A stretch of 64,000 bases of DNA from Membranipora membranacea (taxonomy: Eukaryota > Bryozoa > Gymnolaemata > Cheilostomatida > Membraniporidae). The notes under the pieces were generated by a model. It was not told the origin of the DNA. It saw only the letters and a program-made list of their open reading frames with translations, and did no database searches. Positions 1 to 64,000 of this stretch are shown here, piece after piece; position 1 is the stretch's first letter, and the number at the start of each line of letters is the position of its first letter. The position numbers were made by a program, and so were the translations under genes. The stretch is from contig OU612065.1 in assembly GCA_914767715.1 (NCBI GenBank), forward strand, positions 34,038,001 through 34,102,000, given 5' to 3'.

Positions 1-250
1 AGTACCAAAATATAAGCCTTTAAATATTCATTGTTCCGCAGATCCATGAATTATAATTTTAAAATTTGTGCAGCAACCTTCGCTGAAGTAAGTCCCCAAG
101 CAGTTTGAATGTGAACACATAACAAATAACTACTCCACTGTTAAATGCTACGTTTGTGACAGCATTTGCTCGTTTCCAACAACTGTGTTTTGGTTTCCGA
201 CTTAAAAGTAAGATTTAATTACTTCAATGACTGGTTAGTGGGTGTAACAA

Positions 251-319
251 TAGCTATTGTGCATTAGCTGTGTTGGAAGTTATCAACAAGTTACCAACAC
301 AGCTAATGCACAGTAGCTA
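251..319. repeat. Hairpin inverted repeat (MITE-like)
   Basis: Two 26-bp arms (251-276 and 294-319) are inverted complements around a 17-bp loop, with one mismatch. In the second copy of the surrounding repeat (about 46242-46310) the palindrome is perfect. The heptamer GTGTAAC lies on both sides (242-248 and 320-326) and could be a target-site duplication. Confidence 0.7.
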
Positions 320-2841
320 GTGTAACGATGAATCTCAAAATACTGTTCTACTCACTGATATTGATCAAATTCATGATAACTGTAGATTGGAATTCAATAT
401 TTTTGTTATTGTCATTATTAGTGTTTAGAAGTATCCTTTCTTTATTCATTATAAGTATCAGGTATTCATGTATGCGTGGAGATCATATTAATATAATTTT
501 GGCTTTTTTAGCATTCATTCATCATATATGATCTTTCTGTTGAGGGTTCGGCTATATCAGTGGGTCGAATTTGGATTGGATTTATTCCTTTCATTCAATG
601 ATGGGTTAGATTGTTTAACGCGATGAAATTAGCGTATGGGGCCTTGCAATGGCAGAGTAGGGGCTGCGTGTTTATGGCCAGTTTAATTGCTTTAAATGAA
701 TGAAGTTCTTCAGGAACTAAACTTTTGGACACTCAAGTGAGTCAAGAGGGTGCCGTTCTAAGGCCACTCAGAATGTTCCCTCTCGACTAACCGCCCTCAC
801 AGTATCGGGGAAGCTGTTCTATATATTGGCAGTCTGGTGTCCAGACTTCTCTGGCCTCTCTCCTCTTTGGGTCATGAAAGCTACTAGGGTTATCTTCTCT
901 TCATTTATGAGAAAATAACCCCTGTATAAATTTTTTTTTCTTACTCCAACATGTTTCCGGAAGTCTGTGCATTCAACCGTTACCTCAAAATGTATATAAA
1001 TTAAAATAATTTCGCTTGCAGCAAAAAATAAGATAATTTTTTGGCCAAATGAATACGGATAGATGACCTTGGTTTTCCATCGCACAAAAACATTACAGAA
1101 CAAACCATCATAGCATTAATTTACGGATAGTAGGGGCAGCAGCAATCAAGCTATGATATGAAACCTCAAAGCAGGCCCACAATCGTTTATGAGCTTTTTA
1201 CAAATTAGTGCCTCTCTTGTATTGGATATATTATGACCTTCTCTTGCAAGCAGTTTCCGGGACTGAGAGGAATGCATTGGCGTTGCCAAACTTGACGCTT
1301 TATTCGTGTCAATCATAGCAGAGATTGAGTTGTAGACATTTCCTCTGTGGATCATCACCATATTAATCTCAGCTGGTACACTCCTAATGACGCTGTCATA
1401 GAGAAATTATCTGTAAGGCTTAAAGTACAAATATCTTGCTTACACGCTACATCGTACATTATAACGGCTTTATACTTTTCAGTATAATGCAGCTGGCCAA
1501 TCATGATGCACCATTATATACACTGAGCAATCACAACGAAGCGCATTGTCACATTACAGTCTTCTCTTACATAGCAGAGTGAGCAGTCGTGTCGTGTCGG
1601 GTGATACCAGAGATTGTATTACAGTCATTTCCTCAATAGATTCTCACCGCACTAAGCTCAGATAGCTTGCTCCCATGGACGCTGTCATTGAGAAAAGATT
1701 ATGTGTAACACTAAACATAGCTCCGTACTGAAGCACAGAAGAGCAATCGTAAGTAGGAACATACATGTAAAATCTTCCTTGCCCTTTTACATGATTATCA
1801 GCCAATAAAGGCTACCTACCTATCTGCTATCTCCATCATCGATAATCTCTGAAAATAGCTCTGAATGACTAAAAAAGGACAACAATGTCTTGACAAGGGG
1901 GGCCATCGGGCGAAGGGCAAAAGTCTGGGGGCTCAGACTATCTTGACTACAATAATAGTTACAGAAGAATTAAAATATGGAGGTAGTTATACAAGTCACA
2001 TCAGTTAGGTTTTTTTTGAGGTCTCAATGTCAAACTTTTATTCAATTTGGGCCAAAGACAGCACAGTCCTAATCACATTCTGACTGTAAAAGTTATTTCC
2101 AGATCATGGTTATTCCCTACTCTCATCTACCTCTACAATCCATATCTGTTTACACTTTGTTGCTTGCTTATTCACCTGTGGTTTTTTAAATTATTTGAGA
2201 ATGTAGTGTTTCCCCCTGTTCCTTGCATCGATCCTCGAAATTGCATGTTGTGTATACACACAAATTGATTTGTTGTTCATCCATCTACCTAAAAGTATTC
2301 CCAAGTATTTGTACAACTTATACTGCACCAGCTTGAAATTTCTCCACAAGACCTCTCATAGACTAAGGGCCTTTCTTGTTGATGTAAAACCCCTTACATG
2401 ATTGTCATTATTTTAGCTCACTAGTTGGCAAACAATATAACTGGAAGAATTTGCTTGGCTGCAGCCTCAAAATATATTATTATCAAATCGTACAGCTGAG
2501 ATTTAGCCTTCATGGTTTTCGATTTTGTCCTTAAATTGAATCAACAAAACTTTAGACCCAGAGCCGCTTGTGATGAAGACAACTGATAATTCATTTGAGT
2601 TTGAAGAATGCGAAATAATTGAGAGAATGAAGTCAATGTGCATCACCCTTGTGTCTACAAAAGAAGTAAATCTACATATATCAAATATCAGAAATTTTTT
2701 TATAGGCTGGCATGTGCTCCTCCTATTTCATTAATAGGACTAACAAATCATATTACAAACACAGATAACTTGATACATTTGAAAAGGTGCAGTGAACAGC
2801 CGACACCTCGACACAAACATTCCATCCAATCAATCAGCACG

Positions 2842-2911
2842 CCTATGGCGCCTATGGCGTTAATTAATGCGCATTTATAAAGGTGCTACGGGCCGCCATA
2901 GGCCGCCATAG
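2842..2911. mobile_element. Small palindromic insertion present only in repeat copy 1
   Basis: Arms at 2842-2859 and 2894-2911 are 18-bp inverted complements with one mismatch, each built from a doubled CTATGGCG-type motif. CACGCC flanks the insertion on both sides. In copy 2 (about 49060) the corresponding site has a single CACGCC followed directly by flanking sequence. Presence in one copy and absence in the other shows insertion (or precise loss) after the duplication. Confidence 0.65.
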
Positions 2912-3703
2912 CACGCCCTGTTAACCTCAATCTTCAGAGTTTGCTCAATGTCCTCTACCTTAATGCTGTGGATTGTATGCTGCTGATAAATCTTGCAACT
3001 TTGCTGTGTATTTAATCAAATCCTGTAGTCTTTTGGTGAAGATATAGGAAAATTGCATATTAGAAACCATTCATCTGTTAAGAACCAAAGGGGATGTCTG
3101 AAGATTTTAGTAACTTAAATTCCTTTATTGCTGTAACCCTAAACTTCTCTGTCCATCCCAGCAGCCTGAATGTCGGTGCATAATCCCGAAGTCATCATTG
3201 TAACAGACGTTTCCTGTTTTCAATGGCCCTATAATCAAACTAAATGTCAATTATGTCAACAGATGAGCATATTTGGATGAAAAAGACTGATTTTCCTTGA
3301 AATCTTTTAGGTGTGAATAGTTACCAGTCACATACATAGTACTTCCTGAATGAGGACAAAGGAGGACAGTTAGATGGTGTGTATCATGAAACCTACCGCC
3401 TCGAAATAAGAAAAGGAGAATGTTGGGTACTACTGAGTGTATGGAGAGTCCATCCACAAGCCCAGGACAACATAGTCATGGTGAGTTGAAGATCCTGCTA
3501 AGAGTAAGACTGAACTAGGTGGCTTCCTCTGAAAGTTGCAAATGAGTAATTCAATTGATTAATTATCCACATTTCTGTTTCATTCTCCTTTGTCAGGTTT
3601 ATTTAGAATTGGGTATCAAGTGAACCTTATAATAGTTGGCTGAATAATAATGCTGTTAATGATGAATGTTATAACCTAAGTTATTAATGTATTGATTGTT
3701 CAG

Positions 3704-5040
3704 ATGCCCATCCCAACTATTCTTCTTATACAGAACATGGTGGTGAGCCGCCGACCTCGCTCTCCCCTGAACTGATATTGCAGATTGACCAACAAAAAGG
3801 TAATTTCAGGATATACACATTGAGGTCACATGATGCCTGTCTTGACAAGCTTTGTTGGTTGCAAGGGAGGGCTAGCTAGTGTCGAATCATGCTTTCGCAT
3901 TCCCAAAAAGGGAGGACAACTCGTGACTCAAAAAGCTTTTCTCCTGATTCCAGACCCCTACCAACAAAGGTTGTCAAGACCGGCTAAATTCATCCTCAGT
4001 CAAATCACTATGCAGGATCCTTTAAATTTATTAAAATAAAATTACATTGAAAATATACAGAAGTTTTTACACCCAAAGAACTCATTTTTTCTTGAGCGAT
4101 GTGACAAGGCTCAGATATTTAATAATATCGTAATGTGTTTCAACTGTAATATTTACTAACTCTAACCTTGCTTTGGAGCCTCATACTTTGTAGTTATCTT
4201 GTCTTGGTTCATGCATTATCTAGTACCACGGCGTGCCTTATAGCGAGTTATGCTAATTTACCCATCTCGTCAGTTCGCGGGTTTTTCTCGTTCCTATTAT
4301 TCTAAATAACTGAAGAGACAAGTCGTCTTTTCACAATTTTCACCCTCCCGCCCTAAATTACTACCTTATGTTACTGTATTTCTCAGTGTGTGAAAGGTGA
4401 CTTGAGTGCATGTGTGGTTGGTGCTAAATTTTCCGCCGAATTTTCTCCTTTAAAGTTCTTGCCCTGCCCATGCTCTTCTCCAGCAACTTACTGTACTTAC
4501 TTAAATGTTGTATTTCTAACTTATTGAGGGTTAACCAGGAAATGGCGTATTAGTCGCCCCCCTCCTATAGGGGAACCCCCAGCTATCTTGTTAATCATTG
4601 GGGTAAGAAAAAATGATATCTAAAATACACATCAAACTGGCTAAAACATTGTTTTGATTTCCTGAACATCACCTTCTGTTGGAAGGATGTAAAACCATAT
4701 TGTTTGCTGCCTGTGTCATAATGGGCCTTTGATTTGTTCATTTCCATGTATTGATAGTGAGTGTAACTGTAGCCTGCTTAATTTGCTACTAAAATCACCA
4801 ATCGGCTGCATATATTTTAGTGTATCGAGTTTGGTACAGAGACAACACTGAGCCAGAGATCGATGAGTTTCCTGGTCATATAAACTACAGAGATGTCACA
4901 CTGTCAAAATTACTAACAGATACACAAAATATGACTGTCACACATATATCTGTCAAAGGAGATATACCACCACTAGATCAGATAGCTCCTAAACTAAAAC
5001 ATCTCATGTTACAGGGAATGAGCACAAATCAGATAAAGAA
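3704..5040 (+). CDS. N-terminal exons of the ROCO-caspase gene
   Basis: Exon 3704-3799 follows a TTCAG acceptor and encodes about 31 residues rich in Pro, Ser and Glu. It ends in phase 1 before GTAATT. Exon 4821-5040 follows TTTTAG, opens with two bases that complete that codon, and runs for 72 codons without a stop (motifs VWYRDNTEPEIDEFPGHI and KLKHLMLQGM) to a GTGAGT donor at 5041. It leaves two bases, which the first base of the LRR exon at 5783 completes. I do not recognise a domain in the first exon. The second could be an LRR cap region. An upstream first exon must exist because no in-frame start is seen. Confidence 0.55.
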
Positions 5041-8000
5041 GTGAGTGCGATTTATACAATGATAATATACATATACTTCTATTGTCAATCAACATTCATT
5101 TTCTCAAATGTTTTTCATGCAGTGCCAGAACAAATAACTTCAAATAAGAAAAAGCGGAGAGACAAAGATAAAAATACACTAGTGATGAAATTAACAAGAT
5201 TTAAAGTGTTTGATAGATGTTAATAAGAGTAAAATGAAAATTTGTACTTGGTTATAGCAATCAATGTTATATGATATTGTATGATGTAATATGTTATATA
5301 TGTCATATGATGTTATGGCCATATATAATACCTCTGTATACTACCTGAACTGGGCATACCATCACTACATAATAAGCCATGGTTTTAGTGTCATTTCATC
5401 CACCATTATTCTAGTTACATATTACCCTACTGACCTTATGATTTCAAGTGGTTTAATAATTCGCGGTTAGCGATGACAGAAACGGAATACTTAGGGTGTT
5501 CGTGTATATTCTACCATGACACCACAAAAAGATGTGTGCATCAGTGGTATGACTTTAGCTTGGCATGCAGAGGGTCCCAGGTTCTACTCCCGGTTGGGGA
5601 AGGGATTTTTGTAGTTGAGTTAAAAGCTTGAAATTTTCTCATCTTGGACAAACTTACCAGAAATTAGCGGGCCTAAAATCCGTGAATAATTAGACTAGTG
5701 AAAAATGTGCGAGTTGTGCCCTCCGTGAATTAGGAGCCCGCGAATTATTTTTTGGTAAAGACTATTTTATATTATATTACAGCATGTGTACAATGGTTAA
5801 CCTCACAGAGCTGAATGTATGTGGTAATGAGGACCTGCAGATATTACCAGAGTGGATCTGTAAGTTGGAGAACTTGACAAAGTTGGATGTGTCATACTGC
5901 GGTCTGGAGGAACTACCAGAGAGGTAAATAGCGCTGATCAATTAGCATGAATATTTGTTTGCGATGATTTATGTGCACTAAAATGCCAAGCATTGGACAG
6001 CTAATGACCTTTGAGACAGTTCTCAAAGTTTTGAACAAGATAAAATGCAATATAAAGGTAACGTAAATAGTTGTGAAGTCATGACAATTTCAGATGATGT
6101 GAGGTGAATTTCTGGTAACAAAATGAAACTATGAAGATTTACTGATCTTATATATTACAGCATGTGTACAATGGTTAACCTCACGCAGCTGAATGTCAGT
6201 GGTAACAGGAGCCTGAGGAGATTACCAGACGGGATCTTTATGATGAAGAGCTTGACAAAGTTAGATGTGTCACACTGTAGTCTACAGGAACTGCCAGAGA
6301 GGTAAATCAGACGTGTTTATCCATGCCCATTTCTCTCTGTTTTTGCTGTTATTTTCGCCTTGTCAGTTAGATGTGCCAATTTATTTAATATAATATCAAA
6401 TTGAGGTTGATTTGTAAAATCCAAATGCAAGCTCTATAAAATTGATCCTCAGCAGGCTAACCATAAATACTATATCCTCTAGAATTTTTGGTATTCTGCA
6501 TGATGATAACAATAATAAAGTTTTTGCCAAACTTGATAGCTGGTAGTTTTGGAGTTGTCGGCACCTAGTTCTTAAGAAAGGCGGAGCATTCTTATTTGTA
6601 TGCATTTAGCATCAATATTTGTTTGCGAGGATTTATGTGCACTAAAATGCCAAGCATTGGACAGCTAATGACCTTTGAGACAGTTCTCAAAGTTTTGAAC
6701 AAGATAAAATGTAATATGAAGGTAACGTAAATAGTTGTGAAGTCATGACAATTTCAGATGATGTGAGGTGAATTTCTGGTAACAAAATGAACATATGAAG
6801 ATTTACTGATCTTATATATTACAGCATGTGTACAATGGTTAACCTCACGGAGCTGAATGTGAGTGGTAACACGAGCCTGAAGAGATTACCAGACTGGATC
6901 TGTAAGATGAAGAGCTTGACAAAGTTAGATGTGTCACACTGTAGTCTACAGGAACTGCCAGAGAGGTAAATCAGACGTGTTGATCCATGCCCATTTCTCT
7001 CTGTTTTTGCTGTTATTTTCGCCTTGTCAGTTAGATGTGCCAATTTATTTAATATAATATCAAATTGAGGTTGATTTGTAAAATCCAAATGCAAGCTCTA
7101 TAAAATTGATCCTCAGCAGGCTAACCATAAATACTATATCCTCTAGGGTTTTGGTATTCTGCATGATGATAACAATAATAAAGTTTTTGCCAAACTTGAT
7201 AGCTGGTAGTTTTGGAGTTGTCGGCACCTAGTTCTTAAGAAAGGCGGAGCATTCTTATTTGTATGCATTTAGCATCAATATTTGTTTGCGAGGATTTATG
7301 TGCACTAAAATGCCAAGCATTGGACAGCTAATGACCTTTGAGACAGTTCTAAAAGTTTTGAACAAGATAAAATGTAATATGAAGGTAACGTAAATAGTTG
7401 TGAAGTCATGACAATTTCAGATGATGTGAGGTGAATTTCTGGTAACAAAATGAAACTATGAAGATTTACTGATCTTATATATTACAGCATGTGTACAATG
7501 GTTAACCTCACAGAGCTGAATGTATGTGGTAATGAGGACCTGCAGATATTACCAGAGTGGATCTGTAAGTTGGAGAACTTGACAAAGTTAGATGTGTCAT
7601 ACTGCGGTCTGGAGGAACTACCAGAGAGGTAAATAGCGCTGATCAATTAGCATGAATATTTGTTTGCGATGATTTATGTGCACTAAAATGCCAAGCATTG
7701 GACAGCTAATGACCTTTGAGACAGTTCTCAAAGTTTTGAACAAGATAAAATGTAATATGAAGGTAACGTACATAGTTGTGAAGTCATGACAATTTCAGAT
7801 GATGTGAGGTGAATTTCTGGTAACAAAATGAAACTATGAAGATTTACTGATCTTATATATTACAGCGTGTGTACAATGGTTAACCTCACGGAGCTGAATG
7901 TGAGCAGTAACAGGAGCCTGAAGAGATTACCAGACTGGATCTGTAAGATGAAGAGCTTGACAAAGTTAGATGTGTCATACTGCGGTCTGGAGGAACTACC

Positions 8001-11000
8001 AGAGAGGTAAATAGCGCTGATCAATTAGCATGAATATTTGTTTGCGATGATTTATGTGCACTATAATGCCAAGCATTGGACAGCTAATGACCTTTGAGAC
8101 AGTTCTCAAAGTTTTGAACAAGATAAAATGCAATATGAAGGTAACGTACATAGTTGTGAAGTCATGACAATTTCAGATGATGTGAGGTGAATTTCTGGTA
8201 ACAAAATGAAACTATGAAGATTTACTGATCTTATATATTACAGCATGTGTACAATGGTTAACCTCACGGAGCTGAATGTATGTGGTAATGAGGACCTGAA
8301 GAGATTACCAGACGGGATCTGTAAGATGAAGAGCTTGACAAAGTTAGATGTGTCACACTGTAGTCTACAGGAACTGCCAGAGAGGTAAATCAGACGTGTT
8401 GATCCATGCCCATTTCTCTCTGTTTTTGCTGTTATTTTCGCCTTGACAGTTAGATGTGCCAATTTATTTAATATAATATCAAATTGAGGTTGATTTGTAA
8501 AATCCAAATGCAAGCTCTATAAAATTGATCCTCAGCAGGCTAACCATAAATACTATATCCTCTAGGGTTATGGTATTCTGCATGATAAAAACAATAATAA
8601 AGTTTTTGCCAAACTTGATAGCTGGTACTTTCCGAGTTGTCGGCACCTAGTTCCTAAGAAAGGAGGAGCATTCTTATTTGTAGGCATATAGCATGAATAT
8701 TTGTTTGCGATGATTTATGTGCACTAAAATGCCAAGCATTGGACAGCTTATGACCTTTGAGACAGTTCTCAAAGTTTTGACCAAGATAAAATGTAATATG
8801 AAGGTAACTTATATAGTGGTGAAGTCATGACAATTTCAGATGATGTGAGGTGAATTTCTGGTACCAAAATGAAACTATGAAGATTTACTGATCTTATATA
8901 TTACAGCATGTGTACAATGGTTAACCTCACGGAGCTGAATGTGAGAGGTAACAGGAGCCTGAAGAGATTACCAGACTGGATCTGTAAGTTGGAGAACTTG
9001 ACAAAGTTAGATGTGTCAGAGTGCGAACTAGAGGAACTGCCAGAGAGGTAAATAGCGCTGATCAATTAGCATGAATATTTGTTTGCGATGATTTATGTGC
9101 ACTAAAATGCCAAGCATTGGACAGCTAATGACCTCTGTGACAGTTCTCAAAGTTTTGAACAAGATAAAATGCAATATAAAGGTAACGTAAATAGTTGTGA
9201 AGTCATGACAATTTCAGATGATGTGAGGTGAATTTCTGGTACCAAAATGAAACTATGAAGATTTACTGATCTTATATATTACAGCATGTGTACAATGGTT
9301 AACCTCACGGAGCTGAATGTGAGAGGTAACAGGAGCCTGAAGAGATTACCAGACTGGATCTGTAAGTTGGAGAACTTGACAAAGTTAGATGTGTCAGAGT
9401 GCGAACTAGAGGAACTGCCAGAGAGGTAAATAGCGCTGATCAATTAGCATGAATATTTGTTTGCGATGATTTATGTGCACTAAAATGCCAAGCATTGGAC
9501 AGCTAATGACCTCTGAGACAGTTCTCAAAGTTTTGAACAAGATAAAATGCAATATAAAGGTAACGTAAATAGTTGTGAAGTCATGACAATTTCAGATGAT
9601 GTGAGGTGAATTTTTAATTATATTATGAAGATTGACTGACGTTATATATTACAGCATGTGTACAATGGTTAACCTCACGGAGCTGAATGTGAGCAGTAAC
9701 AGGAGCCTGAAGAGATTACCAGACTGGATCTGTAAGATGAAGAGCTTGGCAAAGTTAGATGTGTCATACTGCGGTCTGGAGGAACTACCAGAGAGGTAAA
9801 TAGCGCTGATCAATTAGCATGAATATTTGTTTGCGATGATTTATGTGCACTAAAATGCCAAGCATTGGACAGCTAATGACCTTTGAGACAGTTCTCAAAG
9901 TTTTGAACAAGATAAAATGCAATATAAAGGTAACGTAAATAGTTGTGAAGTCATGACAATTTCAGATGATGTGAGGTGAATTTCTGGTTACATAATGAAC
10001 CTACGAAGATTTACTGATCTTATATATTACAGCATGTGTACAATGGTTAACCTCACGGAGCTGAATGTATGTGGTAATGAGGACCTGAAGAGATTACCAG
10101 ACGGGATCTGTAAGATGAAGAGCTTGACAAAGTTAGATGTGTCACACTATAGTCTACAGGAACTGCCAGAGAGGTAAATCAGACGTGTTGATCCATGCCC
10201 ATTTCTCTCTGTTTTTGCTGTTGTTTTCGCCTTGTCAGTTAGATGTGCCAATTTATTTAATATAATATCAAATTGAGGTTGATTTGTAAAATCCAAATGC
10301 AAGCTCTATAAAATTGATCCTCAGCAGGCTAACCATAAATACTATATCCTCTAGGGTTATGGTATTCTGCATGATAATAATAATAATAAAGTTTTTGGCC
10401 AAACTTGATAGCTGGTAGTTTTGGAGTTGTCGGCACCTAGTTCTTAAGAAAGGCGGAGCATTCTTATTTGTATGGATATAGCATGAATATTTGTTTGCGA
10501 TGATTTATGTGCACTAAAATGCCAAGCATTGGACAGCTAATGACCTTTGAGACAGTTCTCAAAGTTTTGAACAAGATAAAATGTAATATGAAGGTAACGT
10601 AAATAGTTGTGAAGTCATGACAATTTCAGATGATGTGAGGTGAATTTCTGGTTACATAATGAACCTACGAAGATTTACTGATCTTATATATTACAGCATG
10701 TGTACAATGGTTAACCTCACGGAGCTGAATGTATGTGGTAATGAGGACCTGAAGAGATTACCAGACGGGATCTGTAAGATGAAGAGCTTGACAAAGTTAG
10801 ATGTGTCACACTGTAGTCTACAGGAACTGCCAGAGAGGTAAATCAGACGTGTTGATCCATGCCCATTTCTCTCTGTTTTTGCTGTCGTTTTCGCCTTGTC
10901 AGTTAGATGAGCCAATTTATTTAATATAATATCAAATTGAGGTTGATTTGAAAAATCCAAATGCAAGCTCTATAAAATTGATCCTCAGCAGGCTAACCAT

Positions 11001-14000
11001 AAATACTATATCCTCTAGGGTTATGGTATTCTGCATGATAATAATAATAATAAAGTTTTTGCCAAACTTATAGCTGGTATTTTGGAGTTGTCGGCACCTA
11101 GTTCTTAAGAAAGGCGGAGCATTCTTATTTGTATGCATTTAGCATCAATATTTGTTTGCGATGATTTATGTGCACTAAAATGCCAAGCATTGGACAGCTA
11201 ATGACCTTTGAGACAGTTCTCAAAGTTTTGAACAAGATAAAATGCAATATAAAGGTAACGTAAATAGTTGTGAAGTCATGACAATTTCAGATGATGTGAG
11301 GTGAATTTCTGGTTACATAATGAACCTATGAAGATTTACTGATCTTATATATTACAGCATGTGTACAATGGTTAACCTCACGGAGCTGAATGTCAGTGGT
11401 AACAGGAGCCTGAGGAGATTACCAGACTGGATCTGTAAGATGAAGAGCTTGACAAAGTTAGATGTGTCACACTGTAGTCTACAGGAACTGCCAGTGAGGT
11501 AAATCAGACGTGTTGATCCATGCCCATTTCTCTCTGTTTTTGCTGTTATTTTCGCCTTGTCAGTTAGATGTGCCAATTCATTAAATATTATATCAAATTA
11601 AGGTTGATTTGTAAAATCCAAATGCAAGCTCCATAAGAATGATCCTCAGCAGGTTGACCCTAAATACTATAGCCTCTAGGGTAATGGTATTCTGCATGAT
11701 GATGCCACCTCCTTGACGGCTGGTAGTTTTGGAGTTGTCAGCACTAAGTTCTTAAGAAAGGCAGAGCATTCTTATTTGTATGCATTTAGGGTAAGTTAAT
11801 CTGCATGATATGTGAAAATCTTTGATGAAATTTCTTATCCACAGCAGAGATTGGTGGTGGCCACGATTTCATTGCTCAACCAGTTTTCAAATTGGATTGT
11901 GGCTTTTGCCATTTTAGGGCCACTCTCATGATATATACAAAATTACCCTGTTTTTGTATTTTGTAATGTAGCCTAAGATCACTCAGTCTCCCAGCAGGTA
12001 CATCTTCCCTCTAAAAACAACTAAGTATGATAAACTTTGAGATAACCTTAAAGTTTCATCAAATATCAGGAGTCGGCACAAAGCTCCCTCTGTTTTCACT
12101 AAAACTTATTTAAGGTTTTGAACGAGTAGGTCCAAAATCAGGACTGGAGTAAAGTTATAGATTCAAACAATAGTCAAAACTCCATGGAAAACTTCATAGC
12201 TACACTTCAAGCTATCAAAAAAGCACATGAATCAGATTTTAAACAGCCTTGGATGACAACCGAATTGTACTCACTCGCATAGGAACATACCCGATTTCAT
12301 CGTAAGGTGAAAAAGATCCCTATAACCTAGTACTCAAGAAAAATTATCAGAAATTACAAATTATGTTTTAAATTAAGTACGCTTAAAGAGATTATTCTGA
12401 CCACAAATTCGAGTCATGTAAGAACAACAAAAAATGAAAATATATCAGAAAAATCATCACAAGAGCGAGACAAAAGATAGTAATTTAATGATAAACAAGG
12501 ATGGTTCTGAGATCACTGATCAGTTAGATACTGCTGGAAAGTTTAACCAGTTTTTTGTGAGTATTGGGTCGTCACTAGCTAATGATTTACCAGAAACTTC
12601 ATGTGATTATGAGGGCTCGGAAAATTTGATGAAATTTGTTTTTAGAGATTAAATCCGTAATTAGCAAGCGGGAGACATAGGAAGCCAAAGGGTGTGATTT
12701 AATTAGCACATGTACAATAAAAGAAAACTACCTGAGGTGCTCATACTCAAAACCTTTCATGCCTTTTAAGCTAGTTCAGGCTTGATCAACAGATTAACTG
12801 GTTCAGACTGACACTATCAGGGAAATATCAGCAAGATTTACTGACAATTTTAGTTAGCTGCAAACGATATTCCGCTAATAATTAAAACTTGCAGATACTA
12901 TAAATGGCAAAGAGATTTGCCCATATAAATTGTAAAACTAATAATTCATACATTACTATCAATCTATTTATAAGCGGTCATATACTCTCCAAATATTACC
13001 AGACACCAGACTCCAGGGGATGGTTTCAATAAGAGACTCAAAACATCTCTTATAGCTTCAAAATTCAGCAATAAATAGATAGACAGACATAATGTTTCCC
13101 ATCATTCAGTAAGTGTTTGTATTGCTGTTTGCTCGGTTTTTTTATATCAGCTAACTTTAAAAATTAGAAATTAGAGAAGAAATTTGAGAATATCAAATTT
13201 TATTTTACATCCAAAATATATAATCCCCTTTATTAGAACTTACCTGTCTCAGAGTTGTGGGCTGGGCATGTTACAGAAACCAGGTTATCTTTTTGTTAAG
13301 CCAATGCAGAATCACAACCCAAGGCCTGCAGGTCAGATTCACTTTCTCCCATCTCTATCCAGGTTAATAGATCACCCAATAGTGATTCCGTACATGTGCT
13401 CCATTTTGGCTCCAAACATCTCATAAAAGTTTGTTTACATTGATAAGGAAGAATTTGACGTCAGGAGTGGGACTCTCATAAACAATGCCCTATACTATCA
13501 AACAATAATTACTGATAAATAAATTTACTAATTTTTCTCAGTAAATAGTAATTATTTTTTGAAAAACATTATAGCTGCACATTCCTCAGCTATATTTTAC
13601 TCTGCGGATGGATTTTTGAAAGCTTATTTTCTATATTTAAAAGAAAGTAAAATATGAAATACTGTAGGAATACAAAACATTTGACTACTCATTCTTTTCC
13701 CGAGTTCAGTCTTTAGTTATATTACAATGGCTCGGCTCGATGTGATTACCATGGTGTCAAAGTTATTAGGATGTAAATTTGAGCATAGCAAATTGGTAAA
13801 AGTAACTTGCATTTTTTGTCCCTAATATTACCCCCCACACAAGAGAACCGCTGCATGTGTAGTAACAAGTCTCTATAATGATGCTGGACCTGAACCGCAG
13901 GCCACCTTCAAATCTGAGGTGCTCATACTCTAAACCTTTGACACGGGGTATAGGCTTAAACTTGTTTTTTTAAATGTTTAACAAAGTTAGCCATCAAGAA

Positions 14001-17000
14001 AAAACTAAAAAAGGGAAAAAAATCAATCAAGATGGCGAAAAAAATAATCAGAACATCAACATTTGAATAATTTATAATTGAGTATTGAACATAAATTAAA
14101 TGGTATATTGTTAAAAGTAGATGCTATCATATTAACTAAGAAGTTATTTGAAGTTAAGTGTAGCTTGAACATGTCTCTCATATTAAAAATGCGCGAAAAA
14201 TTAGAATTTTCTAACATAAATGGTGGACATGTCTTGTTTATCAATTGATGTCCAGTTATGCTAATAAAATATATGTTGAGCACTGGTAGATGTAGAAGGT
14301 GTAACGACCCTGATAATTCGTTAGTTGGTACCAGGTGATTAGGAATGATTTGTATATTACATATCAACCTGAATGCTTTTTTCTGGAGTAAAAATAAGTC
14401 GTCTCGTATATAGTAACTTTGGATACTACTTATGATGTTGCAAAAAATTAAATGATGGTAAAGTAAAAGAGATGTTTTGTTGTCAAAAAAGGCCTACAAA
14501 GTTTTAATTGCCTTTGCTACCTTTTTACTGACACAGGAAACATGGTCATGCCATGTTAGCCTGTCATTCATGATGAAACCTAACAGTTTTCGTTCAGGCT
14601 TTATCAACAGACTAACTGGTTCAGACTGACATTATTAGGGGAATATCAACTGATTCTCTGACTATGTCCATAATAAATACTGTAAAAAAATACATTTACC
14701 TAATCCTATCATAACACTATTATGTGTTCTCTCTTATAGTCTAGGATCACTCACCAGCCTAGAGGAGCTGAGGTTAATTGGTAATGAATCACTGACCGAG
14801 TTACCAGATGAGATCGGGGGATTGAAGAGTCTACGGACATTAAATGTATCAGAGTGTGGCCTCACCAGTCTGCCAAGCAGGTAAATATGATATATAGATA
14901 TATATATATAGAGGGGAAACTGTGATTGTGTCAGCTAACTTGGCCAAAGATATGTCCACAGAGTAAGGATACAGAGGTGAAACTTTAATGATAGTCATAG
15001 TGCCTGCGGTTTTTGATTCACTGTGGGAAAATCATCAATCTGAATATTTGCCAGCTTTACTAAATATATTAGTTATTACCACACAGAATGCCCAAAACAG
15101 CCAATTTAAGGGGCTTTTCAAGGTGTTTTTCGGCATTCTGTGTGGTATAATTCGAGGCAGTATAAAAACATAGTGCCATATTCTGTTGGCATTTCCTGTT
15201 TCTACTATGCTTAATCAAAGCGGCTTCGTATGTGAGAATTTTAAAATAGATTTGTCTGGCCTGAGTGCTGGACCTTTTGACAGCATGTTTGACGTTATTG
15301 ATAAATGGCTTTGTGGGTTAAAATTGCAAGTGTTGTCTCTGTCCGAGGACTGAGAAATATCAGTGCCTTAAGGGCACGGCCGCCGTATTCGGCGCCATGT
15401 TGCTCTCAGTTTGCAGGCAGGTCGGAGCACACCTGGGTCGTCATGTGTCATGAGCCCAGTAGTCAGTAGACCGCAGCGGGGTTCGAAGCCAGGACCTCCA
15501 ATGCTTGCGCTGCTGAGGGCAGGCGCTCTAACCAACTGAGCTACCTCCTACTCCTTGTCTAGTAGTAACAGTAAAGTAAAACTGATAAAGTAGAAAAGAA
15601 ACTGTAGTCTGGAAGCTGTCACGTAAAATATTGAGAGATGGCGGCATCTCAGCTACCACGTTCCATCCTATTACCTAAGTTTAGCCAGTTGTATTCAGCA
15701 ATCAGTCACCAGCCTGCATATTGCTATATTACTGTATTTTTCTGTATAATATATTTTGTGTGTGTCAGGATGTAAAGCAAAGCAGTTAATTGAATGCATA
15801 TGAGAAGTTTGGAACAGCTGTTGGATATCACATACTGCTATAAACATTATTTACATCAAACCATTATATCATTTTTTAATAAATAATGCTGAGTGCGAAG
15901 TTACCTCGCGTACCATTCTAACTAATAGTTATAAAATATTAAAGGACCAAAGCAATATATAGTCTAGCTAGTGCTGCAGTAGCCTGTCTTGACAAGCTTT
16001 GTTCGGTGGGGGGTGGGGGAAAATGCAAGAGTTGACGTTGTTCCCCACCCCAACCTAACAAAGCTTGTCAAGACAGGCTAGTCCTGCAGTAGTTATGCAA
16101 CAGTTTTACACTGAAAGATTCATAGCACTTCTGGGTAACAATCATGTAAAGTGGTAGAAATCGTCATCCTGCTGACCTAATGAATATATGCCATGTACTG
16201 TACAAGTAAAATAAACTAGCACTGTAGAGCTTCCTATTTTCCTTCCAAACTGGAACCACTCACACCAGTGGATAAAAAAACTCTTATGGTGAGGGTTGCC
16301 ATAACAAACTCCATATAAATCCCTCTATTTGCTAGAATATACACCAACACCAGTTAACTGCAGTTCTCTAATTGTATACTACTGTGTAATTGTTAGCACT
16401 CTGTGTGTATGGACAATTGAATCCACCTGAGCAATCAACTTCCCTATGTGTCTTGCAAAGGTTGTGTCTAAGATTTTGTTTTGAGCCGTGAAAAAGTGGT
16501 TGGCATACTTTGAAAATATAACGACTGTCTACTATTCGATATAAAGTAGGTGAAATATTATAAGGATTCGTATGTAATCCAATACATAACACACAAAAAA
16601 TTTTTCAACTGGTTTCCTCTGCCTAAACTCATCCAGAACATTTCAACATAAAAAGGAGGGGATAACATTTATCACTTTCTATTAGAATCAATATTAACTT
16701 GGTCCACTGCAGCAATTCAAATAGCAGTCCCGCTAATAACAAAGAAGCCAAGAGCTTACATACCTCTCCCTTGTACTGGAGCATAAAAATAATTATCCCG
16801 ACTAATCACACAATAGAATCTACAATAGATTCAATATAGCTTCGATTATCTTTATTATATGTCAATTATTTAAAAACTCCACTATCTAAAGTAAATGTAT
16901 AAATAGTTGCAATTTTATACTAGACATATCAATCTATTTGTAAGTCCGCTGACACAATGAGTTTTGTAGCCACTTATATAGTGAAAAAAAACCTTTAATA

Positions 17001-20000
17001 TTCTCACTGAATCTTGTGTTGTTCAATCATCGTTCCAATTTTTTATTAGCTGTATAATTGAACTTCACTCTAATTATCAGAACCTAGTCACTAAGTTAAC
17101 CTGGTCCTGGCATTAGCTGTTTGATGTTATAAGTTCCTCTAAAGTATGTCTCCAATTATTTGAGTCACTGAAGTACTGGATAGAATAAATTAATCGTGCT
17201 CAACTAGCTCTTCTTGGTTAAATTTATTGAATTTTGAATTGATCCGTTTCTTCAATATTCCATTTTCGGAATCTTGAATAGTAGCATAAAATTCATAACC
17301 TTCAAACTAAAGATGACCCTACAATTTGCTCTTTTCCTTAAAAGCACAGCGATGAAAGAATGTGAATTCCCATTAATCTGTTTAAAGCAGAAGTTAAAAA
17401 ATAGCATACTATGCACTTTCAGGAGAGCTGCAAAACGTGGATACTGTCTTTGATTTATCATAGAGAAAAAAAACATCCGCTATCGAAGAATTTCAGATGA
17501 GAAAACTTTTATCACATTACAGAGAATAACAGATATTTTGCTCCATTATAGACCTATGGTAGCACTAGCAAGACAGAAATTGAACTTTTTCTACTTCATG
17601 CGAATTTTACCATAGAACATGGAATCATTGTCGAATTTCACAAAAAGTTCTTTCATTTATAACAAAATGTATCTGATAAAAGGTAAAAAGATTTGATCTA
17701 AATAATTTTCTGTGCTTTGGTATAATGTTCTATGGATCCTTTTCTTCATAGAAATAATGCATAGTGTCATAAGGTTATTTTGAATACAGACAGTTAAAAC
17801 TCATTTCTTCTTTTCAAAGGATGTCAGGCTTGGAAAACTTGGAGAACTTGAATATCGATCATAATAGAGCGCTCCTCTCAATCCCAGCTGGTGTATGTCG
17901 ACTCGATAAACTAAAGTCAATAGACTGTGTAGGCTGTGAATCTCTGACAAGTCCTCCATATGCTGTCTGCAGTCAGGGGCTGCCAGCAATGAGAAAATAC
18001 TTTGCTGATCTGGAGGAAAATGTTGAACAAAACATGAAGTTCATTCCAATAACTGTTATTGGTCAAACTAAGGCTGGTAAAACCAGCCTTGTTAGGTCGA
18101 TGAAGGAAAATAAACGGAAATTGACCACTCGATGTGACAATAGCAAACTAGATGAGGCCACAAAAGTGATCAAGGTTTGCGAGGTAGATGTTGATGATAA
18201 ATCTAAACTAGTGTTTCATGACTTTGGTGGGCAAGCAGTATATCAGTTTGCCTACCAATTGTCACATAGATCACAATATGTTCCCATGCTTGTCATAGAC
18301 ATTGCTGAATATGACCGACTTGTAGCTGAACACGGAGAAGAGAATGCCTGTGAGACAGTCTGTTTTACATGGCTCTCCCACCTTTATTTGTCCTGCCCAA
18401 AAGCAGGCCAGCCATTTGTGGTGCTCACCCACTGTGATCTCATCGATAATGAAACCTGCAAAGCAAGAGTGAGTCAGTTGATAGAAGTGACTGAACGTCT
18501 ACGCCTTAGGTTAATAGAGGAGGAGAAGGCAATGAGACCAATAAACAGTCCAATCTTCATAATGAAGAGTTACTATGATACAACTCAGCCTCTTCTCTCA
18601 AAACACAGCCCACTTCTCATCTATAAAGACTCTGGAACACAGGTAATCCTCGATCTAAAAACTTTCCTTGTGTCTGTTGGATTGCCTCAACTCACAGAGA
18701 TTCCAGGTAGCTGGTATGTTCTGATGAATTTGTGTGCAAACAGCACACAGCCATATCTAACACTGGATGAGCTGGACAAGCTCTTCTCTAATGACAAAGA
18801 TCGCTTCATTCTTCAGTACCTTCATGAAATCGGGCGAGTGATGTGGTACAGAAATCGAGTCAAACTAGCAAACATCGTGTTTCATCGTATTGAGCTGCTC
18901 ACACACCTAGTTGAGTTGCTCTATGATCACTGCAGAGAGGAAGCGTGGAATGAGCGTAGTTTTCTGGCATTCCAGCATGATAACATGGGAATCAACCAAC
19001 GGCAATACAATCATATGGTCCAAATATACCTAAATACTGGAGTGATAAGGGACATTTTGCTGGTCAACCTCATCAAAAAAGAGTCCGAATTCAAATCCCA
19101 GCCTGAGCTTGCAATCGAAGTACTGCAGGTCTTCCATCTGGTTTGTGGCCCAATCAAGAATGGCAGTGAAAGTCATTATATCGCCCCATACTTCGGTCAG
19201 AGAGAAATCACAATCGAGGAATCTGGACTGTATATTCTTTTGAAAGTTGACTTGTGTTTTAATGGGCTGGCTATTCCTAGCTACGTATACCATCTTCTCG
19301 CTGCAAATTATGTGGATCTCCATATAACGCCGTCCAATTGTATTGAGGCTGGCTCCAATGGTGTTTATGTGAGGGAAAACAATGGCACAATCAAGTACCT
19401 GCTTCATAGCCATGCTGAGAGAACCTTTTCACTCCTGGTACTGACTCCAACAAAACATGTTGATAAATCCTGGAACAGCCTGTTGTACACCTTGCAAAAT
19501 TTGAGATCCCAGCTGGAACAAGAATGGAAGGGAGCTCACTATGAGATAGTATTCTACTGTTCGCACTGCCTGCTCACTAAGAAGGAGAACCCAACCACTC
19601 AAGTCAATCCTGCATGGCTCAACAATCAACATCAACCTTATACTGGCGATGAAACTTGTGACTGTATTCAGCAAACTTCAGCCAAAAGCCGGACTACTAT
19701 TCCGTATCCACTGTTCTATCCATGTGAGTACAGTTTCACCAACTTATGTATGATTGAAATGGCAATGAAAGTTCTGGTCTGCTCTCTCTGCCTTCCTCTA
19801 TAGATACCTTAATTCAAATTGTATTTCTGATGCTTGCTATATTATGACATACTACATGCTACTATATGCTTGATAGGTAGCACCATCACAGAAAGAGGAG
19901 TTCAGACTTTAGATGAGTACATGTCAGAATTCGAAGTGGCTTCTCATGAATCACAAATAGAGGATATTGTGAAGGAAGTAAATTCTGAGAAAGTTCTTAT

Positions 20001-22800
20001 TTACGCTTCAGATTTATATCCAGTTACGGCTGACCCAATGAGTAGTACACTGAAACATAAGGTAGGAAGATGTCGTTGATTTTCACCTTTTATATGTAAT
20101 ATTTTCAAGATTAACCCCACTGTTTTCACTCATAAGCTGCATACAATAAGATGGTAGTAAATTTACTGGATTTAGTGTGCCTACACACGCATTAGTCAGA
20201 GTCTTATCTTCTTGCAGAAGGTGTACAAAATGTCTGAGACTCGCGGAAGAGCGCTGATTATATCGAACACCTGCAATAATACAAGGAAAGGTTCAGAGCA
20301 TGACTATCGCAATATTAAAGGAATGCTTGAGAAGTTTGGATATATAACTGTAGGAGGTCACAAAAATTACACTGCAGAGGTAATGGCAATGTTTTTGCTC
20401 CGCCATTGTTTAAGCGCTCAAACGGTGACGGTATGCTGGTAGAGGCATTCCATTATCAAGAGAAAGTCGTTGATAATGAAATGCCTCTACCAGCATCCCG
20501 CCAACGTTTGAGCGCTTAAAATATCTCCGCCACAATGAAATAAACGCATTGTCACTAGAGGAAAAAAATTAATATTTGATCTAAAATTATAATAGTTAGA
20601 GGTGACTGTAACTCAGTTTGTAAGGTAGTATAGATATTTCATATGAGAGAGCCAGTGATCAATTCCCAGCAAATGCAGATGTATAAGAAGAAGCGACCAA
20701 CCAAAGCAGCAGCATCTTGATGCTATTTCTTCTTCAAAATCTTTTTTTTTGCTGGAAATTAGTATCAACTGTTCAGGATAAGCTGCTAAATCTACTTTAA
20801 TTCTCAAACTCAAAATCCGATCAAAATTAATCAAGTTATCAAAGAAAAACCTGGATTTTTGACAGTAAAGCAATTATCGCATCATTGCTTCTACAACTTA
20901 CGATGACGTTACGTCGCCCCACAATTAAGTGCCTCACTTCAGCTGTATATGGTGTCCTGTCTAGGTATGTTATTAAGTCTATGGTGAGATCCTATTTTTT
21001 GGCTTCAGGCTATATACGTACTCGAATCACTTATTTGTTGTTTGCATAGATGATCGTTACGGCTATCCATTCAGAGACACAGCTAGTAGACTGGGAGACA
21101 GGAGAATCAGTACACAAACATCTCAACTCATTTGTGTTGGTCATCACAAGTCATGGTCATGAAGGGTCTGTGTCTGGTTCCAATGGTAAACATCTCGTAA
21201 TCACAGAGCTTATGGATCTGCTTTCATCTGGGAATTTCCCCGCCATGAGAGGGAAGCCAAAGCTTGTCATCATACAGGCTTGTGCTGGTAGTAAGTTTAT
21301 AAACTTGATCAATTATGGACAGTCAAATATTGTTCTAAGGGAGTAACTTACTAATAGTTCAACGATTATTTTTTAATTTCCATGTCCTTGTCATTTACGT
21401 CTGCATTCTCAGGCAGCGATTTACCGATTGTATGACATACACCCAAATTTTCTACTAAGTATTTGCTCTTATACTCATAAGACAAATTAGTTCTCAGTGA
21501 AAGTCAAGATTGTCTCTCTACTTGTAGGTAGGAAAGAAACACTTCCAGGAGACTTGCCCCCTTCTCAAGCACCACCCAATCAGAATCAGCTAGAAGTAGA
21601 TCAGCCTCAACACAGCAATGGTGCCACAAATGAATCCCCTTCTACAGATCCTCATGATAACCCTATATCAGACTTCATCATTATGCAGTCCAGCTTTGAT
21701 TGTAAGTTGTGAGAGACAATATTCCCTACTTTCTAATTGTGATCGTAGATGTGTTGGTATTGAAATGAACATAATTGTACTTTATATCACTGACAACCAG
21801 TTTGAAGGTTGTGATGGTTTGTTGATGATTGAGTTATTTTAAATTATGAACAGTAGGACACCCAACTCAATCTGACGGGCACAGCTGAGCTGAGGCATAT
21901 CCATCTTCTTTGTTTGAGTGATGTCATCGATCAGTTATTTTAACAGGATATCCCAGCCTTTGGCATGCACAACTCATTTGAACACTTACAGAGTATGATA
22001 ACTAGCCACTTGGTCATACTGGGCAATAGTAGGAAATGCAAAAACAATTTTTTGTGTTCTTTTGCAGCATTCAAATCACATCGAAGTCCTAAAGTTGGCT
22101 CGCTGTTCATCCGCTGCCTGGTATCTACATTCTATAGATATGCTCACAGAGATCATCTCGAAGAACTGGCAGCAATTGTAAGTGATAGATCTTACTGCAG
22201 TTTTAGTTTATGTATGATGCTTGTAAACAGATTTTACACAATCAATCGAGTTTTTTGCAGTACAGTTATTAATTGTCTCAACAAATTGTTGGTTAATGCT
22301 TGAGAGTTTAGTAAGACTTGATGTAAGCATGTGTATTTTTACAGCATAATCTCAAGCTGAATCAATCAAGCACAAATACAACACACGTTTTTTTAGGGTG
22401 GGGGGTAAATGGACTGAATAATACATAGCATGTTAGTCACAGCTAAGTAAATGATTCCACCCGCACCTTTGTGACGGCCATTGGCTTATTTTACAGGTCA
22501 GAGAGACTGTAGTAAAGGCTGGAGCACAGAGAACAGAATATCTGCAAAGAATCGGAGGGCAGCGGTATCCCTCTATGCCTCAGAGTAGATGTACATTTCC
22601 AGGTAATAAGTTCTATCTGCAGCCTGGAATCAATATGAGAACAGAGGACCACCCAGAATCACTCAGAAATCCTGTGTTACGCAAACCTACAGCTACAAGA
22701 ATTCACACAGAACCTGGTATGTATGATGTTATGTATGATATAGAAGAAATGAAAATCATAAAAACTTTTTAGTCGTTTCAATGCCGTTGCGCCACTTACG

Positions 22801-22865
<65 letters not shown>

Positions 22866-23464
22866 TACAGTTTCCTGTCTAGGTTGAGGAAGTTTTTATT
22901 TTTACCTGATTCTGACACTGCCTCAGTTTTTTCTCCTACACACCCGCTGATATGTCTGTAACTTGTGAATTAACCAAAATATAAGGTACATATGTATTTT
23001 TTGAGTAATGAAAAAGCATTGGGCAATAATACATATCATGCAATATTTATTAGTGCTAGAGATGCGTTAGACAAAGAGTGGCCCAATGGTTAAGGGTGCG
23101 AACTTGCAAACTTTGAAGACCGAGTTTGATTTTCAGCCTGGCAAATGATAATGTTGAAAATAAGATGCAAATAGCATGTTATGCTTTCTACCTGATGCTG
23201 CCACAAATTATTTTCTTGCCCACCCACTGATATGTTGTCATGAGGGAACAACTTGAAAATTCACCAAAAAAAACATGAGTGAAATATGATTGGCCTATGG
23301 TATGGAGAAGACATTGTGATATCTTACCATAACCTACAATATTAATTGGATTTTTCTCTTCTGCAGACCTGATACATACATATAGAACCGGAGAGACAGG
23401 GCCGATGAAGACTTATTATCAGTGGTCAGTAAAGAGAAACTCAGTAAATAGGAACTCACCATGA
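3704..23464 (+). CDS. LRR-Roc-COR GTPase fused to a caspase domain (ROCO-caspase), about 1,747 aa
   Basis: Proposed exons: 3704-3799, 4821-5040, twelve LRR exons (5783-11498), 14740-14880, 17820-19723, 19877-20061, 20218-20379, 21050-21290, 21528-21701, 22068-22177, 22497-22716, 23367-23464. All junctions have GT/AG and matching phases, and the total is 5,243 nt from the first exon listed to a TGA at 23462-23464. Domain order: unknown N-terminal region, about 28 leucine-rich repeats, a Roc GTPase, COR, a short linker, caspase p20, a Pro/Gln-rich linker, caspase p10, a short tail. ROCO proteins are large regulatory GTPases in which COR mediates dimerisation. Caspases are cysteine proteases cutting after Asp. 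The initiator exon is not found and lies upstream of 3704. The join between the COR exon and the caspase exons rests on phase and position. Intron retention would end the protein at 19803. Two adjacent genes remain possible but less likely. Confidence 0.72.
3834..3986. mobile_element. MITE with TGCCTGTCTTGACAAG terminal inverted repeats
   Basis: The left end begins TGCCTGTCTTGACAAGC and the right end (3961-3986) is its imperfect inverted complement, giving an element of about 153 bp. The same terminal repeat bounds another element at 15980-16080. A fragment of the same motif lies near 62961-62978, inside the larger element at 62693-63565. It sits in an intron just after the 3704-3799 exon. 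The 69-codon ORF over it is not regarded as a gene. Confidence 0.6.
5455..5749. mobile_element. MITE with AATAATTCGCGG ends carrying a tRNA-like core
   Basis: AATAATTCGCGG at 5455-5466 is matched by its exact inverted complement at 5738-5749. Inside, about 5535-5600 resembles a decayed tRNA promoter on the + strand: a box A-like CATCAGTGGTA and a box B-like GGTTCTACTCC. It lies in the intron before the first LRR exon. Confidence 0.5.
5783..11498 (+). repeat. Array of twelve 141-nt leucine-rich-repeat exons
   Basis: Exons: 5783-5923, 6161-6301, 6825-6965, 7488-7628, 7866-8006, 8244-8384, 8907-9047, 9285-9425, 9655-9795, 10033-10173, 10697-10837, 11358-11498. Each is exactly 141 nt and symmetric phase 1, starts after a TATTACAG acceptor and ends CCAGAGAG (CCAGTGAG in the last) before GTAAAT. 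Each therefore adds 47 residues, two 23-24 residue LRRs of the form NLTELNVxGNxxLKRLPDxI and SLTKLDVSxCxLxELPE. All twelve are open. Repeat periods fall into two classes, about 378 bp and about 663 bp (one is 370). The introns are as conserved as the exons, which indicates recent duplication and homogenisation. Confidence 0.9.
11840..14739. other. Large intron of the ROCO gene with transposon debris
   Basis: The roughly 3.2-kb intron 11499-14739 begins with a diverged remnant of the long LRR intron (to about 11800). It then contains a non-LTR retrotransposon fragment (about 12140-12660) and a pair of related segments (12735-12850, and the pieces 13919-13955 plus 14594-14665). Those two pieces could be a single repeat split by about 640 bp of inserted sequence. 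No exon is supported between 11498 and 14740. Confidence 0.5.
12140..12660 (+). mobile_element. Non-LTR retrotransposon (LINE) fragment, dead
   Basis: Frame shifts and stops interrupt a protein resembling the segment between endonuclease and reverse transcriptase of jockey/CR1-like LINEs. A first piece includes the motif KQPWMTTELYSL. The piece at 12434-12652 contains FNQFFVSIGSSLANDLP, characteristic of that linker. The polymerase motifs are not present here. It is intronic and same-strand relative to the ROCO gene. Confidence 0.6.
14740..14880 (+). CDS. Thirteenth LRR exon of the ROCO-caspase gene (diverged)
   Basis: Same length (141 nt) and phase as the array exons, after TCTTATAG and before GTAAATATG. 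It encodes two LRRs with motifs SLEELRLIGNESLTELPDEI and SLRTLNVSECGLTSLPS. It is clearly diverged from the twelve upstream exons and has unrelated flanking introns, so it looks like an older cassette outside the homogenising block. Confidence 0.85.
14985..15175. repeat. Interspersed repeat with internal inverted arms
   Basis: Arms at 15076-15093 and 15130-15147 (ACCACACAGAATGCC type) are inverted complements. The left part (14985-15032) is matched in inverse orientation at about 50390-50440, so this is a dispersed family. The 61-codon ORF over it is explained by the repeat and is not called a gene. Confidence 0.45.
15375..15560 (-). mobile_element. tRNA-derived SINE
   Basis: On the - strand there is a box A-like TAGCTCAGTTGGTTAGAGC (15525-15543) and a box B-like TTCGAACCC (15480-15488), followed by a non-tRNA body. 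The body (GCAGGCAGGTCGGAGCACACC and neighbours) recurs at about 60598 and, more diverged, at about 59655. T-stem pairing is broken, so it is not a working tRNA gene. Confidence 0.65.
15980..16080. mobile_element. MITE, 101 bp, with 24-bp terminal inverted repeats
   Basis: TAGCCTGTCTTGACAAGC begins the element, and its inverted complement closes it at 16057-16080. The inner sequence is a G-rich/C-rich near palindrome. Similar CTGCAG-containing flanks occur on each side. Same terminal family as 3834-3986. It lies in the intron upstream of the Roc-COR exon. Confidence 0.75.
17820..19723 (+). CDS. Roc-COR exon of the ROCO-caspase gene
   Basis: One 1,904-nt exon, 634 full codons. Numbering from the Met at 17821, residues 1-60 are the last LRRs and about 70-210 the Roc GTPase: P-loop GQTKAGKTS (81-89, Lys87), switch II DFGGQ (134-138), and THCD (203-206) in place of NKxD as the base-recognition motif. 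Residues of about 285-560 match COR, with GSWYVL and RVMWYR as landmarks. A Cys-rich segment near the end (CSHCLL, then CDC) could bind metal. Roc binds and hydrolyses GTP; COR dimerises. The donor is CCAT|GTGAGT. If it is not used, the frame continues only 26 codons to a TAG at 19801-19803. Confidence 0.93.
19877..20379 (+). CDS. Linker exon and first caspase p20 exon
   Basis: Exon 19877-20061 completes the split codon from the COR exon and encodes 61 residues ending in SSTLKHK, an acidic linker with no recognised domain. Exon 20218-20379 continues in phase 0 with KVYKMSETRGRALIISN, then GSEHDYRNIKGMLEKFGY and NYTAE. This is the start of a caspase p20 subunit: beta-1, the substrate-pocket Arg in RGRALI, the helix and beta-2. 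The donor is GAG|GTAATG. Confidence 0.82.
20398..20537. mobile_element. Palindromic MITE inside a caspase intron
   Basis: Arms of roughly 55-65 bp (about 20404-20459 and 20470-20537) are imperfect inverted complements sharing TTAAGCGCTCAAACG and ATGCTGGTAGAGGCATT. The whole would fold into a long hairpin. It begins about 20 bp after the donor of the first p20 exon. Confidence 0.75.
20590..20690 (+). mobile_element. tRNA-derived SINE remnant
   Basis: The + strand shows a box A-like TAACTCAGTTTGTAAGG and a box B-like GTGATCAATTCC at tRNA-like spacing. No cloverleaf can be closed, so this is a degenerate SINE head, not a tRNA gene. It is intronic. Confidence 0.4.
21050..21290 (+). CDS. Caspase p20 exon with catalytic His and Cys
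   Basis: The exon starts in phase 0 after TTGCATAG. The catalytic histidine lies in SHGHEG (codon 21152-21154) and the catalytic cysteine in QACAG (codon 21281-21283), separated by the expected beta strand (KLVIIQ). Both residues of the dyad are therefore present. Most animal caspases have QACRG or QACQG; Ala follows Cys here. The donor GTA|GTAAGT leaves phase 1. Confidence 0.93.
21528..21701 (+). CDS. Caspase inter-subunit linker exon
   Basis: This 174-nt exon completes the Ser codon after QACAG and encodes 57 residues rich in Pro, Gln, Asn and Asp, ending SSFD. That is the composition and position expected of the p20/p10 linker, which caspases cleave on activation. Several Asp residues (TDPHDNPISDF) are candidate processing sites. 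Phase is 1 on both sides. Confidence 0.75.
22068..22716 (+). CDS. Caspase p10 exons
   Basis: Exon 22068-22177 encodes SFKSHRSPKVGSLFIRCL, the p10 strand in which S1/S3 pocket residues lie. The usual GSWF is GSLF here, with Leu for the conserved Trp. It continues HRDHLEELAA. Exon 22497-22716 begins VRETVVKAGAQRTEYLQRI and contains FPGNKFYLQPG, matching the closing strand of the caspase fold, then about 30 residues of tail. Phases agree (0, then 1). Confidence 0.88.
22803..22862. repeat. (CTG)n microsatellite, about 20 copies
   Basis: Uninterrupted CTG/GCT triplets for 60 bp in the intron after the last p10 exon. It is on the sense strand of the gene, so the intron RNA would carry a CUG run. 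Confidence 0.97.
23060..23160 (+). mobile_element. tRNA-derived SINE remnant
   Basis: Box A-like TGGCCCAATGGTTAAGG and box B-like GAGTTTGATTTTC at tRNA spacing on the + strand. The stems are not closed. It lies within the last intron of the ROCO-caspase gene. Confidence 0.4.
23367..23464 (+). CDS. Probable last exon of the ROCO-caspase gene
   Basis: After CTGCAG, the two first bases complete the Asp codon left open at 22716. It encodes 32 residues (motif HTYRTGETGPMKTYYQW) to a TGA at 23462-23464. Supported only by phase and an acceptor. A further splice from within this exon to 23490 is possible. No clear AATAAA signal was identified close downstream. Confidence 0.5.
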
Positions 23465-25480
23465 CCTTTTTTTCTCTCACCTACCGGCAGTTCTTCACCA
23501 GACTGATGACGCTGAAGATCATTTGCAACTCAATCTTACTAAGTCACAAACTGGTGGTTAGACAAAGAATATAAGTTATCATCTATATCTAAGTGCTGCT
23601 ATTTGAGTTACCTAGTGTACATTCAAATATTCTTCTCAATTATTAAAAAAACTTTATATGTGTAGCATTGATTGCCTTTCACATTTGATTCATTTTAATC
23701 ACATAAATATGTTTCTTATCCACAATGAATATTTCATTTATTATCCCCAATTTATACAATCTTCATTCACAAAGTTTATATTTATTATCTATAATGTATA
23801 TATTTTATTAAAGCAATGTATATATTTTTCTAATAAATCTGGGAAAATTTAATTTAGGTCTACTTAGAAGTTTTGTCACACTGCATTCATCCTAAGTATC
23901 TAAAAGCTACATTGAATCGAATTGAAGTTTTTATGGCAGCAAAATGACATTGGCAATCGGATATCTTGGAGAGGTTTTACCCCAAAAGATTGCTGACTCC
24001 ATTGCATAAAATTACGTTTAACTCTTGCAGCAACAAGCGCAGATAGTGTAGAAGAATCGATGACAAAACCTTTAGTCACCCTACATTTCATTTGTGACCT
24101 ACCAAAAGTATAATGTCCCATGATTCTCATAATATCTTGATTAAATTTGGTGCGCATAACTTTCAGAAGTGAGCTCTTAGATAAGAATTTCTTCCTAAAT
24201 TAAGATGAGAAAATAGGTTCACACAAAGTCAAACTTGATTGCAGATCAGAGAAATGCCAGTAAGCAGTGACAGCTTTGTACACAAAAAGCGTGTTATAGC
24301 TAGTATGTCTACTCAGGCCTGCTCCAAAGTGGAGTTTATTTTAAAAATTCTCTTGCTTTCATCACTTATGCCATCCTAGGTTGGTGATAGGTATATGGCT
24401 AGTAAGTGCATGGAAGACACTTTTGTTAGTAAACAGTCGGTGATGAATAAGGAGTTGGCAGCAAAACATATGTTTGCTATTCAAAGTCGTTGAAACTGTG
24501 ATATTACCACAAATCGACCTATCATGTTGAGTCATGCTACAGATGGATCAATATACCTCACAAAAGCCTGTGTTCACTAGTTTTGTATCGACAAGAAGTA
24601 CTCTTTGGTATTGAGGAAAACAGCAAAGCAAAGCATTTCAGGACAAGCTGAAACTTAAAAGAAGTTTCTGCAATATTCCTTCATCACCAACAAGAACACA
24701 ATGTTGCTTGCTAAGACATATTTTAGGTACTTAGTCTAATCCAACACTCCGGTGTTCTAAGACATGTGGCAGATGCTGTATGTGATATGTCTTACAGCAC
24801 GCATGTGGCCCCTACAGTACCACAACAATGCTTTATAGTTCTTGAGTGCTGTAAGATATGTCACAGTCAGCACTTGCCACATTTCTTACAATAATTGTTG
24901 TCAATGACGGTACCAATTCAGAACATCAAAATTTTTGTAATGTGAGTTGTCTGCTCATGGCAAATGGAAGGACAACTTATAATATACACAGACATCTGTA
25001 AATGAAATATTTTACTCAGTCTATTTTCTTATGCAAAGTCAATATAATGATACTGTAAGATGTTAAGATGATTTAGTAAGGTGGGCATTTTGTGAGAGTA
25101 TCCATGAACCAACATATGACATGGAACCTTGGTTAAAGTTTATTTGGGTCAAATTTATCTAGCCAGTCATCTTCCAAGAATTTCAACCTATTTCACATCT
25201 CAATATTTTGTGCGCACCATAATAAGCTTTGAGAAGAAAAAAGAAGGTAGGAATCAGCATTTTCATTGAAGTTCGACTTTTGGATATTTCAGGTAGAAGA
25301 ATACTTTGTAAAGAACAAGTTTGACTTCTACAACCGTGGCTTTAGCCCATTTGTATCACTAGATAAATGACTGTCATTTTCACTGCGCAAATAGATGATA
25401 ATTGAGTAGATTAATTCAATAAGTTATAGTGATAAATGAGAAGAAGTTTGTTGCAATGATTATGATGCAAGCAATGAATG
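23465..25480. other. Gene-poor interval
   Basis: No gene recognised. One open stretch after a CCTAG acceptor-like site (24381-24494; VGDRYMASKCMEDTFVSK then a stop) looks weakly protein-like but has no partner exon. Around 24700-24900 are short inverted matches (GTGGCAGATGCTGT type) without a clear element boundary. Confidence 0.4.
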
Positions 25481-25483
25481 ATG

Positions 25484-25543
25484 CAATCAATTCAATGCCA
25501 GTACAGTAGTAGGGTCGAGTTTACTACTGGCATTGAATTGATT
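25484..25543. repeat. Inverted repeat, about 20-bp arms
   Basis: CAATCAATTCAATGCCAGTA at 25484-25503 is repeated as its inverted complement ending at 25543. Could be a small hairpin element or the edge of the repeat that follows. Confidence 0.55.
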
Positions 25544-25570
25544 GAGTTGCATTGAGTGGTAAATGAGTAG

Positions 25571-25737
25571 TAATGAGTAACAACACAACAGCCCGGTTGG
25601 ATGACCAGTTTTGTTACTCCTTTCCTTGCTGTTTGAATTGAATTGATGATGTTTTGTGCCCCCCAAAGGGGGGCTAGCCAAACATTCCGACATTGCACGA
25701 CAAGACCCGTCCCAATAATGTTTTGGACTTGGAGTCA
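25571..25737. repeat. Interspersed repeat of about 165 bp, copy A
   Basis: Matches 28441-28605 in the same orientation over its whole length, with small indels (shared landmarks AACAACACAACAGCCCGG, GACAAGACCCGTCCCAATAA and TGTTTTGGACTTGGAGT). The two copies bracket the LINE described below. Confidence 0.8.
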
Positions 25738-25764
25738 ATTGAGTGGTAGATGAGTAGTAAGGTG

Positions 25765-28310
25765 AAAAGGTGAAAAGTACCTGGCCTCCAACTATCGCCC
25801 TGTCAGCCTTACTTGTGTCACAAGTCCCAGCCGGCACAACTGTATCTAAACTATGTTGAAAAGATGTTTACCTTAGAGGCTGAACTACGTCTGCCTAATG
25901 TGGCAATCTGTCACGCTATTATATGTTGGAATGGTGCATTTTAGTAGATATTGTTACGATATATAAACTGCCTCTGCTACACATCTAACTAGAGGCTTGT
26001 ATGTATAGTAACCATGCGTTTACTACACAGCAAATTTATACACAATATATCATACCTCAGTATATATTTCATTTTAATTACGATTTATTAGATTTAATAT
26101 CAATTAGCATTGAGGAGGGTGTTTTACTCATAGTGATTCAGTCCACTGTGGATGTTGAGTAGTAGGCCCATTAGACCATTGGACTTCTACTAGTGTAGGG
26201 TAAGTCATTGAGTCATACGCAGTGTAACTCTTGGAACTTATTTTTAATACAATCTGTTTTGAATTTATTCGCAAAGAACATTAAGTGGTGCTTAATGCAG
26301 GTAATCTAAACCCTGGCTATTTATTAACCAATTTCAAAATACTGACATGCATTAATGTTTCAAAGTTATTGAATAATGGTTTATTTTAATAATTATATTG
26401 CACTGTTGTGTTGTCACAAGGGCTTACCAAATGTTAGCAGCTTACCAGGGGAGATAAATGCAAGTAATGTATACAAATTCAACAGCTACGCAGTCATGAA
26501 CGCATCGTTCCCATGCAGTTTAGAGACTAGATTTGATTTTAAGAAAATAGAATACAACAATGCAAAATAGAATTGCACACAGTTTGGAGCCACACAGAGT
26601 GTTAGCAAACAAATTGCAAAGCATTTTTTTCCAATATGATGCCAGTATTCTTGCAAATTACTCTCTAGTAAAGTAGCTGCAGTTACTGCGCAGTTACCAT
26701 ATTGCAAAAAACTGTGTTGCTTTGTATGCACCATTTATGCCTCTACGTGGTCATAAACGCATCATTCCCATGCGGTCTAGAGACTAGATTTGATTTTAAG
26801 AAAATGGAATAAAACAGTGCAAAATAGAATTGCACACAATTTGGAGCCACACAGAGTGTTAGCAAACAAATGGCAAAGCATTTCATCACATATGATGCCA
26901 GTATTCTTGCAAATTACTCTCGAGTAAAGTAGCTGTAGTTACTGCGTATTTACCATATCGGAAAAAAACTGTGTTGCTTTGTATGCACCATTTATGCATC
27001 TACAAGATATTGAATGTTAAACGTGTACCATGCAACACAGAAACAATCCAATTGCGACATTGGAAACATGTTGCCGCATACAATGTGCCCGCTGGGGTAA
27101 GGTAATGGAGCACAAACTAACCAGCCACCTGATGTCACACGCTGAAAACAACCAGATATTCAACTGTAACCAGCACGGATTCAGAAGAAATCATGGGACT
27201 GAGAAACAACTAATAGAGTTAACATCCGACATCACCAACAGCCTAGACAAAGGAGAAGAAATCGAAGCATGTGTGCTGGATTTCAGCAAAGCGTTTGACA
27301 AGGTTAACCACAGTAAGCTGTTATCCAAACTAGCGAAGTGTGGTGTAATCTATCAACTCATATCCTGGATTGATGACTTTCTTTCCCATCGCACTCAAAA
27401 AGTAGTTGTGGAGGGTGAGGAATCTACAGTAGCTCCGGTAACCTCGGGGGGTGCCCCAAGGGTCAGTTGTCTGGCCAGCGATGTTTTTGTTCTACATAAA
27501 CGACCTGCCAGATACAGTTCGATCAAATGTACGACTCTTTGCCGATGATACCATAATATACAACTGTACAGTCAATAATCAACAACTACAAGAAGACCTA
27601 GCAAGCCTCGAATCGTGGGAGAAAGCCTGGGATATGGAGTTCCACCCTCCAAATGCCAGCACATCACATTCTCTCGCAAAAGAAAACCAGACAGACACTG
27701 AGTCTCCATGGTGCTGAAATACCTCGTGCAGAGCGCATTAAGTACCTCGGACTCACCCTGGACCAGAAGATCACATGGTCAACCCACATTGAAAAAACCA
27801 CCACCAAGGCAAACTCTACACTAGGCTTCTTCAGACGAAATGTGCTGACAGACTCCACAGAGGTCAAAGCTACTGCTTACAAACAGTTAGTTCGACCTGT
27901 CATGGAATACTCTACAGCGGCATGGGATTCTATATCCAACACTGCGGCATCCCGTCTTGAAGCAGTCCAGAGAAGAGCAGCCAGAGTCATCTGCGGTATA
28001 CGTAGAACAGATAGACAGACAAGCACCACCAGCCTACTAACAACGCTCAACTTGCAACCTCTCTCAGAGCGACGAAGTGATCGACGTATGAAAATATTCA
28101 GCCAGTACCACTACGCAAACAACACAGTGCTCAGTAGATACACCAAGAGAGCCACTACCACCTCTGCCAGACGGCACCCACTGCAGTATCTAGCGCCACA
28201 TTCGAACAGTGACCACTATCGACGTTCCTTCTTCGTCCGCACTGCCAAAGAGTGGAACTTACTGCCTGCAGATAGTAATTATCTCATTCCCCCAAGTGCC
28301 TAGCATTGCT
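25765..28310 (+). pseudogene. Broken non-LTR retrotransposon reverse transcriptase, split by an insertion
   Basis: A jockey/CR1-like reverse transcriptase in pieces. About 25790-25830 encodes ASNYRPVSLTCV. The continuation KVMEHKLTSHLMS only appears at about 27099. About 1.27 kb therefore lies in between (about 25831-27095). After that come HGFRRNHGTEKQL, LDFSKAFDKVNHSKLL, VPQGSV (after a frame change at the G run near 27445), YINDLPD, the catalytic FADDT (near 27538-27552) and, after a second frame change near 27650, a C-terminal region (27653-28303) with KYLGLTLDQ and WNLLPA, ending at TAG. Two frameshifts and the insertion make it non-functional. Confidence 0.88.
26490..27005. repeat. Tandem duplication of a ~255-bp unit inside the LINE insertion
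   Basis: 26490-26740 and 26749-27005 are diverged direct copies (shared ACTAGATTTGATTTTAAG, GAGCCACACAGAGTGTTAGC and TTGCTTTGTATGCACCATTT). They lie within the roughly 1.27 kb that splits the reverse transcriptase. The short ORFs over the first copy are not coding. Confidence 0.8.
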
Positions 28311-28440
28311 GTTCAATTGGTTGATCAATTGTTAATGACCCGGAAATGTTAAACCGATTTTGAGCAGAAGTTTCTAAAGTCACAGCTGGAGAGCTGGCGC
28401 TTGAGACGTAGAAGACGCAGGTAAATACGCAGGTAAATAG

Positions 28441-28605
28441 TAATGAGTAACAACACAACAGCCCGGTTGGATGACCAGTTTTGTTACTCTCCTTTCCTTG
28501 CTTGCTGCTGTTTGATATGTTTTGTAGCTGGCCCCAAAGGGGGGCTAGTCAAACATTGCATGACAAGACCCGTCCCAATAATGTTTTGGACTTGGAGTGA
28601 ACCTG
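28441..28605. repeat. Interspersed repeat of about 165 bp, copy B
   Basis: Direct partner of 25571-25737, lying about 130 bp past the LINE stop codon. Whether the pair are independent SINE-like insertions or a bracket created by one event cannot be decided from one window. Confidence 0.8.
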
Positions 28606-28609
28606 TGTT

Positions 28610-29270
28610 GCAGTTTGTACTCAAACTCAAACTGATTAAAAATTGAAAATTTAAGCAAGTTAAGTCCGTCAAGATTGTTAGTCAGTGTTTCTCCTAGACC
28701 TTGATTGTTGTAAGCAAGGAGTACTGTTACTCCTTGATGTAAGTAAGCAATGATGGTGGGTGAGCAGCGAGCTTCCAGTCTCAATCATTGACTTTGACTA
28801 TAGACCTGCAATGTTGCTTTGGAATAAGTCGGCCAAGAGCAAACTGGGGGAAATATGGGATCACCTTACTTTGTTTCTGCTACATGTTAGTTAGTAATTT
28901 TACCCAAACTAGTAGCTTGTTGTTACTTCTTAAACTTTGGTCATTTCGCACATGTATACTGGTGCCTAGACAAATGGATCTCATTGCCTAGACTGAGGGG
29001 GTTTTAGTTTCAGTTAGTAGCCAGTGTGATGTGTCGTCTAATCGTAAGCCAATACAGCCACAACCAGTTTCCCGAAAGGGATTGCTAAGTCACCTATTTT
29101 CCACTTACACCCAGGTCATCTCGATGAGTTGGAAACTAGCCAATAACCGGCCGTTGGTGGCAGATGCCTGCCATAATCCTCAACACAATCACACAGTAGT
29201 ATTCTGTGAGCTCTGACCCAGTAAGACAGGTGTTTAACAATGCTTACTCGGCGCACTCAAAGCGCAGGTG
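28610..29270. other. Interval without recognisable genes
   Basis: Short ORFs only, none with recognisable motifs and none bounded by matching splice sites. I see nothing further. Confidence 0.4.
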
Positions 29271-29277
29271 TGCCCCA

Positions 29278-29519
29278 GGGGGTCTTTCAATTAGAAACAG
29301 CCAAAATCACAATCTGATCGCTCACTCCCTGAGTGAGTGATACCTGCTAGGTTCTCGCTTTCAGATCGCTCACTCACTTGATGGAACTATATACATTCTG
29401 AGTGAGCGATTTTGGAGCGATTTTGTCTAATTGAAAGACCAAGTGAGTGATAACTTTGGAGGGATGTGATAGTGATTGCTTTAGTAAAGGATCTCTCTTT
29501 CTAATTGAAAGACCCCCTT
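29278..29519. mobile_element. MITE with GGGGGTCTTTCAATTAGAAA ends
   Basis: The first 20 bp are the exact inverted complement of the last 20 (29500-29519). An internal copy of the end motif near 29426-29441 suggests a nested or shorter version. The interior is dominated by GAGTGAGCGAT-type inverted motifs. A related element is at 39698-39931. Confidence 0.75.
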
Positions 29520-29529
29520 GTTTGCCTAT

Positions 29530-30204
29530 AAACTCGGTTTGCCGATAAACAACGGCCCAAGTAAGACACATAGGCAAACATGATCCTCATGTTTATCCTA
29601 GCTTACAAGAAGATCTGTTGTTCATTGAGTTTCATATTTTGGAAAACACATGATATTATTGTTCATCAGATCTTTCGGGTTTGGCAAAAATATAAACGGT
29701 ATTGCAGTCCGGGAATTCATGAGTATTTCCACCTCAAGTTTTGATCATCAGACAAGTTACATGTTAATTATTATGCATGATAATTTTCGCTGTGTTCATA
29801 TAATCTCACTCACATTATGTTAGGCGCAGCAGTTTCACGATCACTGGAACTATCAGGTCGGCACTGATGTCATTTATAGACTAATACTGATACCTATTAA
29901 CATAACAGCACTCCACTCCCCAAATAAAAGTATATTTATTTGCTGTGCTTGTAATTTTTAGGTGATTCAGCAAGTTGTCGGGTAATTCCAGCATAGGGAA
30001 CTTTGGGAGATGGATCAGCTCACAGTGTAAAAGAAGTATCTGGAAAAGAACATCTCATCTTTCCATCAATCATAGAGAATGTCCGCACCCAATATATTAG
30101 TTAGCCTCTTGTGTTCCCAGAATGTTGAATCATGCGCAATCCTTGTACTTTCAGCTGAGCCTCGTACGCCAAACTGAATCTTCTGAGATAATACTGCAAA
30201 CAAG
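29530..30204. other. Region upstream of the EFTUD2-like copy
   Basis: No gene recognised. This is the presumed ancestral 5' flank of the EFTUD2-like copy, which starts at 30205. No promoter motif can be named with confidence. Confidence 0.3.
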
Positions 30205-30904
30205 ATGGACGCTGATCTGTACGATGAGTTTGCTAATTACATCGGACCGGACTTAGATGACAGTGATGATGAGTTAGCGGATCAGGATAGTGATGGGTCA
30301 GCTGATCACGACGCTGTAGATGATGATCCCAATGATGCTGACGTATGTATTTTATAATCCTTCTCCATTCAAGTTTCTTCTTCCAAAGTTTCTTTTTTTG
30401 CTTGACGTCGTTTCAACATCATCAAGCTGTTTTTGGAGTAAAGCACTAAGTCTTGGTGTTTACTATGTGATTAGGAACTCAATTTGTACTCGGAAATACA
30501 TCCTTATTACACTCAATGTGCATGTAGAAGACCAATTACCCGATATTGATAATCATTTTACTTTTTTGAACCAGAATGATGATATGGATGGAGATGATGG
30601 TGACGCTGATATGCAGGTTGTACTACACGAGGATAAGAAGTATTACCCTACAGCTAGTGAGACGTTTGGTCCTGATGTGGAGGTAAGTTGATAAGAGGAT
30701 TTCCAATCCGCCTTCCTCTTGTGTTTATGACTATATATCAATAAAATTAGGTCAAGATTTTATTCTCATCTTAGGATGTTTTTTTCACTGAAGTTATGCT
30801 GCCCAAAACATTTTTGGTTTGCAGTGTACCAATAAGTAGGAGCTCAGATGAACCCATCAGATTGAGAAGGCATGCAAGCTAAATTAAGCCTGGATGCTAA
30901 GTAT

Positions 30905-31414
30905 AGACAGTTTTCTGAGCTCATATTTATGCCTCAATTCGGCGTTGTCCTCTCTCCAGTTTGGTACTTTTAACCCGCGCCGCATAGGAAAAACCTGCTG
31001 AAAGAGGGTTATCTTGAAAACCGCTTATGTGAGGGTAAAAATGATTTTTGTTTCGGAGTCTGCACCATTGAAAACCCTGTGACACAGGGTTTCCAAATCA
31101 TAGGAGGCTTGAATGTTGATGAATCTTAATTTTAGTGACGAAACTTGTGAAAAATTCTGCCAAATTGTCCGCAAACCAGGCAGAAAATGCTATAATTGAC
31201 TATCCAAATACTAAAATTATTTCCCAAACTATGTCCATGTGAGTTTTCAATGTTGCAGATTCTGAATCAAAAATAATTTTTATCCTATTATAAGCGGTTT
31301 TCAAGATAACCCTCTTTTCAGCACGTTTTTCCTATGCGGCGTGGGTTAAAAGTACCAAACTGGAGAGGGGACAACTCCGAATTGAGGCCTAAATCAGAGC
31401 TCAGAAAACTGTCT
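30905..31414. mobile_element. Foldback element with ~123-bp inverted arms
   Basis: Left arm 30905-31027 and right arm 31291-31414 are near-perfect inverted complements (AGACAGTTTTCTGAGCTC ... and its reverse, CCGCATAGGAAAAAC ... and its reverse) around a spacer of about 263 bp. It lies in the second intron of the EFTUD2 copy. No transposase is encoded. Confidence 0.9.
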
Positions 31415-34285
31415 ATTCAAGTATAGTTTTGAAGTTGATCAACTTTGGGAGCTAAGTTCTTGACTTTAGCATCTCAGTGACTTCACGTGTGATTTTTTAG
31501 ACAATTGTACAAGAAGAAGACACCCAGCCGCTGACTGAGCCGATTATAGCACCTGTAAAACAGAGAAAGTTTGCATATACAGAGCGAGAACTGCCTGTCA
31601 CTACATATGACTATGAGTAAGTGAGGCTATATTATTCAGTCTTTTCCTGAGAAAGACCAATCCTGCTGACAAATTCCGATTAACATACGGTGCCACCTCC
31701 GTTTCGGCCTTTTTTCCCAGTCTATATCGTGAGTATCTTGCAACAACTCGTTTTTTGTTAGCTGATTTCGCCTTTGATGATAGATGAGTCATGAATTTTT
31801 GAGGCTGCAATTGGATGAATGTGGCATAATTTTTGTTTTCCATTCCCGATATCTCATATTGCGCTGCTCTTATCATATTTCAGGTTTTTAGCTGATCTGA
31901 TGGACAATGCTGACCTGATCAGAAATGTGTCACTGTGTGGCCATCTCCACCACGGAATGGTAAGGAAAGCATTATCTCCCTGTTCCGTGATGTAAAGCAA
32001 CACAATAGTGGTTCGAATGTGCCCGGCAATATACCAGGCTGGCAAGTCAGACTCACAGTGTATGTATCAATCATTGTTATCTGTATTACAGACCACGTTT
32101 GTGGATGCTCTGAAGGAGCAGACCCATCCTCAGTTCCGTAGTACAGACATGCTGACAGCTGACCTACGCTTCACTGACACGCTCCTCACAGAGCAGGAGC
32201 GCGGAGACAGCATCAAATGACAGCCTATCGCTCTGGTACTACCTGATGTGAAGGGCAAGTCCTTCCTGTGTAACATATTTGATACACCCGGACACGTAAA
32301 CTTCTCTGATGAGGTGACGGCAGCATTAAGAGTCAGTGATGGAGTTGTGATCTTTGTGGATGCTGCTGAAGGAGTAAGTTGTTATGTTTGAATTGTCTAC
32401 TATTGCTCCACACTTTTTATCTCAACATATTTGTAAGCATGTCACAGCCGATACAAGTTTGAGTTTTCAGCATTCTTTAACTTGTCTTGCCTGCAATGGG
32501 GGATAACACAACATACATTCTTTAACTTGATGTTCTTTTTTGAGTGAAAATCACCCACAAGCGCGCCTCGATAAAGTTCTCCACGGGATGACTAAGCTGT
32601 TTTCTCAGCCAACTGGAAGATTCAGTTGAGAGCTGCTAATATGTAGCTATCTCTCTATAAACAATCAACCAATACTGCCCCCCGCTCTCTCCACCACTAT
32701 GGTTTGATTACAGGTTATGATGAACACAGAGAGATTGATACAGCACGCCTTACATGAGAGACTGGCCATCACTATCTGTATTAATAAGATAGACCGTCTG
32801 ATACTGGAGCTCAAACTTCCCCCTACTGATGCATACTACAAACTCAGACACATCATCGATGAGGTACGTATCGAGATTAGACATTAAGCTCACTTTGCTT
32901 AGATAAATTAGTATATATCCGTTGGTAATGGATGTCCATGATACTTAGAGATGGATCATAACCTGTATATAAAGCATTACACATTTAGGGCAGTTACGGC
33001 TATGCCTCTTTTTGCTGCAATCAACGACAAAAAGGAAAATATTATCCAGCTAGAGTTATGTTAATATTGATGGCAGCACCTTATTTTCCTTATTCTTATT
33101 CTCTTTATGGAGAGAAAATGAAGAAGATTTAGATGATCAGACTCAATGTTCAGTTGATCTAGTGGCACTATGTACACTTTGATAACAGAGTGCAGAAAAA
33201 AACTTCACCAAATTCAGATCCTTACACTTAGAAATATCCCTGTATCTAGATCAAACTACAGCAACAGTTTTTTCAGTTCACTCAAGGAAATTATTATTGT
33301 TTCAGATAAACGAGATAATAGCTAAGTACGGAGATGATGAGTCTCAGGGTATGGTCTCTCCTCTGCTCGGTAATGTCTGCTTCGCCAGCTCTTACTATAG
33401 GTTCTGCTTTACTCTGAGATCATTCGCTAACATCTTCTCTTAAACATACCAGGGTATCAACGATGTGGAGTTTACTAGGAGACTGTGGGGAGATATGTAC
33501 TTTAATAGCAAAACGTAGGTTTAATAATTCTTTTTTAATGTATTTTCTCCTGGAATTTTGACGTTCATATTAAAAAGTAGGGTTGAAATATAAAAGTTCC
33601 AAATATTTTGACTGTTTACATTATGATGTAGGAGTCTGCTCATACCTGCCACTCAGTGAAGAGTTAACCCTCAAAATTTGTTTAAGGTTTACTTTAGGAT
33701 ATTGAAAAGATGTTTTGGCTTTTCCATACTGTAATTCATGTGTAAACTTTAAAATTTCAGCCGCAAATTCTCAAAGAAAGCACCACAGCCCGGAGCAGCG
33801 AGAAGCTTTGTGGAGTTTATACTTCAGCCTCTGTACAAGATCATATACAGGTATACAGGTACTCCTTGATCAAGTAGCGCTCTCCAGGATAAATTGTCTC
33901 CGCTTGATGTTAAAAACTTAACATCAGACTAAATTTATTTTCGTTGATGATAAGTTTCACTACTTAGTTTCATTTTTGACTATAGTAGCAACACAGTGAG
34001 AACTTCTATGGAATGATTTTTTTGCCAATTTGAGTAGCTTTTCAAGAGTGTATCAACTTAGTCAGCCATTTATTTTATCCAACTTCAAGCAGCAATCATA
34101 AAGGCACATGTATTGGCTTGACTGCGTTTGCATTAACTATGTTATAAAAAAAATAATAGTCTTTTGTGAGGCAATGGATCCATGGACTCCTTTCTCCCTG
34201 TATTCTGGTGCAGAACCAACTCACCAGCTCGTCAGTTTTCTCTCATTTAGTAATTGGTCCATGCACTTGCCTAATGCCATTTAGT

Positions 34286-34362
34286 AAGAGACATCCTTTT
34301 GTGTAGCCACTGCTTTAGCCTATATTTCCTGTGTAGCCGCTGCTTTAGCCTATATTTCCTGT
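34286..34362. repeat. Short tandem duplication in an intron of the EFTUD2 copy
   Basis: A ~34-bp unit ending GCTTTAGCCTATATTTCCTG occurs twice in a row with one substitution, just before the acceptor of the exon at 34371. Confidence 0.8.
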
Positions 34363-35449
34363 ACATACAGATTTAAGGAGATGTAGACGAATGCTTACCC
34401 ATGGTGTGTGAGGAGTTAGGTATACATCTAACTAAAGATGAGAAGAGAATGAATATCAGACCACTACTAAGATTAGTTCTCTCCAGATTTCTCGGTGAAG
34501 TGAGCGGTATGTATGATACTAGGATATAGATAGTAACACCTCCTTGTGCCATCATTCTTATTTTGCCTGTGATACGAAAAGTTGGAGTTGTTTACTTCCA
34601 TATATTGTGTGATCATGTGGGATAAATGTGCTGAAGTAGCAAACTTCAGGTAATAAATACCTCCTGGGCAGTCTGCGCCTTAAAATATGTGGAAACCTGA
34701 CAGTTGACAGCGAATGAGCATGATACTTTACTTTACTATACAGGTTTTGTTGAGATGGTAGTTAATATGCTCTAACACTGAGTTGGCTGTTACAGGTTGT
34801 GTTGAGATGGTAGTTACTATGATAAAGTCGCCCTAGAGATAACGGTAAGCCTAAAGTAGAACACTTGTACACTGGACCTCAGGATACTGAAGTAGTGGAG
34901 GGTATGATAGAGTGTGACTCTGAGGTAAGTTATCTGGGGGAGGGGCGCCCGTATCTTAAAGCAAAGTCCTCACTATGGCCAGTTCAATTCTTTGGCCCAA
35001 TTAATCAGAGTCTGGAGGGCCTCAGACTAACTACACTTGTGAATCAGTTCATTGTCATCTTCTGATCCTTGTTTTTACAGTACAGTATCAATTTGTGAGC
35101 TTTCTATATTGATATATTGAATTATATCAAGGAGCAACAGCCCTGTTACTCCTTGGTTTATATATAACTATATCGACTCATTCTATCCCATTCTCTCCCT
35201 GTTCTGTCTTATATGTCATTCATATCTCACATTTACTGTTGATTTTAGTCATCTCTCATGGTCCACACCACCAAGCTTTACCTGACAGACGATGCAACAT
35301 CATTCCATGTGTTCGGACGTATCATGTCAGGGACTATGAATGCTGGGCAGGAGGTGAGAATTCTGGGAGAGAATCACTCGATGGCTGACGAGGAGGATTC
35401 AAGAATCGGACAAGTCGGAAGAATTTGGGTCTCTGAGGCCAGGTATTAG

Positions 35450-36000
35450 TTTGCAAACCCTAAAGGAGTAAAGACATTAATAGGAAGAAAAAATTTGCCA
35501 TTGAAAGTAGACTTGAAATAGATGCTAGCTAACATTGACACACCCTCTTAACTTTATATAAACTACCCTCTTGATAGCTAACTTTAAATCCCCTAACCAG
35601 CTATATCAAACTCTTGCTAATATTTACTCCCATAGATTATGTCCAAATTTCTTTATCTGCAGCAGCCCCTATTATTTAAAGAAAATGTTGGTTTGGTAGT
35701 AGAGTTCTCACCAGTGTGTGGCCATCACTTCTCACTATTGCGTTGTGTGCCATTAAATTATTATTATTATTATATTATATGTAAATATTGTTTGTTTTTT
35801 TTTTACTTTATTATTCCAATATTATACTCCTATTTTCATCAGTAATTCACTATTCTGAATTTGAACTGATGCCAAATAATGCAATATGCAAAACAAGCTC
35901 CAATCATATTGGACAGAATGCGGAACCAGAATAGAATAATAGTGATTTTTCAATAAATGAAAACTATCGCTATAATATATTTGCGTATTTATTTTTCTTT
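35450..36000. other. No further EFTUD2 exons; intergenic
   Basis: The homology ends at the Arg-Tyr codons before a TAG at 35447-35449. Nothing resembling domains III-V follows before the collagen gene. Confidence 0.6.
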
Positions 36001-36007
36001 TCAGAGT

Positions 36008-38416
36008 ATGGCTTGTAAGAACAAAGACCCACAAACAAAAGAGGTTACGACCTTTGGCTCAGCAACTGTAGCGTATGTCAATTTTGGTCTTCTTATCGGC
36101 GCCATCGGATTGGGGATTTATTTTACTGACAAAGAGAATCGTCAACAGAGTGCTTTGGATCAGGTGAGTTGTATTATGAATCCTAAGTGTAATATTATGA
36201 AAACATTTATGCAAAAAAAAGTTATTACATTCCAATGATCATGCATCCACCAAAATTGGAGGAAACAAAAGCCTAAAATTGATTTTAAGTTTTTCCTTTT
36301 TACAGCATTACGTGATAACTTATGGTCACCTAACACATCTAGATAAATTAAGAGATGAGTTTAACACCTCCGAACTTTCAGCAGCAGGATATGAGCCTCT
36401 CTGGGCTGATGATGACAACTTAATCAATGTATACAAGAGACAAGGTGAGAATTACCAAACTCTCACTTCATGACTTTTGACATTGTTACTTTCCAAAAAC
36501 TGTTGCAAATATTATTGAGTAAATACATTCATGTGCAAACAATCATCGACAATTTCTAAAGTTGAATTGTGCAGAAGTGGGCAATTTAAGCTTTGTAAGA
36601 ATCAATGCGAAATGGCGGTCTTTGGCTACTTTTTGTATTCTCATTATAATGATTATGTTGTCGGAAGGATTATCAAGATATGTGCACTTGAATTTTGAAG
36701 ACACTCTTAGAGCAATAGGGGAAAGCTACTTATTCTAGTTCTTTTGATAATCACACTCAGGGACATAATTATGTTTGTTGCTGATTCTTTTAAAGCTTGC
36801 CGCCAGAATTCTAGGCAAGGCAGTCAACAACGCTCTGGAGGAAACAGGAGGAGACCCACAGCTAGCGTCGGCGGGAGGACCAGCTGTCGCTGCCCTACAG
36901 GTCCACGTGGACCACCTGGTGCTCCTGGTGAAAGAGGTGAGGATACTGTGAAGGTAACCTGAGCAGGCTGTCGGGGTGGATGTACCCCCCTCCCCACTCA
37001 CCCCTGCCAGTCTGCCCAGGATACCGTGAAGGTCTCTGTAATTACTATTTTTCTTTCTCAGGGGAAAACAACTTGCCTCTAAATAACTACTTGTTATTTG
37101 TATACTCTCAAGCCAATCTCTATAAATATGGAAACAAAAGCGGCTGGATGCTGTCTTCATCAAAGTTGTGTAGTGGTTCATGGTTTGTGGAATGAGAAAT
37201 ATTAGGTAACATGTATACAAATACCTTTTGTGAGTTCAAATGTCCCCCAATGTTTTGACAGCTTCATACAATGTAATGCTTACATACAGCACTGACTGCT
37301 TGTATGTATACATATCATAATCATAAGTTGAAAATGCATACTGGTTAAGTCTCTTGCCATAAAGTCCAGAAAATGGGAACATCAACATAATATGATATGA
37401 TATCACTGGACAACCTAAGTACAGGTAATGGAACATTACCTGATCAAATACTTTTTACCAATTTAAGGGGGACAGGTTGTTGGAATACCAGGAGTAAACG
37501 GTGTAAGAGGACAAACTGGAGAAAAAGGATTCAGAGGAGTCACTGGTAAGTTTGGGCCGGGGGCCAAGAGTCTGGGGGCTCAGACTAGCTATAACCATCC
37601 TGTAGCTTGCAAAATTTCCGACCAAACAGTCTGTCAAAAACTGAACCCAGTAAACACTGTATCACCATAGATATAGTTGTCCATGAAGGCCAACATATAT
37701 ATGAAAACAAAGATTGAAATGGCAAGGAGATCTACAAAGCTCTAACTGAGCCTTGAGATCATCATCAGAAAAAAAAATCCTAATTCAAGTCAGTTGATTC
37801 GCTCCGCACACTAGTAGTTTGAAAATCTGCGGCTTCAATGTTTACACCAAGGGCCACCAAGAGGTAACTTCCATAATTTTTCACCCCCTTTATTATTTAT
37901 TGAATGTCACATCAATTTCTTACAGGAGCTGCCGGAGCTAGAGGTGCTCAAGGTACCCAGGGAGTGCCGGGGAGAAATGGTATAAATGGTACTCCAGGGA
38001 GCAACGGACAACCAGGCACCCCAGGTTTGAATGGTGCACCAGGAACGATCGGAGCAGATGGTAGTACAGGCTCTCCCGGTGTGCAAGGTGTTGCTGGACC
38101 TAATGGAACTCCAGGAGCGCCAGGAGCTCAAGGCACAATTGGAGTGTTTGGAACCAATGGAAGCCCAGGCTTGCCTGGTACGCCAGGTGTCAATGGAATT
38201 CAAGGACCGCCAGGAGAACCAGGGACTGCAGGAGTAGCCGAAGTGCAAGGGCCCGCCGGTGTGTCCGGACCACTCGGAATACCTGGTCCAGATGGGGTAC
38301 AAGGACTACCTGGAGCACCAGGTGTGGATGGAGAGGATGGGACACCAGGTCCAAGAGGGCCAACTGGTGAGCCGGGCCGAGGTCCAATAGAGGCACTATT
38401 TGCCGAATTCGGTTGA
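36008..38416 (+). CDS. Short membrane-anchored collagen, 334 aa
   Basis: Exons 36008-36163, 36306-36444, 36796-36936, 37468-37545 and 37926-38416 join in phase to 1,005 nt. Residues 1-18 are polar and about 19-39 form one hydrophobic helix (VAYVNFGLLIGAIGLGIYF). A polar stalk of about 60 residues follows, then a basic Arg/Gln/Gly stretch, a CRCP motif, and Gly-X-Y triplets from exon 3 to near the C-terminus. There are about 60 triplets, with one interruption at the exon 3/4 join (GGQVV) and one at GVAEVQ. There is no cleavable signal sequence, so a type II membrane orientation with an extracellular triple helix is likely. It lacks the fibrillar C-propeptide and NC1 domain, as in short-chain or transmembrane collagens. 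AATAAA at 38508-38513 is a likely polyadenylation signal. Confidence 0.85.
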
Positions 38417-38507
38417 TCATATTATGTTGACTGTCCGCAATCACATGACTGTATATCAATATTATCATACATTATCAAACTATACATCAATACTATTGTT
38501 TGTAACA

Positions 38508-38513
38508 AATAAA
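38508..38513 (+). terminator. Polyadenylation signal of the collagen gene
   Basis: AATAAA 92 bp after the stop codon, on the coding strand. Confidence 0.6.
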
Positions 38514-38519
38514 AATTTG

Positions 38520-39690
38520 TGATTAAGAAATAATTTTGCTTCTATGGGGGAATTGACTAATCGGTACTGTATGACTTGGCAAGCCCACGAGCAACAGATG
38601 AGAATCTCCTGTGAAAAATTGCCAAAATTACTCTAATTTGCTAACTGTAGATTTAATAATATTTAAATATATTTATATGATGCTAATCTAACTGATTGAT
38701 ATCAGATGTAATCACACTATGATTATCTTATACTGTCAAGTACTCTATAGAGAATAATGTGGTAACACTTTTAGTCTGAAATGTATGATTTATGTATGTC
38801 ACCGCGATACCAAACATTTCAAAAATCCCTCCTCCACCACAGAGGGTACAAACTTGTTCTAAGTTTTAGGTATGTGTTTATAAATCGAAATTTCCGACAA
38901 TAGCAAGATGACACTACTGGCTATTATATGTATATCTATATATCATATCTTCAAGTTTCAGACTTAGATTTCTAATTGATGACCTCTGAATCTCATAACT
39001 TGTAGGAATTTGCCGCCAATTACACCTGCCAAGTGAACTTGTATAATCCCTTCATAATCGACAATGACACCCCTGGACACCTGATAATTAATAAGGATAA
39101 GCATAAATGTTGTTGATGTATATTCATGACAACTATATAAATTTTTGGGGTTTTCCAAAAGTGACTTGCTGAAAATGTTGTAGGGCTATGGCCCTCATAC
39201 ATTGCCTATGAATACCCCTCCCCCACCCCCTTAAGGCTGAATTACAGCCTGCCCTAAAAAAGGTATGCTGTTTATTATAATCAGAGCTCTCACAACCACT
39301 CGTGTTTAGGCCAAGTTACTCAGGCGATTTCAGAATATGAGTTTGAAAATCAGATTTTGTTTCATATTAATTAATAATGAACTCCGTCAGTGTGGATTAG
39401 ACGACAATAATAAACAACCCTTTTGCGTTGTAATACGTGATGATACACTGACACACTAACCAACTGGCTGTTTACAGTTGGATTCTCAATGATGACCTGC
39501 TTATAAATCACAAACTGAACATTTCACTATTGAAGCCAATGAAATTTATCTCCGGCTGTGCTGCAGACCTTGTTCGGGAGGCTTACAGTCGCTGAACCCC
39601 AAAACCCTCAGCTAATTATGCACAAAGCGCTTTGCACCTTTAAAATGCAACTACCAAACACAGTATAAGCAAAACTCAGAATTTGGATCC
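38520..39690. other. Intergenic, no gene seen
   Basis: AT-rich sequence with short ORFs lacking motifs. Nothing supportable. Confidence 0.4.
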
Positions 39691-39697
39691 ATCCAGG

Positions 39698-39931
39698 TGG
39701 TCTTTCAATTAGGATAAGCCATTGAATTCCATACCGAATAGTACAATATTCGTTGGGATGAGCGCGTTATTATTATCGTTAACTTTGTGTTTCCTTCAAC
39801 CAATTAGACACCAACTCACTCCCAAATTGCTCTCTCAGAATGTATATAGATTGAGTGAGCGATTTTATGAGTGAGACCCTAGCAGGACTCGCTCACAGAT
39901 CAGATTGCGATTTTGGTTGGTTGAGAGCACC
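39698..39931. mobile_element. Diverged MITE related to 29278-29519
   Basis: Begins TGGTCTTTCAATTAGG and contains the same TGAGTGAGCGATTTT and GATCAGATTGCGATTTTGG blocks as the element at 29278. The right end is decayed. It lies about 640 bp upstream of the SNAPC3 start. Confidence 0.6.
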
Positions 39932-40569
39932 CATTATAAGGTGCCGATATAATTTGTTAATATTTAGGAGTTGTCTGTACTTTGATAATGCACTCTGATT
40001 GGATGATCTGTGTATACTGATTAGGCCTTTTAAAATAGTTTTAACATAGCGCATGCAGGCATAGTTTGTAGAGGTTCGATGAATCGTCATTACAAACACC
40101 TGCCGTGTATGTAAGTGAACGAGGGAGAAAATGTAAATTCAGATGACTGAAAGGGTTATAATATGATCCTCCATGCAACTCACTATATTGCAAGGCTTTT
40201 CCTACCACCAACTTACTAATAATAATGATCTTAATCCAAACCAGGGATCTGTGCCAAAGAACAGCTCATACATTCAGTTGAGTTAGCTCAACATTAACAT
40301 CACCAAGCTCTTTGCTGGAAGCCTCTCTTGTTCACTCAGCACAGAAATGGAAAATACGATGAGAGAGCTGTATGGCCCAATAGTTCCTTTCGCTTTCATG
40401 GTTGCCGGCAAATTTGATTTCCTATCAATCATCAACATACCAAATAGATATGCAGTCATTTGTTGACTACAGTGCTATTAATGTGAGCAATGATAGTTTG
40501 TTGCTTATTTATTGTAATCTTTCTCCTCAGTCTAATCCTGTCCATCCTGATCTGACTTTACACTAGATT

Positions 40570-43500
40570 ATGGAAGAGGAGGAAGTACACAAGGACATAA
40601 TTGATTCTATCTATGAGTCTGCAGAGAATACTCTCACAACATCCGGTCTTATCCTGGTCAAAGATTTCATCAAGAAATGGAAATACGCTCTGGCATCTGA
40701 CGAACTTCTGCTGCAGAACCATGACCAAGTGCCACTGGAGTCGATAACTAACGAAGAGAACGCTATTCCAGAGGAACTGTTAGAGGAACTGTTTATTGTT
40801 ACAAGGTAGGTGGTCAGTTGACTTACAGATGAGCGCCAGTCTTTAATATCATACATGCTGAGTTTTACATATTACATCGTGAGCGTCTAGTGGGTAAAAC
40901 ATTGCAAGAGAGGTGTGTAAAAATTTTTGAACATTGTGTCACGCTTAGATTTCAATGTTCGTTGCGACACAAGTTTTACTGCTAGTGATTGCCATACTTC
41001 AAGTGTATCACTCCCTGAAGTTGGTATGATCATATAATAGCAAGCATCTCAATCTTTTTTCTAGCCCAGCTGAAAGTTTGTATTTACCTGGAATGAAGCC
41101 GCTTCATGATGTCAAGTTAGAAGATGTACCAGAGGAAGCTAAACTCAAGACTATCAAGTTAGTTTCGTGCTAATTAAACTTTTGATGATGTTTCAGACAT
41201 AGCTTTATCATAAGTAACTGCCTGACTATAACATGCATTGGTCTTTGGGTCTTTAAGCTCTGTTCATGGGTGGTGGTTCGGTAAGTGAATTTACTTAACT
41301 TTTGAGACTTTCCATCCCGAAAAATGTCTGAGTATTTCCATGTTCATATCTACATTTCCTCATGACAAGAAAATAAATATGTCAAAATATGGAGAGAACC
41401 CCAAGTAGACCGGGCCTCATTGAGGTGTCAGTTATTTTCTTGACATCCCCAATATGCAAGAGTTGATAAGCTTGGTCAACCTCCAAGCATCAACAAAGCT
41501 TTAAAAGACAGACCAGGTATTATGGGTGTGACACATAATGGCTTTGTATGTTGCACGCGGTTTCACACCATCATACAGTATGCATTAGGTTACCTGCAGC
41601 TCACATACATCCCTCAAATACTAGCCTGGCCAGCCTGAGAGTCGTTTATAACATATTATTATTATTATTATTTTCTTAATTGTTGGTGTCATGACAATTT
41701 GATACCTGTGTATGTAACCGGGTTGTTCTAGCTTATGACTCGGTGAGCTGATAGTTTTCCTTTGTTCATAATATATTGTTACGTTAGTTAAACCAACAAC
41801 AAAGTGCAGCATGCAGTTACAGAGCTACCCAATGGTCCTAAAACGCCAAAATTATTCACTGAATGCTCTAAGAATCTTCTCTTATTTTGATTAGGCACAC
41901 ACAGCAGGCGAGGAAACTAAAAACTGAAAGAAATGTACCAGATTATTCAATACGTAGCGTCATGGAATCTACCTTCAGAACTGATGAAAACCTGGTAAAA
42001 ATATTATTTCTGATGTTCTAAGAGGGAAAACATAAGGAAAAGTTAGGCCATGTATTTGTACTATATGGTCAGCAGGAGAGATTGTGTTTGTTACTTGTCA
42101 AAGTTGATCATACGTTGCTTTGATCTGACAATCACCTGTGTAGTTTTCACATTGAAACAAGAGAAGCTGACTCTGTGATAATCCAAAGGCTGATGTGATT
42201 AGTTAAATATAGCATAATCATGATTTTAAAAGTTTGACCGTTAAACTACACATTTATGTAAGCTGATTAAAAAGTCGAGTATGCTCTGTGATAGTTTCAA
42301 TGCAACAAGTTTTTTACACACTGTAAATGTCTTTTTACAACAGGCCCACAAGCATGCTAGAATCAGAGCCGAAAGAGACTTGTTGAAAACTACCAAAGAA
42401 GACGGGACGCTGATAAAAGGCACCAAAAAGGAAATAGATGTACCTGAGGCTATAGTAGAACTTGTGTATACCAAAGGGCAGGACAAATTTCCCGATAAAG
42501 CAATACAGGTTAGGTGATGCACTGAAAGGTTTGGTATTCAGCTAGACATATTAAAATTGAGATACCTCCTTGGCGAGTGGTACAGGGCTTGTTTGCATAG
42601 GTACATGCACTATCTCCACAGCACAGTACAAACTAGTCAATTAAGGCCAGCATATCCCTGCATTAAAGGCAGTTAGGAACCGCTCTTCAACAATTTGATA
42701 GCTTTGCCAAGGTAGCCTGTAGTGGTCATATTTAGAAATAAGAAGGTGTTTTATTCTTACATTACATGTGGGGGGACATAATTCCTATTCTGACCTATGA
42801 GCTAAAGTGAAAAAGTGAATAGCACAGTGTCGTTGCGTCATGAGGAATGCACTGAATTAGAAAGGACACTGAGCCTGTAACAAATTGCAAATTGTTTCCA
42901 GCCTAGAGTATTTATATGTTTATGATGCTTCCTCACTGCTTTTGATGCAGGGATTTGTTTCCTTAATTGACTAAGGTTCAAGACACCGATAGTAACAAAT
43001 GTGCAAACGCAGAGAATAACTAACCCTGCAGGTGTGAAAGGGACAAGTGACTATTTCAGGTGCTTTAATTACAACTATTACCTTACCTCCTTTTGTAGAG
43101 AACACGACAAACACATATTCACATGGTTACAGAGAATACACTGGCCAGCCTGAGGGATGTGATAGTCTGTGATAAGGAGGGACAGATACCAGGAGACTTC
43201 AGTGAATCTCCTGATCAGGTACACAGCTCTAAGTCTGCCGCTGATATATTCTCCTCCGGCATGATGTTTATAGAAGATACTTTTTATCTGGACACTCGGA
43301 AACTTTCTTCTAAAGACTACAGCAGGTAGGCTCAGAATGTATTGATGGCGTATCCATGCGTACATCGGTATAAACCCGTACTTACCTCAGTCAAGCAAAT
43401 ATAAACCCGTACTTACCTCAGTCAAGCAAATATAAACCCGTACTTACCTCAGTCAAGCAAATATAAACCCGTACTTACCTTAGTATAGAATGTAAACACA

Positions 43501-45467
43501 GCTCACTAGCTACCAGTATAGGTGATGTACTGGATATATAGGTATTACCTGCCCTTCATTATGAAGGTACAAATTCAATTACAAAGTGTCTGTCAGCCAT
43601 ATACACAAAGACAGGTGTCTGTAAGGGCCATTGATGAGTATGTAGGGTCTTTATATAAACTGTGAAATATTGAGCAGTCTACACACAGTTTTCTTCTGCA
43701 AGTTTAGCGTGAAATTGCAGAGTTGGGCTTCAGGAACTGTCCTGTTCAGTAAGAACCAAGCTAGATGAAATTTGGCCTAGTGTCAAAACACCACAATATC
43801 TTCCTGTTAGACAAATATCCGAGATCCTGCAGGGAAGGCTTATCCCCATACATATGACATTTACCTGATCAATGATGGCTCGTATTCTATTTTTGTAGAC
43901 ATATAGTCCAGTGGTTGAGAAAAAAGGGCAGTACTAGAGATTACCCAATCAAGTCCATGCAATTTGGCAAGATTGCCGATATGAAGATTCGGCTTGGTGT
44001 GCCATATGTGTACATACATCAGGGAAACTGTGAGCATATGTTGCAGTTCATTGATATCAGGTAAATATATACTAGAACACTTTTCTGCTGGCAGAATCTC
44101 TTGAAAATATTCCGTATCAATTCCGGACACTAAGATCAAAATTTACTATCTGCCTGTCTGTTTTTCCGTACTTCATCGACCCCTCAACTTAAGCAAATAG
44201 GCTTTTCGTGTGATTGTTCAAAATGGGATAACAAGTCATCAAATTTGGCAAAAAATAGAGTTGTCTACCTAATGTCAGAGAGGGGACAACTGCAACAAAA
44301 AGAGTATAATAATTTGATTTAGTTGTTGATCTTGTAATGAGTCTTGGATTGACACAGTGATTATTGTATCAAGTTGTAATGCTCATATATGATACATTTA
44401 ATGGGCTTTTATACAAATAGTGATATCGACATGAGAAACCTGAATACTATCTACTCATCTCAGGGGCGTATATTCTAAAAAATTTCACTCACTGACTATT
44501 CAGAGATGAGCATAATAATCGGGCGCAGCCCGATCCACACGCCGTAGGCGTGGCGGGGAGGGTGTGGGAGGGGCGCTTAAGCGCCCTCCCACCACGGAAA
44601 TTTTTGCATATCGGTAGCAAAATAGTGCAAGCAGAGAGGTATTTCAATAGCTCACTGAGCTGTTGGGTACTTTCAGAAAACAACTCAATAGCAGTAGAAG
44701 ATTACGGTAAAAATGCTCCAGTTATAAAGCACCCATTTGAAAAAAAACTGACCTTGATGGGATTCGAACCCACAACAATCTTATTATCAGTGATTATAAA
44801 GCGAACGCTCTACACACTGAGCTATTCAGCCACTCACGGAAATCCGTGGGCCGTGAGTGCTAATATACGCCACTGCTCATCTCATAAGCTCACTATTTAT
44901 GTCTGTCGCTTTTGTCAAGTTCATGATAATTTCATGATTGACAAAAGATTATTATGCTGATTTGTGCATGGCTTAGTTAATGGCAGCAAAATAACTGCAA
45001 GTGAGATTTTTTTAGCATTGTATCATCCAACTCTCCTATGAGCTGTGTAATGATATGTCACAAAATCTCCCCTGCATTTGTTTTGCCGGTTGATTTTTGT
45101 GGTGCTTGGACCACCTTCATAACATGCTACTACACAAATCCGCTTTGAAGTTCATTTTCATAGAGATGACTATGTTTATTTCACTTTTTTTTGTAGGCTG
45201 GTAAACTCTGAGGACTGTCAGACTTTGGCTGCATATCCTCTACAGATCACACAACATCAGCATCGATTCTACATCTGTAAATCATGTCAGATACGCAGCG
45301 TTAGATGGATGGTTGTAAACAGTGTCGTCTCCCCTGCCGATCCAGACCATTACTGCGACATCTGCTACAAGATGCTTCATTATAACAACAAGGGTGAAAA
45401 GATCTGTGATTTCAAGGCATACAGATATAATGATATGATGCATAGTACTCTGTCGCTAGCCTACTGA
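40570..45467 (+). CDS. SNAPC3: snRNA-activating protein complex subunit 3 (SNAP50), 417 aa
   Basis: Exons 40570-40805, 41065-41157, 41895-41994, 42344-42508, 43099-43325, 43899-44060 and 45197-45467 sum to 1,254 nt with consistent phases. SNAPC3 is a DNA-contacting subunit of the SNAP complex, which binds the proximal sequence element of snRNA genes transcribed by Pol II and Pol III. The C-terminal half is diagnostic: a PDQ motif in exon 5, GVPYVYIHQGNCEHM and IDIRLVNSEDC, then a Cys-rich zinc region CKSCQIRSVRW ... CDICYKMLHY. Length is close to the roughly 410 aa usual for animals. The acidic N-terminus (MEEEEVHKDI) is less conserved. The start is the first Met of the open frame; an upstream non-coding exon is possible. 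Confidence 0.92.
43369..43492. repeat. 31-bp tandem repeat, four units
   Basis: TATAAACCCGTACTTACCTC plus 11 bp repeats at 43369, 43400 and 43431, with a partial, diverged fourth unit from 43462. It starts 44 bp after the donor of SNAPC3 exon 5. Confidence 0.95.
44500..44600. repeat. GC-rich hairpin cluster
   Basis: Adjacent short palindromes, GGGCGCAGCCC, CACGCCGTAGGCGTG and GGGCGCTTAAGCGCCC, in an otherwise AT-rich intron of SNAPC3. Probably the body of a SINE whose tRNA-like head follows at 44748-44835. Confidence 0.5.
44748..44835 (-). mobile_element. tRNA-derived SINE head
   Basis: On the - strand: TAGCTCAGTGTGTAGAGC (box A) and GTGGGTTCGAATCCCAT (box B with a closed T-stem), then AAGGTCAG followed by a T run like a Pol III terminator. 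The anticodon arm is expanded and does not form a normal cloverleaf. Same 3' end as 51942-52017, so they belong to one family. Confidence 0.6.
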
Positions 45468-45605
45468 GATCAGAAACTGAAGGACGGCTGATGTTTACAT
45501 CAGCAGGCTTATAGCTCTCAGGATAAATTATTGAACTGAGCATGAACAGCTCTATCCTAAACTTTTGTAATATATTATTACTGTGACAGACCAGGTAGTT
45601 CACAG

Positions 45606-45758
45606 GTGATCAGTGTAATTACGTTCTCCAAAAGGGATGCAGCACGGCTTGGACCTGATGGTGTTTGGAAGGTGATCGCGGCTAGTAAGGGCCTGCCTGA
45701 ACGCAGGACTACGGCAACAATCACCTTCTGGAAAAGGGCTGGCTCTGTGATAGTATGA
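45606..45758 (+). other. Possible orphan coding exon
   Basis: After a TTCACAG acceptor, 50 open codons with protein-like composition run to TGA at 45756-45758 (motifs VITFSKRDAARLGPDGVW and TATITFWKRAGSVIV). It is 138 bp past the SNAPC3 stop. I do not recognise it. It could be a relic of a transposon gene or an alternative SNAPC3 terminal exon. Confidence 0.25.
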
Positions 45759-45910
45759 GCCTATAGTTCAATTTATAATCTAAACTAGCATTTCTTCATT
45801 TTGTGAATTTTTTTACTTCTTGTTGCAAGCGGTTAAAAAAGTAGTAGAGAGTAAATTTGAATGAGGTATTTAACTTGTTTTTCTTCTGCTTCTTTTTGTA
45901 AAATAGATAA

Positions 45911-45916
45911 ATAAAT
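45911..45916 (+). terminator. Candidate polyadenylation signal for SNAPC3
   Basis: AATAAA in an A-rich stretch about 440 bp after the stop codon, immediately before the second copy of the long repeat. Confidence 0.35.
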
Positions 45917-48146
45917 AACCTAATCCCTTACTCTACTATACTCTTTGACGCAATCTTTCTCATCATCTATCAAGGATTATAATATGGTGATAGTACCAAA
46001 ATATAAGCCTTTAAATATTCATTGTTCCGCAGATCCATGAATTATAATTTTAAAATTTGTGCAGCAACCTTCGCTGAAGTAAGTCCCCAAGCAGTTTGAA
46101 TGTGAACACATAACAAATAACTACTCCACTGTTAAATGCTACGTTTGTGACAGCATTTGCTCGTTTCCAACAACTGTGTTTTGGTTTCCGACTTAAAAGT
46201 AAGATTTAATTACTTCAATGACTGGTTAGTGGGTGTAACAATAGCTACTGTGCATTAGCTGTGTTGGAAGTTATCAACAAGTTACCAACACAGCTAATGC
46301 ACAGTAGCTAGTGTAACGATGAATCTCAAAATACTGTTCTACTCACTGATATTGATCAAATTCATAATAACTGTAGAATGGAATTCAATATTTTTGTTAT
46401 TGTCATTATTAGTGTTTAGAAGTATCCTTTCTTTATTCATTATAAGTATCAGGTATTCATGTATGCGTGGAGATCATATTAATATAATTTTGGCTTTTTT
46501 AGCATTCATTCATCATATATGATCTTTCTGTTGAGGGTTCGGCTATATCAGTGGGTCGAATTTGGATTGGATTTATTCCTTTCATTCAATGATGGGTTAG
46601 ATTGTTTAACGCGATGAAATTAGCGTATGGGGCCTTGCACTGGCAGAGTAGGGGCTGCGTGTTTATGGCCAGTTTAATTGCTTTAAATGAATGAAGTTCT
46701 TCAGGAACTAAACTTTTGGACACTCAAGTGAGTCAAGAGGGTGCCGTTCTAAGGCCACTCAGAATGTTCCCTCTCGACTAACCGCCCTCACAGTATCAGG
46801 GAAGCTGTTCTATATATTGGCAGTCTGGTGTCCAGACTTCTCTGGCTCTCCTCTTTGGGTCATGAAAGCTACTAGGGTTATCTTCTCTTCATTTATGAGA
46901 AAATAACCCCTGTATACATATTTTTTTTCCGACATATTTCCAGAAGTCTGTGCATCAACCGTTACCTCAAAATGTATATAAATTAAAATAATTTCGCTTG
47001 CAGCAAAAAAATAAGATAATTTTTTGGCCAAATGAATACGGATAGATGACCTTGGTTTTCCATCGCACAAAAACATTACAGAACAAACCATCATAGCATT
47101 AATTTACGGATAGTAGGGGCAGCAGCAATCAAGCTATGATATGAAACCTCAAAGCAGGCCCACAATCGTTTATGAGCTCTTTACAAATTAGTGCCTCTCT
47201 TGTATTGGATATATTATGACCTTTTCTTGCAAGCAGTTTCAGGGACTGAGAGGAATGCATTGGCGTTGCCAAACTTGACGCTTTATTCGTGTCAATCATA
47301 GCAGAGATTGAGTTGCAGACATTTCCTCTGTGGATCATCACCATATTAATCTCAGCTGGTACACTCCTAATGACGCTGTCATAGAGAAATTATCTGTAAG
47401 GCTTAAAGTACAAATATCTTGCTTACACGCTACATCGTACATTATAACATCTTTATACTTTTCAGTATAATACAGCTGGCCAATCATGATGCACCAGTAT
47501 ATAAACTGAGCAATCACAACGAAGCGCATTGTCACATTACAGTCTTCTCTTGCATAGCAGAGTGAGCAGTCGTGTCGTGTCGGGTGATACCAGAGATTGT
47601 ATTACAGTCATTTCCTCAATAGATTCTCACCGCACTAAGCTCAGATAGCTTGCTCCCATGGACGCTTTCATTGAGAAAAGATTATGTGTAACACTAAACA
47701 TAGCTCCGTACTGAAGCACAGAAGAGCAATCGTAAGTTGGAACATACATGTAAAATCTTCCTTGCCCTTTTACATGATTATCAGCCAATAAAGGCTACCT
47801 ACCTATCTCCATCATTACTTTTTAATTTAAGGCTCAGTTTGATAAAAATTTGATAGATTGATAAAATTTTAATGTTCAGCTAGTATCACTGAAAATATCT
47901 CTGAATGACTAAAAAAGGACAACAATGTCTTGACAGGGGCCCATCAGGCGAAGGGCAAAAGTCTGGGGGCTCAGACTATCTTGACTACAATAATAGTTAC
48001 AGAAGAATTAAAATAAATGTAGGTAGTTATACAAGTCACATCAGTTAGGTATTTTTTGAGGTCTCAATGTCAAACTTTTATTCAATTTGGGCCAAAGACA
48101 GCACAGACCTAATTACGTTCTGACTGTAAAAAGTTATTTCCAGATC

Positions 48147-48290
48147 CCCCTCCCTTTTTATAAGGTATAAGATAATCCTTATGAGTAGGGCAAACAATTG
48201 ACTGCACTCATTGTCTCCATTAGGCAAAAGCCGAAAATGTGTGTGGAAAGAAAATTGATTATTAATAATAAACGTAAAAACCAAAAGATC
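48147..48290. mobile_element. 144-bp insertion with AGATC target duplication
   Basis: AGATC occurs once in copy 1 (about 2100-2104) but flanks this insertion on both sides in copy 2 (48142-48146 and 48286-48290). The inserted sequence has no coding potential. Confidence 0.6.
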
Positions 48291-49102
48291 ATGGTTATTC
48301 CCTACTCTCATCTACCTCTACAATCCATATCTGTTTACACTTTGTTGCTTGCTTATTCACCTGTGGTTTTTTAAATTATTTGAGAGTGTAGTGTTTCCCC
48401 TGTTCCTTGCATCGATTCTCGCAATTGCATGTTGTGTATACACACAAATTGATTTGTTGTTCATCCATCTATCTAAAAGTATTCCCAAGTATTTGTACAA
48501 CTTATGCTGCATCAGCTTGAAATTTCTCCACAAGACCTCTCATAGACTAAGGGCCTTTCTTGTTGATGTAAAACCCCTTACATGATTGTCTTTATTTTAG
48601 CTCACTAGTTGGCAAACAATATAACTGGAAGAATTTGCTTGGCTGCAGCCTCAAAATATATTATTATCAAATCGTACAGCTGAGATTTAGCCTTCATGGT
48701 TTTCGAATTGTCCTTACTATCGAGCGCTGGCAATGATAAAAAATTGAATCAACAAAACTTTAGACCCAGAGCCGCTTGTGATGAAGTCAACTGATAATTC
48801 ATTTGAGTTTGAAGAATGCGAAATAATTGAGAGAATGAAGTCAATGTGCATCACCTTTTGTCTACAAAAGAAGTAAATCTACATCTATCAAATATCAGAA
48901 ATTTTTTTACAGGCTGGCATGTGCTCCTCCTATTTCATTAATAGGACTTACAAATCATATTACAAACACAGATAACTTGATACATTTGAAAAGATGCAGT
49001 GAACAGCCGACACCTCGACACAAACATTTCAAACAAGTTTTCTTCCATCCAATCAATCAGCACGCCGCCCTGTTAACCTCAATCTTCAGAGTTTGCTCAA
49101 TG

Positions 49103-51060
49103 TTCTCAGACATTACAGCCTAAAACACGAAGTTAACCCATCCCTCTGATATAGATTGTTATTTTTCTGAAGTAAATAGAATAGCTAACCAATGCTCAGA
49201 TCTGGACCTCCTTTTAAACGGAGGCAAAACTACAGAAATGTTATTTTCAACTAAACGTGAAAGACCTGTCAGCCCTAGCCTCTTACTTAATGGATCAGTT
49301 ATTTCTTTCCGTGAGATTACTTAATATCTTGGTGTTGAGATTGACCAGAAGCTTAGATTTGAAGCCCACATACAAAATGTTGTTCGTAAGGCAAATCAAA
49401 GAATGTATATAATTAAAAACTTTCTTTATTTGAGTACCAAGCCACTTGCATGCATGCTTTTTTGAAGTTTTATTGTTTCACTTATAATGTATTGTCTACC
49501 AGTCCTCTATCCTGCCATTTATCAACGAGGTAAGAAGGACATGCGTAAAATATTTAAAGATGCTTCCTCGCTCGGATTACAACTAAATTATGATCTCGAC
49601 ACTCTAGTTAACACTCATTAAAAAAATCGTGTAATGCAGATATTCACTGATAACGAACACTTTATCCAGAACTACCTCGAACGATGCCCCTCAGGTCGGC
49701 TTAGACACCCTAAATACCGCACTGCCTGGGGCAAAGTCTGCTTTTTGAGACACATGTGCATTTATATTAATAATTCAAGTTTTTAACTACTTTTTAATAA
49801 TACTATTTTTGCATGCAAGGCAACTTCATAATTTTTTAGCAGAGTACGTCTACCAGCAACCTTTTTCTCACAACTTTTACAGTTAGTGATAGAATACAAA
49901 TCAATCAATTAATCAATCAATCCCTGTATTACATTGGATATTTAATGTGATTTGTCAACACAAGAAAATGATCTGATATAACCCAACTTATGGTTGAGGC
50001 TCTTTCTGTATGATGTTCTATTTTCTTTAACTTCAATTGACACTCACAGACAAAGGTTTTGGCCTGGACAAAAGCTATGTAGCAAAATCTTTTTATGTTT
50101 TGTAGGGTCAGTACACAGACATTTCCCAAATTTGATGATGACTAGAAGTCTATCATTTATCACATGTTTATCTATATCATTTTGAAAACCTGGATAACTA
50201 AAAGCCTATGTATCCTAGCAAAAGTGACAACGATATGGTGTATAGCTTCAAGGTTTTAATTTAAAAAAATCAGGAAATCAGTCTTCAGGTTTAATACGGA
50301 ATGAAGTATGCCAATCATAGGTAGGTATGTCTGCGAGAAAAATGGCATTATTAAATACAGAGACAATGAGTTTTTGGCATCCAGCTGTGCGCTATTTTCC
50401 CCCAGTGAATCAAAAACTACAGGCACTATAACTATCATGGAATGTCCCCTTTTTCTCAGATTTACTCTGTGATGACATGATGTAAAAAGCTACTGTAAGC
50501 TTACTTATCATACATACCTAGTGACCAGCCTATCCCTCATGAGCCCAAATTGGTCATTTTAATATACTGATGGGTCTTTTCCTTATTTCAAAATGTTGTG
50601 CGTTACGCTGCATGAAGCTGACGTGTGCCTCATCTTTAGTCATCAATGGTACATTGGTTGGGTATGGTATCTCTATTCTATACTCTTCATCTATTTCTGT
50701 TAGTACAGCTTCTGTTTAAAATGATTAGTTAAATTTTCGAAGTTATGATGTATTGTTCATCATCATCAAATTTTAACTGTTGATTTGATCACAAACGTAC
50801 ATCTGGTGCCTCTATTTTGCGTTCAAAACCTTCAAGATTTTCCCCGTCCCCCCCCTAACGTAAGGACACTCTGGAACCCCTCCCTCACCCTCCCCGCCAA
50901 CCCAGGCTCTCTCATCATTTTGAAATTGGCTTTTTGCATAAAAATGTTGGGCACCCAGAATAATGAGGCAACATCACCAAAGCAAATTTATGTCGAGTTG
51001 TTGAAATTTAGTAGCTTGGCAGCTTTCTAATGATGTATATATTTGCTGACCCCGCATTTC
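49103..51060 (+). mobile_element. LINE relic and other sequence inserted in repeat copy 2
   Basis: From about 49215, a frame with stops encodes GGKTEMLFSTKRERP, YLGVEIDQKLRFEAHIQ and VRKANQRMYIIKNFLYL, the C-terminal part of a non-LTR reverse transcriptase. It continues with decayed pieces to RLRHPKYRTAWGKVCFLRHM near 49700. The remainder (about 49920-51060) has no gene. It includes an inverse copy (50390-50440) of the repeat at 14985. Confidence 0.65.
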
Positions 51061-51662
51061 TACCTTTATGCTGTGAATTGTATGCTGCTGATAAATCTTG
51101 CAACTTTAGTGTGTATTTAATCAAATCCTGTAGTCTTTTGGTGAGGATATAGGAAAATTGCATATTAGAAATGATTCATCTGTTAAGAACTAAAAACCAA
51201 AGAGGATGTCTGAAGATTTTAGTAACTTAAATTCCTTTATTGCTGTAACCCTCAACTTCTCTGTCCATCCCAGCAGCCTGAATGTCGGTGCATAATCCCA
51301 AACTCATCATAGTAACAGACGTTTCCTGTTTTCAATGGCCCTATAACTTCCTGTCTTCAATGGCCCTATAACTCAAACTAAATGTCAATTATGTCAACAG
51401 ATGAGCATATTTGGCTGAATCCGCGACAACTTGGCCCGAGCCAAACTTGGCCCGAGCCAAACTTGACAGATAAAAAAGCTCTTTAATTGTCTTGTTCTGT
51501 ATTCTTTGGATCACGGGCTCAGTCAAGTGAACAGTATGGGTAGACCTGTCTGATGAGCAAGTCAGTTTCTAAGCCATGATATTGCTTTATGTAAATCTTT
51601 CAATTTGTCCTGTTTTATTCTTTTTTCCAATATTGTCAATTGCACCAGAATATCTTTCATAG

Positions 51663-54600
51663 AAAAAGATGCAGTGCAACTATCGGAGGAGGCCAGACTT
51701 GACGATGATAGGTAAAAATGTTAAGAAACATCATATTCTAAATGTCTGTAACATATATTATAACCGCTGACAAGAAGATTCAACAATGATTCAGCAACAG
51801 GATCTAGCTTTAGTAATACTGTAATACCTCATTTATAAGGCACCGGCCTTATAAGTGAAGCACCTCCCTTGGAAAAATTAAAAATGCAACAATTATGAGG
51901 CACCCCACAGATACAAGGCACCCCTTTGGAAGAAAAACTGACCTCGATCGGATTCAAACCCACAACATTGTGTTCACAAGGTAGGCGCTCTGTCTACTGA
52001 GCTACGCGGCTTTCCTTTTCAAACCACGGTTTTGGTCTAAGTCAAATATAAAAATGCTTCAAATGATAGCCGCGCCTATAATATAGGCGCATATTATGCT
52101 CAACTCTCTAAGGCGCCTTCATCTATAAGACACGGGCGTTATAGGTGAGGTATAGCGGTAATGTTGTCATTTTTCTCGGGTCAGAGCAGTTGCTCACAGG
52201 CAAAACACAAAAGTGCTGCAGAATCTTCATACTTTGTCAGAGTGGAAAATTAATCATCCTTATCATAGCTTCATTAATACAAAAAATGATTAAACAGCTA
52301 AATCCTACGCACATACATACTGCATAACATATATCATAATGCACATTTCAGGCAATGTATAGATACAGTTAACGATGGTCCGAGGTTTGCGTTAGTGAGA
52401 GCAGTGACCCAGCGCAAAGGGAATCGCTTAATCGATCGACATCTAGGACATCGCTATGTTAAGAAGAACAGGAATTGTGAGGTACTTCAGCGACATCCGA
52501 CTACTGAACATAAACATATTTTTCTGATTTTGGAATAAGCTGCCAATAAAACGCAACTGACAAATTTAATAATAAAACCATGAATTGTACTGAAATTGTC
52601 TGTTGGCTTGACATGACTACTGTATACTATCCTGATCTCTTGATAGGAAGTGGTAGATTCATGGCGTTGTGCGAGGTATGGCAAGCCAACAAAGTGTAAA
52701 GCAATGGTGAAAGAGTCGAATGGAGCATTCAATATAAGTAGAGGGGATCACAATCATCCTGCCTATAGGAAACCACTAGAAGTAGAAGGTGCTCGCATGG
52801 CTAGAGAGGTATGGTAGTTGACTCTATAGGCAAACTATAAAGCTTGTCTGCTCTCTGACATTAATAATTTATGAATGTTACAGATTACTTGCATTGAAAC
52901 TAATGTGTTTATCTGATTGTCTGATGATTTTTGTTTGTTTATTGATTCTACCAGGCAGAAAAGTTAGTAAATGAGGATACGTTTCCCCCTACATCATCAA
53001 TTGTTGATAGGGCTGTTAAGAAGCTTTATGAAGAAACTGCAGTTATACCCCAAGCCGCAAATCGCAGAAACTTGCGCCGTTTGATACAAAGGAGAAGGGC
53101 CAACACAGTACAGTCACAGCCAGCCAACTTAAGTTTTGAGGTATATGGTGCATCAAAAGAATTGGTATAGAATTATGCATGTTAGGAGAGGTATACACCC
53201 GAGGGTGCTGGGGGCTGGAACAATCAACATTGAAAGCTCCCCCAGTGGGGCTCGAACCCACAACTCCTGCGGCACTAATCGCCTGGCAGTGAATAGCAAG
53301 CGCGCTAACCGATTGCGCCATCTCACCATCCCCAGAAAAGAATGGGTCGATGGCGCTAATTTGATAGCCCGCTATTCACTACTCGGAGTTGTGTTCTCTC
53401 ATCCCACAGCACATTCCAATCCACCATTGCCACCCTATGAAACACAGCGTACGTGTTAGGGTTATTGGCCTTACATGGCCCATTGCTGGGACCCCTTGTA
53501 GTAGGTTTAGCTGTCTTTCCAGCTTGTCAGCATGTCTTTCCATGCTGTCACATGTCTTTCCATGAGTCAGTCAGTAGACAATTACTCAGGATGAAATGTG
53601 TTAGTCAATAGAGGTGTCATATTATGTGCATAGTTGCTCTTGCTTTGCAGACAGACTGTTTTGAAATTGAATTGTTTACCAAACTTGAGCATTGCTGTGT
53701 CTGTAGGTCTTAACAAGCTGATCAACAATGTTTGAAAATCCTTTTCCCAACAATTTATAACAGGCGGCTCACAAACCACAAGTTTATGTTCAACTTGGTT
53801 TCCATCAACATTAAAAAGATTTATATCTAATTCTGCACAGTTATTCATCTGACAATGTTTTATCTTTAAGATGCCTAACTCCCCCGGATTCCTGGTTGGA
53901 GATGTGAGAGGGCCATCAGGGGGCAGAGCACTCATTTTTGCCACGAATAGGCAGCTCAGACTTCTTACAAACTCAGGAATATGGTAGTTTGAGTGTTACT
54001 GCAAAGTAACAATGCAGATATATTTTATAGTCAGATCTCATAATACGGAAGAGAATCACTACATTGTATGGGATGCTTGGGCCTTGGTAATTTAGAAAAT
54101 CATCCTGTACCAACAAACAGCATCTACCGATGCAGCAGGCCAAATATTGAATTTGCATGTTTGCAGGTCTTCTTCCTTTTGTCACCTCTTTTCATATATA
54201 ATATTGTTGTATTTTCAATATATTATTTTCTTTCTTCAGCATGACTTATTTCAATTGTATGGGTATCGATAGAACCTTCAAGACAGTTGTCAATCCTTTC
54301 CAACAACTTCTGACAATAAACTGCTTTGTTAGAACAGCCAATGGGGGAAAGCAACTACCCTCCGTATATGTCCTTATGTCTTGAAAGCAGCAGGCAGACT
54401 ATTTGATGGTTAGATATCCTGATTAATTAGCGACAGGTTACCCACTGATCAGACTATCTCGTTTAAAATCACGCCATTATTAATTACAAACAAGTTAATA
54501 TGTTAAAGTTGAACTAAAATTATTGAGAAATTCCTCCTGTGCAGGTCGTCAAGTGGTTACCTGATCCTAGTCTTAACTACTTTCCTCCGATTTGGCAATT

Positions 54601-56768
54601 GAAGAGCCTCACTTTAATGACCATGCTAATTATTCTCTATAGCAGGATTGATCGCTTGCGTGTAAGACACTTTGGTCTGTGGCTGACTTTCAGATTTAAT
54701 GTAGAGGAAGTAGGATTATATGCAATTGTTGACATTTTTTTCCTCTAACGATTAACCTCTCCAAACTAGTAGCTTGGTATCAAATAATTTTTGACATCTT
54801 CTAATATAATTACCATACTATTCCACTGTATTTATTTGAGACTGTGTGTTTAAATTCGGGTTTGGTGTATTTTAAAGAATGCCTGACTGCTTTCCAATTA
54901 TATTTTCCATTATGCCTTTTTGTAGGTGTTCAATGAGTTAAAGAAAATCGCCAATCTCAATGTTCAAACCATCATCATCGATTTTGAGAAAGGTACACAA
55001 TTAAATTGTTCGTGAAAGAATATCAAAACACACCTGACTAGCTGTAAAATTTGAAATACAAACTGTAAGTTTCAATTTACACGATGTCAATAATGAAGCC
55101 TCGTTTTGGGGTTTGTTAATTGAGGGCAACTTCTTCATTTTTTCTTGGTACATATGGGATTTTATTGTCAATCTACAATCTTTATGAATGTTTTTCACGC
55201 AGTGACCGAACAAATAACATGGTAGTGTTTTACAATGTTCTTCTTGTTCTGTGTATTTCCTTGACCAATCCTCCGATTTGTATAAAACGAAAGACATTTA
55301 TTGCCGTGTGCACAGTTGTATCATAAAAAAATCATCTCATTTGTCTGTTTAGGGATCTGGACTGCTGCTTCAGAAGCGTTTCAAGGAGTACATATAGTCG
55401 GATGTAACTTTCATTTCCGGAAATGCATCTGGCGCAGGGTGCAAAAGCTTGGTAAGAAGTCAACGTTATGCATAAATAACTATGACTATGATTAATAATA
55501 ATATTATGATTATAAATATGCAATAAACCGATATATTAATAATATAATAAATATCAAATTTTAACTTCTTATGAAGTTATTTAGTCATAATTGAGAAAGC
55601 ACAAAAAGTTATCGCCGAGTTTCTCTACAAGGTTAGTAACCACGAAAAAAGAAAAACTTTATACTACCATAACTTCTCACATCAGCTCAACCTCAAAAAC
55701 TTGATAGTTCATGGTTAATGTTACAGGTCTCGCATCAGGCTATCGCCATCACCACAACACTCGTCGTGTTTGTGGGTTTCTGTGGGGGCTCTCCTACCTA
55801 CCTGTCCACTTGATTCAGGAAGCTTATCGCTGTGTGGTCGCGGAGAACAACGAGCCTCACTTCAGGCAGTTGTTTGAGTATTTTGAGATTACATGGCTCA
55901 ATGGAAGATTTGAGCCAAAATTCTGGAGTGTGTATCGACAGGCGATAAGGACAAATAACTCTCTGGAAGGTAGCTGTCATTCAATTTCACAATTCGTTTA
56001 AGGTTGTTCATATGTGAACCCTTGTAAAGCAATCTTCACTTGATCAGAAAGGTTCATCACTCAGTATGCAATGAGCAACAACCAACATTTTGTTTCTGTG
56101 TTACAAAAATTTATGCTTTAAATCATAAAGTTAAAGCTATAGTAGCGCCTTTTGGTATATGACATATTGCTTAGGTAGTAGAAGAAAAGCTAATAACATG
56201 ACAATGAAAATTTATTTGAATGAAGCTCATCGGTACGACTAAATTCATAGGCTATCTAAAATGTTGCCACAAATGCTATTGGAGGTATCTGGTTAATCAA
56301 GAGCCAGTGCTCTTGATTAGCCCGAGCCATCCAATATGATACCAAATATTGGGAGGCGTTACTATAGCTTGAAAGTAAATAATATTCACAGGCTTCTTTA
56401 AAACAGGAGCTATGTGTGCATATTGAATAATGTTGTTTCCGTTTTCAGGCTGGCATAACAAGTTTAATCTCCAGGTGAGAGTTGATAAGCCCCCAACATT
56501 TATGTTGATTGAAGAGTTACGGAAGGAGTCATCTTCCGTAGAACTGGAGCTGAAAGAGATTTCAGCAGGCTTTAGCAGTCTAAATAAAAAATTAAAATGT
56601 GAAAGACTCAACAGGTTTTGGGTAAAAGCCTGGGATCGACTCGATGAAGACAATATTTATTACAGGCAAATAATAAATATGGCACACCATATGCTGCCTG
56701 CCGTTGAGGACGGCTCCTGCTCCGAAGATATGAATGAACAATTCACAGCTTCTGAGCAGGAGCTGTAG
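51663..56768 (+). CDS. FLYWCH zinc-finger / MULE-transposase-like protein, about 418 aa, possibly catalytically incomplete
   Basis: Exons in phase: 51663-51711, 52352-52481, 52647-52808, 52955-53140, 54926-54992, 55353-55451, 55727-55969, 56449-56768 (TAG). Exons 2-3 encode a FLYWCH-type finger (HRYVKKNRNCE, WRCARYGKPTKCKAM, HNH). Exon 5 has IIIDFEKG, and exons 6-8 have GCNFHFRKCIWRRVQKLG, CGFLWGLSYLP and NNSLEGWHNKF, the second half of a Mutator-like (MULE) transposase. The first catalytic block, a WxxDGTF-type motif, should lie between exons 4 and 5, but 53141-54925 shows no such exon and contains a SINE. Either this is a derived protein retaining DNA binding and part of the transposase fold, or a decayed copy. 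No start codon is identified. Confidence 0.7.
51824..52153. mobile_element. MITE with ATACCTCATTTATAAGG ends enclosing a SINE head
   Basis: ATACCTCA at 51824 pairs with TGAGGTAT ending at 52153, with further TTATAAGG/CTATAAG pairing inside both ends. It encloses the tRNA-like segment 51942-52017 and lies in the first intron of the FLYWCH/MULE gene. Confidence 0.55.
51942..52017 (-). mobile_element. tRNA-derived SINE head
   Basis: On the - strand: GTAGCTCAGTAGACAGAGC (box A) and GTGGGTTTGAATCC (box B), then GAGGTCAG and a T run. The T-stem and acceptor do not pair fully, so it is not called as a functional tRNA. Related to 44748-44835. Confidence 0.55.
53190..53335 (-). mobile_element. tRNA-derived SINE
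   Basis: On the - strand: TGGCGCAATCGGTTAGCGCG (box A) and GTGGGTTCGAGCCCCAC (perfect T-arm). An extended, non-standard anticodon region lies between them, and a body of about 60 bp follows, rich in CCCCCAGCACCCTCGGGTG. It sits in the large intron between the FLYWCH and MULE parts. Confidence 0.6.
53582..53950 (-). other. 120-codon antisense ORF, possible transposon-gene relic
   Basis: A single open frame on the - strand, internal to the large intron of the FLYWCH/MULE gene. The motif PGELGILKIKHC is weakly reminiscent of the G-x-x-E/K-I-K-C segment in YqaJ-like exonucleases carried by some animal transposons. No other diagnostic motif is seen. Low confidence. Confidence 0.2.
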
Positions 56769-57635
56769 ATCAACCTACAATTATATCATACACATGCATT
56801 GTAAATAGTTCATGGTATTGATAGACTTAGAATCTTACTGACAATTATGTTTCATTTAGTTTGCTGCATCATCATTATAAATTCTCAGATTTTCATCTCA
56901 TTTCTTATCGCAGAAATTTGTATTTTATCTCATATTTTTTTTCATCATTTTACATGCTGGTACCTATGTATTAATTATCTCTAAGGAGACTGTGAAACTA
57001 AGTTTTGTAAATAGCTAACAATCTAACTGCCCATACTGTTTCATTTATATTTTTGCAACAACTGTTGTAAATTGTCTTATTGTTACCTCATTTCTAATCT
57101 CAGAAGAAATTTTATTTTGTCTCTCAATAGTTTTCATCTTAGTACACGGTAGTACCGAAGTATTATCACTTGAAAGCCAAATTTTTGTGTTGCCTAAAAC
57201 TCAAAGAACTATTGGTTTTAGCTCAGGTTTAGATATTACATAAATACTCTAGCTGCTTACTCTATTTTATATCTCGTATCAAACTTTATAAACCTCTCAT
57301 TTTTAATCACACATTCAATCTAAAAAAAATTCATTATGTCTCTATAATGGAAACAATGTTTAATTTTGCAAGAACGGATTATCATTTTTGCCTGCACACG
57401 GTGGCTTTTGTGTTCTTCTGTAGTTTTATATTCAATAATAAGGTAACTATTACTACACATGCATAATTCTCTTTCATTTTTTTTAAATCGATGCTTCTGA
57501 TAATTAATTGTATTAATTAAAAGTTTATTGCAGCTACACACACGTTTATTTCACGATCTAAACGCATGACAAAAATAATAGCATATGTCTTAACGACCAG
57601 ATAAGGTAATTGACTTTGGTATTTTACTAATTTTA
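56769..57635. other. 3' flank of the FLYWCH/MULE gene, no gene
   Basis: AT-rich. Two diverged copies of a short segment (CTGACAATTATGTTTCATTTAG area near 56840 and about 57040-57110) suggest an old local duplication. No clear coding content. Confidence 0.35.
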
Positions 57636-58037
57636 CTATGTGGGGCCAAGTTTTGTATTTGGGGCCAAGTTTTACTGATTGGGGTAAGGTTTCATTAGAA
57701 TGGGCCAATTTTCAGTACATGGGGCAAAGGTTTATATTTTGGGCCAAGTTTCATTGCATTGGGCCAAGTTTCATATTTGGGGCAAATTTTTACCAATTGG
57801 GGCCAAGTTTTACTAATTGGGGACAAGTTTTACTAATTGGGGACAAGTTTTACTAATTGGGGCCAAGTTTTACTAATTGGGGCCAAGTTTTACTAATTGG
57901 GGACAAGTTTTACTAATTGGGGACAAGTTTTACTAATTGGGGCCAAGTTTTACTAATTGGGGCCAAGTTTTACTAATTGGGGCCAAGTTTTACTAATTGG
58001 GGACAAGTTTTACTAATTGGGGCCAAGTTTCATTATA
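57636..58037. repeat. 20-bp minisatellite, about 20 units
   Basis: Unit TTTTACTAATTGGGGCCAAG, with a GGGGACAAG variant. The core 57782-58037 is very regular; the left flank (57636-57780) contains diverged units. The reading frame opened by the array (motif LIGAKF) follows from the repeat, since 20 bp is not a multiple of three. Confidence 0.97.
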
Positions 58038-58039
58038 TG

Positions 58040-59070
58040 CAGCCTAGTTTTATATATGTTATGTTACTCAGTTATTTAAAGTCAAAAATGCTCAGTTGTA
58101 GTTATCTCCTCCTTACTTTTCCAAAAGCTATCTCCATCCTACAGTTTTTAATTCAGAATAACCACATTTGGTCACCTGGCTCATTAGTCAATCAGCTAAC
58201 TATTCATTTATCTTTTTCTGCAAAAAACTCCAAATCTGACAAAAAATCTCCAAGTTCATGTTTTTTCTGCTTGGGCAGAATTACATTTCGACATGGTAAC
58301 TCACAAAGATCTGGTTCTTTTTGGAGCATCAGTTCATCACATTATCTAAACGAGCTTTTGAGGGCATGTTTGAAATATTTTATTAACATATTTAAAATTG
58401 CGATTTACTTTTTCATTACGGTGTTTATTTCATCCATCAGTGCAGTGGCAATGTTGCGCAAGGCAGTGCAAAGAGCCTATATATTTGTAGTTTATATGCC
58501 ATTGTGTACAGTTTCAAACAAATTCTAATTGCTTTTTATCAAAGGAGTGGAGCAATTTATAAATGACAATGGAGATGCTATACTGAACTTAAACAAAATA
58601 ATATTTCTGTTGGTTGATATAAGTTTTCAGTATAGATTGTGGTGACCCATCAGTCACCCATCAAATTCTATCAGAATGACTATAGACCTCAAAATAATTA
58701 ATATTATTAATATTCCGAAACATGGTTTGGATTTGGCATTTTCAGTGGATACTGTGCAATGATAGCATTTTCAAAATACACCCAAATGTTTGAGCTTCAA
58801 TTTTACTCGAATGTCATCCCAATATTTTTATTATTGAAAAACACTAATGTAGCTATGCTGGATGCGTATAGGATTATGATAGCTGTGTGTCTGGAGGGCT
58901 CACCCTTAATAACACACATGATATTCTATGTGAAATATTCTGCTGCGTTTTCAGTGAGCTGGTATCTTTATGGTCGACCTTGGTGTATTTATCACCATTT
59001 AGGAATTGCAGTCTTGAAATAACCATTGACAGCATTCATGTTACGGTTGAATTTGTACATTTTTTTTAAA
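58040..59070. other. Gene-free interval
   Basis: The 183-codon ORF ending at 58528 begins inside the minisatellite and has no recognisable domain. Other ORFs are short. I do not support any as a gene. Confidence 0.35.
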
Positions 59071-59073
59071 ATC

Positions 59074-59693
59074 GTGCCCTGGGACTGCATCTATACTGTA
59101 ACAAGTTATAATGTTGTTACTTTTGAGGATTCGGTTAGCCAAACAGGTGGGCTGCCTCAAGAAACAACAAATCTAAGATGGCCTCCAAACAAAATTGGAA
59201 GCAATTCTTCATGCAGTGCATTGAAACGATCCAAGTACAATTGAGACCTAAGCTGGATGAAGATATCAGTTAGAGCAATTACAGACATTGTTTTCACAGA
59301 GTAAATTTTCTAATCCCTCAAGAAAATCTTATTTGTAAACAACCAGCTGTATTGCAGTCTCTGTGTTTCATTGCAGTTAAAGAATTTGTTACTGTTGTGC
59401 CTTGTTTATCTTTTGCAAAGGATTTAAAGGCAATGTAATATTAGAATATCAAAACCTGAGGATTACCTTTGTGTCTCAAGACTTGTTGCTTCTTATGATA
59501 TTTATGTATTATAGCATTATTACATCAGATTAAAAATTAGAGGTTGATTTAAATCAGATGTCTTGTCACAAGCAACATCCTGGAGCATAGGCGGCAAAGT
59601 TTGTTGCCTTAGTGGCCAGGCCGCAATATCTGAACCAGGTTGCTCTCTGTTTGCAGGCAGGACTGAGCACACCTGGATGCCAACCAAAGCCCA
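59074..59693. repeat. 0.6-kb interspersed repeat, copy A
   Basis: Direct partner of 60064-60643, beginning GTGCCCTGGGACTGCATC and ending in the GTTTGCAGGCAGG SINE body. Copy A has about 50 bp near 59490-59535 that copy B lacks. Confidence 0.85.
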
Positions 59694-60063
59694 GTGCTAG
59701 ATAATTTGTAATTCCTGCTCAGTCCAAATATATTTTCCAACCAGTATTCCAAGCCCGAAACCCCAGTTCTGATACAAAAAATTTAGCCCATATCCAGTGC
59801 CCCGTTTTTTTATACCAATTTTATTGCATCTAAAATATCATATCATATTATGTTGAATCGATAGGCTCTAGTGGCTGGCTACTCATATATTTACATTTTT
59901 GCAATCGACCATGACACCTTGTCGACATTCAATTATCCACACTCTCTTTACTCAACAAAAACATGGTCCATGCTTCTAAAAAGTTATACAAGGTTGAAAT
60001 CACTTCGCTTTTGGCTAGCCGGGTAAACCTTCTTCCGGGAGTTGTTGCACAATCAAGTAGAGG

Positions 60064-60660
60064 GTGCCCTGGGACTGCATCTATACTGCAACAAGTTATA
60101 ATGTTGTTACTTTTAAGGATTCGGTTAGCCAAACAGGTGGGCTGCCTCAATAAACACCAAATCTGAGATGGCCTCCAAACAAAGTTGAAAGCAATTATCC
60201 ACGCGGTGCATTGAAACGATCCAAGTACAATTGAGACCTAAGCTGGATGAAGATATCAGTTAGAGCAATTACAGACATTGATTTCTCAGAGTAAATTTTC
60301 TAATCCCTCAAGAAAATCTTGTTTGTAAACAACCAGTTGTATTGCAGTGTCTGTGTTTCATTACAAGGAAAGAATTTGTTACTGTTGTGCCTTGTTTATC
60401 TTTTGCAAAGGATTTAAAGGCAATGTAATATTAGAATATCAAAACCTGAGGATAACCTTTGTGTCTCACGACTGATTAAAATTGAAGGTTGATTTAAATC
60501 AGATGTCTTGTCACAAGCCGCATCCCGGAGCATAGGCGGCGAAATTCGTTGCCTTAGTGGCCAGGCCACAATATCTGCGCGAGGTTGCTCTCTGTTTGCA
60601 GGCAGGTCGGAGCACACCTGGGTGCCAACCAAAGCCCAGTAGGCGATGGACCGCAGATAC
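60064..60660. repeat. 0.6-kb interspersed repeat, copy B
   Basis: Same orientation as copy A, 990 bp away. Its right end (60530-60660) includes the non-tRNA body also seen at 15375-15475, so the unit may be a composite with a SINE tail. Confidence 0.85.
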
Positions 60661-60865
60661 ATTTGATATGAGGCCCTTTCGATAAATTTAAGGTTCAATG
60701 ATTGCACAGACCAAGGGTACATTGTGGCAGCATCATTCAAGGATTGTAATAGTTAATCCTATTGTAAAAACTGCCACAATACTGCCTTCCTAGTATTAGG
60801 TATTAGGCAATATGGCATCGTCCATTTTTTCGATTCCAGGTCGGCTAGGGTTAATGGCCCGCGAC

Positions 60866-61748
60866 TAGGGGTGGAACGACCTCTTGAGGTTGGAGTTGAA
60901 TTTCGGATATTTTACCTCGGATTCAACCACAACCGGATCGGATATGTGTTGTTGTGTCTGATCCGAGATGATACATTTTTAATCAACACTTACTTAGCAT
61001 AATTTATCTCACTAAAATTGACAAGGAAAGAAGTATGATAGTCATTAATTTGTGGTTCAGATTAGATAACGGAGTTTGGCTGAAAGCACTCAGTGGTGAT
61101 CAGTAGGCAATCAATACATATCTTATTTTCATAGCTTATTATATTGTTGCTGATTAAATTTGATGGATGTGTTTTTCTGCTGAAATTGGGAGAAACATCT
61201 TTACTCAGATCGTTGTGAATAAGGACATAATTTTTGTCCAATGATGTTCCCTGTTACAAACTATCTAGTTTAATGTACAAGGTTATCCTCTTCTTTAAAG
61301 TAGGAGGACAATTCCTATCCTAATCACAGCAGAGAGTTTGGGACATATGAGCAGGGAGTTTGTTCAAACTCAGTGATTACAAACATCGGGGTTTGAGTGA
61401 TCCTGGCAAATTGAGTCAAGAGATTTTTGTACTCATTAAATGATACTTTCAAATAAAGTGTTTGTGTGATCCATGCACCGTGGCTGTTTAAGTGATAAGT
61501 TGGTCCTTGTAAAGTATTATATCCAAGCAGATACATGCGCATTTAAATTAGGGTAATGGTTCAGGGAAAATATTGTTGACGCTGTTTAGCCATGTATTCA
61601 ATGACCTTAACTGTATATTATGGTGCAAAAGTACAGCTGTTTGGACTGAGCGTTTGTACGCGTTATCCGGATCCGATCCGAGGTTGAATTTATCGACCGA
61701 TCCGATATCCGATCCGAGGTTGCCTAACCCTGATCCGTTCCACCCCTA
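60866..61748. mobile_element. Non-autonomous hAT-like element, about 0.88 kb
   Basis: Starts TAGGGGTGGAACG and ends with its inverted complement (CGTTCCACCCCTA, to 61748). Sub-terminal GGATCGGAT/ATCCGATCC motifs occur at both ends. TAGGGGTGG-type ends are typical of hAT elements. No transposase ORF is present, and I see no clear 8-bp target duplication. Confidence 0.7.
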
Positions 61749-61752
61749 CATG

Positions 61753-62310
61753 TAGCTGAGCTGACATTTTTTATAACACCCATGATAAAACCATCAATTT
61801 GTGCTGGTTTTGCCTGGGCGCTATATTTGAATTATTTACGTGTATTCTAATATTGCGAGAAATTTGTCAGATGTCACAATCGCAATTAGTGTTTTCATTT
61901 GCGCTCTGCTCTGCACGAGCTGATATTTCATAAGACCCCTGATAAAACCGTCAGTTTGTGCTGATTTGGGCTGGCGCTATATTTAAATTATTTACGTGTT
62001 TTCTGATATTGATAGAAATTTGTCAGAAGTAACAATCATAATTAATTTTTTTTCATTTGCGCTCTCAATATAATCATACATAAATGTCATATATCAATAT
62101 GTGATGGTTTTTTCCCGGTCGCTAATATTAAAATTAATCATATACACATAAAATTGATAGAAATTGGTCGGAACTCGCTATCACAATTAACTTTTTCATT
62201 TGCGCACTCAATGAGCTGTCATGTTATAACACCCCTGATAATAGTATCAACGTTCTGTTTTGGCCACTATATTTAACTCATTAACACTATTCTAATACCA
62301 ATTATTTCAT
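61753..62310. repeat. Diverged tandem array of ~150-160 bp units
   Basis: Units begin near 61757, 61918, about 62066 and 62212, each with a GAGCTGACATTT / AACACCCCTGATAA block, then AATTTGTCAGA, a CACAATC segment and TTTTCATTTGCGCTC. A fifth, poorer unit may occur near 62493-62560. Confidence 0.75.
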
Positions 62311-62692
62311 ATTTTTATATGTGCCAATCAAGAACATTCTTAACAAAAATTGATCTATTGAATGTTTGTTCATCTGTAGTGAGGTAGTGATGGCATGGGT
62401 TCTTGTCATTGGATGAAAATTCCATAGCCTTCCTCATTGTAAATCATTGGTATGAAGTCGCAATCACCACTTTTTTTTCAATTGCGCTCTACATAGATGT
62501 CATATTACAACTAGTAGACCTCTGATTATAAAATATTGATAAATATTTTGTTGGTATTATATTAGTATCAGAGACTTGTTGGTAAGTACAATATGTTATT
62601 GTGCACAAAATGTTGAGATTTGATAACATTACTACAATGTGTTATTTGTATACTTTTAAGCCAATCTGTATAAATAAATAAAACACCACCAC

Positions 62693-63565
62693 CATACTTG
62701 CCAAGTAATCTAAATACAAAATAGGGAGATTCCATTTTACGGCGATACTGCACCACAACATGGTGCTTCGAGGGTGTGAAGCCACTAGGAAGGGCTAAAA
62801 AGGTATATTTGACCCCAAATAATTTCATGTTTGTACTAGTACTAAAATATCAAACTGAGGTGAAATACACTTTAAACAATTACAATCAATCCATGGGCCC
62901 CTGGGACTCTTACATACATGCCTTTACATTGTCAATGTCCAGTATCAAACACCTCATTGGCAAAGTCAAGACAGGCTACAAGTGCCCATGCATCATCAAG
63001 ATCTGAAAATGTGCTCAGTCACAGACAGTGAGAATCCAGATAAGGTACTATATTTGTGTTTGACTAACATTAAATATGTTTCAAAGTCTTTGGTCCGAGC
63101 TTTGTTAAATTGTAGTGGACCTACCTTTGGAATTGTTAGGTTTCTATTTTCTTTCACTTAAATTTAACTAGAATAGACTACAAAATTAATACTAAAAAAT
63201 GTGTGATCTGAAAGGAAATGAAAACTAAAGGTATGCACTTGACTAGCTACTTTATATTGTGACCAATGACAGTCAGTGTTGTGAGTTATGAGAGGATGCT
63301 ATTGGTCATTTACAATAATAGGCTAAGTCTTAACAGAACAGGTAAATTTGTTAGGATTGTTTAATTTGATAATTCCTTTCAATTTTGTGTGCAAAGACCT
63401 TAACAGTAACTAGTCAACAACAACATGTGCTTGGATAACTATCAAAAAATTGCGATTTGACTGTTTTCTCTAAAATCTGGAGGAAATAGTGAGATTTACA
63501 AAAAGTGGGAGGTGGGTGTAAAAATCTGGAGGGTCACGCCTAAATCGGGAGACTTGGCAAGTATG
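62693..63565. mobile_element. Non-autonomous hAT-like element with 8-bp target duplication
   Basis: Begins CATACTTGCCAAGT and ends with the exact inverted complement (63552-63565). The right end continues inward with CTCCCGATTTA on the opposite strand, a well-known hAT-type terminus. ACCACCAC flanks both ends, the 8-bp duplication size of hAT insertions. It encodes no transposase; the 76-codon ORF inside is not supported. Confidence 0.75.
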
Positions 63566-63569
63566 ACCA

Positions 63570-64000
63570 CCACCACTTGAACTGAAAATAGGAATTGTGA
63601 GAAGTGATTTGGTAGGAATTCTCTACACAAATACGTGAAATTGTCTACTCATAATTTTTACAGGTACAGATAACTCCCAATCTGAAACCTACACAATTTA
63701 ACAAGGATACAAAAATAATATCAGTCAAAGATCCGATCAGAGAAACAGAGGCATCAATGACTCGATAATATATGAAGACAAATTTGATGCTGAACACCGC
63801 CTATGAGCTATGAAAGAGGGATGAGAAATATCATTGACTTAAATAATTTGCCCTGATGTTGTTAAACTAATAAGGCTGTCAGTCTGATGAGAGGAGAGTT
63901 GTGTGCTGCTAGAGCTAGAGTATTGAGCCTTGTGAAGTCTGAATAGCCATAGTGTTCTGATGAGCAGGCTACAACATAAACAGCAAGGTTGATATAATAA
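63570..64000. other. End of window, no gene recognised
   Basis: AT-rich. A short open stretch after TTTACAG at 63662 (TDNSQSETYTI type) could be an exon start but has no partner in view. Confidence 0.3.

Follow-up and report, generated by a model that had tools for sequence, protein, structure and literature searches.

The stretch of DNA examined here raises the question of whether a ROCO GTPase and a complete caspase, which lie one after the other on the same strand, belong to one animal gene and one polypeptide chain or to two neighbouring genes. The window that we analysed is 64,000 nt long; all coordinates given below are positions within it, and the gene lies on its + strand. The DNA is best read as one gene in which LRR, Roc, COR and caspase follow each other in frame, and on balance it seems likely that we are dealing with a single animal gene whose product, an intracellular protein of the LRR-Roc-COR type, ends in a caspase domain and would work as a ligand-gated protease.

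Gene structure and the leucine-rich repeat exons

When the gene is rebuilt from the DNA, eight exons between 17820 and 23464 (+) form a single open frame of 1030 residues, with zero internal stops and a TGA at 23462-23464; all seven introns between them have GT-AG ends. The encoded order is the end of the LRRs, a Roc GTPase, a COR-like region, a linker and a complete caspase. Exon 1 (17820-19723; phase 2 in, 1 out) carries the last LRR, the LRR-Roc linker, Roc and the COR-like region, while exon 2 (19877-20061; phase 1 in, 0 out) encodes the linker and contains a second in-frame acceptor that would move its start to 20012. The p20 part of the caspase begins in exon 3 (20218-20379; VYKM...RGRALIIS...TRKGS, recognized from motifs, Pfam and alignment) and continues in exon 4 (21050-21287; SHG and QACAG, from motifs, Pfam and PDB alignment), which has a weak donor. 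The inter-subunit linker and the start of p10 are placed by the frame in exon 5 (21528-21701), the p10 segment SHRSPKVGSLF by PDB alignment in exon 6 (22068-22177), the end of p10 (FYLQPG) and the beginning of the tail by frame and Pfam in exon 7 (22497-22716), and the rest of the C-terminal tail, with the TGA stop, by the frame in exon 8 (23367-23464). Candidate poly(A) signals follow on the same strand (ATTAAA at 23642 and 23807, AATAAA at 23832, and a further ATTAAA at 24140); they are weak, because such hexamers are common in the window. The exons, splice ends and motifs of the original prediction are confirmed, each in its place, and the Roc-COR exon does end, as had been proposed, in phase 1 at a good donor (CAT/GTGAGT after 19723, 99.0 percentile of the GT sites in the window).

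Two of the introns have features of their own: an imperfect inverted repeat with 87% identity, resembling a small foldback element, lies between exons 3 and 4 (20409-20520), and the last intron contains 20 TGC/CTG triplets (22802-22861).

The interval 17820-23464 does hold these exons, but the gene is larger, since LRR exons extend upstream to about 5.8 kb; 13 of them had been omitted. Twelve are near-identical tandem copies (5783-11498, +), each exactly 141 nt long, encoding two LRRs and in phase 2 on both sides. The first six are found at 5783-5923, 6161-6301, 6825-6965, 7488-7628, 7866-8006 and 8244-8384, the second six at 8907-9047, 9285-9425, 9655-9795, 10033-10173, 10697-10837 and 11358-11498, and the spacers between them come in two lengths, about 378 and 663 nt. 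A diverged 13th exon (14740-14880, +), also of 141 nt and in phase 2/2, follows. Farther upstream we tentatively recognize two putative exons on the + strand, one at 3704-3799 (phase 1 in, 1 out; splice ends and joined frame checked) and one at 4821-5040 (phase 1 in, 2 out), which joins the LRR exons in phase; no known domain was found in the joined pair (Pfam, E<=1, with a query that had an additional Gly where the two exons meet). Pieces of the gene's 5' flank (1-3281) recur with 93-98% identity some 46 kb downstream (45992-51419). A tblastn search of the 64-kb window with the gene model returned nothing significant outside the gene that would represent a second ROCO copy.

The copies of the array have a mosaic sequence. 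Among the 12, 23 informative two-state sites define seven haplotypes, and all four combinations of states occur at 52 of the 253 site pairs, with at least 2 recombination events. Exons diverge by 9.2%, against 3.3% for the preceding 100 nt of intron, and the exon value is the greater one in 41 of 45 pairs, a comparison made with 10 of the 12 copies (copies 1 and 9 were left out); the following 60 nt of intron, which are of two types, diverge by 34% and thus exceed the exons. This mosaic sequence fits exchange between LRR exons. For the full set of 12 copies we obtain a pN of 0.093 and a pS of 0.127, and because synonymous change is also high we do not claim positive selection.

Shuffling of phase-2 LRR exons has been described for LRR-ROC-COR genes of brown algae (PMC11378527). 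The algal genes share with the present one a tandem array of phase-2 LRR exons, whereas their exons are of 72 bp with one LRR and the genes have no extra domain, as opposed to 141 nt, two LRRs and a caspase here. Of the traits of LRR exon-shuffling ROCO genes, which also include splice variants, our gene shows two, the in-phase array and the four-gamete mosaicism. With such an array, its product would be a candidate for an intracellular receptor that is diversified in an animal, much like the case proposed for brown algae (PMC11378527).

The ROCO core and the caspase domain

The N-terminal LRRs (Pfam LRR_8, 81.3 bits) are joined to Roc via an LRR-Roc linker, as in ROCO proteins, and linker and Roc together align with solved LRR-Roc proteins in the PDB. 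Roc itself passes the Pfam threshold narrowly (PF08477, 27.5-28.8 bits with a cut-off of 27), and both its P-loop (GQTKAGKT) and a DxxG-type motif (DFGGQ) are present. The best PDB matches of the Roc exon (E 6e-6 to 3e-5) are LRR-Roc proteins, in entries titled 'Leucine-rich-repeat protein' and 'Rab family protein', which we take to be the Methanosarcina (archaeal) and Chlorobium Roco proteins. A profile built from prokaryotic ROCOs (73 rows, 71 used) matches residues 42-353 of the exon product with a probability of 97.9 and E 3.7e-13; the match runs from the LRR-Roc linker through Roc into the beginning of COR-A, and no farther. COR-A is correctly placed after Roc and its Pfam score (17.5-19.7 bits) is below the cut-off of 35.3, while no Pfam match to COR-B was found in either the Roc-COR exon product or the gene model. 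Support for the predicted COR domain is therefore partial and confined to its start. An AlphaFold model of the Roc-COR exon, made without an alignment, was too poor for a structure search (pLDDT 36.7); for the Roc exon NCBIfam gave sub-cut-off matches only and PADLOC gave none.

Recognition of the caspase part is much clearer. Peptidase_C14 (PF00656, cut-off 21.4) is matched with 105.2 bits in a 1217-aa model and with 109.0 bits by the caspase part alone, and PDB matches are to caspase-9, -3, -4, -2 and CED-3 (E 3e-13 to 5e-10); NCBIfam and PADLOC returned no match for this part. As originally predicted, the seven exons that follow the Roc-COR exon keep phase to the TGA and encode a full caspase, in which RGRALI, SHG, QAC, the p10 segment and YLQPG were all located. 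The catalytic His (SHG) and Cys (QACAG) align with those of caspases. Caspases owe their preference for Asp to an Arg, a Gln and an Arg, and this S1 pocket is kept here by the R of TRKGS, the Q of QAC and the R of SHRSP. The p20/p10 linker encoded by exon 5 is 47 residues long and contains four Asp.

Two substitutions could be taken as signs of a pseudo-enzyme, a caspase part that is inactive or serves structure only, with the fusion signalling by scaffolding alone: the active-site motif reads QACAG in place of the QACRG of many caspases, and the Trp that precedes the second S1 Arg in caspase-9 is a His. However, caspase-9 itself has QACGG in the same alignments, and none of the key residues is lost (the catalytic His and Cys, the two Arg of the S1 pocket, the Gln of QAC), so that we regard a pseudo-enzyme as very improbable; the domain is expected, from these residues, to be an active, initiator-like enzyme. 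With the initiator caspases (caspase-9, -2 and CED-3) it shares the p20/p10 layout, the His/Cys pair, the Arg/Gln/Arg pocket and an Asp-containing linker. It differs from them in its N-terminal partner, which is a ROCO module where they carry a CARD or DED prodomain; no CARD, DED or Death domain was found in the 1217-aa model (Pfam, E<=0.1).

The junction between COR and caspase

Whether ROCO and caspase are made as one chain depends on how the COR exon is spliced. The splice scores given here come from an approximate textbook matrix, not trained on this species, and the codon scores from a small training set, namely this same gene, with the noncoding null windows also used in training; both are supportive only. 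Three acceptors compete downstream of the COR donor. The acceptor at 19877 (score 1.05, 93.4 percentile) opens in frame into the caspase, and so does the one at 20012 (score 5.0), with a linker 45 residues shorter. The strongest one locally is at 19804 (score 7.0); it opens an alternative exon (19804-19847, +) with a short tail and a stop at 19845 (TGA 19845-19847), and would give a ROCO protein devoid of caspase. Although the proposed junction of 19723 with 19877 holds in frame, this stronger alternative had gone unmentioned. The strongest local acceptor gives a ROCO-only ending, so that both isoforms are possible, and there is a real chance that the caspase-free one is made as well.

A stronger version of this scenario, which overlaps with our best explanation, would have the locus make two products, mostly the caspase-free LRR-Roc-COR protein, acting mainly as a decoy or brake, and the fusion as a minor or induced isoform. 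It draws on the three candidate acceptors and their scores, one leading to the stop and two into the fusion. Those scores, however, derive from the approximate matrix just mentioned, and the acceptors of the 5 LRR exons scored (out of 13) lie between the 86 and 96 percentiles, the same range as 19877 at 93; we find this version rather unlikely. A further point against the fusion is the weak donor of exon 4, at the 81.6 percentile.

Skipping exon 2 leads to an immediate stop, so that this exon, whole or shortened, is required for in-frame entry into the caspase. The codon score of exon 2 is that of coding sequence (0.14 bits per codon; exons 3-8, each scored with a model from whose training it was excluded, give 0.11-0.26), whereas the open frame immediately upstream of its acceptor scores as noncoding (-0.20). 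Of 72 overlapping noncoding windows free of stops, which had also trained the noncoding model, none reaches the total codon score of exon 2. As to its content, we rejected the idea that exon 2 encodes a CARD, DED or Death domain, as neither these nor any other known domain matched it (Pfam, E<=1). Termination of ROCO by read-through of the COR exon to 19803 is likewise disfavoured, because the 26-residue tail that would result has a noncoding codon score (-0.10 per codon).

Caspases are usually encoded by separate genes, and the same region can be read as two adjacent genes on the same strand, an LRR-ROCO gene that ends after COR and a separate caspase gene with a short prodomain, starting from ATG 19921 or ATG 20230. 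The strong acceptor at 19804, with its stop at 19845, would provide the end of the first, and the in-frame ATG at 19921, within exon 2, a start for the second. Yet the 14 codons of exon 2 upstream of ATG 19921 are already coding-like (2.93 bits, a small sample), and phases match through two alternative acceptors, 19877 and 20012. ATG 20230, which would supply the first caspase Met, encodes the M of a conserved YKM motif, and the preceding Tyr-Lys is also matched in the alignment with an ancestral effector caspase; an independent start there is disfavoured because it would cut this conserved motif. No AATAAA or ATTAAA occurs within 19724-20229, which counts as weak support for a single gene because 698 of 1270 windows of the same length also lack both. 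We consider two genes unlikely, and coding of ROCO and caspase as one chain, for which the phases and codon scores argue, distinctly probable.

Relatives of the proposed fusion and a possible mode of action

The original prediction knew of no described family with this exact order, a statement that stands in part. Bacterial proteins with LRR, AP-GTPase (Roc) and COR, followed by a C-terminal caspase, TIR or other effector, have been described (PMC8195603), so that an LRR-Roc-COR-caspase order is already published. There the order is the same, the N-terminal LRRs are variable and caspase is one of at least 24 effector domains; the bacterial proteins are encoded by prokaryotic genes, whereas here we find a spliced animal gene with an animal-type caspase and an LRR exon array (PMC8195603). 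Seven introns lie in 17820-23464 alone, and it is at the DNA level that the bacterial LRR-AP-GTPase-COR-effector order is matched, the single chain being read from DNA only. Animal ROCO fusions had also been overlooked. The sea anemone NG1 gene encodes LRR-Roc-COR-TIR_2 (PMC5094078), and is likewise an animal ROCO with LRRs and an immune effector, TIR there and caspase here. Placozoans, as early animals, also join the ROCO core to death-fold or TIR domains: their ROCO proteins carry CARD, death and TIR domains besides others, with no caspase domain named in the parts of that paper available to us (PMC4104024). The available text of two papers on sponge immunity (PMC8242945 and PMC6208332) contains no mention of ROCO that we could find. 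No animal ROCO-caspase turned up in those parts of the open-licence PMC literature that were searched and read, PMC7159879 among them. Parts and principle are known already, and within the literature searched, some of it in partial text, their combination in an animal gene appears to be new.

We also looked at ROCO proteins in sequence collections. The prokaryotic set comprised 79 loci, kept from the best 80 of 247 matches, and the domain scan covered 73 of these, in which the frame from Roc extends over 350 aa or more, the other six being shorter. Roc and COR-A were present in 73 of 73, COR-B in 72 and TIR_2 in 11, scored for presence and not for position; the 25 families listed for these 73 do not include Peptidase_C14. 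In all 79 loci the frame past the Roc start is of 725 aa or less, with two of them running off the contig end. Plasmids held ROCOs in 11 places, and one protein was scanned for each of 10 (the split gene L084 was left out), among them one protein with CHAT, one with EAD1 and two with EAD11, one EAD11 being below the Pfam cut-off. CHAT belongs with the caspase-like proteases. The protein that carries it, WP_159402710.1 of plasmid pNsp_j from Nostoc sp. ATCC 53789 (L082, 1539-6146), has an LRR-Roc-COR-CHAT order; scanned without its first 300 residues, it shows LRR, Roc, COR-A, COR-B and a C-terminal CHAT, the same effector slot as in our gene. It differs in having CHAT and not a caspase, in residing on a bacterial plasmid, and in COR-A and COR-B scores well above cut-off. 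In favour of the fusion, the slot after the ROCO core holds effectors in other ROCOs too, CHAT in one of the 10 plasmid proteins, caspase by the bacterial report (PMC8195603) and perhaps TIR_2 in the 11 prokaryotic proteins that have it. No animal relatives were found in viral contigs, and no caspase relatives among plasmids or in genome contigs, the latter probed with one short peptide pattern of limited reach.

One plasmid ROCO gene, from Photobacterium (L090, 2769-5507), is flanked by TniB and TniQ genes, with a type I-F Csy2 gene nearby, which suggests a Tn7-like element of the CRISPR-associated kind as its carrier.

An LRR sensor and GTPase switch that directly control an attached protease had been proposed for the present locus. 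This is a fair inference, because the gene is in frame and all mapped catalytic and Asp-specificity residues are kept; that the parts form one polypeptide was put too strongly for a gene read in DNA alone, in which acceptor 19804 competes. Starting from the observed gene anatomy, domains (COR in part), intact active-site residues and exon array, we infer the following mode of action. The LRR horseshoe, built in part from the rapidly changing tandem exons, would bind a ligand, and ligand binding together with GTP exchange on Roc-COR would alter the conformation or oligomeric state of the protein. The attached caspase domains would then be drawn together or released, pair, cut the Asp-containing p20/p10 linker, and trigger a death or immune response with no need for a CARD/DED adaptor. 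Dimerisation of the caspase by GTP is not simply predicted, because GTP is reported to cause monomerisation of a bacterial Roco (PMC11052575); if this behaviour holds here, GTP may instead release the caspase from a dimer in which it is inhibited. Use of acceptor 19804 in place of 19877 or 20012 could yield a caspase-free ROCO as a possible decoy or brake. Taken in its entirety, the picture of a single-chain animal death receptor, with shuffling LRR exons for specificity, Roc-COR as the GTP gate, a built-in caspase in place of an adaptor, and a splice choice between 19804 and 19877/20012 that balances killer against decoy, is one that we can offer only tentatively.

If the fusion is expressed, it would be an animal counterpart of the one-chain bacterial ROCO-effector defence proteins, with a caspase wired directly to its sensor, bypassing CARD/DED adaptors, and it would be informative on how the pathways of apoptosis and of the inflammasome came together. 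Asp-directed proteolysis would moreover offer a simple readout of how GTP state and output are linked in ROCOs, an unsettled matter that is important for LRRK2.

The remainder of the window contains several further features. Reverse transcriptase frames (RVT_1, 42 bits) are found in more than one frame downstream of the gene (27021-28300), repeats of the collagen triple helix (89 bits) at 37904-38413 in another frame of the + strand, and a SNAPC3-like exon (74 bits), which speaks for a eukaryotic source, at 45123-45464. Together with the introns and the animal-type caspase, the SNAPC3 and collagen pieces indicate that the DNA comes from an animal, possibly a sponge. A tandem repeat at 57631-58052, with copies about 20 nt apart, encodes a recurring LGPSF-like motif in one of its frames.
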